Assembly (NCBI RefSeq): GCF_024323335.1
Contig: NC_066580.1
Location: 443,029,851-443,093,850 of the forward strand
Source: Lathyrus oleraceus
Taxonomy: Eukaryota; Streptophyta; Magnoliopsida; Fabales; Fabaceae
Reading direction: 5' to 3'
Length of the DNA stretch: 64,000 nucleotides
A program made the translations under genes and the position numbers. This document shows, in pieces, positions 1 to 64,000 of this stretch. Under the pieces are notes generated by a model. The model was not told where the DNA came from. It made no database searches and saw only the letters and a list, made by a program, of their open reading frames with translations. Numbering within the stretch: position 1 is the first letter of the stretch; each line of letters begins with the position of its first letter.

Positions 1-437
1 GTTTAACAATAGTTGTCCATCTGTCCAGCCACATACATCTGCTCACAGCTCCAGCTCCACATAAACACTTCTCCCCCTTTTTAGTCAAAATTGACCAAAA
101 GTGACCAATTAGACAAAATAAATGTCAATTAGCCTAGCAGAGAATGTCAGCACCGATGTTATAACATTAAAAATGTTAAAACATAATTGTTCAGGAGATA
201 CAAACCATCATCATACACAGCTGTGATAGTTGAGATGATGAACAAATCCATGGAACTCATTAAGAGCCCAAAATATTACAAACAAGCATCAATGAGGACT
301 GCCACGAATTACACATATTCCAAAAAAACAATAAAATTTCAGTCTTCCAAACATCAGCATCAGAACAGCTTCCAAAACATCAATCTTCACAGCACACCTC
401 ACCCAATCTTCAGTCTTCAACACAAAAGGGGGAACCA
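1..437 (-). other. Element A noncoding 3' region, with a polypurine-like tract
   Basis: This stretch lies between the ORF3 stop and the off-window 3' LTR. Read on the minus strand it contains AAAAAGGGGGAG (about 72-83), the same tract found after ORF3 in B (about 39472) and C (about 60661). Sireviruses are known to carry several polypurine tract copies upstream of the 3' LTR, and this is probably the upstream one. The short open frame on the plus strand here has no family resemblance and is not supported. Confidence 0.55.
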
Positions 438-2051
438 TCAATCAGAGGAAGAAGTATCACCTTCACCTTCAGAGCCTTCAGAGCTTTCAGAGCTGCCGCT
501 GTATTGAGCTTTTGACCTCTCTCTTGAGGTATTGGCATCTGAATCTTCACCAGCCTTCTCCATTTCTTCCTTTTCTAGACTCCTAATAAGAACTTCCAGA
601 GATTCTTTTCTTGCCTTGGCTACCCTTATACTATTATCCAGTTCCTTGCAGGTATCTTTTAGTTGATCAATTAAGCTTCCTTGAGATGCAGACTCCCTTT
701 TGGCAGATGTCATGACAACATCATTGACATGAATTCCCTCAAACAACTTATAATGAATGGATAGTGGGGGCTTTCTTCTACTTAGAATGTCATTTGTATT
801 GAGTATGTATGGTTGTTGACTCAAGATAATACCATAAATAATGGATGGGAAGGCAATGGGCAGCTTCACAACATTTGTGGAGGCATGTCTGATAGTTTGA
901 TCAAATACAAACCTTCCAAAGTCATAGTTTATCCTAGTTCCAATTGCATGAATGATTCTCATTGTCTGTAGTCTCTAGATCCACTCCTCCATCAGTTCCT
1001 CTTCCTAGGAACTTGTTGATAATGCTTGGTGAGAATTTCACACATTTACCCCTTACAAACACCTTGTAGAACTTCCTGCTGCTCCTTTCATAAACATCTT
1101 CAGGAATATTCACAATAAACTCTTTTACTAACCCCTCATAACATTGGGGTAGAGCAACCACAATCTTCATTAGTCCAGCATTTTTGATCAAATCAATTAC
1201 TTCCTTTACCTCTACAGCCTCTTTTCCAAGCTCTCTTTCAACAGCTACCCTCCTCTGAATGACAAATTTCCATTTTGCATCACCATATTCTAAATGGAAG
1301 GAGATATTGTCTAGGTGCACAACAGCAACTTTTCCAGGAGACTTCTTAACAGCCTGCCTTTTGCAGGGGAGATGTCTAGGACATCGTCTTCGACATCCTT
1401 ATTAGAGTCAGAACTGTCTCTTTCTTTCCTTTTCCTAACCTCAACTTTACTCCAAGATTTGGAGGGTCCTACACCAAAAGCCTTTTTCACTATTCTTGCT
1501 GTTCTCATTTTAGTCACACTTTTTCCTTTTCTAGTCCTCAGTTTCTCAGCTACACTTGGTTTTACAAGATGGACCAAAGTGTCATCCTCTTCTTCAGAGC
1601 TTTCTACCTCTAGGTCAATAATATTCTCCTGAGACATATTTGCTGGTTTCTTGCTAGGTAGGATTTTTCCTAGAGAACATAGCCCCTCAGCAGCCACTTC
1701 CTTTTCTGACCTAGATGAGTCATCATCTTTCTCAGCTTGGGGTTCCTCCTCAGGAGAGGGGTCCTTTCTGGACAGAGGGGTAGAAACACCCTTGACTGAA
1801 TACCTTTCACTTAGTATCATAGTAACTAGGTTCCTAATGGCACGATCAACATAATGCATGTCCTTTGGAAGAGGAGATTTATCAGGGATATTACCTTGTT
1901 TACTTCCAGCCATGGAAGAGGGACCTGAGGCGTCACTGGGTATCACACACAGAGGAGTGACGTCCAACACGTCTTCATTTAGAAACTCCATGGAGGGAGT
2001 CTTTGCATGATGAGAGGGTTTTGACCCAGATGATGAAGGATGTTGAGACAT
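438..2051 (-). pseudogene. Element A ORF3 (so-called envelope-like protein), frameshifted and internally deleted
   Basis: The reading frame starts at the MSQHPSSSG Met (2051) and is spread over three pieces: about 2051-1311, 1320-934 and 962-438. The N-terminal third is acidic and lysine-rich and looks disordered. The folded core begins at HLDNISFHLE and includes the VKEFIVNIPED motif. The end is a Ser/Glu-rich acidic tail. Compared with B, about 65 residues around the REITARQVKEWP region are missing, and there is a frame change near 1315. I see no signal peptide and no convincing membrane anchor. The core resembles what public plant annotation calls a putative plant transposon protein; its function is not known to me. 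An ATGTCA-type box lies inside it at 707-730. Confidence 0.75.
707..730 (-). promoter_or_regulatory. Symmetric 24-bp box in element A ORF3
   Basis: ATGTCA and TGACAT are separated by exactly 12 bp. The same box sits at the homologous place in ORF3 of B (38915-38938) and C (60332-60355). It overlaps codons for the DVVMTS stretch. Confidence 0.5.
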
Positions 2052-2339
2052 GTTGTTGAACTTTTGAGAGAAATTTCTTTGTCCTGGCAGAGGTCCTCTG
2101 AGAAGTTTGATGAAGATGGAAAGAGTTGTGTTCAGGTAGCCTGTGCAGATGACATAGATACTATTTCCAATATAAGGTAATGATTCATCATTAATGTGGC
2201 TCTTTCTTTTAATTGGGCAGACAATATTTTTATTACCTTTTCCACTCCATATTAATTGCCATAATTTCTCAAGAATCCAAATCCCTAATTTCCGTCTTAC
2301 ATATTTAAGTTGAATATCATCCAAATCCCCTGCAGCCTT

Positions 2340-3300
2340 GTCAGCTAGTTGCATTTCATGCTTTAGAACTAAGAATTTGTTTTCCACATATTTTCTAATT
2401 GAGTGATGACATCAAATAATGTACTTGGTCCAACTGTGTTGAATATGATTTTTGGACATAGTTGCAACATACAGGTTGTCATAATACAATGTCATGACAT
2501 CGTGTGTGACATTGTATGCAATTATCAGTAGTTTCATCCAATCTAGTTGAGAACAGCTGCTTCCATCTGATATACTTTCATCATAAACATCATTTTTATC
2601 TTTCAAATGTGTAGGAGAAGGAGTCCTTTCACTCTTCATCTCAATCTTCTCCATATTGTTCTTGGTACTTTTACTTTGAGATAGACACATAGTCCCTTGT
2701 GGTCCAGTTCCAACAAAGCTCTTTCCAATTTCAGACTGCGTATGATTAGTCACATGTCCACCCATTTTATCTAACTTCTCAGCTATTTGGGTCATCATGA
2801 CCTTTTCTCCTTTGAAAGTGAGTTTAAGTCTTAGCTTCTGTTGTGACATCCTTGTCTGACATTTCCCACAGACTTGTCCTCTAGCAGCTATACTCATCTT
2901 CATCCCTTCCTTTTTGACATAGGTATACTTTGAGGAATAATCAATTTGAGAGCTCCACATGTAACCGTTGTCTTTGTTCCTGATTCCTTTCATAATTACT
3001 TCACTGTCTTTGTTAGAGATTAGACATTCAGTTTTGGTGAAGTTAACATTCAGACCTTGGTCACATAGTTGACTGATGCTTATTAGATTTGCAGTCAAGC
3101 CCTTAACCAGTAGGATATTGTCAAGTTTAGGAACTCCAGGACAATCAAGCTTGCCTATCCCTTTTATTTCACCCTTTGCTCCATCACCAAAGGTTACATG
3201 GCTTATGGCATGAGGATGAAGATCAGTTATCAAGTATATGTTTCCAGTCACGTGTCTAGAACATCCACTATCAAAATATCACTTTTCTTTGGTTAAGATT
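2340..3300 (-). pseudogene. Element A pol remnant: protease plus scraps of pre-integrase, RT end and RNase H
   Basis: Protease is recognisable by YFDSGCSRHVTG followed by a segment very similar to B (ISQLCDQGLNVNFTKTECL); the Trp before it has become TGA. The chain then runs through VCGKCQT of the pre-integrase domain, unalignable sequence, a short piece like the RT C terminus (LSQSKSTKN, PTHLK), and an RNase H end (SSCSQLDWMK, AYNVTHDVMTLYYDN). A final HEMQLAD matches the RNase H C terminus of B. The integrase catalytic triad and the RT YVDD box are absent. The scraps appear in their normal order, so several deletions are more likely than one. Confidence 0.8.
2484..2517 (-). promoter_or_regulatory. 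Long symmetric box in RNase H remnant of element A
   Basis: An 11-bp perfect inverted repeat (2484-2494 with 2507-2517) flanks a 12-bp spacer. It corresponds to 36871-36902 in B and 58503-58536 in C, where stems of 10 and 11 bp have the same spacer length. In coding terms it spans YNVT..VMTLY. Confidence 0.6.
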
Positions 3301-5072
3301 TTGAGGGGAATGTGAGCTATTAGACTCGTAACATTAGTCTTAGGAACTCATAGCTTCTTGTTGATAGGCCTGTGCTGCTTGGGTCAGGGTTGATAGTGAG
3401 TCTGATGGTGAACATGGCTAGGATAACCATACAGCTTATAGCAGAAGGGCTTCAGATGACCAAGTTTCCCACAGTAATGGCATCTCCATCTTTGGTGTTT
3501 CCCTTTCTGTTGTATCCTTTAATGTTGTGACATCTCAAGTTTACTTTTACTATGGCTGCATTTAGGTTTGGCTTGAGGTTTGCAACCAGTGTAACTGCTC
3601 TCAGGCTTAGACTCATTATACCCAATGCCAGATTTGTCTCCTGTTATTTGTCCAGTTTGAAGAATTTTGTCTAAGGAATCAGATTCATTGTTTAACATCC
3701 TTACATACTTGGTCATTTCTTCTAGTTTAGCATTTAAGAACATAGCTTCAGTTTTTACCTTGGAGAGGGTTTCCACACGGTCTGCCTTTTCATTCTCCAG
3801 CTGTACTATCTTCTGACTTTCAACTTCTAGCTTGACATTCAGAACCACTGCTTTTGTTCTTAATTTGGAGATGGTTTCTAAGTGTTCTACCTTCTCATTC
3901 TCAAGTTGAATTATTTCCTTCTTCTGGCTTTCAACCTGTTTACATAGCTCTACACTTTTGTGACACAACTTTCTGTATGTAAATGCCAACTCTTCAAAGG
4001 TTACTTCATCATCACTTGAGTCTTTATCAGAACCCCATCTTCCTGTCAAGGTAGTTACCAGATTTGCAGCTTCATCTATTTCACTCTCATCAGACCAAGT
4101 GGCAGCAAGACTCATCTTTTGCTTCTTGAGGTAGGTTCCACATTCAGTTCTAATGTGTGCATACCCATCACATTCATAGCACTGTACTTCTTTTCCTTCT
4201 TTGGGCTTATCATCTGACCTTGCTCTTCTTTCAGCATTGTTAGATCTACTGATGTCAGGTGAGATGTTCTTGACATTAGTCTTGGATCTTACATCCATCT
4301 TTTTCAGCAGTCTGTTGAACTGTCTTCCTAGCATTGCTACTTATTTTGACAAGTCTTCATCAACATCCTGACTGTTTTCATCTTCTGTGTTTGACATGAA
4401 GGCCATGCTTTTGGTTTTCTTTTCAGAACCATCATTTAATCCCATCTCAAATGTTTAAAGGGAACCAATTAGCTCATCAACTCTCATGTTGGAGATGTCT
4501 TGGGATTCTTCTATGGTTGCTACTTTCATAGCAAATCTCTTAGGGAGTGACCTGAGTATTTTCCTTACCAGCTTCTCATCTGACATCTTCTCTCCCAGGG
4601 CTCCTGAGGCATTTGCAATTTCAAGAATGCTCATATGAAATTCATGTATGTTTTCATCTTCTTTCATCCTTAGATTTTCAAACTTGGAGGTGAGCAGCTG
4701 TAGTCTAGACATTTTAACCCTAGATGTGCCTTCATGAGTGGTTTTGAGAATGTATCAAGCATCTTTAGCCACTTCACAATTATTTATCAATCTGAAGATG
4801 TTCTTGTCTACTCCATTGAATATGGCATTCAATGCTTTAGAATTTCCAAGGGCTAAATCATCCTCTTCCTTGGACCATTGTTCTTCAGGCTTCTTGTCAG
4901 TTGTGGATGCTCCCTCCTTAGTAATTACTGGATGAACCCATCCTGTTAACACAACCTTCCAAGCCTTATTATCCATAGATTTTAAGAAGGCTACCATTCG
5001 AGGTTTCCACAAGTCATAGTTAGATCCATCCAAAATTGGTGGCCTGTGAACAGATCCCCCATCTCTCTCCAT
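3301..5072 (-). pseudogene. Element A gag, broken by several stops
   Basis: Gag starts at MERDGGSVHRPP (5072), 54 bp past the primer site. Stops replace sense codons near 4754 (Trp to TGA), 4454 and 4342; past about 3519 the frame decays. The capsid-like N-terminal part matches B and C (LRMKEDENIHEFHM, RKILRSLPKRFAMK). A zinc knuckle CYECDGYAHIRTEC (CX2CX4HX4C) lies near 4150, and a second knuckle-like motif near 3480 is followed by basic sequence leading to protease. Between them is a coiled coil whose QLENEK...KLE unit occurs twice in tandem (about 3720-3930), while B has it once. Gag would form the particle that packages element RNA. This copy cannot make it in one piece. Confidence 0.8.
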
Positions 5073-5125
5073 TGTACCAGAAAGTATTGCTCATAGATCT
5101 CACCCAGAACCAGAGTAGGATGCCT

Positions 5126-5137
5126 GCTCTGATACCA
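5126..5137 (-). promoter_or_regulatory. Primer binding site, initiator Met tRNA
   Basis: On the minus strand TGGTATCAGAGC begins two bases after the LTR end. This is the usual Ty1/copia site for the 3' end of initiator methionine tRNA. Confidence 0.85.
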
Positions 5138-5163
5138 ATTGAAATTCTGGTATCAGATATGAG

Positions 5164-5187
5164 ATGTCGAAGGTAATGTCATGACAC
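5164..5187 (-). promoter_or_regulatory. Symmetric 24-bp box near U5 end of element A LTR
   Basis: Plus-strand reading is ATGTCG, 12 bp, TGACAC. Its distance to the LTR end (24 bp) matches B (24 bp) and C (22 bp). Confidence 0.55.
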
Positions 5188-5757
5188 TAATATCTGAGTA
5201 ATGCAAACAGAATAAAGATAGAGAATAGTAATGCATGATACACAAGTAATTGTTAACCCAGTTCGGTCCAACTCACCTACATCTGGGGGCTACCAAGCCA
5301 GGAAGGAAATTCACTAAAATAGAATCAGTTCAAAGACTCTCCGTACACTTCAACAAGTTACAGTCTTTCTCACCTAATCTCTACCCGTGCAATTTCTACA
5401 TAAGCACTCTTAGATATGAGAACCCACTCATTTCCCTACAATCACACCTGTGATCTTAAACAACAATCCCTTGAGAAAAGAGAACACTTTTCAATAACAC
5501 ACTCTTGATTTTACTTCACAGTTTCAATCAAGAAGACACACTCTTGATCTTGCTTCGCAGCTTTGATCAAGAAGACACACACTCTTGCTTCACAGCTTTA
5601 GAGTGACAAATTACAACCACAAATCAGTCTAATTCAATCATCAAAAGATGACTTGAATGGCTTACAAGTCTCACGACTAAACAGACACAAACCCTAGCTC
5701 TCTCTCTATATTTCGCTCAGTATTGGTTGTGTGTTAAAACAGGTTTTCTAAGTCCCT

Positions 5758-5764
5758 TTTTATA
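5758..5764 (-). promoter_or_regulatory. TATA box of element A LTR
   Basis: TATAAAA on the minus strand, about 555 bp after the LTR start. It separates the U3 boxes from the transcribed part of the LTR. Confidence 0.55.
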
Positions 5765-5984
5765 GAAGCTTTCAGCTGGGCTTGGACATCTTGAAAACCC
5801 TAAACCTATTTTCCAATCAAATTTTCTTATGACAGCTGGTTAGATCTCTTTGGAAAATAAGTAAATCAGGTTGTAATCAATGATTGAATGCGCCCGCAAA
5901 TCAGATCTTCAATCATACATAGATTGCCATTAATTGTGCAATCATAAAACACCAGACATTTACACTGAATGTTCTGTGTACAGG

Positions 5985-6266
5985 TTGTCATGACATCGGA
6001 TCTGACATCCTAGAAAAATCCTGCATAATTCCATAATTCCTTTTATAACTTCCAGCAGGTACAACCATATCAGATGCCATGACCTTGTGTATGACATCTT
6101 GAGACAATCCTGCATGAACATGTCTTTCATTTAAACTCCAGCAGGTACACACATATCAGATGCCATGACCTTGTGTATGACACTCTGAAACAATCATGCA
6201 TGATTATGTTTCTTAAACTCCAGCAGGTACATAGGATATCTCATGTTAAGACATCACACATAACAT
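5985..6266 (-). promoter_or_regulatory. Cluster of four symmetric boxes in U3 of element A
   Basis: The boxes are at 5985-6008, 6074-6097, 6160-6183 and 6243-6266, each with two inverted six-base half-sites 12 bp apart. In the last, the half-sites are ATGTTA and TAACAT, a paired change from ATGTCA/TGACAT. Two of them (6074 and 6160) are near copies within an approximately 86-bp repeat; the other spacings differ. Confidence 0.6.
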
Positions 6267-6324
6267 CTTGTGAACACTCTCTGTTTTACCAAAATTGTTG
6301 CCAATACTTAGAACCAACAAATTT

Positions 6325-6980
6325 TAAAATATAACTTTGAAAAATTAAATAAAAATAAAAATAAAAATGCATAATGAAAATTCAAATTAAATGATCATTC
6401 ATTCTAAATAAATATGTCGATCATCTTGACTAAAAAAGAGAAATAAACAGATAAAAAATGAACAAAAATTGGACGAAAAAATGCCCGAAAAGCTAAAATA
6501 ACTGCACCACCATGATCAGTGCGAAATAAACTTCTCGAAAATATAGGTTTTGTCAAATTTTGAAATGGAAACCGCATGACTAAAACTCTCAGACAGATCA
6601 AAATGTGACAAAATAATTAGCCAAAAAATAAATCGAGCACATCAGATTAAGCTACGCGAAACATGGATTAATAAGATTGATGCATGCAAGCTTGATTCTC
6701 AAAATGTCCCCCCCACTGTTTTGACACACATTTGACAAATGATTCAACGGATTTGCCTGTAGATCCGAAAATTTATTTCTATTGATATTTTAGGCACTAT
6801 ACGGTATGGAATGTATGTTATGCTATGCAGGGGTGTAACAACTATGATGAATGCACTAAATTGATGATTCAGGGTTAAAATCGATGATATTGGATGCCCA
6901 CAGGAAGCAACAACGAGGGAAGAAATTAGTTAGGGGTATAAATCTTGCTAGAGAAAAGACAATTGGGGAATATGCAAAAA
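6325..6980 (-). other. Decayed Ogre-like noncoding DNA (element D, left part)
   Basis: No gene is visible. The part from about 6700 resembles the stretch after E's left LTR (20280-20510): both have a phrase like GGGGAATAT followed by the tandem unit GGTTCA.ACATGACC. It is therefore probably the 3' noncoding internal region of an old Ogre-type element. The AT-rich 6320-6700 section is unassigned. Confidence 0.45.
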
Positions 6981-6984
6981 TATT

Positions 6985-7560
6985 TTGTCAACAGGTTCAA
7001 ACATGACCTGACAACACTAGAAAATGTTCAAAGAAAGTTTCCACAATAGGTTCAGACATGACCCAATAATACTAGAGAACACAAACAAAGAAAAGTTCAA
7101 TAAACTGGTTCAGACATGACCTGATGACAACTTGAATATTTGAAGAAAGTTTCAACAACATGTTCATACATGACCTGACAACACTGAAATATCAAGGAAA
7201 GTTTAATCAACAGGTTCATGCATGACCTGAAAATTTGGGAGGTTTCAAGAAAAATTCAGCAACAGGTTTATACATGACCTGACTATAGTGAAAAATTCAA
7301 AGAAAGGTTCATCATACAAGTTCATACATGACCTGGAAACATTGGAAAACATAAAGAGAGAAGTTCAACAATAGGTTCATACATGATCTCAATAATGGAA
7401 CATTCAAAGAAAATTTCCACCCACAAGTTCATACGTGACCTGGTAACACTTGGAAAATTCCAAGAAAAGTTCAATAAGAGGTTCATACATGACCTGATAA
7501 CTTCTTAATATTCAAAGAAAATTGTATCCATATGTTCATACATGACTTGATAACACTTTA
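6985..7560 (+). repeat. Tandem array, 11 units of about 54 bp
   Basis: A core GGTTCATACATGACCTG recurs at about 6994, 7049, 7107, 7161, 7213, 7265, 7319, 7374, 7427, 7480 and 7532, a spacing of 52-58 bp. The remainder of each unit is AT-rich and variable. The same core occurs five times at 47769-47990 and once at 20511. Ogre-type elements are known for hypervariable tandem repeats in the 3' untranslated region. Confidence 0.8.
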
Positions 7561-7574
7561 TCGCTACAAAAAAA

Positions 7575-10500
7575 ATGACTGACTGACATATAGTCGCAAC
7601 CAGATTTTATTTATTCCTATATATAAGAGGAAAGGGAAAATAATCGATAAAATCCTCTAAAGACAAAATGGAAAGATTTATGGTCTAAACCAAATTAGGG
7701 TTTGAAAGTCGGTTATGCGAATAGAAAGTATTAACACCCTTCACATTCATCGTACTCGACGAGAACCATCTAAGTTGTCTATGTACGCGGGTGTTTACCT
7801 ATCTTAATGCTTACTTACTATCGGGAAAAAGGGAAAGGGTTGTTTCTATTATTATTGTGATCACCAAGGATTGAGGCCCTTGTGCCTATGTATCATCATC
7901 AAGGGATGAAGAATCAGAGCTTTGTAGTTCGAAGTAGAAAATGATTTGTTTATTGGTTGTTTTTACATTGAAAAAAGGTTTTCTGAGTGATGCCTTAAGG
8001 CGCAAAAATAAGGTTTGATGAGTTGATGTTTGTTTTATGGTTTTTGAAAAGAGATTGTTCTTGATTAGGATTGCACTAAAGACTATGGGTAGAGGCGAAT
8101 GTTTCAGACAAACAAGTCAAGCGTCTTGTGTCCAAAATAATCAGAGTAAGGGTAGGAAATCTTAATTCTTACTCATTCTCTACAACTTAAGGCTCGTGAC
8201 GCGTAATTCTAATTGTATTTTTATTGTATTTTGAATTTGATTAAGAAAATGCCGTTTGACGTTAGATCAAGGGTTTATTGCTTGTTGATTTTGAAATGGT
8301 GAGGTGCATGGATATTTACAAAGTAACTAATGCGAAAAATAAAGGGTCTCACTGTAAGGTAGCCCAAGAGAAAGCCTTGTGTGTGCAAAGTGACCTATGC
8401 TAACAAGTGGATAATGGACTTAAGAGTGTGTCTTCCTAGGGTAGTGCCACGAATGTCATTCTTACAATAAAAGATTGTAAGTTACAAATGAAATTCCAAG
8501 TCAGAGAAATGGGTCAAGAATCATAACAAGGTCCAAGTGCAAGGGTCCTAATGAATCCTCTAATTCCAAGAGTAGGCACAAATGAATGCATCTTTTTGGT
8601 TTTTTGATTTTATCATGTTTTTGTTCTTTTTGATTATGCAATGATAATAAGTAAATGACAATAAGATAAAGATGCATGGGATATATACAATGATGATGGA
8701 TCTGAGAATAAAGTACTTGAAAGTAAATAAGAAGAAGTTAAATTGACAAGAAATAAATGACAATAAAAGATTAAGTCAATAATTCAATGGTTAGTGATAA
8801 CAGTTAGTGGTTAGAGGTTTAGTTTCATAAGGTAACCACCTAAGGATAATTTATCCACGAGTCAATGGTTAGTGATAACAGCTAGTGGCACATCGAGGGA
8901 TAACTTATAATGGATACAAAGTGTTGAAGATGATTCATGACCATCTATCAACATATTTGAATCAAAGAAGGTTGAATCAACATCAAGTCCATATATCAAT
9001 GATTTGAAGTGTGGAAGATTTCATCACCCAAATAATCATACATTAAAGTCAGATAACACATAAGTTAACCATCAAAATCCAAATGTTAGTGATTAATGAT
9101 CAATGGAAATATTTAATCGAATCATGACACTTTAGTGCTATGTTAAATAATCGTAAGTGGACTTATGTAGAAGTCACACCTATCAGAGGTCAGTCAATAA
9201 TAATATAAGTGTTAGGCATGTTGGAGGTCTACCACAAAGTTAACCTCTTGAAACAATGCAGCAAGATGAAAAATCAAAAGGGCAATTGCTCAAGCAATTA
9301 AAGGTCTCATCTAAATATCAAGAGATTTAAACATGATCAACTAAGGGCAACCTATCAACACCTCAAAGTGTCAAGAAAGATCCATTGATCATTCATCAAC
9401 ATATTTGAAGAAAGTCTAATCAATTTTAGGACCAATAATTAATGATTCAAGATTTTCATCAACCATATAATCAAATAAAAGGGCAAAATGGTCAAAACAT
9501 AAATGATAAAGAAAATAATAATACTAATAAAAAAATATTAATGAAATATATTGAGTAAAAATTGATTAAAAAAATGAATAGGAAACAAAAGAAAATTGAT
9601 TAAGAAATATTAAGTAAAAAGAAATAAGAAAGCAGAAATAAAGAAAATAAAGAAACTAAAGAAAAAAAAGAAATTAAAAAGAGAAAAAGGGGGTATAGGA
9701 GTGAAAGGGGGGAGTTTGAAAAGAAAAGGGGCCTTGGACCCAAGAGGAAAGGCACCACCGAGGGCCAAAAGGGTTTGAAAGGGACTTTGAGGTTTCCCTC
9801 CCCCTACTTTAAATATTTGAATTGTTTCCCACTCTGTCACGCCAAAGCTCATCGCCGCCGCTGACGGAGCTTTAAAACAAAAATCAAGAACACCAAACCC
9901 CTCATCTTAACATGCTAATCAAGAATCCAAATACCAAAAATCCCAACTTTTACACAATCGGACAAATAAAAAATAAACAAGCATGAACCCTATAAATGAA
10001 AATGAAAATTAAATGGCCATGAGAGGGACTCAAAGTCTTAAACCAGAGGGCTTTGACTCCCTGAAGCGAGCACTACACAACGGTATTAAGAACGAGACCA
10101 AATGAAAAAAACTTGGGTCTCTACCTCGCCAAAGAGGACGACCGAAAAATCAACAGGTAAGTTCTTTATTTTGTGTCTTGCTACTCTTCTTTTCTCTTAT
10201 GCTCTAAAAAAAATAAGTTTTTTGAGGGTGAGAATGTTTGGGTGACTGAGTGCCTGATGCTTAGGGTTTTAGACTTATATTGTTCAACCTCTTTTCTTCT
10301 TCTGAATGATTGCTTTTATAGTGAAACCATTAGGGTTTTTGAATCAAGAGATCAATGCAAATGGAATGGCGGCGATGGAGATGTTATGTTGCAGGATGTG
10401 TTTGTCCAAAAATGTGTCTTAATTTTGAAAAGTAGACTGCACCCTTGTCCTTGTTTGTCTATTTTGCTTGTTTTGCTTTTTGGCCTTTTGGACTATTATG

Positions 10501-11155
10501 CTCTTTTTACTGCATTGCATTTGTATATTTTTTTACTGTAGTAAATGGTAATTTGGATAGTGTATTGTTTTGCTGATGTGGCTTACCTTGTTTGGCTCAT
10601 GATGTTTTCTTAGTTGTTGTTGAGTGGAATCAAATTTGGTGATTGCTTTGTGTAGGCCTGCTAGAATTGATGAGATTATGTGCATGATGAATGTGTTTTA
10701 TGTTGCTTGCAAGATTTTGAATGTGATGGTGCAGGATTATGCAAGTTCAGAATATGGTTTGTTGTTTGCCAAGGTTTGCAGGATGTTTATGGCATGGAAT
10801 TTGCATTGGTTGAAACATGTCTCATGGTGTGAGCATTTGATTACTGCAGATGGTGAGTTGAATTGGTGTCTGCTTGTTGTAGTTGATGATTGTTATGCCA
10901 TTATTTGCAGCTTGTGGGCAACCTTGTCCTACTCGTGAATCATGGCCATTTGATGTAGGTTTGAGGTTGATGGAGACATGGTTAAGGTTGCAAAACATGG
11001 TCTTCTAATTCGAGGTATGACCTGCTCTGTAGGTTACTTGGATTAGCAAAGCTTAGACTATTAGCATGCTTGGTTCAATTAGTTGGAACTAGGGCTACTT
11101 GCATTGCTTGTACAAGCTTTGATGTGAGATTTTGTCTGGATTGTTGCCTATGTGG
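7575..11155 (-). repeat. Decayed Ogre-type LTR-like sequence (element D), left of the E insertion
   Basis: From about 7590 the sequence parallels the plus-strand start of E's LTR: a TTTTATTTATTC stretch, a run like AATCGATAAAA, then a GTATTAACACCC-like motif and a TACTCGACGAGAACC-like motif. It is much more diverged than E's own two LTRs. A consensus splice donor CAG|GTAAGT lies at about 10155-10163 on the plus strand. From about 10380 to 11150 the DNA is TGCAGG-rich, a character that resumes at 45740. Short open frames here (for example 10173-10541 and 10624-10938) lack family resemblance. Confidence 0.5.
11151..11155. repeat. Target site duplication TGTGG, left copy of element E
   Basis: Matches 45735-45739 on the other side of E. 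It fixes both ends of the element although they lie 34.6 kb apart. Confidence 0.85.
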
Positions 11156-14020
11156 TGTCACACCTCGAAAAATGAGAACACGACACTCGCGAAGCCCAAT
11201 CGCACGCTCGTGGGATGGACTGAACAGAGTCGCCACCGAACTTTATTTATTCTCAAAGAGGAAAATGGAAAATATCGATAAAACCCCTATATGAAAGGAA
11301 AAGATATGGTCATCGCAACCAATATCAGGGTTCGGGAGTCAGTTACGCAAGGGGAAGGTATTAGCACCCCTCACGTCTGTTGTACTCAACGGGAACCGTT
11401 TAGTTAGTTTCGATTTGAATGTTAGCTTATGTTAGTTTCTAATCTTCTATTTATTTGGGATAGGAAAAGAGAGAGGAAATAAATGTCTTTGAATTTTTAT
11501 TAATGAGAAAGGACCTAAAAAGGTTTTCATTATTAGGGGGGAAAAAGGAACTAAACCTAAATTTTTTATTAATGGGCCTGACAAGATTTCACAATCCTAC
11601 TCCTACGTATCTCTGGGTGCAATAGAGAATTCAAGGCTCACGTAGTTCTGGGTAGAAAATGTTTGTTTGTTTGTCGATTTTAGTGAAAGCTACGTTGTAT
11701 TAATCGACGAAAATATTGTTTTACCCCCAAACAGATGAGGAGCAGACGTATACCAGACATCAAATGGATTTACAAATCAACATTCGGAAAAACGTCATTT
11801 ATCTCAACTCAACAATTGTGGACGAAGCATTGCTTTGGATCATCTTAAGACAAGATGTCTTTCATTTATGAAAAGGTCTTGAGATTGCACGGCGGCGAAA
11901 ACATAGTTTGATTGGTTGGATATTTTTTATAAGTGAATGACGAACACTTAATGAGAACGAGACATAAGCCTCGGGATCAATCATTCGGGGTTCCACCGGA
12001 ATGCTAGAATCCAATGGTCCTTTTTTCATTCAAATTAATTGAGAAAATTGTTTGATGAACAACAAACGCTTGATAAGAATCAATTAATCAAAGAGTTGCG
12101 CTAGAATGCTTGATCTCAACGGCCCTTATTTTGTCCAAGTTAACTAAAGTGTTTTAGTGACGAAAGAAAAGAATGAACGATTAACCCAAAACGCGAGGCA
12201 CATGACCGATCATTCGAGGGTTCCCACCAGAATGTTAGATTCCAATGATCCTCTTCTTTCGAGTTATTTGAAAAAATGTTTTAATATTTTAACTTAAATA
12301 ATAAAGCGTTTGAATCGGGATAAGAAACAAAATAATCAGATTAAAAGGTACAACTTGGGATAGAATCAAAGTTTAAGAAATTAGTCATAAGTATTTTATT
12401 CTATTAATTAATCAACATCATTACTAGATATTTATTTAATTATTTATTCATAATATTTTAACAATAATAAATAAAACTACAAAGAAAATGATATTATTTG
12501 GAAAAATAATAATTCTATAGTTATTCAAACATTTAGAGAAAATAGCGAGAAATAAAGTTGGAGAAAAATACAATTATATATTTTTTTATGTCTAGTAAAT
12601 TAAAGTGAGAAAATAAGACCAATTTAATATTAGACATATGCATTTAAAATGTCTGATAATAAAACAATTAAATACTTTTTTTGTTTTCTTTAAAATCTAA
12701 CTAAAATAATAACAAAAGAAAATAAATTAAACATAACTTTTATTTTATTTTTTCTAACATAATCTAGAAATAATAATAAATATAATTAAATTAACTCTTT
12801 AAATATTCTTATAACACAATCTGAAAATAATAATGAAAATAACTAAACTAATTTTTTTTATGATTTTTATAACATGATCTAAAACTAAAATAAAATAAAT
12901 GGTAAACTTATTTTTTTTGGAATTTTAAATGATATAATCTAAAATTAAAATAAAATAAATGGTAAACTCTTTTTTTGGAATATTTTTATGACATAACCTA
13001 AAATTAAAATAAAATAATTGGTAAACTTAATTTTTATGATTTTTATTTCAATGAAAAATAACTAAGTTAAACTATTTTTAAAATTTGTATAAGATAACCT
13101 AAAATACTAGAAAATATATGAAAAATTATTTTTGTGATTTTATTATTATGATTTCTATGTGTTCATTTATTTATTTTAATTTTAAAAGATATAACAAAAG
13201 AGAACTTCTAAACCTGTATAAAAAAATATAAATAAAATTAAAATAGATATAAAGAAAAAAGGTCTAAGTTTCTACTAATATTCATCTTATTTGGTGTTTT
13301 AAGAAAATGAAACTCAAAATTATAATTTTAATGAAAAAGTTGATTCTAATATTTTAAGAAAAGAATGAACGGTTAATCCAAAACACGAAACTCAAAATTA
13401 TAATTTTAATGAAAAAGTTGATTCTAATATTCTAATATTTTAACTTAAATGATAAGATGATTTAATAAGAAAAAAAATATTTAATCGAATTTTAAAAAAC
13501 TTGGTATTGGGCCAAAATTCTTATTCTATCTATTTGATCAATATCATCATACAATTATTTATTTAAATAACAACCCATAAATAAATAAAAAAGTAGATAT
13601 GTTAATTAAATCATAGAATGAATGATAAAAATAATTTAGAAATCAAAACTAATTAAATAATCCAATTAATAATAGTAACAATTAATTAATGATGACAAAT
13701 AACTAAATTGTTAAAAAAACAATTAAAAAAATAAAGAAAAAATATTAATATTAAAAATGAAAAAATCATTTTATTATTCTGATTTTAATGTATTTTTACA
13801 AACTGTTATATTTTAAAATAAAGAAGAAAATAAGAAAATTTCTAAGCATCCATTAATTAAAAATAGATATAATATAAATTTGTTTTCGTTTTTATTTTTT
13901 ACTTTCCCTTTTTACTATAAAAATAGACAAAATAATAAAATAAATAAATATCATATCATAAATGTTATTCTCATGTGAACAGACAACTGAATATTTAGTG
14001 ATTTCAAAAGACCAAATAAG

Positions 14021-14579
14021 GGGAATTTTACCAATATACCCCAGTTTTTCAATTAATTTCCCAAAATAACCCACATTTCAAAAAAATTCCCAATCTACCC
14101 CACATGCATAAGGGAGGCGCCAATTGGATTGGCGCCCCCTCTTAAAAATTACAAGGAGGCGCCAATTGGATTGGCTAGGGCACCTGCCCTAGCCAATCCA
14201 ATTGGCGCCTATGTGTTATTTTTAAGAGGGGGCGCCAATCCAATTGGCGCCTCCCTTAAAAAAGCCTCAAATGGAAAAACTTTCAACATGAAAGTTGTAG
14301 ATCTTTTCAAGACAATGAATTTGGATATAAATTTGCAACATTTGGATTTTTTTTGAGAAAGTTATGGCCAGTTGAAGTTGGACTTCTGAGTTTTTCAACT
14401 GTTATCTGACCTATAATGTTTTGTATTATTGCATGTGTTTCTTTTAGGAATATGAATTTTTGTCCAACATAACATTTGAAGTAGACATCCTAAATTTTGC
14501 AATGCACTTGGTCCCACCTCAAAATAATTAAAAATGAGTGAGTTAGGTCCCTGCGAACTTGACCCAAAATTAGGGTTTC
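14021..14579 (+). repeat. Left terminal inverted repeat of the MULE
   Basis: It matches the complement of 17685-18245 with few differences, ending at AAATTAGGGTTTC. It contains a compound palindrome at 14109-14258. Recognised ends of this length are usual for MULEs. Confidence 0.85.
14109..14258. repeat. 150-bp compound palindrome in left TIR
   Basis: Two 41-bp outer arms and an inner palindrome are all built from GGCGCCAATTGGATTGG and its complement. The inner one is centred on GGGCACCTGCCC. The DNA is much more GC-rich than its surroundings and could extrude as a cruciform or be transcribed into a hairpin RNA. Confidence 0.8.
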
Positions 14580-14806
14580 TGTCAAAACAAGTGTATGTGA
14601 ACTTTGCCAAAAGGGACCAAATTCAAGCCCTTCAACATAACAATAACAAGTCCTTGAATTAGAGTTTTTGACCTATAAATTTTTGTTTTATGATATGTGT
14701 TAATTTTAGAATTATGAAAGAAACTTAATGTTTGGAGAATACACAAAGATAAATTTGACATAATACGAATTGATATTAATAAAATTTGGATTTTACACAA
14801 TGAATC

Positions 14807-15382
14807 CTAATGGTGATGACCGGGATCACCTAACCGACCTCCGGTCCCACATCCCCTAGCTATCCTAACCCTTGGCCCTAACCCACGTTGACGATTCTGA
14901 ACCGGTGTTTGTTCATCTAATGGTCCAGGAGCGTCATTACCGCCTACAGGAGAAGATCCGTTGAGGTATTCAGCCAACTCAGCATAGTCTTCAGTATTCA
15001 ATGATGGTGTACCAGCGTAGCTGAGCTCATGACCCATGCCAGAGAAGTTGGGGTGTGGTTGACTCATGGATGGGCGACCAGGACGGTTGAAGGGGGACAT
15101 GGGTGACAATGATGGGTCTAGGAAAGGTTGGAAAGGTTGTTGGGGTGTTTGGAAGAGATATGGTTGTGGGATGTTTTGGTATTGTGATGTTTGGGGTTCT
15201 TGGCTACGGTAGGTGATGGGGCGGTTAGTGTTTTGGGTAAGGCGACTTTGGTAGGGTGATGGTGTGGGTGCGAAGCGATGTTCGGTCGAAGGTTGATGGT
15301 CCATTTGTTGGTGGTGGTATGGGGGATGTTCTTGCGAGGACAAAGGCTGTTGAGCAGGTTTTCGGCAACTGAGAGGACTCAT
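14807..15382 (-). pseudogene. C-terminal tail of a plant-mobile-domain (PMD/MAIN-like) protein carried by the MULE
   Basis: The 191-residue frame is Pro/Gln-rich (many PQ, SQ and HHQ runs) and ends in CGTGGRLGDPGHHH, an ending I recognise from legume MAIN-like / phosphatase-7-long-form-like proteins that carry the plant mobile domain. The mobile domain itself would be N-terminal and is absent; the frame is cut at about 15382, a few bases from where the transposase starts on the opposite strand. PMD genes are known as passengers of plant transposons, including MULEs. The family call rests on the tail only. Truncation means it is unlikely to be functional. Confidence 0.55.
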
Positions 15383-15387
15383 TCAAG

Positions 15388-16740
15388 GAATTACCCCGGT
15401 TTTTATGGGCACTAAAAACTTATGTCCCAGGAACTGTGGCAATTCTGGAGACAGTGCAAGCAATGATGCCAGACGGAACCTGTGCTACAGGTAATAGAAT
15501 ATTTCACCGTCTCTTTTGGGCATTTGACCCTTGCATCAAAGGTTTCGCATTCTGCAAACCTCTCCTGCAAATTGATGGCACTTGGTTATACGGAAAATAC
15601 AAGGGTACGTTGCTCATGGCAGTTGCACAAGACGGTAACAACAATGTATTTCCCGTTGCCTTTGCTCTTGTTGAAGGTGAAACGGCTGCTGGATGGGGTT
15701 TCTTTCTTCGACATCTCAGAACGCATGTCGCACCACAAGCCAATCTATGTCTGATTTCTGATAGACATGCTGCCATCGAAAGTGCCTACAACAACCATGA
15801 CAACGGATGGCATGATCCTCCTTCTACACATGTCTACTGTATCAGACACATAGCACAAAACTTCATGCGTGCTATAAAAGATAAGAATCTTCGCAAGAAG
15901 GTGGTGAATGCTGGGTATGCGTTAACTCAACCGTCTTTTCAATATTATCGTGATGAGATTCGACTGTCTAATGAAGACGCGGGGAGATGGATAAATAACA
16001 TCCCAGTAGAGCAGTGGACAAGAGCATTTGACGGTGGTTGTCGATGGGGCCACATGACAACAAACATTGTGGAATGCATGAACGGGGTTTTTAAAGGAAT
16101 ACGAAACCTGCCGATAACAGCCTTGGTAAGATCAACCTATTATAGGTTGGCTTCTATGTTCGCAAGCAGAGGTGAAAGATGGAGTGCAGTGTTAATGTCC
16201 GGACAAGTATTCAGTGAATGTTGCATGAAGGTCATGAAAGAGGAGAGCATCAAAGCTACGACACACGCTGTAACAGTGTTTGACCGTCATAGACAAAATT
16301 TCAGCGTCCAGGAAACAATGGGCAACAACGAGGGGAGACCAAATTTAGCCTACGCTGTTAGACTAAACAGAAGTTGGTGCGATTGTGGAAAATTTCAGGC
16401 CTTCCGCATACCTTGCTCCCATGTCATTGCAGCATGCGCTTATACTCGTCAAGACGCTTACACCCATTTATCTGATGTGTACAAGGCCAGCACCATCATG
16501 AATGTATATAGTCAAAGCTTTTCAGTACTACCAATGGAGGATTATTGGCCTCCATATGAAGGAGATATTGTTTGGCACAATGAAGAGATGCGTAGAAAGA
16601 AGAAAGGAAGGCCAAACAGCACACGTATAAGAACAGAGATGGATTCCACAGATAAAATGATAAGATTATGTAGTATCTGTCGTCAACCAGGACACAACAA
16701 AAACAACTGTCCCAATCAAGGAGCATCATCTACATCTTAA
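15388..16740 (+). pseudogene. MULE (MuDR-type) transposase lacking its N-terminal region
   Basis: The open frame is fully readable from ELPRFLWALKTYVPG near 15388, but no ATG precedes it, so the true N terminus has been lost. Numbering from the GTG at 15436, the DDE core is Asp47 (LQIDGTW), Asp109 (LISDRH) and Glu213 (NIVECMN), with the MULE-type CX2H at 135-138. A SWIM zinc finger (CDCG...CSH) lies near 313-328 and a C-terminal zinc knuckle CSICRQPGHNKNNC near 415. This enzyme would cut at the inverted ends and reinsert the element. The catalytic part is intact with no stop, but intact relatives carry a few hundred further N-terminal residues used for DNA binding. Confidence 0.85.
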
Positions 16741-16914
16741 GCTTATTGTAACATTATATCTAGATCTTAAGCTATTTGTAACATTGTATCTACATCTTAT
16801 GCTTGTTGTAACATTGTATTTCTGTAACAATCAATCATTATATATCATTAAGTTCTTGTTACAACGAGTTTCATAACCAACATCAGTACAAAACATCTGA
16901 AAACATAAATAATT

Positions 16915-17229
16915 CTAACTGATTACAACAATCAAATTAATGTCGTCTCGACCGAACATCATTTCCCTAGCATCCTTATCAGTCCTCATTCGCACCCAAC
17001 CAAAGATACTGTCAAGTCTCTCAATACTTCTGATTTTTTCCCCTTCTGGTATTTTCCCGTCTAACCATCGAACCAGCTCCCTCTTCAGTTGATCTAACGT
17101 GGTGATGTTCCAAAACAGCATCAGCAATTGCGGTTTGTCTCTCGCATAAATCACCTTACCGTATCGGCGACGAACACCAAACATGATAGCCAAATGATTA
17201 TATGAGTTGTGGAACAATAGGTCACACAA
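16915..17229 (-). CDS. Small MULE-borne ORF of unknown function
   Basis: The frame has 104 codons and converges on the transposase gene with a gap of about 175 bp. A second Met (MFGVRRRYG) is a plausible start and leaves about 90 residues with conserved-looking character: VIYARDKPQ, then LKRELVRWLDGKIP, then a basic-acidic end. I do not recognise a named domain; a small ubiquitin-like or PB1-like fold is only a guess. Its place near the right inverted repeat suggests it belongs to the MULE rather than to the host. Confidence 0.4.
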   Translation of the reverse strand: MCDLLFHNSYNHLAIMFGVRRRYGKVIYARDKPQLLMLFWNITTLDQLKRELVRWLDGKIPEGEKIRSIERLDSIFGWVRMRTDKDAREMMFGRDDINLIVVIS

Positions 17230-17269
17230 CGCATCTATTTATAAGACAAAAAAGGCATTTTATGAGGGA

Positions 17270-17405
17270 CTCGCCAATTGAGTTGGCGCCTCCTTTTAAA
17301 ACATACACATAGGCGCCAATTGGATTGGCTAGGGCACCTACCCTAGCCTAGGGCACCTGCCCTAGCCTAGGGCAGCTGCCCTAGCCAATCCAATTGGCGC
17401 CTCCA
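17270..17405. repeat. Third GC-rich palindrome cluster, with three 19-bp repeats
   Basis: GGCGCCAATTGGATTGG and its complement flank three tandem units of the type CTAGGGCACCTGCCCTAG, each itself nearly palindromic. It lies internal to the right TIR and repeats the theme of 14109-14258. Confidence 0.75.
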
Positions 17406-17503
17406 TTCAAGTTTTAACAACAGTCGCCATATGAACAACTTTCATGTTCATCAAAAATCCATTTGAAACTTGGAAGCTCATCATTCATTTCAAAACATTT
17501 CAA

Positions 17504-17867
17504 AACCCTAATTTTAGGTCAACCACGCAGGGACCTAACTCACTCATTTTTAATTATTTTGAGGTGGGACCAAGTGCATTGGAAAATTTAAGATGTCTAC
17601 TTCAAATGTTATGTTGGACAAAATTTCATAACTCTAAAAGAAACACATGAAATAATGCAAGACATTATAGGTCAAATTACAGTTGAAACCCTAATTTTAG
17701 GTCAAGTTCGCAGGGACCTAACTCACTCATTTTTAATTATTTTGAGGTGGGACCAAGTGCATTGCAAAATTTAGGATGTCTACTTCAAATGTTATGTTGG
17801 ACAAAAATTCATATTCCTAAAAGAAACACATGCAATAATACAAAACATTATGGGTCAGATAACAGTT
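17504..17867. repeat. Two tandem copies of a 182-bp MULE subterminal unit
   Basis: AAACCCTAATTTTAGGTCAA begins both units (17504 and 17686) and each ends with CAGTTGA. The outer copy belongs to the right TIR. The inner one is more diverged, for example AACCACGCAGGG against AAGTTCGCAGGG. Confidence 0.75.
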
Positions 17868-18245
17868 GAAAAACTCAGAAGTCCAACTTCAACTGGCCAT
17901 AACTTTCTCAAAAAAAATCCAAATGTTGCAAAATTTATATCCAAATTCATTGTCTTGAAAAGATCTACAACTTTCATGTTGAAAGTTTTTCCATTTGAGG
18001 CTTTTTTAAGGGAGGCGCCAATTGGATTGGCGCCCCCTCTTAAAAATAACACATAGGCGCCAATTGGATTGGCTAGGGCAGGTGCCCTAGCCAATCCAAT
18101 TGGCGCCTCCTTGTAATTTTTAAGAGGGGGCGCCAATCCAATTGGCGCCTCCCTTATGCATGTGGGGTAGATTGGGAATTTTTTTGAAATGTGGGTTATT
18201 TTGGGAAATTAATTGAAAAACTGGGGTATATTGGTAAAAATTCCC
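17685..18245 (-). repeat. Right terminal inverted repeat of the MULE
   Basis: Complement of 14021-14579, including the 150-bp compound palindrome at 18007-18156. Confidence 0.85.
18007..18156. repeat. 150-bp compound palindrome in right TIR
   Basis: Same structure and length as 14109-14258, with the centre reading GGGCAGGTGCCC on the plus strand. Confidence 0.8.
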
Positions 18246-18348
18246 CAAATAAGCGTGAAAATCTTCACGTGATTCTTGGAAGAAGAAAAAAATAAATGTA
18301 AACAATGAGAATTAAAATCAGTAAACCTATCACCATTGAGTTCCTTTC

Positions 18349-19341
18349 TTCTTTCACGCTCAATCATCCTTCTCTCTCTCAATTTCGATCTCTTACCCTC
18401 ACCAGAGAAAGGTGGCCGACGGCGGCTCGCCGCCCCCTCCGGCGTTTCCCCACCTCGAAACCCTAATACCCAAACACCAACCTCCCTTGTTTTCGTGCTC
18501 TTTCCAAATCTATATTCAGTTTTTTTTCAAAAATCTCAACCAACAAAGAGATGATGAATGGAGCAACAATAAAATCAAAGAACAAATCAAAACAACGACC
18601 AACAAGATTCGATTTTCACAATCAAAGTAAAAAAAACAAAAATGAAAGAGTCAAAAGAGGGCTACCTAGGTTCAGGTACGGAAAAAATTCGAACTTTTTG
18701 CTTCGATTTCGGATAGGCCCTTCTTCCCTTTGAGTTCGTGTTCTTTTTTATTGTTCAAACTTGTATCAGTGATTCAATTAGTGTTTATATTGTAATGCTG
18801 CTTGGATTTTTTCTTATAGTAAAAAAAGGGTTATGGTTTTTTTGTGGCTTTGAGTTTTTTGTGTTTGATTTTTAATCCATAGATATTGAAGTTTCTGCGG
18901 GTCAGCTTTCTATCAGTTGAGGTTTTGATATCTTTGTTTTTTATGAAACTGATATTAGGTTTTCTTCTTCCCTTTTGTTTGTTGTTACTGTTATTTATAT
19001 TGCAAAGCAATATGGTTGATAATTATTTTTATGGTTCAACCCTTGAGGTATGATACAAATTTCCTGCTTTAAAACCTTAAACTATGATACTCTTCTATAC
19101 TTTTTGAAATATGTTTTGCTTACAAAATATGTTAACTGCACTATTCTGCAACTGCAACTACTGCAGCAACAAAATAAGAATATGTCCAAGGCAAAGAGAG
19201 CAGAGTTCGGACTGTGTAGAGGAATGAAAGAGATAAACTATCTCTTAGTCATTGTGTAACTAATACAATTGAAGAGTCCCTTTAATTTTGTAATGTGTGT
19301 AATAGAGGCTTAGTGATGTAATATAAATTCCTATTTTCTTT
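18349..19341 (+). other. Exon-like module inside element E 3' LTR, antisense to the element
   Basis: The plus strand shows a CT-rich leader (TTCTCTCTCTCAATTTCG), a GC-rich stretch GTGGCCGACGGCGGCTCGCC, short open frames, and a possible splice donor TTCAG|GTACGG near 18680, much like the 5' end of a plant transcript. The equivalent position in the other LTR (about 44936) lacks the whole segment. D's older LTR has an analogous GCCGCCGCTGACGG stretch near 9860 and CAG|GTAAGT near 10155, so the module is probably ancestral to these LTRs. No protein family is recognisable. Confidence 0.4.
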
Positions 19342-20165
19342 TTTAAAGTTTTTTTTATGATGTAAAAAGAAAATAATCTAAAGTGTAAATAAAATTTTTG
19401 TTCTAAAAAATAAAAATAATAACATGATAATTAAAAAAATATAATTATAAATGTGACAAGAAACTTCTTTTTTTTAAATGCAAGAAACAAAATTTAAGTT
19501 CTATATTTTTTTAGAAATTTATTTCAATTTAAAAATGTAAAATGAATTTGATTATTATCATGACCTATTTTTAAAAACACACATAAAAATCTTTAATAAG
19601 ATATAATAAATAAAAAACTAACAAAACAATAAAACAATTAAAACTTAATTTATTTTTTGAAAAGGAATATAAAAACAAAAGTCCAAAACTAAACCTTTAA
19701 TACAAAATGCAAATTAAATTTCTAATCATCCATATGCAATGTAAGACAAATGATTATGTAGTATATGTATGGATGAATGAAATAGCGATGTAGTTTAAAT
19801 TGATTAAAATCAACTTATAATTTTTTTTTGAAACAAAGACCTTAAGTTATCAAATTAACAATGGTTGAGTGAATTTTCACACCAAATGCCGACTATGGAT
19901 ATGTAATGAATGGAGGTATGTATGAATTTACCAAATTGAATAAATCGATCAAAGTGAACATTAATCATGACTTATGTATGCAAAATGAAATCTTTACGAC
20001 CAGATGAAACTGTCATAAGGAATCAGTTCGAATGATGAGATGCAGATGAATGAAATGATTATATAAAGATGGTATGTGAGTGGATGACTTAGTTGCAGAT
20101 GAATGAATGTCAATGGGTAAATGCATATGAATGACTTTAGGTGGGACAAAATTTAGGGTATGACA

Positions 20166-22453
20166 GTTGTCCCTATTTAAATATCTTTACCAGATAGCAT
20201 GAGTGATGGAAATTCTCATGAAATCAGGGTGAAAGGTATTTAAATACAGAAGACCCAAATTTTTCCCTAAGAGGCAATGACATGTTATGCTATGAGCTGA
20301 CAAACTTCTTTTTGGTTTGTTGGGGATATGATGGACCCTAGCATGATTTTTTTTATGATGGATGATAAGCAAACTTGGGGAAAACATTTGGAATATGGTA
20401 TTGGTGATCCGCAGGAAAAATAACAAAGACCAATGGGTGAAGACACACTAGGGATGATAAATTGTTGGGGAAAAGACGTTGGGGAATATTCAAAGTATGA
20501 TTTTATCAATAGGTTCAGACATGACCCGACACTTTAGAATGTATCTGACCGTTTTGGAGATTTCTCATAAGAAATTCATTCGATCAAAGATTTTGGAGAT
20601 TCCTAACATGAAATTCACCCAAGACAAGAATATATGAGAGTCTTCTTATAAAAAGATCATTCGTGCAACATAGTGGCGTTTTCTTACCAGAAAATTATCC
20701 ACAAAACATTTTGGAATTTTCTTACAAGAAAATTATCCACACAACACTTTGGAGTTTTCTCACTTAGAAAATCATCCATATAAAACAGATTAGGAGTCTT
20801 CTTACGAGAAGATCATCCACGTAAAAGGCTAAGATGACTCTTTATGAAGAAATCAGTCAAGGCAAACATCATTGGAGTTATTTCTAACTAGAATAACATC
20901 CAAGCTTCTGGGAATTCCTTAAAATTATGAGTCATACATGACTTTATAGGAACCATCAGGAAAGACAGTGTAATCAAACTCTATGTATATGCCAACGATG
21001 ATTGGACTTGGACCGTAAGCAATGGATTACAATCAGCTTATAACAGATTTGTGACAATTTCAACTGGACTTTAAATGATGTTGGCGATAGCCAAACTTCA
21101 AGTACCAATTATGATTGGATGTTCAAACTGAGTGCCAGTTATAACTGGACTTTTAGAGAAAAGCCAATAACAATTGGATTTTAGGAATAGAGTGTCAGCT
21201 ACTACTCGGATTTCGAAAGACATTAGTAATAACTAGGTTTTCGATGATAATGCCAGGGAATTGAATTCTGGAGACTCCAATGATAATTGAGCTCTTGAAA
21301 TGATACTAGTGACAACTAGATTTTAAGGGTATCAAATAACAATTAGATTTCCGACAAGATATCAGTGACAGCTGAACTAGACATACCCATAACAATCGGA
21401 TTGGAAATAACACCAGTCACAACTGAACTCTTCAGGATTCCCATTATGATTGGTTTTTTAGATGGAGTACCAGTGACAACTGGACTTTGGGTCAAGAGAT
21501 AACAATCAACGACGAGGCCAAAGTGCAACGCAAATGAGTACAAAGTACATCTTGAACCATGCATGATTTGACTTTTTTGTTTGTTTTATACATGATATAT
21601 GAATGATCATGATATGTAATGCTCACGATAGGTAGATTGGGAGTTTGAAGGGTCTGTTTATAGAGATTCTGATTCCTCAACACCAATAACTCCAATCAGT
21701 ATAAGTATTAGGCATATCCAGAGGAGAATCTATTAAGATTGACAGTTATAACTAGCCAAAGGGTCATCCTTCCATAGTATTAATAGGTTATGCTCCAGGG
21801 AGATTCTTGTTAGTGATCTAGGAGTGCTTCTGCAACTTGAGACTTTCGGGAAAACAAATGATTTTCTCTTGGTTTTCACCTATATCAAAGCAATTTTGTT
21901 GTTTTTCAATATGTTTTTAATTATTTTCAAGTTTCAAGATTTTATTATTAACAAATAAATGACATTTTTCATAACAAAGAAAAACATAGAAGAACACAAT
22001 TAACAATGATTGACGGGCAAAACTTGTATTTTATTCAAGAATGGTAGCATATAAATGGCGTAGCTCCATGGAATATTACAATTTTGAAAATGGAAATAAG
22101 GAAAGGTTTACGTTGAATTCAGTGACCACTATTATCCCTAATAACCATGACCCTCTAAAACCTTGCTTCTAAAGGGAGTAACTTGACTGATCTTCCACCT
22201 CTGATTCTTCTGTATCGATTAGTAACATCTGATGCAGTTTATGCCTTTTGCCTGGATCGCCCTTTCGGGTTTTCAATCCACCGGGACGCTCTTTTTTGCC
22301 TAAGTTTCCCTTTTGGGTTTTCAACTTAGCGAGCTATCATTTATTTATTTATCCCTAACTTTTGCCTGGATCGCCCTTTCGGGTTTTCGATCCACCGAGA
22401 TACCCATTTTTTCCTAAGTCGTCCTTTCAAGTTTTTGACTTAGCGGGTTTTTA
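20166..22453 (-). other. Element E 3' untranslated region with degenerate tandem repeats
   Basis: This noncoding region lies between the integrase end and 3' LTR. It holds one GGTTCAGACATGACC unit (20511), a degenerate run with TCTTACAAGAAAATCATCCA-like units (about 20560-20900) and another with AGTGACAACTGGACTTT-like units (about 20980-21500). Repeats of the CTGGATCGCCCTTTCGGGTTT type sit at 22250-22400. Hypervariable repeated 3' regions are known in Ogre-type elements. The purine-rich minus-strand sequence next to 20165 is the likely polypurine tract. Confidence 0.65.
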
Positions 22454-23731
22454 TTAGACATAGTATTTTTTAACTGCATCAGAGTTCACGGGGTGTGAGA
22501 GCTCTTCATCATCCATAGTTATAAGAATCAAGGCACCTCCGGAGAAGGCTTTCTTTACAACATATGGGCCTTCATAATTGGGAGTCCATTTCCCACGTGA
22601 GTCCTTGTGCACTGGCAAGATCTTCTTGAGCACGATGTCTCCTTCTCTAAATTCCCAAACACGTACTTTCTTGTCAAAAGCCCTCTTGATCCGTTTCTGG
22701 TACAACTGCCCATGGCACAGTGAGGTCATTCGCTTCTCATCTATGAGGCTTAACTGATCAAATTTGTTTTGGATCCATTAAGCCTCTTCTAGCTTGGTCT
22801 CCATCAAGATTCTCATTGAAGGTATCTCCACTTCGATTGGGATAACTGCTTCCATCCTATATACTAAAGAAAATGGAGTTGCCCTTGTTGAAGTGCGAAC
22901 GGAAGTCCGATATCCATGCAGTGCGAAGGGTAGCATTTCATGCCAATCTTTATAGGTTTACACCATTTTATGCAGGATCTTCTTGATGTTTTTATTAGCG
23001 GCTTCAACAGCGCCATTCATCTTTGGACGATATGGTGAAGAGTTATGGAGCTCAATCTTGAAGCTTTCGCATAATTCTTTCATTGTCTTATTATTCAGAT
23101 TTGTCCCATTGTCTGTAATAATCCGGCTTGGAACTCCATATCGACAAATAATCTCTTTCTTGAGGAACCGTGCAACCACTTGTTTTGTCACATTAGCATA
23201 AGAGGCGGATTCTACCCATTTGGTAAAGTAATCAATGGCAACCAGGATGAAACGGTGACCATTGAAAGCTTTAGGCTCGATGGCGCCAATCATGTCGATG
23301 CCCCACATTGAGAATGGCCAAGGTGATGTCAAAATATTTAATAGGGTCGGAGGCACGTGTACCTTGTCAGCATAGATTTGGCACTTATGACATTTTCTAG
23401 CATAATTGAAGCAGTCAGATTCCATGGTCAACCAGTAATAACCTTCTCTCAAAATCTTCTTTGCCATGGCATGTCCATTGGCATGAGTTTCAAAGGATCC
23501 TTCATGAATTTCCTTGATTAACAGGTCCGCTTCGCGTCCTTCCACACACCTGAGCAAAATCATCTCGTGGTTTCTCTTGTATAACACACCATTGCTTAAG
23601 AAGAATTTGGATGCCAATTTCCTTAACATTTTCTTGTCAAGGGTTGTTGCATCTGTTGGATATTCTTGGTTTTGCAAAAAGCATCTGATGTCGTGAAACC
23701 AAGGTTTACCGTCAGCTTCCTCTTCAACCAA
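22454..23731 (-). pseudogene. Element E integrase, with stops
   Basis: The N-terminal zinc-binding region ends in CHKCQIYAD. The catalytic triad is present: Asp in WGIDMIG, Asp in ITDNGTNL and Glu in GAVEAANKN. A TAA (about 22957) interrupts the frame after ILHKMV, and the text continues in frame (DWHEMLPFALHGYRTS) to a C-terminal basic part (RVWEFREGDIVLKK) ending at 22454. The enzyme would join element cDNA to host DNA. The catalytic motifs look sound, but the stops prevent a full product. Confidence 0.85.
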
Positions 23732-24583
23732 CTAACAGTAGGCAGGTGCAACTTTCCGCTCTATCTGAATGAGAGGCGCTTCATTATGGAATCTAATTTG
23801 GTACATTGAAGCGAACATAGCCAAAGCATCAGCTATTTGATTCTCAGTTCTCGGGATATGACGAAAAGTGATTTCGTCAAAGTATTTTATTAGTTCCATG
23901 ACATAGGCACGTTATGGGACCAACTTGGCATCACGGGTTTCCTATTCGCCTTTGACTTGGTATATCACCAAGGCTGAGTCTCCACATACTTCGAGGATTT
24001 TGATTCGGAGGTCAATTGTTGCTTCAATGCCTAGGATGCACGCCTCATATTCTACTATATTGTTTGTGCAATCAAAACACAACCTTGATGTGAAAGGAGT
24101 GTATCCACCATTCGGATTCAATAGAACAACTCCTACACCATGCCCCACGTAATTGGAGGAACCATCGAACATGAGCTTCCACCGAGATCCGGGTTCAGGT
24201 CTTTCATCAAGTCTTGGGATTTCACAATCTTTTACTACCATAATGTCTTCATCAGGGAAGTCAAATTTCAACGACTGGTAGTCTTCAACAGGCTGGTGTG
24301 TCAGGTAATCAGACAACATACTTCCTTTAATGGCTTTCTGGGATACATATTGGATGTCATACTCAGACAATAACATCTACCAACGGGCGAGTCTTCCAGT
24401 TAAAGCAGGCTTTTCAAATATATACTTTATTGGATCCATTTTTGAGATCAACAAAGTAGTGTGACAAATCATGTACTGCCTTAGACGGCGAGCGGCCCAT
24501 GCTAAAGCATAACAAGTTTTCTCTAAGAGTGAATATCGAGTTTCACAATCAGTAAACTTCTTGCTTAGATAGTAGATGGCGTG
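23732..24583 (-). pseudogene. Element E RNase H and second, archaeal-type RNase H
   Basis: The first RNase H continues from the RT frame after a frame change near 24584 (LSKKFTDCETRY, LEKTCYALAWA) and is cut by TAG after LARWQ near 24374. The following frame (24376-23942) gives the second domain: KLMFDGSSN, GVGVVLLNP, NNIVEYEACILGIEAT. Two RNase H domains in series are a known trait of the Tat clade. Further stops follow between 23942 and 23731. Confidence 0.8.
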
Positions 24584-25897
24584 TTATTTTTGGCCGGTTT
24601 CATCATGTTGTCCCAGCATGCATCCCATTGACTTTTCAAGCACAGTTAAGTACATAAAGAGTGGTTTCCCCTGAACAGGTGGAATTAGAATAGGGGACTC
24701 TTGCAGGTATTGTCTGATCTTCTTAAAAGCCCTTTGACAGTCAGAGTTCCATTCAACTGCTTGATATTTTCTAAGCAACTTGAATATAGGTTCACATGTA
24801 GCAGTCATATGAGATATAAACCTAGAGATATAGTTCAAACGTCCCAGGAATCCTCTGACTTCTTTCTCTGTACGTGGAGCAGGAATTTCTTGTATTGCTC
24901 TGACCTTGTCTGGATCTACCTCAATTCCTTGTTCACTAACAATGAAACCAAGCAACTTTCTAGATCGGACACTGAAGGTGCATTTAGCAGGATCCAGCCG
25001 TAGTCGGAATTTTTGGAGACGCTCAAATAGCTTTTGCAAGTGATCCATATGGTCCTCTTCACTTTGGGATTTCGTGATCATATCATCGACATAAACCTCA
25101 ATTTCCTTGTGCATCATGTCATGGAAAAGAGTGACCATTGCTCTTTGGTAAGTTGCCCCAACATTTTTGAGACCAAATGGCATTACCTTGTAGCAAAATG
25201 TTCCCCAAGGGCAGATGAATGTGGTCTTTTCCATGTCTTTTGGAGCCATCTTAATTTGATTATAACCCGAGATTCTGTCCATGAAGGAGAAGATTGTGAA
25301 CTTAGCGGTGTTATCTACCAAAGTGTCAATATGCGGCAAGGGAAAATCGTCCTTTGTACTAGCTTTGTTTAGATCCCTGTAATCTACACACATCCTAACT
25401 TTGCCATCCTTTTTGGGTACTGATACGATATTAACTACCCATTGAGGGTACTTCATAACTGCTAGAAAACCGACATCAAATTGGCGTTTCACCTTGTCAC
25501 AAATCTTTAAAGCCATGCCGGGTCTTACTCTTCGGAGCTTCTGCTTCACCGGCGGGAAATCTGGATGTAGTGGCAGCTTGTGGACAACAATATCAGTATC
25601 TAAACCTGGCATATCTTGGTATGACCATGCAAATACATCTACATATTCTTGTAGCAACTTGATCAATCTGTCTTTGATGCTTGCCCTAAGTGTAGTCCCG
25701 ACTTTAACCTCTTTCTTCTCTTCCAGTGCCAAGGTTGATTGTCTCCACCAGTTCTTGATGCGGCTGAAGGGCATTTGACTCATGCTCGAGCAGCCTTGCC
25801 ATTTCTTCAGGGAAATCTCAATCTTCCTCACTATCCTCTTCTGCTTGGTATATGGAGAATTCAAAGTTATAAGAAGTAGTGGGGTCACCGAATTCAA
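24584..25897 (-). pseudogene. Element E reverse transcriptase
   Basis: RT motifs occur in order: VRMCVDYRDLNKA, PLPHIDTLVDN, FSFMDRISGYNQI, TTFICPWGTFCYKVMPFGLKN and EVYVDDMITKS with the YVDD catalytic pair, then the thumb (LGFIVSEQGIEVDPDKV) and the connection to RNase H. The first roughly 40 codons shown by this frame are out of phase; the adjacent frame reads VEFGDPTTSYNFEF, as expected for Ogre, so a frame change lies near 25780. The central RT itself is open. Confidence 0.88.
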
Positions 25898-25914
25898 CTG
25901 GTTTATTGATTATT

Positions 25915-26170
25915 CTGCATGTTTTTTAAATGATGGTTTTTTAGAAAAGTGGAAATAAAATGCAAAAGAAAGAAAATATTTTTGTAACTTTTGAAAGGAT
26001 TGCCATTTTAAGGAAAGAAAAACAAATAAATGAACGATAAGAATTTGAACAAAATGATCTTTATTTGTCATAATGATTTTGAAATTTAAAGTGGCCCTAC
26101 AAATGATCCGTTAGCCTTGGGCAGAGCTAAGGATTTTGAAAAACAAAAGAAAACATAATTACTTTGACAC
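25915..26170 (-). other. Candidate Ogre-type intron between protease region and RT
   Basis: Ogre elements are known to splice an intron between protease and RT. On the minus strand an acceptor TGCAG lies at about 25919-25915, before sequence giving INKPVEFGDP. A frame-compatible donor GT lies at 26170-26169 after a VFP coding stretch; another GT at 26100 would put a stop in frame. The segment is AT-rich with several stops, as expected. The exact donor is uncertain. Confidence 0.35.
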
Positions 26171-27285
26171 GGAAAAACTTCTAGAATATCAACTGCCTCC
26201 CAATTTGTTAAGGTTGCTTCACACCGATATACCAGATTTGATGCTTCTCCATCTTCAGTGTCATCTTCAACTGCACCAACTTGATCCCCATGAATACAAC
26301 TTGTGCTTAAGAAGACTTCTTGAATGCTCCGTATGCGGTTCTTTACAGGGACCAGGGATCCTTCCTTAGTAGAAGGCTTGTACCCCAAACCGAAACGATC
26401 TTTTTTCTTGCTGACATCGATGACTTGCCCCCAACCAGCAGGACATCCACTTTCAACTGTTGACTTCGCGCTCTTCAAAGAGGCGAACGACAGACTGGCT
26501 TCCTCAACATGATCATTTACTTCCGCAAGTGTGGCATTGGCTATTTCAAGTGCTTGGAAAGAAGTCTCCAAAGCATCTTCACCAACCTCAATATAACAAA
26601 AAGAGGAGAGTTGACTAATGATGAAATCTTCTTCACCGGAGACAATGATGAGCTTGTCGTCGACGACAAACTTCATTTTCTGATGCAAAGTAGAAGTCAC
26701 TGCCCCAGCAGCATGTATCCACAGACGTCCCAAAAGGCAACTATAAGCGGGATTGATGTCTATGACTTAGAAATTGATGGGGAATACATGCGGTCCGATT
26801 TGGATTGATAGCTCTACCTCCCCAACTACTGTCCTTCGGGAACCGTCAAAGGCTTTTACCACGAGCACGCTGGATTTCATCTCTGAACCTTGGTAAGATA
26901 ATTTAGCAAGTGCCATTTTTGGTAGGACATTGAGGGATGATCCAGTGTCAATTGAGACCCTGGCCAGAGCATCTTCTTGGCACTTTATGGATACATGTAA
27001 AGCGCGGTTGTGATTTTGCCCTTCCTTGGGTAGCTCTTCATTGCTGAAACTTAAAGTGTTGCAAGTTTTGATATTGGCGACCACCCCATCGAATTGGCCA
27101 ACCATTATATCATGAGTAACATGAGCTTTAGAAAGCACTTTCAGTAGAGCCTCCCTATGAGCTTGGGAATTCAGAAGCAAGGATAAGATAGATATTTTTA
27201 ACGGTGTTTGATGTAGTTGATCGACTATCTTGTAGTCACTTTTCTTTATCATTTTCAGAAATTCAACCGCTTCACCTGATTGCAC
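26171..27285 (-). pseudogene. Element E aspartic protease region
   Basis: The catalytic signature is DTGSSLNVLPKMAL in the 26767-27285 frame. It is followed after a frame change by the conserved post-protease segment RLWIHAAGAVTSTLHQK and the NWEAVDI motif before the candidate intron. The protease would cut the gag-pol polyprotein. The frame break near 26760 separates it from the downstream part. Confidence 0.8.
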
Positions 27286-27318
27286 CGCTGACTGTACCCC
27301 TCCAGATTCTTGGGTAGG

Positions 27319-29633
27319 CTATGTAGTTGTAGCTTCTTTTATTGGTTCTTGAGGGATTATATTGAAACCATGAGTATAAATCCAACCACTGCGGGTCATT
27401 AGGCTCGTACCTACGATGTTAGTGATATTGGCGTCAACATTCTCTAAGCTCTTCTCACATTCAACATCTTTGGGCTCTCCATCTACCACTCCATCCACCA
27501 TAGTTATGTCATATTTCCACGACACGACCTTGGTGCTTTCAAAGGGAAATGGGGTAGGCATACAAACTACCACGGGTGATGGATGAACAACATCTTTTCT
27601 TTGATAAGTTATCTCAACAAACTCTGGTAGATTGAAAAAGGGTTCAATTACTAAAATTTCCTCGTTTGTTGTAGGACCACAAACTTGTAAGACACCTTGA
27701 TCCATCAAGTTTTGAATATCAGTTCGTACCATTTTATACCCTCTTGGATAAACGACACATTCTTCACAGTTGTTGTGACATGCATCAATTAAACTAGCTC
27801 CCACCAATTTTGCATGGAGTGCTAGCAACAGAGTTTTAACATCTTCAACATTTTTTATTATACAAACATTAGAAACATCCTCAATGTAATTAACATCAAC
27901 ATGCGCCGACAGCGGGTTACTTTTTACGTTGGGTCCAACATCTCGAAATGAAAGGATCTTCTTCTCAACCAACTCTCGCACAATATGCTTCAAAGCATAA
28001 CATCCTTCCAAATCATGCCCATGAGCGCCCTCATGGAAAGGACAATGAGCATCTTGATTGTACCATGGAGGCAAAGGATTTGGTGGAGGATCCAAAGGTC
28101 TGGGAGTCACCAATCCTTTCTGCAGCAATGATGGATACAACTCAGTATACGTCATAGGGATCGGAGCGAAAGAACGTCTACCTCTTTGTACCCTATTCTG
28201 ATTTGGAAGATTTTGTGGATGAGGGGCTTGCTGCCTTGGTTGTTGATAAACGGGTGCAGTAGGTGCTCATTGGTATACTGGTGCTTGTTGAACAGGTTGA
28301 TAGATAGGAGCTTGTGATTGGTTAAAAGTTGGTGTGACTGTTGCCACATATGGTTGTTGGATATACTGCACTGGATAAGATGGTTGTTGTTGAGCAATTT
28401 GTTATTGTTGCTTCTTCCACGAGTGACTCATTCTTTGACTGGTCGACACTATGTTTGTTTCGCCCTCTTTCTTTGAAAACCTCCAGAAAACTTTTTGACA
28501 TTATTACCAAATGTTTCAGTGGTGGTTATCATTTTGCCATTCTTCAATTCAAGCTCGACTTTTATGCCCACGACAACCAAGTCAGAGAAACTTGCCGATA
28601 CACTACTCACCATCCTTTCATAGAACATGGGCTTTAGTGTATCCATGAACCAATCTGCTAACTCCTTCTCAACAAGGGGTGGTTCGACTTGCGAGGCCAC
28701 TTCCCTCAATTGTTGTGCGTATTCCTTAAAAGACTCGTTATCTTTCTGGGACATGCTGAGAAATTGCCTCCTATCCGGGGCCATATCCATGTTATACTTA
28801 TAATGCTGGATGAAAGCATCAGATAAGTCTTGGAAACAACGAATTCTACTTTGATCAAGGCTTAAGTACCACTTAGAGGGAGCACCCCTCAAGCTGTCTT
28901 GGAAGAAATGTATCATAAGTTTATCGTCCTCCACGTGCGCCACCATTTTCCGATAGTACATAATGAGGTGACTTTTAGGACATGAGTGAACCCCGTACTT
29001 ATCGAAATTCGGGGTCTTGAATTTTGCGGGAATCACGATACCGGACACTAGGCACATCTCCCTAGCAACAGCACCAAAGACTTTGTCACCTTCCATAGCC
29101 CTTAACCTTTTCTCAAGAATTTGAAAATTCTCCTTCATTCCTCTTATGTCTTCATGCCTTTCATCATCTTCGTCAGAAAAATCCGGAGCATGTTGTTGAT
29201 CTTCAAAATAAGGTTGCACATGTGCATGGACAAGGGGTGGTGCAAATGTGTGGACCACGGGATGAGCTTCATTGATAGTTGGTAGAGGAACTGTTTGTTG
29301 AGTGGATTGTACAACTCTAGGGGAGCCTTCAACTGGAGGTGTAAAGCCGGGAGGTAAACCGAAAATTGGCCAAGTAGTAGACATTGTTCTTGCAAGTCGG
29401 GGTTCAATCGTAGGACCAGTGATATCTGAAACGACCATCGTTTGGGTGTCCAATTTGGCCTTAATGACTTGTAGTATCTCCATGACTTGACCCATATTTC
29501 CTCGCAGGTCCTCAAGTTCTAAGCTTACTCTCTCCAATTCTTGCTCTTGATCCGCCATTCTTTGACGAGCGTTGGCTCGAGTGTTGTAGTGGTGTTGAGG
29601 ACTCAGTATGTAACAACTAGATAGAGAAAACAT
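27319..29633 (-). pseudogene. Element E gag
   Basis: The frame 29633-28449 holds an N-terminal coiled coil (QELERVSLELEDLRG) and the Ty3-type capsid core (KWYLSLDQSRI, FKEYAQQLREVASQV, ADWFMDTLKPMFYERM). After frame changes in a Gln/His/Asn-rich stretch (about 28450-28155), the frame 28155-27319 carries a CPFHEGAHGHDLEGC motif typical of Ogre gag C termini. Gag is followed directly by protease. The TAC-type stop and frame changes show a decayed gene. Confidence 0.82.
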
Positions 29634-29917
29634 AATGAGTTTTTATTTATTTATTTTGGAGAATGCATGAATGTATGTATGAATGTATTATGAAGTTTTA
29701 TGTTTATTTATTTTTAGGGATTCTTATAAACTTTGCAGTTGTTGAGCACACACTTCGAAAGTAATGTGAACAGAAATAGAAGACAATAGTCAGAATCTGA
29801 TGCAAAAATTCAATACCCATTCATTCAATGAAGCCAAAAAGTATGGAGTATATAGTCAAAGTGGGTACAAAATATTAATCCAAATATAAAAATTGGAAAT
29901 AACACGAAGCAAACAAC

Positions 29918-31407
29918 TTAAAGAGTCTTCTTAGCAACTCGCTCTTTGTGGGCCTTCAATTCTTCTTTGAATCTTCGCATCATCCTTTCACAAAGCAAAA
30001 CAAGGTCACGAACCGAAGGATTAGTGTTATTTTCATCCATGTCCTCTAGAGCATTTTCTAATTTCCATGGTAAGCCTATCGCCACACCATTACAAAACTC
30101 TATGAGGTTAGCCAACTTCGTATGGTATGGAGCAACACTTGGCTGCAGAAGGTTGATGGTGCATTCATACTCATCCAATATCTCATTCAAATGCTTCCTA
30201 TGATTTAGCCAACCCATGCTTTGCTTCTTCAGAGACTCATATTTTTCCTTCCAATAACTAGCTAGCTCCTTGTTGGTATTCAACTCATCACACTTCTCTT
30301 CCCAGGCTTTAGGACATATTTGAGAGGCTCTTTGGGCTCGTTCCTTAAGATGTCTTTCACGCACCACTTCAGCTTCAGAGCTTCGAAGTTGCTCCTTCAG
30401 TTCTTGGATTTGGGCTTCAAGCTCCTCCCTTACCTCCTTCTTTTACTTAGTGGCTAGGTCCCACCAACGCTTCCACTCTTGTCCATCTCTTTTGGCCTTA
30501 GCTAACTCATCATGGAGTGAAACTAATCCACTATCAGCCTGATCTAGGCACTCCAAGACTCTTTCCTTGAGATCTTGCTCAATTTTGTTCTTCTTACGAC
30601 TCTCCTCCAAAAGTTCCTTCCTTTGGTTACTCTTCCTCTTGAGAATCATATTTTCCCCAATTTCTTTGTAGAGTTTAGATTGCAGATCCTCTTTCTCCTT
30701 TCCAAGTTTAGCTACCATGGCTCTAAGTTCTTCCACCTCTTCAAGATAAACAGGGATTGGTTATGGTGAAATAGACTTTAGAGGAATCTCTATAGAAAAA
30801 GGGAGCTTCACAACTTTGATCCTCTCCGAGACCCGTTGCTGATAAGGAACCCTTGATGCACCATTCTTCTTTACTAATTTTGTTCCTTTGGTATGCACCT
30901 TTTCCCAAGATTGGATGATCTTACATAGTAGAAAAGGATCATTGGTTCCCATATCATTCAAAACCATCTTTTCTAACTCTTTATCATCGGGCTTCCCACG
31001 TATAGGGTATCCAAACTGTCGTAGAACTAACATGGGGTTGTAGTAGATGCAACCTTTAGATCCTATTAGTGATACATTTGGGAAACTACCATAACTGACA
31101 ATGATTTCTTCAACATTCAGCTTATGTCGGTACCAAATGATATCCTTACTAGACAAAGACACCAGAGTTCTTGCCCAATCCCCATTGGACATTTCACTGA
31201 TGTGAGCATTAGGCTTGAACACATATGAGATAAGCCAATTATAGAGCAATGGAAGGCAACATATCAACATTCCATTCTTTTTTTGATGTCGAGTATGCAA
31301 AGTATGAAAAGTGTCAGCTAGTAGTGGAGGAACCAAACTTTGTTTATCCTTCCAAACGGCCCAAAAGGTACTTATGGCAGCTGAATCTATAAAACCTTCA
31401 TGGGTTG
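29918..31407 (-). pseudogene. Element E ORF1, C-terminal two thirds
   Basis: Ogre elements carry an ORF of unknown function upstream of gag. This part resumes right at Sirevirus B's insertion point (HEGFIDSAAISTFWAVWK) and runs through LPLLYNWLISYVFKPN and IIWYRHKLNVEEI to a stop near 30761. Two coiled-coil pieces follow (30736-30443 and 30367-29918: LGKEKEDLQSKLYKEIGEN; YWKEKYESLKKQSMG), divided by further stops. The family is probably what databases list as a DUF in Ogre ORF1. The N-terminal part lies at 40741-41248. Confidence 0.7.
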
Positions 31408-31460
31408 TGTTGGTTCTATGTGTTGGCATCAATTTTGGTAAAACCTAGAGTTATCACAAG

Positions 31461-31563
31461 TTGTCACGTGTGTTGTCTTGACATGTGATATCAGTTTCCT
31501 GCAGGATGCTTAAATATGGTTGTGCAGGATTTAGCTAAGATGTCAGACCCGATGTTAAGACAT
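31461..31563 (+). promoter_or_regulatory. Two symmetric boxes in U3 of element B
   Basis: TTGTCA...TGACAT (31461-31484) and ATGTCA...AGACAT (31540-31563), each with a 12-bp spacer, upstream of the TATA motif. Both are conserved in the 3' LTR (39812 and 39891). Confidence 0.55.
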
Positions 31564-32336
31564 GTGTATACAGAATATTCAGTCTGAATGTTATGTATCT
31601 TAAGATTGCGCTTTTCATGCAAATTTGTGTGTGATTATGTGGAGATTGAATGCGCTATTCGAGGAGTAATTTGATTTAAAACCAAATTGATTTATTTTCC
31701 AATAAAGGATGATTAGCTGTCGTGAATAAGAAGATACACAAGGAAAATAGATTTAGGGTTTTATGATGCCCATGCCCATTCAAAAGCTTCTATTTAAAGG
31801 CCATGTAAAACCTGATTTTAACACACAAGAAACAAACGAAATAGTGAGAGAGTTTCAAGGTTTTAGTCTTGTGTGATCTTGTGTATTGTGAGCCATTCAT
31901 TCATCCTATTGATGATTGAATTGGACTGACTTTTGTGTTGTAATTTTTCTAATCTAAGCTTTGAAGCATGAGTGTGTGTTTACTTGGTTGAAGATTTTAA
32001 GCAAGATCAAGTATGTGTTCTTGAAGAGTGTCTTCTTTCTTTGTAATATTTGTTTTTATATCACTGCTGTGGTTGAGGGGGAGTGAGTAGTGTCTCATAT
32101 CTAAGAGTTCTTAGATAGAAGTCACACGGGTAGAGATTAGGTAAAAATACTGTAACTTGAAGTTGTTTATTGAGAGTCTTTGAACTAATTCTGTTTAGTG
32201 GATTTCCTTCCTGGCTTGGTATCCCCCAGACGTAGGTGAGTTTGCACCGAACTGGGTTAACAATTGCTTGTGTCACTTGTTCTATTGTTTCTTTGTCTTT
32301 TATCCTGTTTATATTTTAGTTGTTGTTCAGATATTA

Positions 32337-32360
32337 GTGTCGTGACATTACCTTCGACAT
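32337..32360 (+). promoter_or_regulatory. Symmetric box near U5 end of element B
   Basis: GTGTCG, 12 bp, CGACAT. The inner TGTCG/CGACA pair keeps symmetry with a different base from the usual TGTCA/TGACA. In the 3' LTR the second half has mutated to CAACAT. Confidence 0.5.
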
Positions 32361-32386
32361 CTCATATCTGATACCAGAATTTCAAT

Positions 32387-32398
32387 TGGTATCAGAGC
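32387..32398 (+). promoter_or_regulatory. Primer binding site, initiator Met tRNA (element B)
   Basis: TGGTATCAGAGC, two bases after the LTR end. Confidence 0.88.
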
Positions 32399-32451
32399 AG
32401 GCATCCTGCTTTGGTTCTGGGTGAGATCTTAGGACGTTACTTTCTAGTACT

Positions 32452-33972
32452 ATGGATAGAGACGGAGGATCTGTTCACAGACCACCAATTTTGCATGGAT
32501 CTAACTATGACTACTAGAAATCTTGAATGGTAGCCTTCTTGAAATCTTTGGATAATAAGGCTTGGAAGGTTGTTCTAATAGGCTGGGAACATCCTTTCAT
32601 TACTAAGGAAGGAGAAGTTACAACTGATAAGAAGGCTGAGGAAGAATGAACCAAGGAGGAGGATGAACTAGCTCTTGGAAACTCTAAAGCATTGAATCCT
32701 ATATTCAACGGGGTTGATAAGAACATCTTCAGACTGGCGAACAACTGTGAGGTGGATAAAGATGCTTGGAATATTCTCAAAACCACTCATGAAGGTACCT
32801 CTAGAGTAAAGATGTCTAGATTGCAGTTGCTTACTACTAAGTTTGATAATTTGAGGATGAAAGAAGATGAAAGTATTCATGACTTCCATATGAATATCCT
32901 TGAAATTGCTAATGCCTCAGAAGCCCTGGGTAAGAAGATGTCAGATGAAAAACTTGTGAGGAAAATTCTCAGGTCACTTCCCAAGAGATTTTCCATGAAA
33001 GTGACAGCCATAGAAGAATCTCAAGACATTTGCAATATGAGAGTGGATTAGCTAATTGGATCCCTCCAAACATTCGAGTTGGGAATGAGTGATGGATCTG
33101 AAAAGAAAGGCAAAAGCATAGCCTTTATGTCAAACACTAAAGAGAAAGAGGAAGGCAGTGGTCAGGATACTGATGAAGATCTGGAAAATGATGTAGCATT
33201 ACTGGGGAGACAATTCAACAAACTCCTGAAGAGGATGGATGCAAGTTCAAAGTCTAATGTCAAGAACAACTCATTTGACATCAGTAGGTCCAATGATGCT
33301 AGAATAAGAACAAAATCTGAGGAAAAATCCAAACAGGGAAAAGGAGTTCAGTGCCATGAATCTGAAGGGTATGGACACATTAGAGCTAAATGTGGGACCT
33401 ACCTCAAGAAACAGAAGAAGAGTCTTGCTGCTACTTGGTCTGATGAAAGTGAAACAGAAGGAGAGTTTGTCAATCTTGTGACTGCCTTGACTGGAAGATG
33501 GGGTTCTGATGAAGACTCAAGTGATGATGAAGTAACCTTTGATGAATTAGCTACTACCTACAGAAAGTTGTTTTACAGAAGTGGAGAAGTGTGTCAACAA
33601 GTGGAGAATCAGAAGAAATTGATAACCCAACTAGAGGATGAGAAAACAGAACACTTAGAAACCATTTCTAAGTTGAAGATCGAAGTTGTGTTCCTGAACT
33701 CCAAACTGGATGAGATGACAAAGTGTGCCAGAATGCTAAACAGTGGATCTGACACCTTAGACAAAATCCTCCAGACTGGAAAGATGGCAGGAGACAAGTC
33801 TGGCCTTGGGTTCAATGAATCCACTCCTTAGTGTAGTCACACTGGTAGCAAACCAAAGATGTCACATCAGGTGTCTCAACATCACAAGGAAAGACAACAT
33901 AAAGGAAAACACCAAAGATGGAGATGTCATTATTATGGGTAATTTGGCCACATAAAACCATTATGCTTTAAG
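32452..33972 (+). pseudogene. Element B gag, multiple stops
   Basis: The ATG at 32452 opens MDRDGGSVHRPP, the same start as in A. In-frame stops occur at 32515, 32524, 32647, 33049, 33829 and 33940. The first zinc knuckle reads CHESEGYGHIRAKC, so its second Cys is Ser. The second knuckle (CHYYG-stop-FGHIKPLC) has lost a Cys and gained TAA. The middle coiled coil (QKKLITQLEDEKTEHLETISKLK) is present once. Gag is clearly dead, whereas the downstream pol frame is uninterrupted. Confidence 0.88.
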
Positions 33973-36900
33973 TTGTATGGCTATCCTAGTCCTACTCATC
34001 ATCAACCTAGACCCAAACACCATATCCCTGTTAATAGAAAACAATGGGTTCCTAGGGATGGTGCTACTAACTTGATAGCTCACACTTCCTTCAGAGTTTC
34101 AGCCAAAGAAGACTGGTATTTTGACAGTGGATGCTCCAGACACATGACTGGAAGCAAAAACCTGCTAATTGACTTTCAACCTCATGCCACCAGCTATGTG
34201 ACTTTTGGTGGTGGAGCAAAGGGTGATATCAAGGGGATTGGAAAGCTAAACTGTCCTGGAGTCCCTAACCTTGATAATGTGCTGCTTGTTAAAGGATTGA
34301 CTGCAAACCTGATCAGCATCAGTCAACTATGTGACCAAGGTCTAAATGTGAACTTCACAAAAACTGAATGTTTGATTACTAATGGAAAAAATGAGGTGAT
34401 CATGAAAGGAGTCAGGTCTAAGGACAACTGCTATATGTGGAATTCTCAAGAAACTAGTTATTCATCAATGTGTACTCTAGCTAAACAAGAAGAAGTGAAA
34501 CTATGGCATCAAAAACTGAGTCATCTCCATCTTAAAGGAATGAAGAGGATTATATTTGTTAAAGCTGTAAGAGGAATCCCAAAATTAAAGATTGATGAAG
34601 GAAGAGTTTGTGGTGAGTGTCAGATTGGAAAGCAGACAAAGATGTCACACCAGAAGATCAAACATGACACCACATCTAGAGTGCTTGAACTTCTCCACAT
34701 GGACTTGATGAGACCTATGCAGGTGGAAAGTCTTGGTGGGAAAAGGTATGCTTATGTTGTGGTGGACGACTTCTCCAAATATACCTGGGTAAATTTTATA
34801 AGGAAAAAATCTGATGTGTTTGAGGTGTTCAAAGATCTTTGCTTAAGACTTCAAAGAGAAAGAGAGAGTTGGGTTATCAGAATCAGAAGTGATCATGGGA
34901 AAGAATTTGAGAACAGTAAATTTGCTGAATTTTGTTCATCTAAAGGAATTGGTCATGAGTTCTCATCTCCCATTACCCCTCAACAAAATGGTGTGGTAGA
35001 AAGGAAAAATAGAACTCTCCAAGAATCTGCTAGAGCTATGATTCATGCGAAGAAGTTGCCTTACCACTTTTGGGCTGAAGTTATGAACACGGCCTGCTAT
35101 GTTCACAATAGAGTAACCTTGAAGAAAGGGACCCCAACCACTTTATATGAAGTCTGGAAGGGAAGAAGACCTACTATCAAATACTTCCATGTGTTTGGTA
35201 GTAAATGTTATATCCTGGCTGATCGTGAACAAAGAAGGAAAATGGACCCCAAGAGTGATGGAGGAATATTTCTGGGCTACTCAATAAACAGCATAGCGTT
35301 TAGGGTCTTTAATTCCAGAATAAAAGTTATGATGGAATCTATTAATGTTGTTATTGATGATCAAGAGACTGATGTCACGGACGATGTTGAAACATCTCTG
35401 AATGATGCCCCAGCCGATCTCCTGGACAACAGTAATGAGAGTGAGTCCACTCAAGCTGAACCTGAAGCTGATAAAATTAATAAGGGACCCTTTATCAGAA
35501 TTCAGAAGGATCATCCGAAAGATCTCATTATAGGAGACCCAAATAAAGGGGTCACCACTAGATTAAGGGAAGTGATCTCACATGCCTGTTTTGTGTCCAA
35601 GATTAAGCCCAAGAATGTCAAAGAAGCCTTAACTGATGAATTCTGGATCAATGCCATGCATGAAGAGTTAGGCCAATTCAAGAGAAATGAAGTGTGGGAA
35701 TTGGTTCCAAGACCTGAAGGAATAAATGTTATTGGAACAAAGTGGGTTTACAAGAATAAATCTGATGAAAAAGGTGTGGTTACTAAAGATAAAGCAAGAT
35801 TGGTAGCACAAGGATACACTCAAGTTGAAGGAGTTGACTTTGATGAAAAATTTGCCCCTGTAGGTCGCCTGGAGTCCATTAGATTACTGCTCGGAGTGGC
35901 ATGTATTCTGAAGTTTAAACTATTCCAAATGGATGTGAAAAGTGCCTTCTTAAATGGCTACTTAAATGAGGAAGTGTATGTTGAACAACCTAAAGGGTTC
36001 ACATACCCAAATCTTCCAAAGCATGTGTATAAGTTGAGGAAAGCCCTCTTTGGGTTGAAACAAGCTCCGAGAGCTTGGTATGATAGACTCACAGTGTTTC
36101 TCATTGACAATGGATACCGGAAGGGAGGCATTGATAAGACTTTATTTGTCAAAAATGAAGGAGGAAAACTCATGGTGGCTCAGATATATGTGGATGATAT
36201 TGTGTTTGGTGGGATGTCAAATAAGATGGCTCAACATTTTGTTGAACAAATGCAGTCTGAATTTGAAATGAGCCTTGTTGGAGAACTAACCTATTTTCTT
36301 GGGCTACAAGTCAAGCAGATGGAAGATTCTATCTTTCTATCTCAAAGCAAATATGCCAAAAATATTGTTAAGAAGTTTGGCATGGGGAATGCAAGCCACA
36401 AAAGGACACTTGCTCCTACTCATCTGAAAGTGTCTAAAGATGAAAATGGTGTCAGTGTGGATCAAAGTCTCCACAGAAGCATGATATGGAGTCTGTTATA
36501 TCTCACAGCAAGCAGACCTGACATTGCTTTTGTTGTAGGTGTATGTGCTAGATATCAAGCTGAACCAAAGGTGAGTCACATAAACCAAGTGAAAAGGATC
36601 CTGAAATATATCAATGGCACTAGTGACTATGGGATGCTATACACTCATGGATCTGAATCTGTGCTGTTTGGATATTGTGATATTGATTGGGCTGGAAGTG
36701 CTGATGATAGGAAAAGCACATCAGGAGGATGCTTCTTCTTTGGGAACAACTTAATATCATGGTTTAGTAAGAAACAAAATTGTATGTCTCTGTCCACTGC
36801 TGAAGCTGAATACATAGCAACTGGAAGTAGTTGCTCTCAACTGGTGTGGATGAAACAAATGTTGACTAAATACAATGTCACGCAAGATGTCATGACATTG

Positions 36901-37110
36901 TACTGTGACAACCTGAGTGCTATAAACATTTCTAAGAATCCTATTCAGCACAGCAGGACAAAACATATTGATATCCGTCACCATTTTATTAGAGAACTCG
37001 TGGAGGATAAAATTGTAGCCCTAGAGCATGTTGCCACTGAGATGCAGTTAGCTGATATTTTTACAAAGGCCTTGGATGCAAATCAATTTGAATTCCTAAG
37101 AGGGAATTAG
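33973..37110 (+). CDS. Element B pol: protease, integrase, reverse transcriptase, RNase H
   Basis: The single open frame is counted from the first Met. Protease has WYFDSGCSRHMTG with Asp51. The pre-integrase zinc region includes HQKLSHLHLKG and CGECQIGKQ. Integrase has Asp244 (LHMDLM), Asp307 (RSDHGKEF) and Glu343 (NGVVERKN). RT has the palm motif FQMDVKSAFLNG and YVDD at 739-742. RNase H has YCDIDWAG (Asp903), STAEAEY and a conserved end IRHHFIRELVE...LADIFTKAL. All catalytic residues I can check are present. As gag upstream is broken, translation as a gag-pol fusion is unlikely, but the protein sequence is not itself visibly damaged. It is a plausible example of the enzyme source that A- and C-like elements would need. 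Confidence 0.9.
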   Translation: MYGYPSPTHHQPRPKHHIPVNRKQWVPRDGATNLIAHTSFRVSAKEDWYFDSGCSRHMTGSKNLLIDFQPHATSYVTFGGGAKGDIKGIGKLNCPGVPNLDNVLLVKGLTANLISISQLCDQGLNVNFTKTECLITNGKNEVIMKGVRSKDNCYMWNSQETSYSSMCTLAKQEEVKLWHQKLSHLHLKGMKRIIFVKAVRGIPKLKIDEGRVCGECQIGKQTKMSHQKIKHDTTSRVLELLHMDLMRPMQVESLGGKRYAYVVVDDFSKYTWVNFIRKKSDVFEVFKDLCLRLQRERESWVIRIRSDHGKEFENSKFAEFCSSKGIGHEFSSPITPQQNGVVERKNRTLQESARAMIHAKKLPYHFWAEVMNTACYVHNRVTLKKGTPTTLYEVWKGRRPTIKYFHVFGSKCYILADREQRRKMDPKSDGGIFLGYSINSIAFRVFNSRIKVMMESINVVIDDQETDVTDDVETSLNDAPADLLDNSNESESTQAEPEADKINKGPFIRIQKDHPKDLIIGDPNKGVTTRLREVISHACFVSKIKPKNVKEALTDEFWINAMHEELGQFKRNEVWELVPRPEGINVIGTKWVYKNKSDEKGVVTKDKARLVAQGYTQVEGVDFDEKFAPVGRLESIRLLLGVACILKFKLFQMDVKSAFLNGYLNEEVYVEQPKGFTYPNLPKHVYKLRKALFGLKQAPRAWYDRLTVFLIDNGYRKGGIDKTLFVKNEGGKLMVAQIYVDDIVFGGMSNKMAQHFVEQMQSEFEMSLVGELTYFLGLQVKQMEDSIFLSQSKYAKNIVKKFGMGNASHKRTLAPTHLKVSKDENGVSVDQSLHRSMIWSLLYLTASRPDIAFVVGVCARYQAEPKVSHINQVKRILKYINGTSDYGMLYTHGSESVLFGYCDIDWAGSADDRKSTSGGCFFFGNNLISWFSKKQNCMSLSTAEAEYIATGSSCSQLVWMKQMLTKYNVTQDVMTLYCDNLSAINISKNPIQHSRTKHIDIRHHFIRELVEDKIVALEHVATEMQLADIFTKALDANQFEFLRGN
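36871..36902 (+). promoter_or_regulatory. Long symmetric box at the end of element B RNase H
   Basis: A 10-bp perfect inverted repeat TACAATGTCA/TGACATTGTA with a 12-bp spacer. It is coding sequence for YNVTQDVMTLY, so protein constraint could explain part of it. Confidence 0.55.
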
Positions 37111-37349
37111 GGATTTGTATTTATGAAAATTTGTAGCAATTAATATGGAGTGGAAAAGGTAATCAAATTATTGTCTGTTTTCTTAAAATAAAGCGCTCCC
37201 TTTATGGTAAATCATCACCTAGTCTTGGAAATACCATCTATTACCTTTTCACACGCAACCTCACTATCTACTCCAACATTTCCAACTCCCTGCTTCTTCC
37301 TTAAACTCCTCTGCTAGGGCAACTAAATTTTTTCCACAGAAACGTCAAG

Positions 37350-39213
37350 ATGTCACAACATCAAACTCCATCTGGTTCAAAAACTACTAAGCCTACTCAC
37401 AAGGATAACACTCCTTCCATGGACTTTCTCGATGATGAGGTTTTGGATGTGGTCCTTTTGTCAGTTATTCCAGGCGAAGCCCTTGATTTAAACCATCCCA
37501 TGGATGCATCTGCTTCTGCATGCCCCAATCAAGGTAACAACTCTAGTATCCCTTCTAGCTCAACTCATGCCACTAGTTCTAAGGAAGATATGCATCACAC
37601 TGATCGTGTCATAAGAAACCTAGTCACTAGAATCCTTAATGAAGGACATTCTGTGAAGGGAGTTTCTACTCCCCTGTCTAAAATGTACCCCTCTCCTGAG
37701 GTTGAACCTCATAGTGAGAAGGATGACGATTCCTCTAGATCTGAGAAGGACATGGCTGCTGAAGGTTTGTGCTCTCTAGGGCAAACTGCGTCTGGTAAAA
37801 GAAAATCTATGGCATCTACAACTGCCAATGCTTCACACTCTGAGAAGCATGATTCTGCAAACAATGTGATTGACCTAGAGGATGATAGGTCTGATGATCA
37901 AGATGATAGCTTACTTTATCACTTAAAGCCTAATGTGGCTAAGCGTATGAAGACTAGAAAAGGTAGATTTGTGGCTGAAATGATGTCAGCTAAAATAGCT
38001 AAGAAGACTGCTGGTGTAGGCCCTTCCAAATCTTGGAGCAAAGTTGATGTGAAGAAGAGGAAGGTTAGAGAAGTTTCTGAGTCTGACGAAGATGTTGAGG
38101 AAGATGTCCCTGACATCTCCCCTGTGAAGAGGACCACTGTGAAGAAGTCCCCTGTGAAAGTTGCTGCTGTACATTTGGACAATATCTCTTTCCATCTTGA
38201 AGATGGAGCTGCCAAATGGAAGTTTGTGATTCAAAGAAGGGTGGTTGTAGAGAGAGAGTTAGGAAAGGATGTTGTTGAAGTCAAAGAGGTCATGGACCTA
38301 ATAAAGAATGCTGGGTTAATGAAGATTGTGGCTGGATTATCTCAGTGCTATGAGGGATTGGTTAAGGAATTCATTGTCAACATTCCTGAAGATATTGCTG
38401 ACAAGAACATCAAGGAATTTTGCAGAGTATTTGTGAGAGGAAAATGTATCACATTTTCTCCCACTGTCATTAACAAGTTTCTGGAAAGAGGTATAGAGGG
38501 TGCAGGTGAATTGGAAGCTACAAACAATGAGGTCTGTAGAGAAATTACAGCAAGGCAAGTGAAAGAGTGGCCTATTAAAAAGCATCTTCCTGCTGGGAAG
38601 CTGACTGTTAAGTATGCCATATTGCATAAAATAGGATCTGCAAATTGGGTGCCTACCAACCACATTTCCACAATTTCTAATACCCTTGGAAGATTTATCT
38701 TTGATGTTGGAACCAAACTTTGACTATGATAGATTTATGTTTGAACAAATTGTCAAGCATGCTTCTACTAATGCAATAAAGCTGCCTATAGCCTTTCCCT
38801 CTATGATTTGTTGGATTATCCTGAGTCAACACCCTGGGATTCTGAGTACCAATGACCTACCAAGTAGAAGAAAACCTGCTCTGTCAGTACAATATAAACT
38901 GTTTAAAGGCAGTCATGTCGAAGACATTGTCATGACATCTGCTATGAAAAAGCCAGCCTCAAAAGTTGGACTTATTGCTGAGCTGAAGGAAATGTGTAAA
39001 GAACTGAGTGATGGGATAAGGGTAACAACAGCTAGGAAAGAATCGTTGGAAGCCCTGATTGCAAGCTTGAAGCGAGTTGAAGGTGGGAATATTGAATAGG
39101 CTAAGGAAGCTGAAGCCCAAACCTCTAGTGAGAGGTCTGCAACTAATGATGAGACAAGTGGCAATTCTATTTCTGATGCTGATGAAGCTGCAAGCTCAAG
39201 CTTCTCTGATTAG
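37350..39213 (+). pseudogene. Element B ORF3 (envelope-like), frame change and premature stop
   Basis: It starts MSQHQTPSGSKTT, 240 bp after pol. The first half is acidic and Ser-rich with a basic patch (VKKRKVREVSESDEDVEED). The core starts HLDNISFHLEDGAAKWKFV and includes VKEFIVNIPEDI, REITARQVKEWP and WVPTNHISTISN. A frame change near 38710 moves the rest (ASTNAIKLPIAFPSM, DIVMTSA) to another frame. A TAG at 39097 precedes an acidic Ser-rich tail that ends at 39211-39213. No signal peptide or clear membrane segment is seen. Sireviruses with this ORF are usually called envelope-containing, but nothing here shows an envelope function. Confidence 0.8.
38915..38938 (+). promoter_or_regulatory. 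Symmetric box in element B ORF3
   Basis: ATGTCG, 12 bp, TGACAT, at the position homologous to boxes in A and C. Confidence 0.5.
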
Positions 39214-39469
39214 CTCCTTTGAAGTTGGCCCCCGTTCATGTGATGATGTTTTTTTTTCTATGTTGATGGATGTTCTAGATTTTGGTAGTTATGTTTTGCT
39301 GCTTTGATGTTTATTTTTCTGGATTTTCTGGATTTTCTGGTTTGACTTGTTGGATTGTATCTCAGCTTGTTTAAAGTTGCGTATGTACTTGGTTCTGTAA
39401 CCCTTAACTTTTGACATTCTAATTCTTGACTGAATAGACATTTATTTTGTCTCTTTGGTCTCTTTTGGC

Positions 39470-39758
39470 TAAAAAGGGGGAGAAGTAGAAATATGTTATG
39501 CTATAGATGATGTTATAGATGATGTTAAGGATGTCGTTGGAGATAATGTTAGAGGTGGAAGTGTCCTGTCTGTGTAAAACAGACTGGTGTTAGCTGAATG
39601 GGGAGGTGGTGTGTTCTGAGCACAAATGCATGTGTGTTTGCTATGCTATAGTAATGTGTGTATGCTTACTTCTGCTGCTGAACTGATACTGTGGTTATTT
39701 TCTTGTGAAACGTATGATCTGATGTACGTTTTAGCCAAAATTTGCCAAAGGGGGGGTT
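39470..39758 (+). other. Element B 3' noncoding region with two polypurine tracts
   Basis: AAAAAGGGGGAG near 39472 and a terminal tract GCCAAAGGGGGGG just before the LTR at 39759. Both have counterparts in C. Multiple tracts upstream of the 3' LTR are a described Sirevirus trait. The terminal one primes plus-strand DNA synthesis. Confidence 0.7.
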
Positions 39759-40735
39759 TGTTGGTTCTATGTGTTGGCATCAATTTTGGTAAAACCTAGA
39801 GTTATCACAAGTTGTCACGCGTGTTGTCTTGACATGTGATATCAGTTTCATGCAGGATGTTTAAATATGGTTGTGCAGGATTTAGCTAAGATGTCAGACC
39901 CGATGTTAAGACATGTGTATACAGAACATTCAGTCTGAATGTTATGTATCTTAAGATTGCACTTTTCATGCAAATCTGTGTGTGATTATGTGGAGATTAA
40001 ATGCGCTATTCAAGGAGTAATTTGATTTAAAACCAGATTGATTTATTTTCCAATAAGGGATGATTAGCTGTCGTGAATAAGAAGATACGCAAGGAAAATA
40101 GATTTAGGGTTTTATGATGCCCATGCCCTTTCAAAAGCTTCTATTTAAAGGCCATGTAAAACCTGGTTTTAACACACAAGAAACGAATGAAATAATGAGA
40201 GAGTTTCAAGGTTTTAGTCTTGTGTGATCTTGTGTATTATGAGCCATTCGTTCATCCTATTGATGATTGAATTGGACTGACTTTTGTGTTGTAATTTGTC
40301 CACTCTAAGCTTTGAAGCATGAGTGTGTGTTTACTTGGTTGAAGCTTTTAAGCAAGATCAAGTATGTGTTCTTGAAGAGTGTCTTCTTTTTTTGTAATAT
40401 TTGTTTTTATATCACTGTTGTGATTGAGGGGGAGTGAGTAGGGTCTCATATCTAAGAGTTTTTAGATAGAAGTCACACGGGTAGAGATTAGGTGAAAAAA
40501 CTGTAACTTGAAGTTGTTTACTGAGAGTCTTTGAACTAATTCTGTTTAGTGGATTTCCTTCCTAGCTTGGTAGCCCCCAGACGTAGGTGAGTTTGCACCG
40601 AACTGGGTTAACAATTGCTTGTGTCACTTGTTCTATTGTTTCTTTGTCTTTTATCCTGTTTATATTTTAGTTGTTATTCAGATATTAGTGTCGTGACATT
40701 ACCTTCAACATCTCATATCTGATACCAGAATTTCA
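39759..40735 (+). repeat. Element B 3' LTR (977 bp)
   Basis: Same length as the 5' LTR, with about 34 substitutions and no indel noticed. It is followed by the GGTTG duplication. Confidence 0.93.
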
Positions 40736-40740
40736 GGTTG

Positions 40741-41248
40741 GGAACAATACTAGCCCATATATGAGAAGAGCTAGTATATTTGCCAATGCATCCCAATGAT
40801 GTATCACAAATAGCCTTTCTGCTTCTTCTTCTAGGCAAGCCCTCTAAAAACCAAATAGAACCTCCCTTTTCTTCCAATTAGCCAATGCATCGGATATGGG
40901 GATGTGGAGCGCAAGAGCTAGCTTCTCTACCTCAAGTACCTGACCAATTCTATTATACAATGTCTTTCCTTTCATAGAAAATCCCAAGAGTCGGTCGAAT
41001 TCCTCCAAGGTTGGAGTCAACTGAAAGTCTTGGAATAAGAAACTTCGAAGCGGAGGATCATAGAACTGAGCCAAAGCGGTGATGGCTGGTGTTTGAACAT
41101 CTACTGAGAAGAGATCCAAAATCTGGCCAAACTTTCCTTGCAAAGTAACCCTGAAGCATGCAGGAAGTTCATTCAAAAGTCTTAATATGTTAGCAATATC
41201 TGGCATCTTAGCTTTGAATTGTAATGCTTTCCTTCTTTTTGAACCCAT
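40741..41248 (-). pseudogene. Element E ORF1, N-terminal part
   Basis: Starts MGSKRRKALQFKAKM at 41248 and reads ALAQFYDPPLRSFLFQDFQL and LEEFDRLLGFS, the plant-mobile-domain-like N-terminal pattern of Ogre ORF1. A one-base frame change near 40845 gives a stop after VLFGF; the shifted frame then runs (LEGLPRRRSRKAI) up to Sirevirus B's insertion site and resumes at 31407. Its role in the element life cycle is not established. Confidence 0.72.
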
Positions 41249-42018
41249 TACAAACTTTTTGTGCTAGCAACTGCGTGTTCAAGAATTCCCTGAAAACAAA
41301 ATCAGTATGAGTGTCATGATGTTATGCAAATGATCATGAATGCATGGTATTTGGTTTTGGGATATCATAAGGTAACTCAAAATATCCTATTTGGTAGGCT
41401 TCTTAACAGATAGTTCTAAGTTGGTTACCCATAAACCCACTCACGGGATAGTTTCTACATTTTTGATGAGGTTCCTAGAGTCATGGACCATAATCATATC
41501 AACATCATGCAACAGGCTATCCGCTTTATGACAAGATTGACGAAAGGTCTCTTCTGAGTGGGTTTTCATATTGGGTGCAACAAGGAGAGGTCCTTGGAGT
41601 TCAACATTACGCAACCACCAAAGAGGAAACTGGTTCTAAGAGGGGCTCATAGAGTCATGGACCCTTCATGAATCAACGTCATGCGATAGGCTAGTTGTCT
41701 TATAACAAGATCTACAAACAAGTCTACTCTAGGGGAATCTTCATGCTAGGCACGCAAAGAGTGACCCTTGGGGACTAACACTACACAACTTCCAATTCTA
41801 ACTTATGTGTTCTCTCTTCTTTGTCCAAAGCTCGGGTGTAGAGCTTTATTCATGATATCCAAACCCAAAGCCCACACATAAATATATACAAATATAAGAA
41901 TACGTTAAAGCAAAGATAAAGAAACTCATATAACAAATAAGAAAAGGAAACAAACAAAACTAACACATATAAAAAAACCTAACTAAACTAGGGTTGACTC
42001 ACTTAGGAGATGTTCTTA
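41249..42018 (-). other. Element E leader between primer site and ORF1
   Basis: No gene is visible. It contains a degenerate duplication of about 170 bp: the phrase TAGAGTCATGGACC plus CAACATCATGCAACAGGCTA near 41480 is echoed near 41650. AT-rich short frames are not supported as genes. Confidence 0.55.
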
Positions 42019-42036
42019 TCCCCACTAGAGTCGCCA
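42019..42036 (-). promoter_or_regulatory. Primer binding site of element E (Arg tRNA type)
   Basis: TGGCGACTCTAGTGGGGA on the minus strand, two bases after the LTR end, resembling the tRNA-Arg primer site known for Ogre elements. Confidence 0.8.
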
Positions 42037-42038
42037 TC

Positions 42039-45000
42039 TGTCGTACCTTGAAAAATAAGAACACGACATTCGCGAAACGCAATCGCACGCTCGCGGGATG
42101 GACTGAACAGAGTCGCCACCGAACTTTATTTATTCCCAAAGAGGGAAAGGGAAAATATCGATAAAACCCCTAAAAGAAAGGATAAGATATGGTCATCACA
42201 ACCAATATCAAGGTTCGGGAGTCGGTTACGCAAGGGGAAGGTATTAGCACCCCTCACGTCCGTTGTACTCAACGGGAACCGTTTAGTTAGTTTCTATTTG
42301 AATGTTAGTTTATGTTAGTTTCTAATCTTCTACTTATTTGGGATAGGAAAAGAGAGAGGAAATAAATGTCTTTGAATTTTTATTAATGAGAAAGGACCTA
42401 AAAGGGTTTTCATTATTAGGGGGGAAAAGGGAACTAAACCTAAATTTTTTATTAATGGGCCTAACAAGATTTCGCAATCCTGCTCCTACGTATCTCCGAG
42501 TGCAATAGAGAATTCAAGGCTTACGTAGTTCTGGGTAAAAAATGTTTGTTTATTTGTCGATTTTAGCGAAAGCTACGTTGTATTAATCGACGAAAACATT
42601 GTTTTACCCCAAACAGATGAGGAGCGGACATATACCACACATTGAATGGATTTACAAATCAACATTCGGAAAAACGTCATTTATCTCAACTCAACAATTA
42701 TGGATGAAGCATTGCTTTGCATCATCTTAAGACAAAATGTCTTTCATTTATGAAAAGGTTTTGAGATCGCACGGCGGCGAAAACATAGTTTGATTGGTTG
42801 GATATTTTTTATAAGTGAATGACGAACACTTGATGAGAACGAGACATAAGCCTCGAGATCAATCATTCGGGGTTCCACTAGAATGCTAGATTCTAATGGT
42901 CCTTTTTTCATTCGAATTAATTGAGAAAATTGTTTGATGGACAAAAAACGCTCGATAAGAATCAATTATTCAAAGAGTTGCGCGAGAATGCTTGATCCCA
43001 ACGGCTCTTATTTTCTCCAAGTTAACTAAAGTGTTTTAGTGACGAAAGAAAAGAATGAACAGTTAACCCAAAACGCGAGGCTCAGGACCGATCATTCGAG
43101 GGTTCCCACCAGAATGCTAAATTCCAATGATCCTCTTCTTTCGAGTTATTTGAAAAAAGGTTTTAATATTTTAACTTAAATAATAAAGTGTTTGAGTCGG
43201 GATAAGAAACAAATTAATCAGATTAAAAGGTACAACTTGGGGTAGCATCAAAGTTTAAGAAATTAGTCATAAGTATTTTATTCTATTAATTAATCAACAT
43301 CATTACTAGATATTTATTTAATTATTTATTCGTAATATTCTAACAATAATAAATAAAAACTACAAAGAAAATGATATTATTTGGAAAAATAATAATTCTA
43401 TAGTTATTCAAACATTTAGAGAAAATAGCAAGAAATAAAGTTGGAGAAAAATACAATTATATATTCTTTTATGTCTAGTAAATTAAAGTGAGAAAATAAG
43501 ACTAACTTAATATTAGACATATGCATTTAAAATGTCTGATAATAAAACAATTAAATACTTTTTTTGTTCTCTTTAAAATCTAACTAAAATAATAACAAAA
43601 TAAAATAAATTAAACATAATTTTTATTTTATTTTTCCTAACATGATCTAAAAATAATAATAAATATAATTAAATTAACTCTTTAAATATTCTTATAACAC
43701 AATCTGAAAATAATAATGAAAATAACTAAATTAACATTTTTTTATGATTTTTATAACATGATCTAAAACTAAAATAAAATAAATGGTAAACTTATTTTTT
43801 GGGGAATTTTAAATGACATAATCTAAAATTAAAATAAAATAAATAGTAAACTCTTTTTTTGGAATATTTTTATGACATAACCTAAAATTAAAATAAAATA
43901 ATTGGTAAACTTAATTTTTATGATTTTTATTTTTATGACATAATCTAATAATAATAATGAAAAATAACTAAGTTAAATTATTTTTAAAATTTGTATAAGA
44001 TAATCTAAAATACAAGAAAATATTTAGAAAACTATTTTTGTGATTTTATTATTATTATTTCTACGTGTTTATTTATTTATTTGTATTTTAAAAGATATAA
44101 CAAAAGAGAACTTCTAACCCTCTATAAAAAAACTATAAATAAAATTAAAATAGATATAAAGAAAAAAGGTCTCAGTTTCTACTAATATTCATCTTATTTG
44201 ATATTTTAAGAAAATGAAACTCAAAATTATAATTTTAATGAAAAAGTTGATTCTAATGTTTTAAGAAAAGAATGAACGGTTAATCCAAAACGCGGGACTC
44301 AGGACCGATCATTCGAGGGTTCCCACCGGAATGCTAGATTCCATGGTCCTCTTCTTTCGAGTAATTTTTGAAAAGATTTAATATTTTAACTCAAACAATA
44401 AGATGATTTAATCAGGAAAAAATATTTAATCCAATTTTAAAAAACTTGGTATTGGGCCAAAATTCTTATTCTATCTATTAGATCAATATCATCGTACAAT
44501 TATTTATTTAAATGGCAACCCATAAATAAATAAAAAAGTACATATTTTAATTAAATCATAGAATGAATGATAAAAGTAATTTAGAAATCAAAACTAATTA
44601 AGTAATCCAATTAATAATAGTAACAATTAATTAATTATGACCAAATAACTAAATTATTAAAAAAACAACTAAAAATAATAATGAAAAAAGTATTAATATT
44701 AAAAAATAAAAAATCCTTTTATTATTCTGATTTTAATATATTTTTACCAACTGTCATAAAGGTTATTCTTTCTTTTGAACATACAACCGAATATTTAGTC
44801 ATTTCAAAAGACCAAATGAGCAGTAAATCTGTGATTCTTGGAAGAAGAAAAAAAGTGCATTAAATGATATTGAAAATAGAATAAATGTAAACCATGAGAA
44901 TTAAAATCAGTAAACCTATCACCATTCACTTCCTTTTTAAAGTTTTTTTTATGATGTAAAAAGAAAATAATCTAAAGTGTAAATAAAATTTTCGTTCTAA

Positions 45001-45734
45001 AAAATAAAAATAATAACATGATATTTAAAAAAATATAATTATAAATGTGACAAGAAACAAAATTTAAGTTCTATATTTTTTTAGAAATTTACTTCAATTT
45101 AAAAATGTAAAATAAATTTGATTATTATCATGACCTTTTTTAAAAAAAACACATAAAAATCTTTAATAAGATATAATAAACAAAAAACTAACAAAACAAT
45201 ACAACAATTAAAACTTACTTTATTTTTTGAAAAGGAATGTAAAAACAAAAGTCCAAAACTAAACCTTTAATACAAAATGCAAATTAAATTTCTAATCATC
45301 CATATGCAATGTAAGACAAATGATTATGTAGTATATGTATGGATGAATGAAATAGCGATGTAGTTTAAATTGATTAAAATCAACTAATAAAAAAAATTGA
45401 AACAAAGACCTTAAGTTATCAAATTAACAATGATTGAGTGAATTTCCACACCAAATGCCGACTATGGATATGTAATGAATGGAGGTATGTATGAATTTAT
45501 CAAATTGAATAAATTGATCAAAGTGAACATTAATCATGACTTATGTATGCGAAATGAAATCTTTACGACCAGATGAAACTGTCATAAGGAATTAGTTCGA
45601 ATGATGAGATGCAGATGAATGAAATGACTATATAAAGATGGTATGCGAGTGAATGACTTAGTTGCAGATGAATGAATATCAATGGATAAATGCATATGAA
45701 TGACTTTAGGTGGGACAAAATTTAGGGTATGACA
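42039..45734 (-). repeat. Element E 5' LTR (3696 bp)
   Basis: Minus-strand start TGTCATACCCTAAATTTTG and end AAGGTACGACA. It is collinear with 11156-20165 but lacks the MULE (empty site at 44812-44820), the approximately 1-kb exon-like module (junction near 44936) and about 120 bp near 44750. It carries a segment at about 44272-44385 that repeats 43052-43165 (CGATCATTCGAGGGTTCCCA), of which the left LTR retains only a trace near 13364. Confidence 0.88.
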
Positions 45735-45739
45735 TGTGG
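45735..45739. repeat. Target site duplication TGTGG, right copy of element E
   Basis: Pairs with 11151-11155. Confidence 0.85.
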
Positions 45740-47750
45740 TTTACTGCAGTTTGCAGGTGTTGTTGCAGGATGAAATGTTGTAGTTTGGGTTGGAAGGTCT
45801 TGTGGTCATGTGGTACACTGTAGGCTTGCTGCGGCTTATTGTTGTTGACTACTGCACCTTAAGCTTATGCATTGAGAGTCTTGACATTCAGGCATTATGG
45901 ACTGCAACCATGTGCAAGTTTGATGATGCTTCAAATGACATGTTGATGTTGATGGCACTGTTATTCATAACTGTTTGCATGGTCGATTATGGTGTAGGAT
46001 TCTGCAAGGTTGCAATTGTTCGATCCATGTTTGGCTATGTGTGTTTGCTACATGCAGGTTTATTGCAAGATGGATGATGAGGCTGCAAATTTGGTGATGG
46101 TAATGTGGATGTTGGAATAATGATGTTTTGCCCTGCAGGTTTGCTTAAATGGTGATGTTTGATTTCAGAGTTTGTTGCAGGTCTGGCTTGACATAGGTTT
46201 GTTGTTGCCTTTAGTCATAGTGACTATTGTGTAATATTTGCAGGCTGACTTGCTGCAATATGCATTGGTCTGCTGCAAGGGTAGGTTGCTTTGTATGGTT
46301 TATGTTATGGTGATTGTTGGTATGCACATATTAGGTTTGTATGGTTGTTTATTGCTTGAAATGATTGGATTGTTTTGATTTTTTTAGTCATGTATGTATT
46401 CATGTATGCTTGGAAATGTTTGGGTTTTGCATTGCCTTGGCTTGGTTGGTTTTGTAGGCATGACATGAACATGAACATGGCTTGCCAAAGATAACTTGCA
46501 AATGAATAAAGCACAAGCACACATGTATTTGGATGATGAATTAAGACAAATGGGATTGGATTAGGTTTTAGGGTGGTCAATATGGGTAATTTGACTTTGG
46601 TTAACTAGTTGACCAAAAAGTCAATTGTTGGCCAAAAGTCAATTGTTGCAAAAAATGGCCAGACTTGTAAAATTTGTAAAATTTGTTGTTATTTTGTATA
46701 AGTTATGGACTTTCTTGTAACAGAATGAACATTTGAATGAATGGAAATGATGTTGAATTTGAAATGATATTGTATGGATTAAAATGAAAATGACTTGAAT
46801 TGAATTGACAGTGGACTTGAATGGAAACGTAGACTAATTAAATGAATTGACTTGTATGGAAATGAATTGTATGGAGATCCAATGAACCAAGTGTAAGACC
46901 TAAGACCATTTGAATGAGTAATGGAGTGCATGAAACAAATTTGAATAGACCAGATACTAGGGTCTAATTCACCATGGCACAAATGACACAATGAATCAAG
47001 GATTAATTGTAAATGAAACTTGAATGAAGGATTAACGGAGATATGGACAAACATAAGTGGACCAAACAAGAGTTGCCAATAACCAGATGGGACATGTGGG
47101 AATTATGATGCCATGAGAATGGGCTTTGGCTCAAAAGATACCCTTAGGAAATATATGAGCATGTAGTGACTTGAAAAGGATTTCATACAAGAAATGAAAC
47201 CTCACAATGAGCCAATAACAAATGACTTTGACTGGATCTTGACCAAGTAATTGAATCATGCACAAATGAGTGGTAGTGAACCAAATGAAATCAGGGTTAG
47301 GTGCCCACCCTATGAAGGATAACCACAATTATGTTTTTTCTTCACAAATAAGATACAAATGAATCCTCAAAACAAAGCATACACACAAAGATCAAAAAGA
47401 TAATCAATTAGGTTTTAGGGCACATGCAACAAGCAATTCGAAGGCAAGACCTCCTAAGTCAGGGTTTTAAGCCTCCAACAAGGATCAGATGAACCACCAA
47501 TGATGAGCACCCCCAACTAGGGTTTATTGGGTTGAAAGGTCAATCAAGGTTTATAGTCAGACAAACTAGGATTTAGGTGTGCATGTGGTGACTTGTGCAG
47601 CCTCACAAGGTCAAAGAGTGCTTGAAAAATGAAACTAAAGGTTTATGGTGGATTAGGCAAATCCCAACATGATCAAGAGATCTTGGTGGTCCTTAGATAC
47701 GAGTACCATGCCTTGAGTCCATGTAGCATGCTTTCTTGCTATGAACATTC
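45740..47750 (-). repeat. Element D LTR-like sequence, right of the E insertion
   Basis: TGCAGG-rich DNA (45745-46280) continues the character of 10380-11150. AT-rich sequence with GAATGA repeats follows, with no supported gene. Short frames at 45790-46077 and 46305-46580 have no recognisable family. The junction with the internal region of D is not clear. Confidence 0.4.
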
Positions 47751-48010
47751 AAAGAAGTTTAGTCAACAGGTTCATACATGACCTGACGACATTGGAATAA
47801 AAAGTTCCATCAACAGGTTTAAACATGACTTGTCAATACTAGAAAACAAATAAAGAAAGTTTCAGCAACATGTTCAAACATGATCTAACAATGTTGGGGA
47901 ATATCAAAAAGTTCCAACAATAGGTTCAAACATGACCTAACAACATTAGAAGATTCAAATGGTGTATATCAACAGGTTCATACATGACCTGGCAATACTT
48001 TAGAATGTTC
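47750..48010 (+). repeat. Tandem array, five units of the GGTTCATACATGACC family
   Basis: Cores at about 47769, 47816, 47871, 47923 and 47975 (spacing 47-55 bp). Same family as the 11-unit array at 6985-7560. Confidence 0.75.
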
Positions 48011-48479
48011 TTAACAATTTTGGAGATCTCTTACAAGAAAATCATGCGATCTGAGATTCTGGAAATTCCTGACAATGAAAGAGTCAAACTGACAACTTTC
48101 TAGGAAACATCAAGACAAACAAAACACAAACTCTGAATGTGTCAGACAAAAGCTGGACTTTAAAATGCCCACAAAAATGGACTTATCACAGAGTATTAGT
48201 GACAAACGGATCTGGAAAGGTGTAGGTAATGAATGGACTTGGGGTCAAGGGATAACAATCAACAACAAGACTTGGGTCAATGCAAAATGAGCACAAAGTA
48301 TACTTCAGGCTATGCATGATTTGAATTTGCTTTTATGCATGATGCATGAAATGATAATGATATGCAAATTCTTACATTCATTACATATTATGAAATATGG
48401 TTTGGAGAGATGCCTTTATCGGTGAATGGAAATGCAAGGTGAAAACACTGGGGAGAGACATGGTCAACTACTCAGACTT

Positions 48480-49040
48480 CTTGCACGTTCTTCGAGAATA
48501 ATCCTCTAAAGAAGTTCCAACAAGGAAGGATACTCCCAAGGTTCCTTGGGGAAGATTCAAAAGAAAACTCATTAGGGAGTCTACTTCCGAGAGTCATTAG
48601 GAGATATCTACTGTCGAGGTTGTGTTGAGAAAACACATATTGTCGAGGTCTATTGGGAAATCTACTTCTGAGATCAACCAGGAAATCTTCTGCCAATATT
48701 CAATGAGAAAAACACCTTCTACTGAGGTCTGCTAGGAAATCTTCTGCTGAGATCAACGAGGGAATCTACTATCGAGATTCAATGAGAGAGATACACCTAT
48801 TGCCAAGGTCTACTGGAGAATATACTATCGAGATTAGCCATGAAATATACTGCTGAGATTTTATGGGGAAACACCTTCTGCCAAGGTCTGCTGGAAAATC
48901 TACCGTCATGATGAACCTGTGAATCTTTTGTCGAGATTTAATGAGAAAAGATACATGCTACCGAGGTTTAACTAGAAATCTTCTGTTGAGACCAACCAGG
49001 GAATCTATCGTCGAGATTCTGCTAACAAGTGTAGAGTAGT
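48480..49040 (+). repeat. Degenerate tandem repeat with GAAATCTTCTGCCGAGAT-like units
   Basis: About a dozen units of roughly 40-50 bp combine phrases like AATCTACTGTCGAGATT and GAGGTCTACTGGG. It probably belongs to the 3' untranslated region of D, as the E equivalent at 20560-21500 also contains repeats of this size. Confidence 0.65.
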
Positions 49041-50626
49041 TGGTTGTAGTAATAATGATTGTCATCCTATATGGATGAGACATGTTTAATGTTATGTTAT
49101 GATTAAATATGCTTTTATTTGTATTTTGATTTATGCATGTAATGTTATGATTACTTGGTGCAGTGCCCCACACTTGTGAGTATACCATACATGTAATGAT
49201 GCATGAAATGTAACAACTAATCAATGCATGTATGTGTTCAAATAAGAATTGGACTTTGAGAGGTGCCAAGCAAGGTTGGACTTTTATTATAGATGTTTGA
49301 TTTTCAAGACATCATGCTATGGGAATATGCCATATGAATGCGATGATATGTCTGGCTAGCATTAGAGCAAGGTGACATGATTAATGCATGAGAATGATCT
49401 AAACAAAGACTAAAAAGCTTCCCAAAGATGCCATGTGGTGGTATTGGATGGAAGTCCCCTTTGAAATAAAGCTTATTTGTCAAAGGCAAAGGTTAATTGA
49501 TAGGGTGATAGCATGATTTCCTAACACTCGTCTTGAACTCATCAGTTGCTGACGTATGGCATAAGCTTGAGTAACTTGAAGGCATGAAGATGACTTTCCC
49601 CTCCTTGGCTCAACTTGCCCAGTCTGTTGGGTATTTGAAGATGCTCTCCTCATAAGTAGTTTAGAAGTAGCTATCCATAACCTGACCTTGAGATGGATTG
49701 CCCCAATGTTTGAATCTTTGAAGCGGTTATTGGCTAACCAAACCTTAGAATGGTAAACCTCTGATTGTCCGACCTTTGGAGAGTTGGACTCACTGAGCTC
49801 TTTAAATGGCTTTCTCTGTTTGGACTTCTTTCACTTAATCAAGTTCCTCGACTGGATGTGCATTGTTGGGATTCCTTTGACATTAAATGCTTACTTGCAA
49901 ATTAAATTGTTCACTAAAAATGGTAATTTTAATGCAATGCAAATGAAAATTTTGAAATAAATCATTATTGAAATGACTTGGTGAAATACAGTGAACGGGT
50001 CAATAATAGAAACATAATGTTGATCTAGCCATTCACAATGTACAAGATGGTGTGATCAACACAAATGATTGTCAAAGATCTTTCAGAGTCAGGTTAATGC
50101 AACCTTATTGTAGTGTGCTTTCAAAATAAACCCTGCCTCAATTAGGTATTTTAAGGGTTGTAACATGGTCTGGTTCACGGTTTTTTTGAAATAAAAGGAT
50201 AAAAGGCTCAAAATTTAATTTTAACCCACCCCTTCTTCGTGATGATCTACAGTCCTACGTTCAGTTAAATTGACATGCACATTTGACTTCCAAGGGTGTT
50301 TGAAGGGGGAACAGTGAAGATGAAGATTCAAGATAAGTTTTTCTTGAAATGACAGTCACCTTATTTTGTTTTTGTTAAGGATTTGATGATCTCATTTTTA
50401 TTTTTGATCCCTAATTTTTCCTGGACTACTTATTTGAAGCTTTCGGTCCATCGAGATGCTCTAATTTCTTTCCTAAGTCGTCTTTTGGTATTCAACTTAG
50501 CGGACTTTTCCTTTCTTTTCTCTTTTTTTGAAAGGTTGTGACTGCCATGTTATTGGTGGATGAGGATAAACCAACATAAATTTTAGCTTTCCTCAGCTTC
50601 TTCGACATTTCAAATTGTGTGTGAAG
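49041..50626 (-). other. Element D internal noncoding remnant
   Basis: The part near 50430-50510 (CCTAAGTCGTC...CAACTTAGCGGAC) parallels 22400-22440 of E just past integrase, so this is the 3' noncoding region of an Ogre-type element in minus orientation. Its integrase does not follow, because copia element F begins at 50627. No gene seen. Confidence 0.5.
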
Positions 50627-51982
50627 TGTTAGAACAAGATTTAGTTATGCATCTATACCTTGAGTTTTGATGATAACAATGTTGTGATTGTGTGAGAACA
50701 ATTTTGGTACCCTAATGGTTTATTATTGTGTAGCTTTAATACCCAGTTATGATTCTGATCATATGATGTGCAACATCACCAGTTTCTGAACTTTGCATTC
50801 CAAATTCGCTTATGCGCTACAATGAGAAGTTCTGAAAGACGTCAATATTTTTGTTGCAATGTTCTTTCTGCTTCTGTGTTATTTCACCCATTAGAAGCTT
50901 TTGAGGAGACTCTTTATTGTTGCTTTAATATTCTCTCAGTTTTTGCTTCTGGAAGTGACTCTGATCACCAAACTCCTGAAGAATGGCAAGATTCTGATGT
51001 TATGTTTTATAGTTGAAGATAATAAAGATCTCAAGACACACGATTAAAGTTATCAAGGTTTTGACTTAGGATTCTGAAGACTCTAAAGATTCTGAAGACA
51101 CTGAAGAACTCAAGCCAGACTACTGACGCCGTCAAGGTTCTGACCCAAGGTTCTGAAGTTTCTGAATCTAGCTCTCTACTTCTTCACTTCATGATTCAAT
51201 CATCTTTTATCAGAAGCCAATGAATCTGAAGATAAGATCAAATGAGAACATGATCAAATAGTATATAATACAAATCTAACAACCTTTCCACTACCTGATT
51301 TTGTGGGCAAAGACAATATTATACATCACACATGTCACTGAATTTATGGGTGAAAGGACAGTACGTGGTATCATTTCTTTCCCATTCATCAGTGGACATT
51401 CGCTCAAGGAGTTTTCCCCATTTCCCTTCCAACGATCACATGCTTACACTATACAAGCATGCATTGGAGACTTGAAGAAAACACTGATTTTGCACAAGTA
51501 TTTTGACAAACTATTTTTCTTTGTGAAAAGCTATCATTCTTTGTATACATTGTTCTTTAAGTGTTTAGTATTCATTTGTGTAAATCTGCTTTTGTAGAAG
51601 CATCTTGTAACATACAAACTATTATTCAAACTATTTTTTTGATTCCTTAAGGAGGTTATCCTTGAGAAGACAAAAAAAAGTTGTTCTTTGTGAGTCCTTG
51701 AGGAGACTAAGGTTTAGTTGGATCCTTGAAAAGACAAAGAAGGTTATTCTTTGGGTTTATTATAATCTGCTGATTATAGTGGATTAAGTCCTTGTATATA
51801 AGACAAATCACCTTGGCGGGTGAAATGGATTAGCTTTGAGTTTCAAGCGAACCAGGATAAAAATCTATGTGTTTTTATCTCTTCATTATTAGACTTGTTA
51901 TTGATGTTTTTATTTTAGAAAAAGCTTTTTCTTGTAAAACCCAATTCAAACCCCCCATTTTCTTGTGTTTTTCACACCTTCA
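50627..51982 (+). repeat. Element F 5' LTR (1356 bp)
   Basis: Begins TGTTAGAACAAGATTTAG and ends CACACCTTCA. The next bases TGGCATTAGATC resemble the initiator-Met primer site TGGTATCAGAGC with three changes. No ATGTCA-type boxes were noticed. Short frames at 50768-51016 and 51301-51597 lie inside the LTR and are not supported. Confidence 0.75.
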
Positions 51983-52069
51983 ACTGGCATTAGATCTCCT
52001 GTTCTGATTGTGATAATAGTTTTATCAACATCTCACAGTGTTCAGTACTGATCCAGTTGTGTGAGAAAC

Positions 52070-52590
52070 AACGGATGTTGCCAACGCTACTAACGTTGTT
52101 AATAATAATGATAGAGATTATTATAGTGCTAAACCACCTATTTTTTATGATGAAAAATTTGACTACTGGAAAGGCAGAATAAAAAGTTTCTTTCTTTGTT
52201 ACGATGTTGATCTCTGGGATCTTATAGTCAAAGGCTATGCTCACCCAGTAAATGCTGAAGGAAATACTTTAGCAAGAAGCGTTATGTCTGATCAATAGAA
52301 GAAAGACTTCAAAAATCATCATAAGGCAAGAACCATATTGCTTAATGATATCTCTTATACGGAGTATGAGAAGATAACAAATAAAGATTCTACCAAATCC
52401 ATTTTTGACTCTCTGAGAATGACTCATGATGGAAAAACTCAAGTAAAGGAGACATATGCCTTGGCCTAAATCCATAAATATGAAGCTTTCAAGATGGAAG
52501 ATGATGAAAAAGTTGAGACTATATTCTCAAGGTTTCAGATGCTTGTTTTAGGGCTTAAGGTTCTGGAAAAAGGGTATTCTACAGCTGATT
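52070..52590 (+). pseudogene. Element F gag, N-terminal part
   Basis: The frame reads AKPPIFYDEKFDYWKGRI, LWDLIVKGYAHPV, FDSLRMTHDGKTQVKETY and VETIFSRFQMLVLGLKVL, the usual copia capsid sequence, with TAG at about 52297 and TAA at about 52466. No start ATG is evident. It is cut by solo LTR G just before the expected VKKIIRSLP motif. Confidence 0.75.
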
Positions 52591-53463
52591 TGTTGGTGTA
52601 AGCCCTAGAGGCCAATACTTTTGGTACTTGTATCGAATTATTTATTAATAATAAAAGGCTTTTTCTTTATTATGTTTGTTTAATAAAGTCCCTAGAATAG
52701 CTAGTCTGTTTAATGTATCAAGTATGACTTAATCATGAGATCACATTAAACATAAGGACACTATTCTTAAAGTATCCGTAGTCGAGCTTTATTGTGAAGT
52801 GGGATGACATTAAAGCATTAAGACTATTATGTATATAGACTGATGATCACATCTCATGGATCATGGATAAGGAGTTATCAAGTCTTAGACATAGGTATGA
52901 ATATTAAGAGTAATATTTATACCGGATTGACCCGTTATGAGAATACTATATAGAAAGTTATGCAAAGTGTCATAAGTTATTCTCATGGTGATAATGGTGT
53001 ATACCACTCTTCGACCTGAAACCACTATGGACCCTAGATGTAGAGTCGAGTGCTTTATTGCTGATCAAACATTGTCCGTAACTGGATAACCATAAAGACA
53101 GTTGATGGGTACTCCACGAAGCATGCTGAGGGACATGAGTGACCTAGATGGAATTTGCCCATCCTGCATAACAGGATAAATGTCTATGGGCCCAATATTG
53201 AACTGGACAGGGATGACACGGTTTATGCCTTGTGTTCAATATAGACATAAGGGCAAAAGGGTAATTATACACATAAGTATTATCACAGAAGGAATTATCA
53301 GATCACATGATATTTTCGTGTCTTGGGTAGCAGTGATGTGTTGCTAGATACCGCTCACTGTTTATTATGTTAAATACATGATTTAATATAATTGCCAATA
53401 CCGCGAAAACCTACAGGGTCACACACAAAGGACGAATTGATGAGAGATAGAGTAACTAAGGAA

Positions 53464-53555
53464 CACCGTAAGGTACGGTGCCCTTAAGTGAATTGTAGAA
53501 CATCGTAAAGGTACGGTGTACTTAAGTAGAATATGAAATATGGTAAGGTACCATA
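53464..53555 (+). promoter_or_regulatory. Three hairpin boxes upstream of TATA in solo LTR G
   Basis: CACCGTA-AGG-TACGGTG (53464), CATCGTA-AAGG-TACGGTG (53501) and TATGGTA-AGG-TACCATA (53539), spaced 37-38 bp and each followed by CTTAAG. The first and third differ in sequence but both keep a 7-bp inverted repeat. Confidence 0.6.
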
Positions 53556-53642
53556 AGCTTAAGTGATTTTGGGCATATTATAAGATATAGGCCAAAATAC
53601 ACTTAAGTGGGCCTTTTAGCTTGAAGCCCACACAAGTGGTTC

Positions 53643-53650
53643 TATAAATA
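53643..53650 (+). promoter_or_regulatory. TATA box of solo LTR G
   Basis: TATAAATA about 1050 bp into the LTR, 90 bp after the hairpin boxes. Confidence 0.6.
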
Positions 53651-53696
53651 GAACCCTTGTGCAGAAGCATTGATTGCGGTTGTATTATTTTCGTTT

Positions 53697-53750
<54 letters not shown>
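53697..53750 (+). repeat. (TC)n(AC)n microsatellite
   Basis: About 13 TC units followed directly by about 14 AC units, roughly 50 bp downstream of the TATA box. Confidence 0.95.
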
Positions 53751-53752
<2 letters not shown>

Positions 53753-54012
53753 AAAGCCTTCATTCGTACCAACTAGCACTGTGATTGAAGGAATCCGTTC
53801 GTGTGGACTGAGTAGAGACGTTGTCATCGTTCAACGTTCGTGATCGCTCCGTGGATCTGCATCAAAGGTTTTGATCGTCACAAGAGATCTGCACCAAAGG
53901 TTTCAATCGTCACAAGAGATAAATATTCTATCACTGATCATGACCATTCGTAAGGATCTCTAAAGGAGAAAATTTTAATTTCCGTTGCATTTTGGATCGC
54001 AATTCTCCTTCA

Positions 54013-54607
54013 TGATCATGTCAAGAAAATTATCAGAAGTCTTCCCCAAAAATGGAGACCTATGGTAACTACATTAAAGCCGACTAAGGATCTTAACAAC
54101 AACAGTCTTGAAGAACTTGTTAGTTCTTTAAGAAGTCACGAGATTGAGCTAGAAGAAGATGAACCTTAAAAGAGAGGTAAATTTGTAGCTCTAAAATCCA
54201 AGCTTGGGAATACTAGAGCATATATAGTTGAGGAAGAATTAGAAGGATCTGATGAAGACTCCGAAGATGATGATGAGATGTCTCTAATCTCAAAGAGAGT
54301 CAATAAACTCTTGAAACACATGCAAAATGGTCAAGGGAAATTCAAAGAAGTCAGAAGGACTGCTGGCCGCTTTGAATCCTCATCTAGTCAAAAGAAGCAA
54401 ACTTCTGGAAAAGAAGTCATCTGTTTCGAGTGCAAGAAGCCAGGCCACTAAAAGAATGATTGTCCTAAACTAAAGAAGGACAAAAGGCCTAAGAAGAACT
54501 TCTTCAAAGTCAAGAAGGGGTTGATAGCTACCTAGGATGACTCCGAATCTGAAGAAGAAGATTTTGACGTAGAAAGCGAGAATGTTTCACTGATGGAAAC
54601 TACTGAG
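54013..54607 (+). pseudogene. Element F gag, middle part with zinc knuckle
   Basis: The sequence reads VKKIIRSLPQKWRPMVTTLK, NNSLEELVSSLRSHEIEL, then an acidic stretch and CFECKKPGH-stop-KNDC, a zinc knuckle whose residue after His is TAA. Other stops occur near 54167 and 54534. It is cut at 54607 by element C and resumes at 62431. Confidence 0.75.
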
Positions 54608-54658
54608 TGTAGGTGCTTAATTGGCTGCATTATATGGTAAAACACTAGATGGTTACTA

Positions 54659-55169
54659 ATGTCTTGACTGATGTCATGACATGTAGATGTGACTACATTG
54701 TAGTTACTGCAGGACTAGCTAACACAGGTTTTATTGAATGTCAAACTGGATGCTGTGACATTCATACCTGTCAACAGATACTAAGGACAGCAGGAGTTCT
54801 GTTAGAACTTAGTATTTATTTCCAGTCTGGTTATCAAGGAAAGACCAGACCTGGCATAAGGCCTACTGACTGAAAGTCAAACTGGATGTTATGACTTTCA
54901 TCATTGATAGCAGCTGCTGAAGATTAGACAGAGTGGTGTTCTGCTATACTTCAGCATGTAACTTAGTTTGTTTTTCAAAAAGAACAACAGAACTAACTTA
55001 AGGCCAATTGTGTAAATGTTAAGTTGGACACTTTGACATTTATTAATGTAAGCTTTCACTGTAGTATGGTCATTTTGATCATGTACAGGTCAGCAAAATT
55101 GTACAGTCTGTTTTCTGGAAAAACAGACTCAGCATATGAACCTTGATGTCAAGCTGAATGTCGTGACAT
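54659..55169 (+). promoter_or_regulatory. Cluster of five symmetric boxes in U3 of element C
   Basis: Boxes at 54659-54682, 54735-54764, 54871-54900, 55013-55042 and 55146-55169, all with a 12-bp spacer. Stems reach 9 bp. TGAATGTCA/TGACATTCA (second) and TGAAAGTCA/TGACTTTCA (third) show a paired change. All lie upstream of the TATA box and are present in the 3' LTR at +6413. Confidence 0.7.
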
Positions 55170-55406
55170 TCATGCCTGACAGCATATGCTACATTGTAGG
55201 TTGTTCAGTTTTCTGTTTCAGCTTTTTCTCAGGCTATTCTTCAGGAAGTCAACAGCTTAGAGAAAAACCAGGAAATCAACAACCAATCTACATTCAATGA
55301 ACCTAACAAATAGCCTATTTGTTAGTAACCTAAATGTTGAATTTATGGAAACTTGTGTGACCTTAAATTCAGGAGAATACAGGTGCAAAAGCCCAGGATA
55401 CTGCAA

Positions 55407-55413
55407 TATAAAA
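55407..55413 (+). promoter_or_regulatory. TATA box of element C LTR
   Basis: TATAAAA, followed by GGAAGGCG; repeated at 61820-61826. Confidence 0.6.
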
Positions 55414-55960
55414 GGAAGGCGTTCCTTCATTCAGTTTCAAGGATTTTGAGGCATGAAGATTAAGTGTGTCCATCATACTTCACTGCTGTATTTTTGTGAG
55501 TCTTGTATTAGACGTATCTTGTAAGCCAAGTCATTATCAAGTAGATGATAGCTTTGGCATAGGGTGTTCATTGAGTTGTAAGTGTTGTGTCACTCAAAGC
55601 TTTTAAGCGTGAGTGCTGTGTATCTTGATTAAAGCTGTGAAGCACAATCAAGAGTTGTTTGAAGTGTGACTTCAACTTGTCTTTAATATTGTTTAAAGAT
55701 AGTAATCACTGAGGTGATTGAGGGGGAGTGAGTAGGAACTCTGATCTTAGGTTAAGATTGAAATTGCATTGGGTAGGGATTAAGTGATAAGTTGTAAACG
55801 GGTGAGTTTAGCTTTGAATTGATACTACTAATAGTGGATTTCCTCCCTGGCTTGGTAGCCCCCAGACGTAGGTCATGTTGGACTGAACTGGGTGAACAAT
55901 TACTTGTGTTATTTACTGCACTTACTGTTAAGTTCTGCATAATCCCTGTCAGTGCAGAAT

Positions 55961-55990
55961 TGGATGTCATAACAACCAGTGTGACATCCA
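55961..55990 (+). promoter_or_regulatory. Symmetric box near U5 end of element C
   Basis: A 9-bp perfect inverted repeat TGGATGTCA/TGACATCCA around a 12-bp spacer. Spacer sequence is unrelated to that of the U5 boxes in A and B although position and spacing agree. Confidence 0.65.
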
Positions 55991-56014
55991 AAGTCTGATA
56001 ACTAGAATTTCAAT

Positions 56015-56026
56015 TGGTATCAGAGC
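56015..56026 (+). promoter_or_regulatory. Primer binding site, initiator Met tRNA (element C)
   Basis: TGGTATCAGAGC two bases after the LTR end. Confidence 0.9.
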
Positions 56027-56082
56027 AGGCACCCTGCCTGTGAATTTCTGGGTGAGATCTAGGGAAGTTACTTTCTAGTACC

Positions 56083-58596
56083 ATGGACAAGGATTTAGGA
56101 CACTCAAACAGACTACCCATGTTGGATGGCTCTAATTATGATGACTGGAAGCCTCGTATGATAGCCTTCTTAAGGTCTCTAGACAGCAAAGTCTGGAGAG
56201 CTGTCAACAAAGGATGGGAACATCCTATGAGGACAGGTGAAGATGGAGTCAGTGTGCAGATTCATGAAGAAGAGTGGGACAAGGAGCAAGAGGCATTAGC
56301 TCTTGGAAATTCCAAGGCCTTGAATGCATTGTTCAATGGAATCAGCAAGAACATCTTCAGGCTGGTACACCACTGTGAACTAGCTAAGGAAGTTTGGGAT
56401 ACCCTCAAGGTAACTCATGAAGGTACTTCCAAGGTGAAGATGTCCAAACTTCAGATGCTGACCACCAAGTTTGAAAATCTGAGGATGAAAGAGGATGAGA
56501 CTATTCATGACTTTCACATGAATATTCTTGAACTTGCAAACACCTCTGGTGGACTAGGTGAGAAAATGGCTGAAGAGAAACTCGTAAGAAAGATTCTCAG
56601 GTCCTTGCCTAAGAGATTTGCTATGAAGGTCACAACCATAGAGGAGGCGCAGGACATCTGCAACATGAAGGTGGATGAACTCATTGGTTCCCTCCAAACC
56701 TTTGAAATGGGCTTGGGTGAGTATGCAGATAAGAAGAACAAAAGCATAGCCTTTGTATCTAATGCTGAAGAGGAGTCAGAAGCAGGATATACTGGAGGTA
56801 AGGAAAGTATATCAGAAGCCTTAGCCATGCTTGGGAGACAGTTCAACAAGCTCATAAAGAAATTTGATCAACAGGGTAGACCTAATGTCAAGAACATCCC
56901 GTCTGACATAAATAAAAGATCAACTTCTGAAGAAAAGGTCACCCAAGGCAAGGGAATCCAATGCCATGGATGTGAAGGATATGGTCATATTAAGGATGAC
57001 TGCCCTACCTTTCCCATGAGGCAAAGGAAAGGGCTATCTGTCACCTGGTCAAAAGAAGACACTGAGAGTGAATCTGAAGGAGAATCGGCCAAACATGTCA
57101 CTGCACTGACCAGTGTGTGTGCCTCTGAGGATAACTCTAGTGGAGATGAGCTCACCTTGGATGAACTTGCTGTCTCATATAAAGAATTATGTGTTAAAAG
57201 TGCAGAAGTTTGCATCCAAGGAGAAAAGCATAAGAAACTCATCAAAGAGCTAGAAGCTGAGAAACTAGAGCAGCTGAAAGTCATAGAGGATCTGAAGGGT
57301 GAGATTTCTTCGCTGATCTCTAAGCTAGACCAAATGACAAAATCCATCAAAATGTTGAATAAGGGATCTGACACCTTGGAAGAGATCCTGAAGACAGGAC
57401 AGAAGTCTGGAACCACATCTGGTTTAGGCTTTGGGAAAAGATCCTCAGTTGAACGCAAACGCCCAAAGGCTAAAGTTCAGAAACCCAAAGGGAAGTCACA
57501 TCCAAAGTCACAACATCGAGGAACCAGAATGAACAATCATCAGAAGAAGAAATTCAAGAGATGGAAATGTCATTATTGTGGTAGATTTGGTCACATAAAA
57601 CCATTCTGCTATAGGCTGCATGGTTACCCAAACCAGACCCCTCAAGGTAGGCCTAAGAAACAAGTGTGTATGCATAATGTCCCCATCAAGAAACAAACAT
57701 GGGCGACTAAGCAGACACCTCAGGTCAATCCTAAGCAGCTGGTATCTAAGATTCACTTCTCGCCTGAGAATCAACAGTGTGTTGCTAACCTTGCTCACAC
57801 TTCTTCAAGGGGACATATCAGACAAGATTGGTACCTTGATAGTGGCTGCTCAAGGCATATGACTGGGATGAACAACCTAGTGGTGAATCTACATCCTGCT
57901 AACACCAAGTTTGTGACATTGGGGGATGGAACTAAAAGAGAAGTCATGGGTGTTGGGAAGCTGGACTGTCCAGAAACTCCAAAATTGAGTGATGTATTGT
58001 TAGTAAAAGGACTAATTGTGAACCTCATAAGCATCAGCCAGCTGTGTGACCAAGGATACAAGGTGGAATTTACCAAGGGAGGATGTGTGGTGTTGAATGG
58101 GTGCAATCAAGAAGTGATGAGAGGAGATAGATCCAAAGATAATTGCTATTTATGGAAATCTAAAGACTATCTCAACCTTCCCAAATGTCCTTTGGCCAAG
58201 GGAGATCAGGAAGGGAAGCTGGGACATGGAAGACTTGATCCCCTTCAGGTAAAAGGAGTGAAGAAGAGCAGTTCCAAGGGAGCGATGAGAAGAGTATCAT
58301 ATCTGTCTTTAGGTAAAAGGACAGACTGTGGAAAGTGTCCGATCAAAAGTAATGAGCCCTTGATTCCCATTGGTCATCATGCTACTGATATGACAGCAAG
58401 GGACAGACAGAGGTGTGTATTATTGACGTCTGCAGAAACTCAGTACCTAGCTTGTGGTAGCAAGTGGTCATCTCCAGTATGGAGGAACCTGATGCAGACG
58501 GAGTACAATGTCACCCGGAATGTCATGACATTGTACATTACTAAGTGTGAGACTAGTAAGGGCAAAAAGGGAATGCGTGCGTCTGAAAAGTTATAG
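56083..58596 (+). CDS. Element C gag-protease polyprotein with RNase H scrap
   Basis: The frame of 837 codons starts MDKDLGHSNRLPML, the same start context as in A and B. The capsid region includes LRMKEDETIHDFHM and RKILRSLPKRFAMK. Zinc knuckle 1 is CHGCEGYGHIKDDC (from residue 294), then a coiled coil (HKKLIKELEAEKLEQLKVIEDLK), a basic linker and zinc knuckle 2 CHYCGRFGHIKPFC (from 496). Protease has WYLDSGCSRHMTG with Asp586 and continues through LLVKGLIVNLISISQLCDQG. The pre-integrase zinc region is vestigial (CGKCPIK). The frame ends with an RNase H scrap (TSAETQYLACGS, YNVTRNVMTLY). Product would be particle protein plus its own protease. Both knuckles and the protease motif are intact, unlike those of B. 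Confidence 0.9.
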   Translation: MDKDLGHSNRLPMLDGSNYDDWKPRMIAFLRSLDSKVWRAVNKGWEHPMRTGEDGVSVQIHEEEWDKEQEALALGNSKALNALFNGISKNIFRLVHHCELAKEVWDTLKVTHEGTSKVKMSKLQMLTTKFENLRMKEDETIHDFHMNILELANTSGGLGEKMAEEKLVRKILRSLPKRFAMKVTTIEEAQDICNMKVDELIGSLQTFEMGLGEYADKKNKSIAFVSNAEEESEAGYTGGKESISEALAMLGRQFNKLIKKFDQQGRPNVKNIPSDINKRSTSEEKVTQGKGIQCHGCEGYGHIKDDCPTFPMRQRKGLSVTWSKEDTESESEGESAKHVTALTSVCASEDNSSGDELTLDELAVSYKELCVKSAEVCIQGEKHKKLIKELEAEKLEQLKVIEDLKGEISSLISKLDQMTKSIKMLNKGSDTLEEILKTGQKSGTTSGLGFGKRSSVERKRPKAKVQKPKGKSHPKSQHRGTRMNNHQKKKFKRWKCHYCGRFGHIKPFCYRLHGYPNQTPQGRPKKQVCMHNVPIKKQTWATKQTPQVNPKQLVSKIHFSPENQQCVANLAHTSSRGHIRQDWYLDSGCSRHMTGMNNLVVNLHPANTKFVTLGDGTKREVMGVGKLDCPETPKLSDVLLVKGLIVNLISISQLCDQGYKVEFTKGGCVVLNGCNQEVMRGDRSKDNCYLWKSKDYLNLPKCPLAKGDQEGKLGHGRLDPLQVKGVKKSSSKGAMRRVSYLSLGKRTDCGKCPIKSNEPLIPIGHHATDMTARDRQRCVLLTSAETQYLACGSKWSSPVWRNLMQTEYNVTRNVMTLYITKCETSKGKKGMRASEKL
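58503..58536 (+). promoter_or_regulatory. Long symmetric box in RNase H scrap of element C
   Basis: An 11-bp perfect inverted repeat GTACAATGTCA/TGACATTGTAC around a 12-bp spacer, about 60 bp before the gag-protease stop. Confidence 0.6.
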
Positions 58597-58785
58597 CAAC
58601 TAATGAAGTTAGTTAGCTACTGTTTAATAAGTCAAATTATTAAACAACTAATAGTGAGCTCTGAGTGGTCAAAATATAATAGACCTTACTCTTGCATAAA
58701 GCGTTTCATATTCAGTCGCTTCATTCTCCACTCGTGCAAACCCTCGTCCAAAGAAACGGTTCATCTTCCCTCCAAGATTTTCAGC

Positions 58786-60581
58786 ATGGCTCGTCAATCC
58801 GATACCTCCTCCTACACCACCATGTTTGATTCTCTCAGCACCGAGTCTTACCATCCTACCCGGGAGGATCCAGTTGTTGACGCAGCAACTTCGTCCCATG
58901 CAAGAAGACCTAAGGAAACGGTCACCGGGTTTTCATCAGAAATCGCTCTTGATGAGCACACAAGGGAAGGGTCAAGGTATGTACATAACTCCATTGCAAC
59001 TATCGTCACTCAGATACTATCTGGTAATCGAAATGTTCCTGGGGTTTCTGTTCCCTTGAACACAATCATTCCTGATAGTGCTGCATGTCAAGATAAAGCA
59101 GTAGTGTTGAGGAAAAATGTCACTGATAACGTTGAGCAACCAGATGCTCATGAGGGGTCAAAGATTGACAAACCCTCAGGCAAAGTGAGAGGTGAGAAGG
59201 CCAATGTTACTCAAAGTGTTGAGGACAACCCTAGAACTGAAACGATTAACGTGGAAGAGCTCTCGGACAATGAACTTCTGGCTTCAGTTGTCCCTAGGAT
59301 AGCCAAGAGAGTTAGGTCTAGAAGGGAAAATAAGACTGTGGAGCAGAAGTCCCCCTCCAAGGAAGTTGGTGAAACAAATCCTCACAAGCAACCAGAGTCA
59401 GAGAGTGCACACAAGAGGAAAGGTTACGGACCTACAAAAGCTTGGAGCAAAGAGGTGCCTAAGAAGTTGAAGACCAAGGCTGTGGTGGTTGAGTCTGAAT
59501 CTGATGTCCCATGTGATGTCACAACATCCATGTCCAGGAAGAAGCCTTCTTCCAGCAGGCTGGCAACCAGTGTCCCAGAAGTTCCCATTGACAATGTGTC
59601 CTTCCACTTTGCCTCCAGTGTCAACAGGTGGAAGTATGTATACCACAAGAGGCTGGCATTGGAGAGAGAACTGGCCCAGAATGCATTGGAGTGTAAAGAA
59701 ATTGTGGATCTCATCAAAGAAGCAGGACTGATGAGAACTGTGAGTAAACTCCCTAAATGCTATGAGACCTTAGTGAAGGAGTTCATTGTTAATCTGTCTG
59801 AGGAGTGTGCTGATGGGAAATCCCGAGAATTTAGAAAGGTCTATGTGCGTGGCAAGTGCGTGACTTTCTCCCCTTCAGTGATAAATCTGTATTTGGGAAG
59901 ACCAGATGAAGTGCAGCCAGAACTTGAAGTGACTGACAACACTATCTGTCAAGTCATCACAGCAAAGCAAGTACAGAAATGGCCTCTCAAAGGGAAGCTG
60001 GTAGCCAGCCAACTAAGTGTTAAGTATGCAATACTTCACAAAGTTGGAGCAGCCAACTGGATACCCACTAATCACAAGTCAACTGTGTCTGTGGCATTAG
60101 GAAAGTTCATCTATGCAGTGGGAACCAAGACAAAGGTGGACTATGGCACGTACATCTTTGATCAGACAATGAAACATGCTGGGAGCTTTAGTGTGAAGGA
60201 ACCCATTGCCTTTCCATCTCTCATATGTGGAATTGTGCTGAATCAATTTCCACATATCCTGACAGATAATGACTTTGTGAGGAGAAGAGAGAGTCCATTG
60301 GCTTTCAGCTACAAACTGTTCCTGGGCAAGCATGTCCCTGACATTGTCTTGACATCAGGAGAATCATCCAAAGCTGGCAACCAACCAGACAAAGCTGATG
60401 TTATTGCAGTTCTCAAAGAGACTTGCAAAGAACTGGAGGCTAGAAAGCATGCTCTGGAAAAAAGCTCATCTTGCAATTGGAGACTTCTGCTGAGGACACG
60501 GATGGAGCTGATAAGCAAATCTCTGAGGAGGAGGAGGAGGCCAGCTCTGAAGAGGAGGCTGATGATGAGGCTGAGGATTAA
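58786..60581 (+). CDS. Element C ORF3 (envelope-like), almost intact
   Basis: The open frame begins at 58603, but the Met of MARQSDTSSYTT at 58786 fits A and B better. A disordered Ser/Lys/Glu-rich N-terminal half is followed by the core: IDNVSFHFASSVNRWKYVY, VKEFIVNLSEE, VITAKQVQKWPLKGK, WIPTNHKSTVSV, EPIAFPSLICG and HVPDIVLTSGE. At an A6 run (60458-60463) the frame runs on to 60675 with an unrelated Arg-rich and hydrophobic tail. One base back gives SEEEEEASSEEEADDEAED and a stop at 60579-60581, matching the acidic tails of A and B. So a one-base change or a minus-one shift separates core and tail. No signal peptide is seen; function unknown. Confidence 0.75.
60332..60355 (+). promoter_or_regulatory. 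Symmetric box in element C ORF3
   Basis: ATGTCC, 12 bp, TGACAT; homologous position to 707-730 and 38915-38938. Confidence 0.45.
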
Positions 60582-60657
60582 ATACCTGTCTTTCTGTGTT
60601 TTCTGTCATTACTATTTGTGGATCTGTAACTTAATGTGTTGCTTTGGCAACATTTTT

Positions 60658-61020
60658 GACAAAAAGGGGGAGTGACAAGTGATACCCCAAGACAACAAAA
60701 GTTTACTTTGTTAAATTTGTTAAAACAGGTTCTCATTCTGACAGATTGAAGTTTTCCTCTACTGCAGCTTATGTGTGATGAAGGGTGCATTTAGCTTCTG
60801 TTTGTATGCTGCTATGTGTGTGTGAAGTTTTTATTTAACTTCTCTCCCCTGTGTGTGCTGCTGTGTGAAGTTTTTTTGTTACTTCTGTATGTGTGTGAGT
60901 GTGCTGCCACTCTGAGTGTATTAGCTAGTAATATTTCCTGCTAGGTGTGTGATTCCGCTGCCATGAACTCTGTTATGGGGATCAAAGTGTTTTAGCCAAA
61001 AATTTGCCAAAGGGGGAGTT
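60658..61020 (+). other. Element C 3' noncoding region with two polypurine tracts
   Basis: AAAAAGGGGGAG at about 60661-60672 and the terminal tract GCCAAAGGGGGAG at about 61006-61018, directly before the LTR. The phrase TTTTAGCCAAAA..TTTGCCAAA before the terminal tract is shared with B. No gene seen. Confidence 0.7.
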
Positions 61021-62425
61021 TGTAGGTGCTTAATTGGCTGCATTATATGGTAAAACACTAGATGGTTACTAATGTCTTGACTGATGTCATGACATGTAGA
61101 TGTGACTACATTGTAGTTACTGCAGGACTAGCTAACACAGGTTTTATTGAATGTCAAACTGGATGCTGTGACATTCATACCTGTCAACAGATACTAAGGA
61201 CAGCAGGAGTTCTGTTAGAACTTAGTATTTATTTCCAGTCTGGTTATCAAGGAAAGACCAGACCTGGCATAAGGCCTACTGACTGAAAGTCAAACTGGAT
61301 GTTATGACTTTCATCATTGACAGCAGCTGCTGAAGATTAGACAGAGTGGTGTTCTGCTATACTTCAGCATGTAACTTAGTTTGTTTTTCAAAAAGAACAA
61401 CAGAACTAACTTAAGGCCAATTGTGTAAATGTTAAGTTGGACACTTTGACATTTATTAATGTAAGCTTTCACTGTAGTATGGTCATTTTGATCATGTACA
61501 GGTCAGCAAAATTGTACAGTCTGTTTTCTGGAAAAACAGACTCAACATATGAACCTTGATGTCAAGCTGAATGTCGTGACATTCATGCCTGACAGCATAT
61601 GCTACATTGTAGGTTGTTCAGTTTTCTGTTTCAGCTTTTTCTCAGGCTATTCTTCAGGAAGTCAACAGCTTAGAGAAAAACCAGGAAATCAACAACCAAT
61701 CTACATTCAATGAACCTAACAAATAGCCTATTTGTTAGTAACCTAAATGTTGAATTTATGGAAACTTGTGTGACCTTAAATTCAGGAGAATACAGGTGCA
61801 AAAGCCCAGGATACTGCAATATAAAAGGAAGGCGTTCCTTCATTCAGTTTCAGGGATTTTGAGGCGTGAAGATTAAGTGTGTCCATCATACTTCACTGCT
61901 GTATTTTTGTGAGTCTTGTATTAGACGTATCTTGTAAGCCAAGTCATTATCAAGTAGATGATAGCTTTGGCATAGGGTGTTCATTGAGTTGTAAGTGTTG
62001 TGTCACTCAAAGCTTTTAAGCGTGAGTGCTGTGTATCTTGATTAAAGCTGTGAAGCACAATCAAGAGTTGTTTGAAGTGTGACTTCAACTTGTCTTTAAT
62101 ATTGTTTAAAGATAGTAATCACTGAGGTGATTGAGGGGGAGTGAGTAGGAACTCTGATCTTAGGTTAAGATTGAAATTGCATTGGGTAGGGATTAAGTGA
62201 TAAGTTGTAAACGGGTGAGTTTAGCTTTGAATTGATACTACTAATAGTGGATTTCCTCCCTGGCTTGGTAGCCCCCAGACGTAGGTCATGTTGGACTGAA
62301 CTGGGTGAACAATTACTTGTGTTATTTACTGCACTTACTGTTAAGTTCTGCATAATCCCTGTCAGTGCAGAATTGGATGTCATAACAACCAGTGTGACAT
62401 CCAAAGTCTGATAACTAGAATTTCA
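61021..62425 (+). repeat. Element C 3' LTR (1405 bp)
   Basis: Four substitutions relative to the 5' LTR (near 61321, 61545, 61852 and 61866). Followed by CTGAG. Confidence 0.93.
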
Positions 62426-62430
62426 CTGAG

Positions 62431-63164
62431 GATCCCACTAGCTTTGAGGAACTAGAAGACAAGGTTGTATTAGAATCAGAATCCGACTCCGATTCTGAAG
62501 AGGTATTCTCTAATCTATCTCGTTCTGATATTGAAATTTGTCTTTCTGAAATGCTGGAAAAGTACCAAGGTCTTCAAAGTAAATACAAGGACCTTAAACA
62601 AGTCTAAGGAACTACTTATGAAACTCAAAAAGATCTTAAGAATGATATTTCCTCTCTAAACGAAAAAATTGTTTTCTTTAGAAAGTAATAACTCTGCTTT
62701 GAGAATCAAAATTTCAAAACTAGAGGAGGAAATAACTTCAAAAGCTTCTGGTACTGATTACTTCATCAGATATGACAGAGAATTCCAATACTTTCTGGCT
62801 AAAAGCATAAATACAATCAAAATGGCTTCCTTGATCTATGGAGTTAGCAGAAATGGCAAGAAAAGTTTGGGTTATACAGAAACTACAAAACCTGACGAAA
62901 GTCTGAAGGTCAAACCAAAACCTCTTTATGTGCATTTCGTGTCTGTTGGCACTGAGTCTGGTATTTCTGGACAGACACACAAGCATACTGAGGATAGGAA
63001 CTCCGTTCTGAAACCTAAGTATCATGCACAAATCCCTCATGATTATCCTTATGCTAAAAGACCTAAAGCTAGGAGAAACTCTTGGAAAACTAACAAAAGA
63101 GGACCAAGAAATTGGGCAAATAAGGATAAAATCATTTATGTTGTAGACATCCTTAACAACATAG
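62431..63164 (+). pseudogene. Element F gag, C-terminal part
   Basis: It continues 54607 with acidic ESESDSDSEE and a coiled coil (LSEMLEKYQGLQSKYKDLKQV-type, then LESNNSALRIKISKLEEEI), with a stop near 62606 and a frame change near 62685. A basic stretch (YAKRPKARRNSWKTNKRG) leads to protease. Confidence 0.7.
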
Positions 63165-64000
63165 GTGAGACACCAGTCATGGTACTTGGATAGTGGATGC
63201 TCGCGACACATGACGGGAAGAAGGTCTATGCTCAATGATTGGGAACTTAAGCCTGGAGGCTTCGTTGGTTTCGGAGGAAACCAGAAGGGGAAGATCATTG
63301 GCTCTAGAACCATTGGTAATGGTAAACATCCTTCTATTACTAATATTCTTTTAGTTGATGGTCTGATGCATAATTTATTGTCTATTAGCCAACTTAGTGA
63401 CAATGTTATGATATCATCTTTAATTAAAAGACTTGTAAGGCTGTTAGTTAGAAAATGGCACAATCCTTTTTAACGGGAAGAGGAAAAACAACATTTATAA
63501 AATTAGACTTTCTGATCTTGAAGATCAAAATGTAAAATGTTTAATGTCTGTTAATGAGGAGCAATGGGTTTGTCATAGACGTTTGGGTCATGTTAGCATG
63601 AGAAGGATTTCTCAGCTAAATAAGCTTGAATTAGTCAGAGGTCTACCGAAACTGAAGTTCGCTTCAGATTCTCTTTGTAAAGCATGTCAGAAAGGCAAGT
63701 TTTCTAAAACGTCTTTCAAAGAAAAAATTGTTGTTTTTACCTCTAGACCATTAAAACTTCTGCACATTGATTTGTTTGGACCAGTGAAAACTGCTTTTAT
63801 CAATGGAAAGAAATATGGATTAGTCATGGTTGATGACTACATTCAATGGACATGGGTAAAGTTCTTGAAACACAAGGATGAGTCTCACTCTTTGTTCTCT
63901 ACCTTCTGCTCACTAGTGCAAACAAAAATGAATTGCAAAATAGTCAAAGTCAGAAGTGATCATGGTGGCAAATTCATAAATAAACATTTTGAAAATATTT
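63165..64000 (+). pseudogene. Element F protease and integrase, truncated by window edge
   Basis: Protease has WYLDSGCSRHMTGRRSML and NLLSISQLSD. After a stop near 63471 and frame changes comes the pre-integrase zinc domain (CHRRLGHVSMRRI, CKACQKGKFSK). Integrase follows with Asp in LLHIDLFGPV and Asp in VRSDHGGKF; the Glu lies beyond the edge. The family is Ty1/copia. Confidence 0.82.

What the first reader, a model, noticed from the sequence alone, without database searches (positions are those of the whole stretch)
54659..55990. A 24-bp tripartite box with a fixed 12-bp spacer recurs across the Sirevirus LTRs
Six inverted pairs related to ATGTCA...TGACAT occur in each LTR of C, all with exactly 12 bp between half-sites. 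The same geometry occurs five times in A's LTR (5164, 5985, 6074, 6160, 6243) and three times in B's (31461, 31540, 32337). Often the spacer's second half is another ATGTCA-like site, giving ATGTCA-N6-ATGTCA-TGACAT. All but one per LTR lie upstream of TATA; that one lies 22-24 bp from the U5 end in all three elements although C's spacer sequence is unrelated. Sireviruses are known to have symmetric repeated motif boxes with a CGG-CCG core in U3; these may be a diverged counterpart with a different core, or a separate system such as a dimeric protein site or RNA hairpin. I did not notice the pattern in Ogre, MULE or element F DNA.
Basis: partly seen in the sequence, partly recalled or inferred. 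Interest (0 to 1): 0.87.

Follow-up and report, generated by a model that had tools for sequence, protein, structure and literature searches.

The report
Paired TGTCA boxes in pea retrotransposons
About half of the sampled Sirevirus jumping genes in this (probably pea) genome carry repeated copies of a strictly spaced symmetric DNA box, probably a switch that a protein reads, where some relatives in other plants have a different box.

Summary
In this 3.8-Gb genome (inferred: pea), exact TGTCA-N12-TGACA occurs at 85,606 places, against 7,124 at spacing 11; reversed-pattern controls give 2,013 and 1,422. They mark one Sirevirus sub-lineage. Of 60 LTR ends chosen by the Sirevirus LTR/PBS junction, 30 carry the published polyC signal; 29 of the other 30 have a box near the U5 end. 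Exact boxes: 13 in 17 LTRs of the second kind, 0 in 13 of the first.

Boxes also lie inside RNase H and ENV-like coding sequence, one still where pol is mostly lost. The usual architecture is F-N6-F'-R, reversed in U5. Four bases beyond each half-site are complementary between arms above shuffling.

Best reading: an operator array for a multimeric DNA-binding protein, a counterpart of the CGG-CCG Sirevirus boxes with another core and geometry. An RNA stem-loop is the main rival. One of two families tested shows no slower half-site change. The protein is unknown; TGTCA is a published rice BELL-homeodomain site. My literature searches found no earlier description.

The parts
54608..56012 (+). 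5' LTR of element C
   Evidence: 99.7% identical to 61021-62425; ends TTTCA before ATTGGTATCAGAGC
61021..62425 (+). 3' LTR of element C
31402..32384 (+). 5' LTR of element B
   Evidence: 96.4% identical to 39754-40735
39754..40735 (+). 3' LTR of element B
5140..6320 (-). LTR of element A (upper bound approximate)
   Evidence: homology to B LTR; junction at 5140
54659..54682 (+). U3 box, C
54738..54761 (+). U3 box, C
54874..54897 (+). U3 box, C, both arms changed alike (AAGTCA/TGACTT)
55016..55039 (+). U3 box, C
55146..55169 (+). U3 box, C
55964..55987 (+). U5 box, C; ends 25 bp before the LTR end
31461..31484 (+). U3 box, B
31540..31563 (+). U3 box, B
32337..32360 (+). U5 box, B; ends 24 bp before the LTR end
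5164..5187 (-). U5 box, A; ends 24 bp before the LTR end
5985..6008 (-). U3 box, A
6074..6097 (-). U3 box, A
6160..6183 (-). U3 box, A
6243..6266 (-). U3 box, A, both arms changed alike (ATGTTA/TAACAT)
36875..36898 (+). internal box in RNase H coding sequence, B
58508..58531 (+). internal box in the RNase H remnant of C, just upstream of the ENV-like ORF
2489..2512 (-). internal box in decayed RNase H of A
38915..38938 (+). internal box in ENV-like region, B
60332..60355 (+). internal box in ENV-like ORF, C
707..730 (-). internal box in ENV-like region, A
144..167 (-). internal box in linker of A, reversed polarity (F-R'-N6-R)

Best explanation
The boxes are a cis-acting protein-binding array of one Sirevirus sub-lineage. 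Each box is a DNA operator of three half-sites on a 6-bp grid: ATGTCA-N6-ATGTCA-TGACAT, so one adjacent inverted pair and one inverted pair 12 bp apart, with arms of about nine base pairs. A multimeric host (or element-encoded) DNA-binding protein occupies the array in the upstream part of the LTR and sets when the element is transcribed; U5 and internal copies would act as extra sites of the same protein. Shown: recurrence, fixed spacing, polarity, sub-lineage restriction, position. Partly shown: constraint on half-sites. Inferred: that a protein binds, that it acts on DNA, and what it does. A BELL/TALE homeodomain is a candidate by core only.
For: Spacing 12: 85,606 exact places vs 7,124 at 11; reversed-pattern controls 2,013 and 1,422. 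In the last 1,250 bp of 17 box-group LTRs: exact pairs at spacing 12 thirteen, at 0 six, at 25 four, at 14 and 26 two each, all other spacings to 40 zero; in 13 polyC-type LTRs zero. The inner third half-site F', which was not used to pick boxes, is .50-.89 identical between units of one LTR against .21-.49 in the outermost flanks; a DNA multimer explains it and a hairpin loop does not. In the C family (5 sequences) half-sites differ .049 vs .104 for the rest of U3, bootstrap p .004. Polarity is reversed in U5 and linker boxes, and folding shows no significant sense-strand advantage. TGTCA is bound by rice BELL homeodomain OsBIHD1 in EMSA (PMC5292422 passages).
Against: In the A family (10 sequences) half-sites are no slower than the rest of U3 (.095 vs .101, p .42). 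F and R identity between units (.72-1.00) is partly by construction, because units were picked by matching ATGTCA/TGACAT within two mismatches; one search has a milder form of the same bias. Complementarity of the variable outer bases (69 of 128 vs 51.1 shuffled) is better explained by pairing of the two arms than by independent half-sites. With one mismatch allowed, spacing 0 (32) exceeds spacing 12 (26) and spacing 7 has 15 in the same 17 LTRs. L052, L108 and L105 have no U3 box within two mismatches. No binding or expression data exist here.
Confidence: 0.47

Rival explanations
1. RNA stem-loop: each box folds in the genomic RNA as a nine-pair stem with a 12-base loop, used for packaging, dimerisation, reverse-transcription start (U5, next to the PBS) or as a small-RNA source. 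U3 copies are transcribed at the 3' end of the RNA, U5 copies at the 5' end.
For: Outer arm bases 1-4 complementary in 69 of 128 cells vs 51.1 shuffled (p .0002), none above shuffling at 5-10. Paired changes: ATGTTA/TAACAT, AAGTCA/TGACTT, CTGTCA/TGACAG. U5 of C folds with z -3.55, of B -2.74. The box survives in the pol remnant of two elements without detectable RT.
Against: U5 folding z averages -1.17 sense and -1.22 antisense over 11 distinct ends (polyC ends, 11: -0.82 and -0.22); box 36-mers fold better in sense in 21, worse in 10 of 32, p .14. Polarity reverses in U5 and linker. A loop need not be exactly 12 or contain a third half-site.
Confidence: 0.25
2. Passive inheritance: an ancestral tandem-repeated U3 sequence whose boxes are old duplicates kept without function.
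For: Regular box steps (C family mostly 130-149 bp, with some of 68-79; A and B 79-89) show old tandem arrays with weak similarity beyond the box; A-family half-sites are not slower than U3.
Against: C-family half-sites are slower; F' stays alike though not selected for; boxes also in RNase H, ENV-like and U5 sequence, not part of the array; retained where pol is mostly lost.
Confidence: 0.15
3. Integration or mobilisation signal: the boxes, with the U5 copy as the key one, are bound by the element's own integrase or Gag, the U5 box standing in for the polyC integrase signal of other Sireviruses.
For: The U5 box lies about where the polyC signal lies, and no end had both among 60 scored (30 polyC, 29 with box, 1 with a deletion-bearing box).
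Against: Most copies are far from LTR ends, in an array in the upstream part; the integrase role of polyC is itself only proposed (PMC2829016 section 13).
Confidence: 0.1

Closest known systems
Sirevirus repeated-motif (RM) boxes with CGG-CCG core (Bousios et al. 2010, PMC2829016)
   Same: Palindromic, multi-copy, clustered in the upstream part of the LTR, extra copies round the ENV gene; symmetric extensions that vary round a fixed core.
   Different: Core TGTCA-TGACA, not CGG-CCG (0 of 30 LTRs of this genome have CGG-N0..7-CCG); arms 12 bp apart rather than close; third half-site; a U5 copy and coding-sequence copies; CpG-poor. The legume elements SIRE1-1, Medicago and Lotus2 are in the paper's Table 2 but not in its list of 13 RM bearers.
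Maize Sirevirus LTR palindromes CACCGGACNNNGTCCGGTG linked to small RNAs (Bousios et al. 2016; seen only as cited in PMC10760457)
   Same: Palindrome clusters in the regulatory part of Sirevirus LTRs.
   Different: Different core and a 3-base centre; no small-RNA data were available here.
Sirevirus polyC integrase signal near the LTR 3' end (PMC2829016 section 13)
   Same: Occupies about the same place near the U5 end.
   Different: The U5 box stands in its place; the two did not occur together in 60 LTR ends.
TGTCA site of the rice BELL homeodomain OsBIHD1 (PMC5292422, passages)
   Same: Identical 5-base core.
   Different: A single short core; no 12-bp inverted geometry is described in the passages read.

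Membership tests
Sirevirus (Ty1/copia) | LTR end CA + ATTGG + PBS TATCAGAGC | tested here: met
   A, B and C match the junction described in PMC2829016 section 12
Sirevirus (Ty1/copia) | copia-type gag and pol | tested here: met
   B: RVT_2, rve, pre-integrase; C: Retrotran_gag_2. C and A gave no hit to B's RT piece
Sirevirus (Ty1/copia) | polyC signal near LTR 3' end (17 of 21 in the paper) | tested here: not met
   absent near the LTR end of A, B, C and of 30 of 60 junction-chosen ends; present in the other 30. Not universal in the genus
Sirevirus (Ty1/copia) | multiple polypurine tracts upstream of the 3' LTR | not tested
   not examined
CGG-CCG RM boxes | CGG-CCG core | tested here: not met
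   0 in the last 1,080-1,250 bp of 30 of 30 fetched LTRs; A, B, C not in that count
CGG-CCG RM boxes | at least eight copies per element, clustered in the upstream half of the LTR before TATA | tested here: inconclusive
   position met in A and C; B has no TATA[AT]A match; copies per LTR run from none to seven
CGG-CCG RM boxes | extra copies round the ENV gene | tested here: met
   RNase H and ENV-like boxes in A, B, C, one of each, fewer than in the paper
CGG-CCG RM boxes | form CpG islands | tested here: not met
   mean CpG observed/expected 0.28 over 17 box-group LTRs
BELL/TALE homeodomain site | TGTCA core | tested here: met
   sequence only
BELL/TALE homeodomain site | binding by such a protein | not testable with these tools
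   no binding data or DAP-seq library

The most novel reading that the evidence does not exclude
The box is a portable cis signal that the elements carry at U5, in coding sequence and in U3, and that elements without a detectable RT keep because it lets them be mobilised in trans: a dispersed packaging or dimerisation signal working through arm pairing, the first of its kind in plant copia elements as far as I know (recalled, not searched).
Probability: 0.15. Interest if true: 0.75.

Novelty: new variant of a known kind. Interest (0 to 1): 0.5.

Why it matters
It gives Sireviruses that lack the published CGG-CCG boxes a counterpart with its own geometry, splits the sampled Sireviruses of this genome into two kinds by a non-coding signal, and offers 85,606 exact genomic places (most of those looked at lie in such elements) in which to test what the palindromes in these LTRs do. 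If a host factor reads the box, it is a plausible handle on when a large set of this genome's retrotransposons is expressed or silenced.

Tried and rejected
Rejected: CGG-CCG membership; duplication of one segment in three copies only; RNA-only reading on wobble grounds (6 compatible vs 3 incompatible transitions, too few either way); internal RNase H box as pure coding coincidence (of the 120 proteins listed out of 5,883 hits, seven have YNVEQDVMTLY and others variants, the commonest being YDVEQDALTLY with 25; but C keeps the box where its pol is decayed). Recalled from memory, in no call, and set aside for orientation or spacing: ARF, NIN/NLP, WRKY and bZIP sites, GRF. Led nowhere: viral contigs and genome-contig scans gave no LTR-like context by eye; a literature search for the literal box strings and for Sirevirus with pea and palindromes, or SIRE1 promoters, gave no earlier description; PMC4728375 is not held; one search was a failed script, redone. 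A pooled shuffle test ignores shared ancestry and is not relied on. Not obtained: genome counts at spacing 13, counts of the two junction types, RNase H DNA of polyC-type elements.

Full report
WHAT IS THERE. The window lies on contig C2 of a 3.795-Gb genome; that it is pea is my inference from size, contig lengths and repeat content, not a label in a call. Elements A (minus strand), B and C have LTRs at about 5140-6320, 31402-32384/39754-40735 and 54608-56012/61021-62425, and the Sirevirus junction CA/ATTGG TATCAGAGC (rule from PMC2829016 section 12). B has copia integrase and reverse-transcriptase domains; C has a copia gag and an ENV-like ORF with PF20167.

CHANCE. Genome-wide, exact TGTCA-N12-TGACA is found at 85,606 places, the reversed pattern at 2,013; with 11 bases between, 7,124 and 1,422. 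At least one listed spacing-11 hit looks like a one-base-deleted box (C1:15261037). Counts at other spacings could not be obtained genome-wide. Not every exact place is in an element: of 14 stretches picked for an exact box, three (L024, L029, L037) show no similarity to A, B or C. In 20 random 10-kb stretches the exact counts are 6 at spacing 12, 4 at 0 and at most 3 elsewhere up to 40; the four at 0, two of three at 13 and the three at 25 are parts of boxes or share a half-site with one, and three at spacing 2 lie together in L005 and are not boxes. With one mismatch allowed the same stretches do not single out spacing 12 (13 pairs; 16 at 31, 15 at 0, 13-14 at several others); nine of those 13 lie in A/B/C-like elements and four do not. 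In single LTRs the best dyad recurs up to six times, against 1-2 in nearly all shuffles; A, B, L053, L003 and L035 do not stand out.

TWO KINDS OF SIREVIRUS. The junction pattern has 6,617 + 6,871 exact matches. From the first 100 listed, all on contig C1, I examined 60: 20 with 1.5 kb of LTR and 40 with 151 bp. 30 have a run of five or more C near the LTR end, as in the published polyC signal; 30 do not. Of these 30, 29 match the box within four of 12 positions, scanning 18 offsets; the 30th (L094) carries a deletion in the box. The 30 polyC ends never come nearer than six mismatches in the same scan. The box ends 24-27 bp before the LTR end in 25 of 29 and at 19 in four, where the register is uncertain. 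Ten of the 23 non-polyC short ends, chosen for diversity, were then fetched as full LTRs. In the last 1,250 bp of 17 box-group LTRs there are 13 exact boxes; in the last 1,080 bp of 13 polyC LTRs none. With one mismatch: spacing 0 thirty-two, 12 twenty-six, 7 fifteen in the first; one at 12 in the second.

ANATOMY. Read in the sense of the element (blastn to A/B/C), U3, RNase H and ENV boxes are mostly F-N6-F'-R with F' = ATGTCA-like; U5 and linker boxes are F-R'-N6-R. Steps between boxes are mostly 130-149 bp in the C family, with some of 68-79, and 79-89 bp in A and B (L051 has 168). Between units of one LTR, F and R are .72-1.00 identical, but units were picked by matching F and R within two mismatches, so part of that is by construction. 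F', not used for picking, is .50-.89; N6 .17-.72; flanks 30-55 bp away .21-.49. Internal boxes encode N-V-x-x-[DN]-V-M-T in RNase H and H-V-x-D-[IV]-V-[ML]-T in the ENV-like region, in the same reading phase relative to the box. Seven of 120 listed related proteins carry Y-N-V-E-Q-D-V-M-T-L-Y and others variants (some are named as clover), so amino acids favour the RNase H box in part. But C has no detectable RT, and its RNase H remnant is B-like through the box (identical bases in 10-bp bins: 9, 7, 10) and not beyond it (3, 3, 2, 3, 2, 4); upstream bins are 6, 6, 3, 8, 5, 7. tblastn of three pol pieces finds in C only a pre-integrase piece and residues 74-117 of the RNase H piece, ending just after the box, and in A a pre-integrase piece and residues 86-183. 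A and C may share one ancestral deletion. Within the C family (L028, L034) the remnant box is little better kept than its surroundings.

SELECTION AND PAIRING. C family, 5 sequences: half-sites .049 vs .104 for other U3 columns, p .004. A family, 10 sequences.095 vs .101, p .42; this counts against selection, though copies of one family mostly carry mutations from after insertion. Boxes that could be assigned to an element, plus the new LTRs, were reduced to 32 distinct ones; boxes not assignable were left out, and three were dropped by hand as probable chance or overlapping hits (W:38927, L001:5492, L001:6130). Outer positions 1-4 are complementary in 69 of 128 cells vs 51.1 shuffled (sd 4.6, p .0002); positions 5-10 are not (42 of 192 vs 53.6); the spacer is not (50 of 192 vs 59.0). 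Some of the 32 are paralogues, so p is optimistic. The 29-box set with those three left in gave 65 of 116 vs 45.2, and a first set of 39, unassigned boxes included, gave the same trend. Sense and antisense folding do not differ significantly.

MECHANISM. I favour a DNA operator array: fixed spacing, a third half-site on a 6-bp grid, location in the upstream part of the LTR, both polarities. With nine-base arms the arm centres are 21 bp apart, two helical turns (arithmetic, inference). The arm covariation is the best argument for RNA pairing and keeps that rival at 0.25. On recheck I lowered the operator reading from 0.50 to 0.47 and raised passive inheritance from 0.12 to 0.15, because half-site identity between units is partly by construction. 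TGTCA is a BELL homeodomain site in rice (passages of PMC5292422), a lead only: the inverted 12-bp geometry is not described there.

KNOWN. PMC2829016 was read in abstract, passages and sections 9, 12, 13 and 19; PMC10760457 and PMC5311732 in passages; others as search listings. Searches listed no paper that I recognised as describing a TGTCA-N12-TGACA Sirevirus box; I saw titles and abstract starts of the listed papers only, and most subscription papers are not held.

Noticed in passing
32361-32400 (B), 5120-5163 minus (A): The last bases of the LTR (TCTGATACCA) are complementary to the PBS region (TGGTATCAGA), so the 5' leader can fold over the PBS; weaker in C.
   Followed up: partly
55623-55653 (C); two copies in A LTR: A second dyad, TCTTGAT...ATCAAGA round AAGCTGTGAAGC, downstream of TATA in the R/U5 part.
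   Followed up: no
54608-62425: Element C has LTRs 99.7% identical, gag and an ENV-like ORF but no detectable RT: a recent, probably non-autonomous copy.
   Followed up: partly
L038-L057, L065-L104: Sirevirus LTR ends with the same PBS junction split 30:30 into polyC and box types.
   Followed up: yes
37350-38723, 58603-60675: ENV-like ORFs match Pfam PF20167, a putative plant transposon protein.
   Followed up: no
L060:689, L062:1033: Two viral contigs carry ATGTCA-N6-ATGTCATGACAT with alike flanks; three hits in all may be chance, but the pair looks like a phage operator.
   Followed up: no
54738-55169: Four C boxes sit in an old tandem array with steps of 130-142 bp; A and B use 79-89 bp.
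   Followed up: partly
LTRs of A, B and C: With two mismatches allowed TGTCA-N7-TGACA is as frequent as N12 in the three LTRs (15 each); not explained.
   Followed up: no
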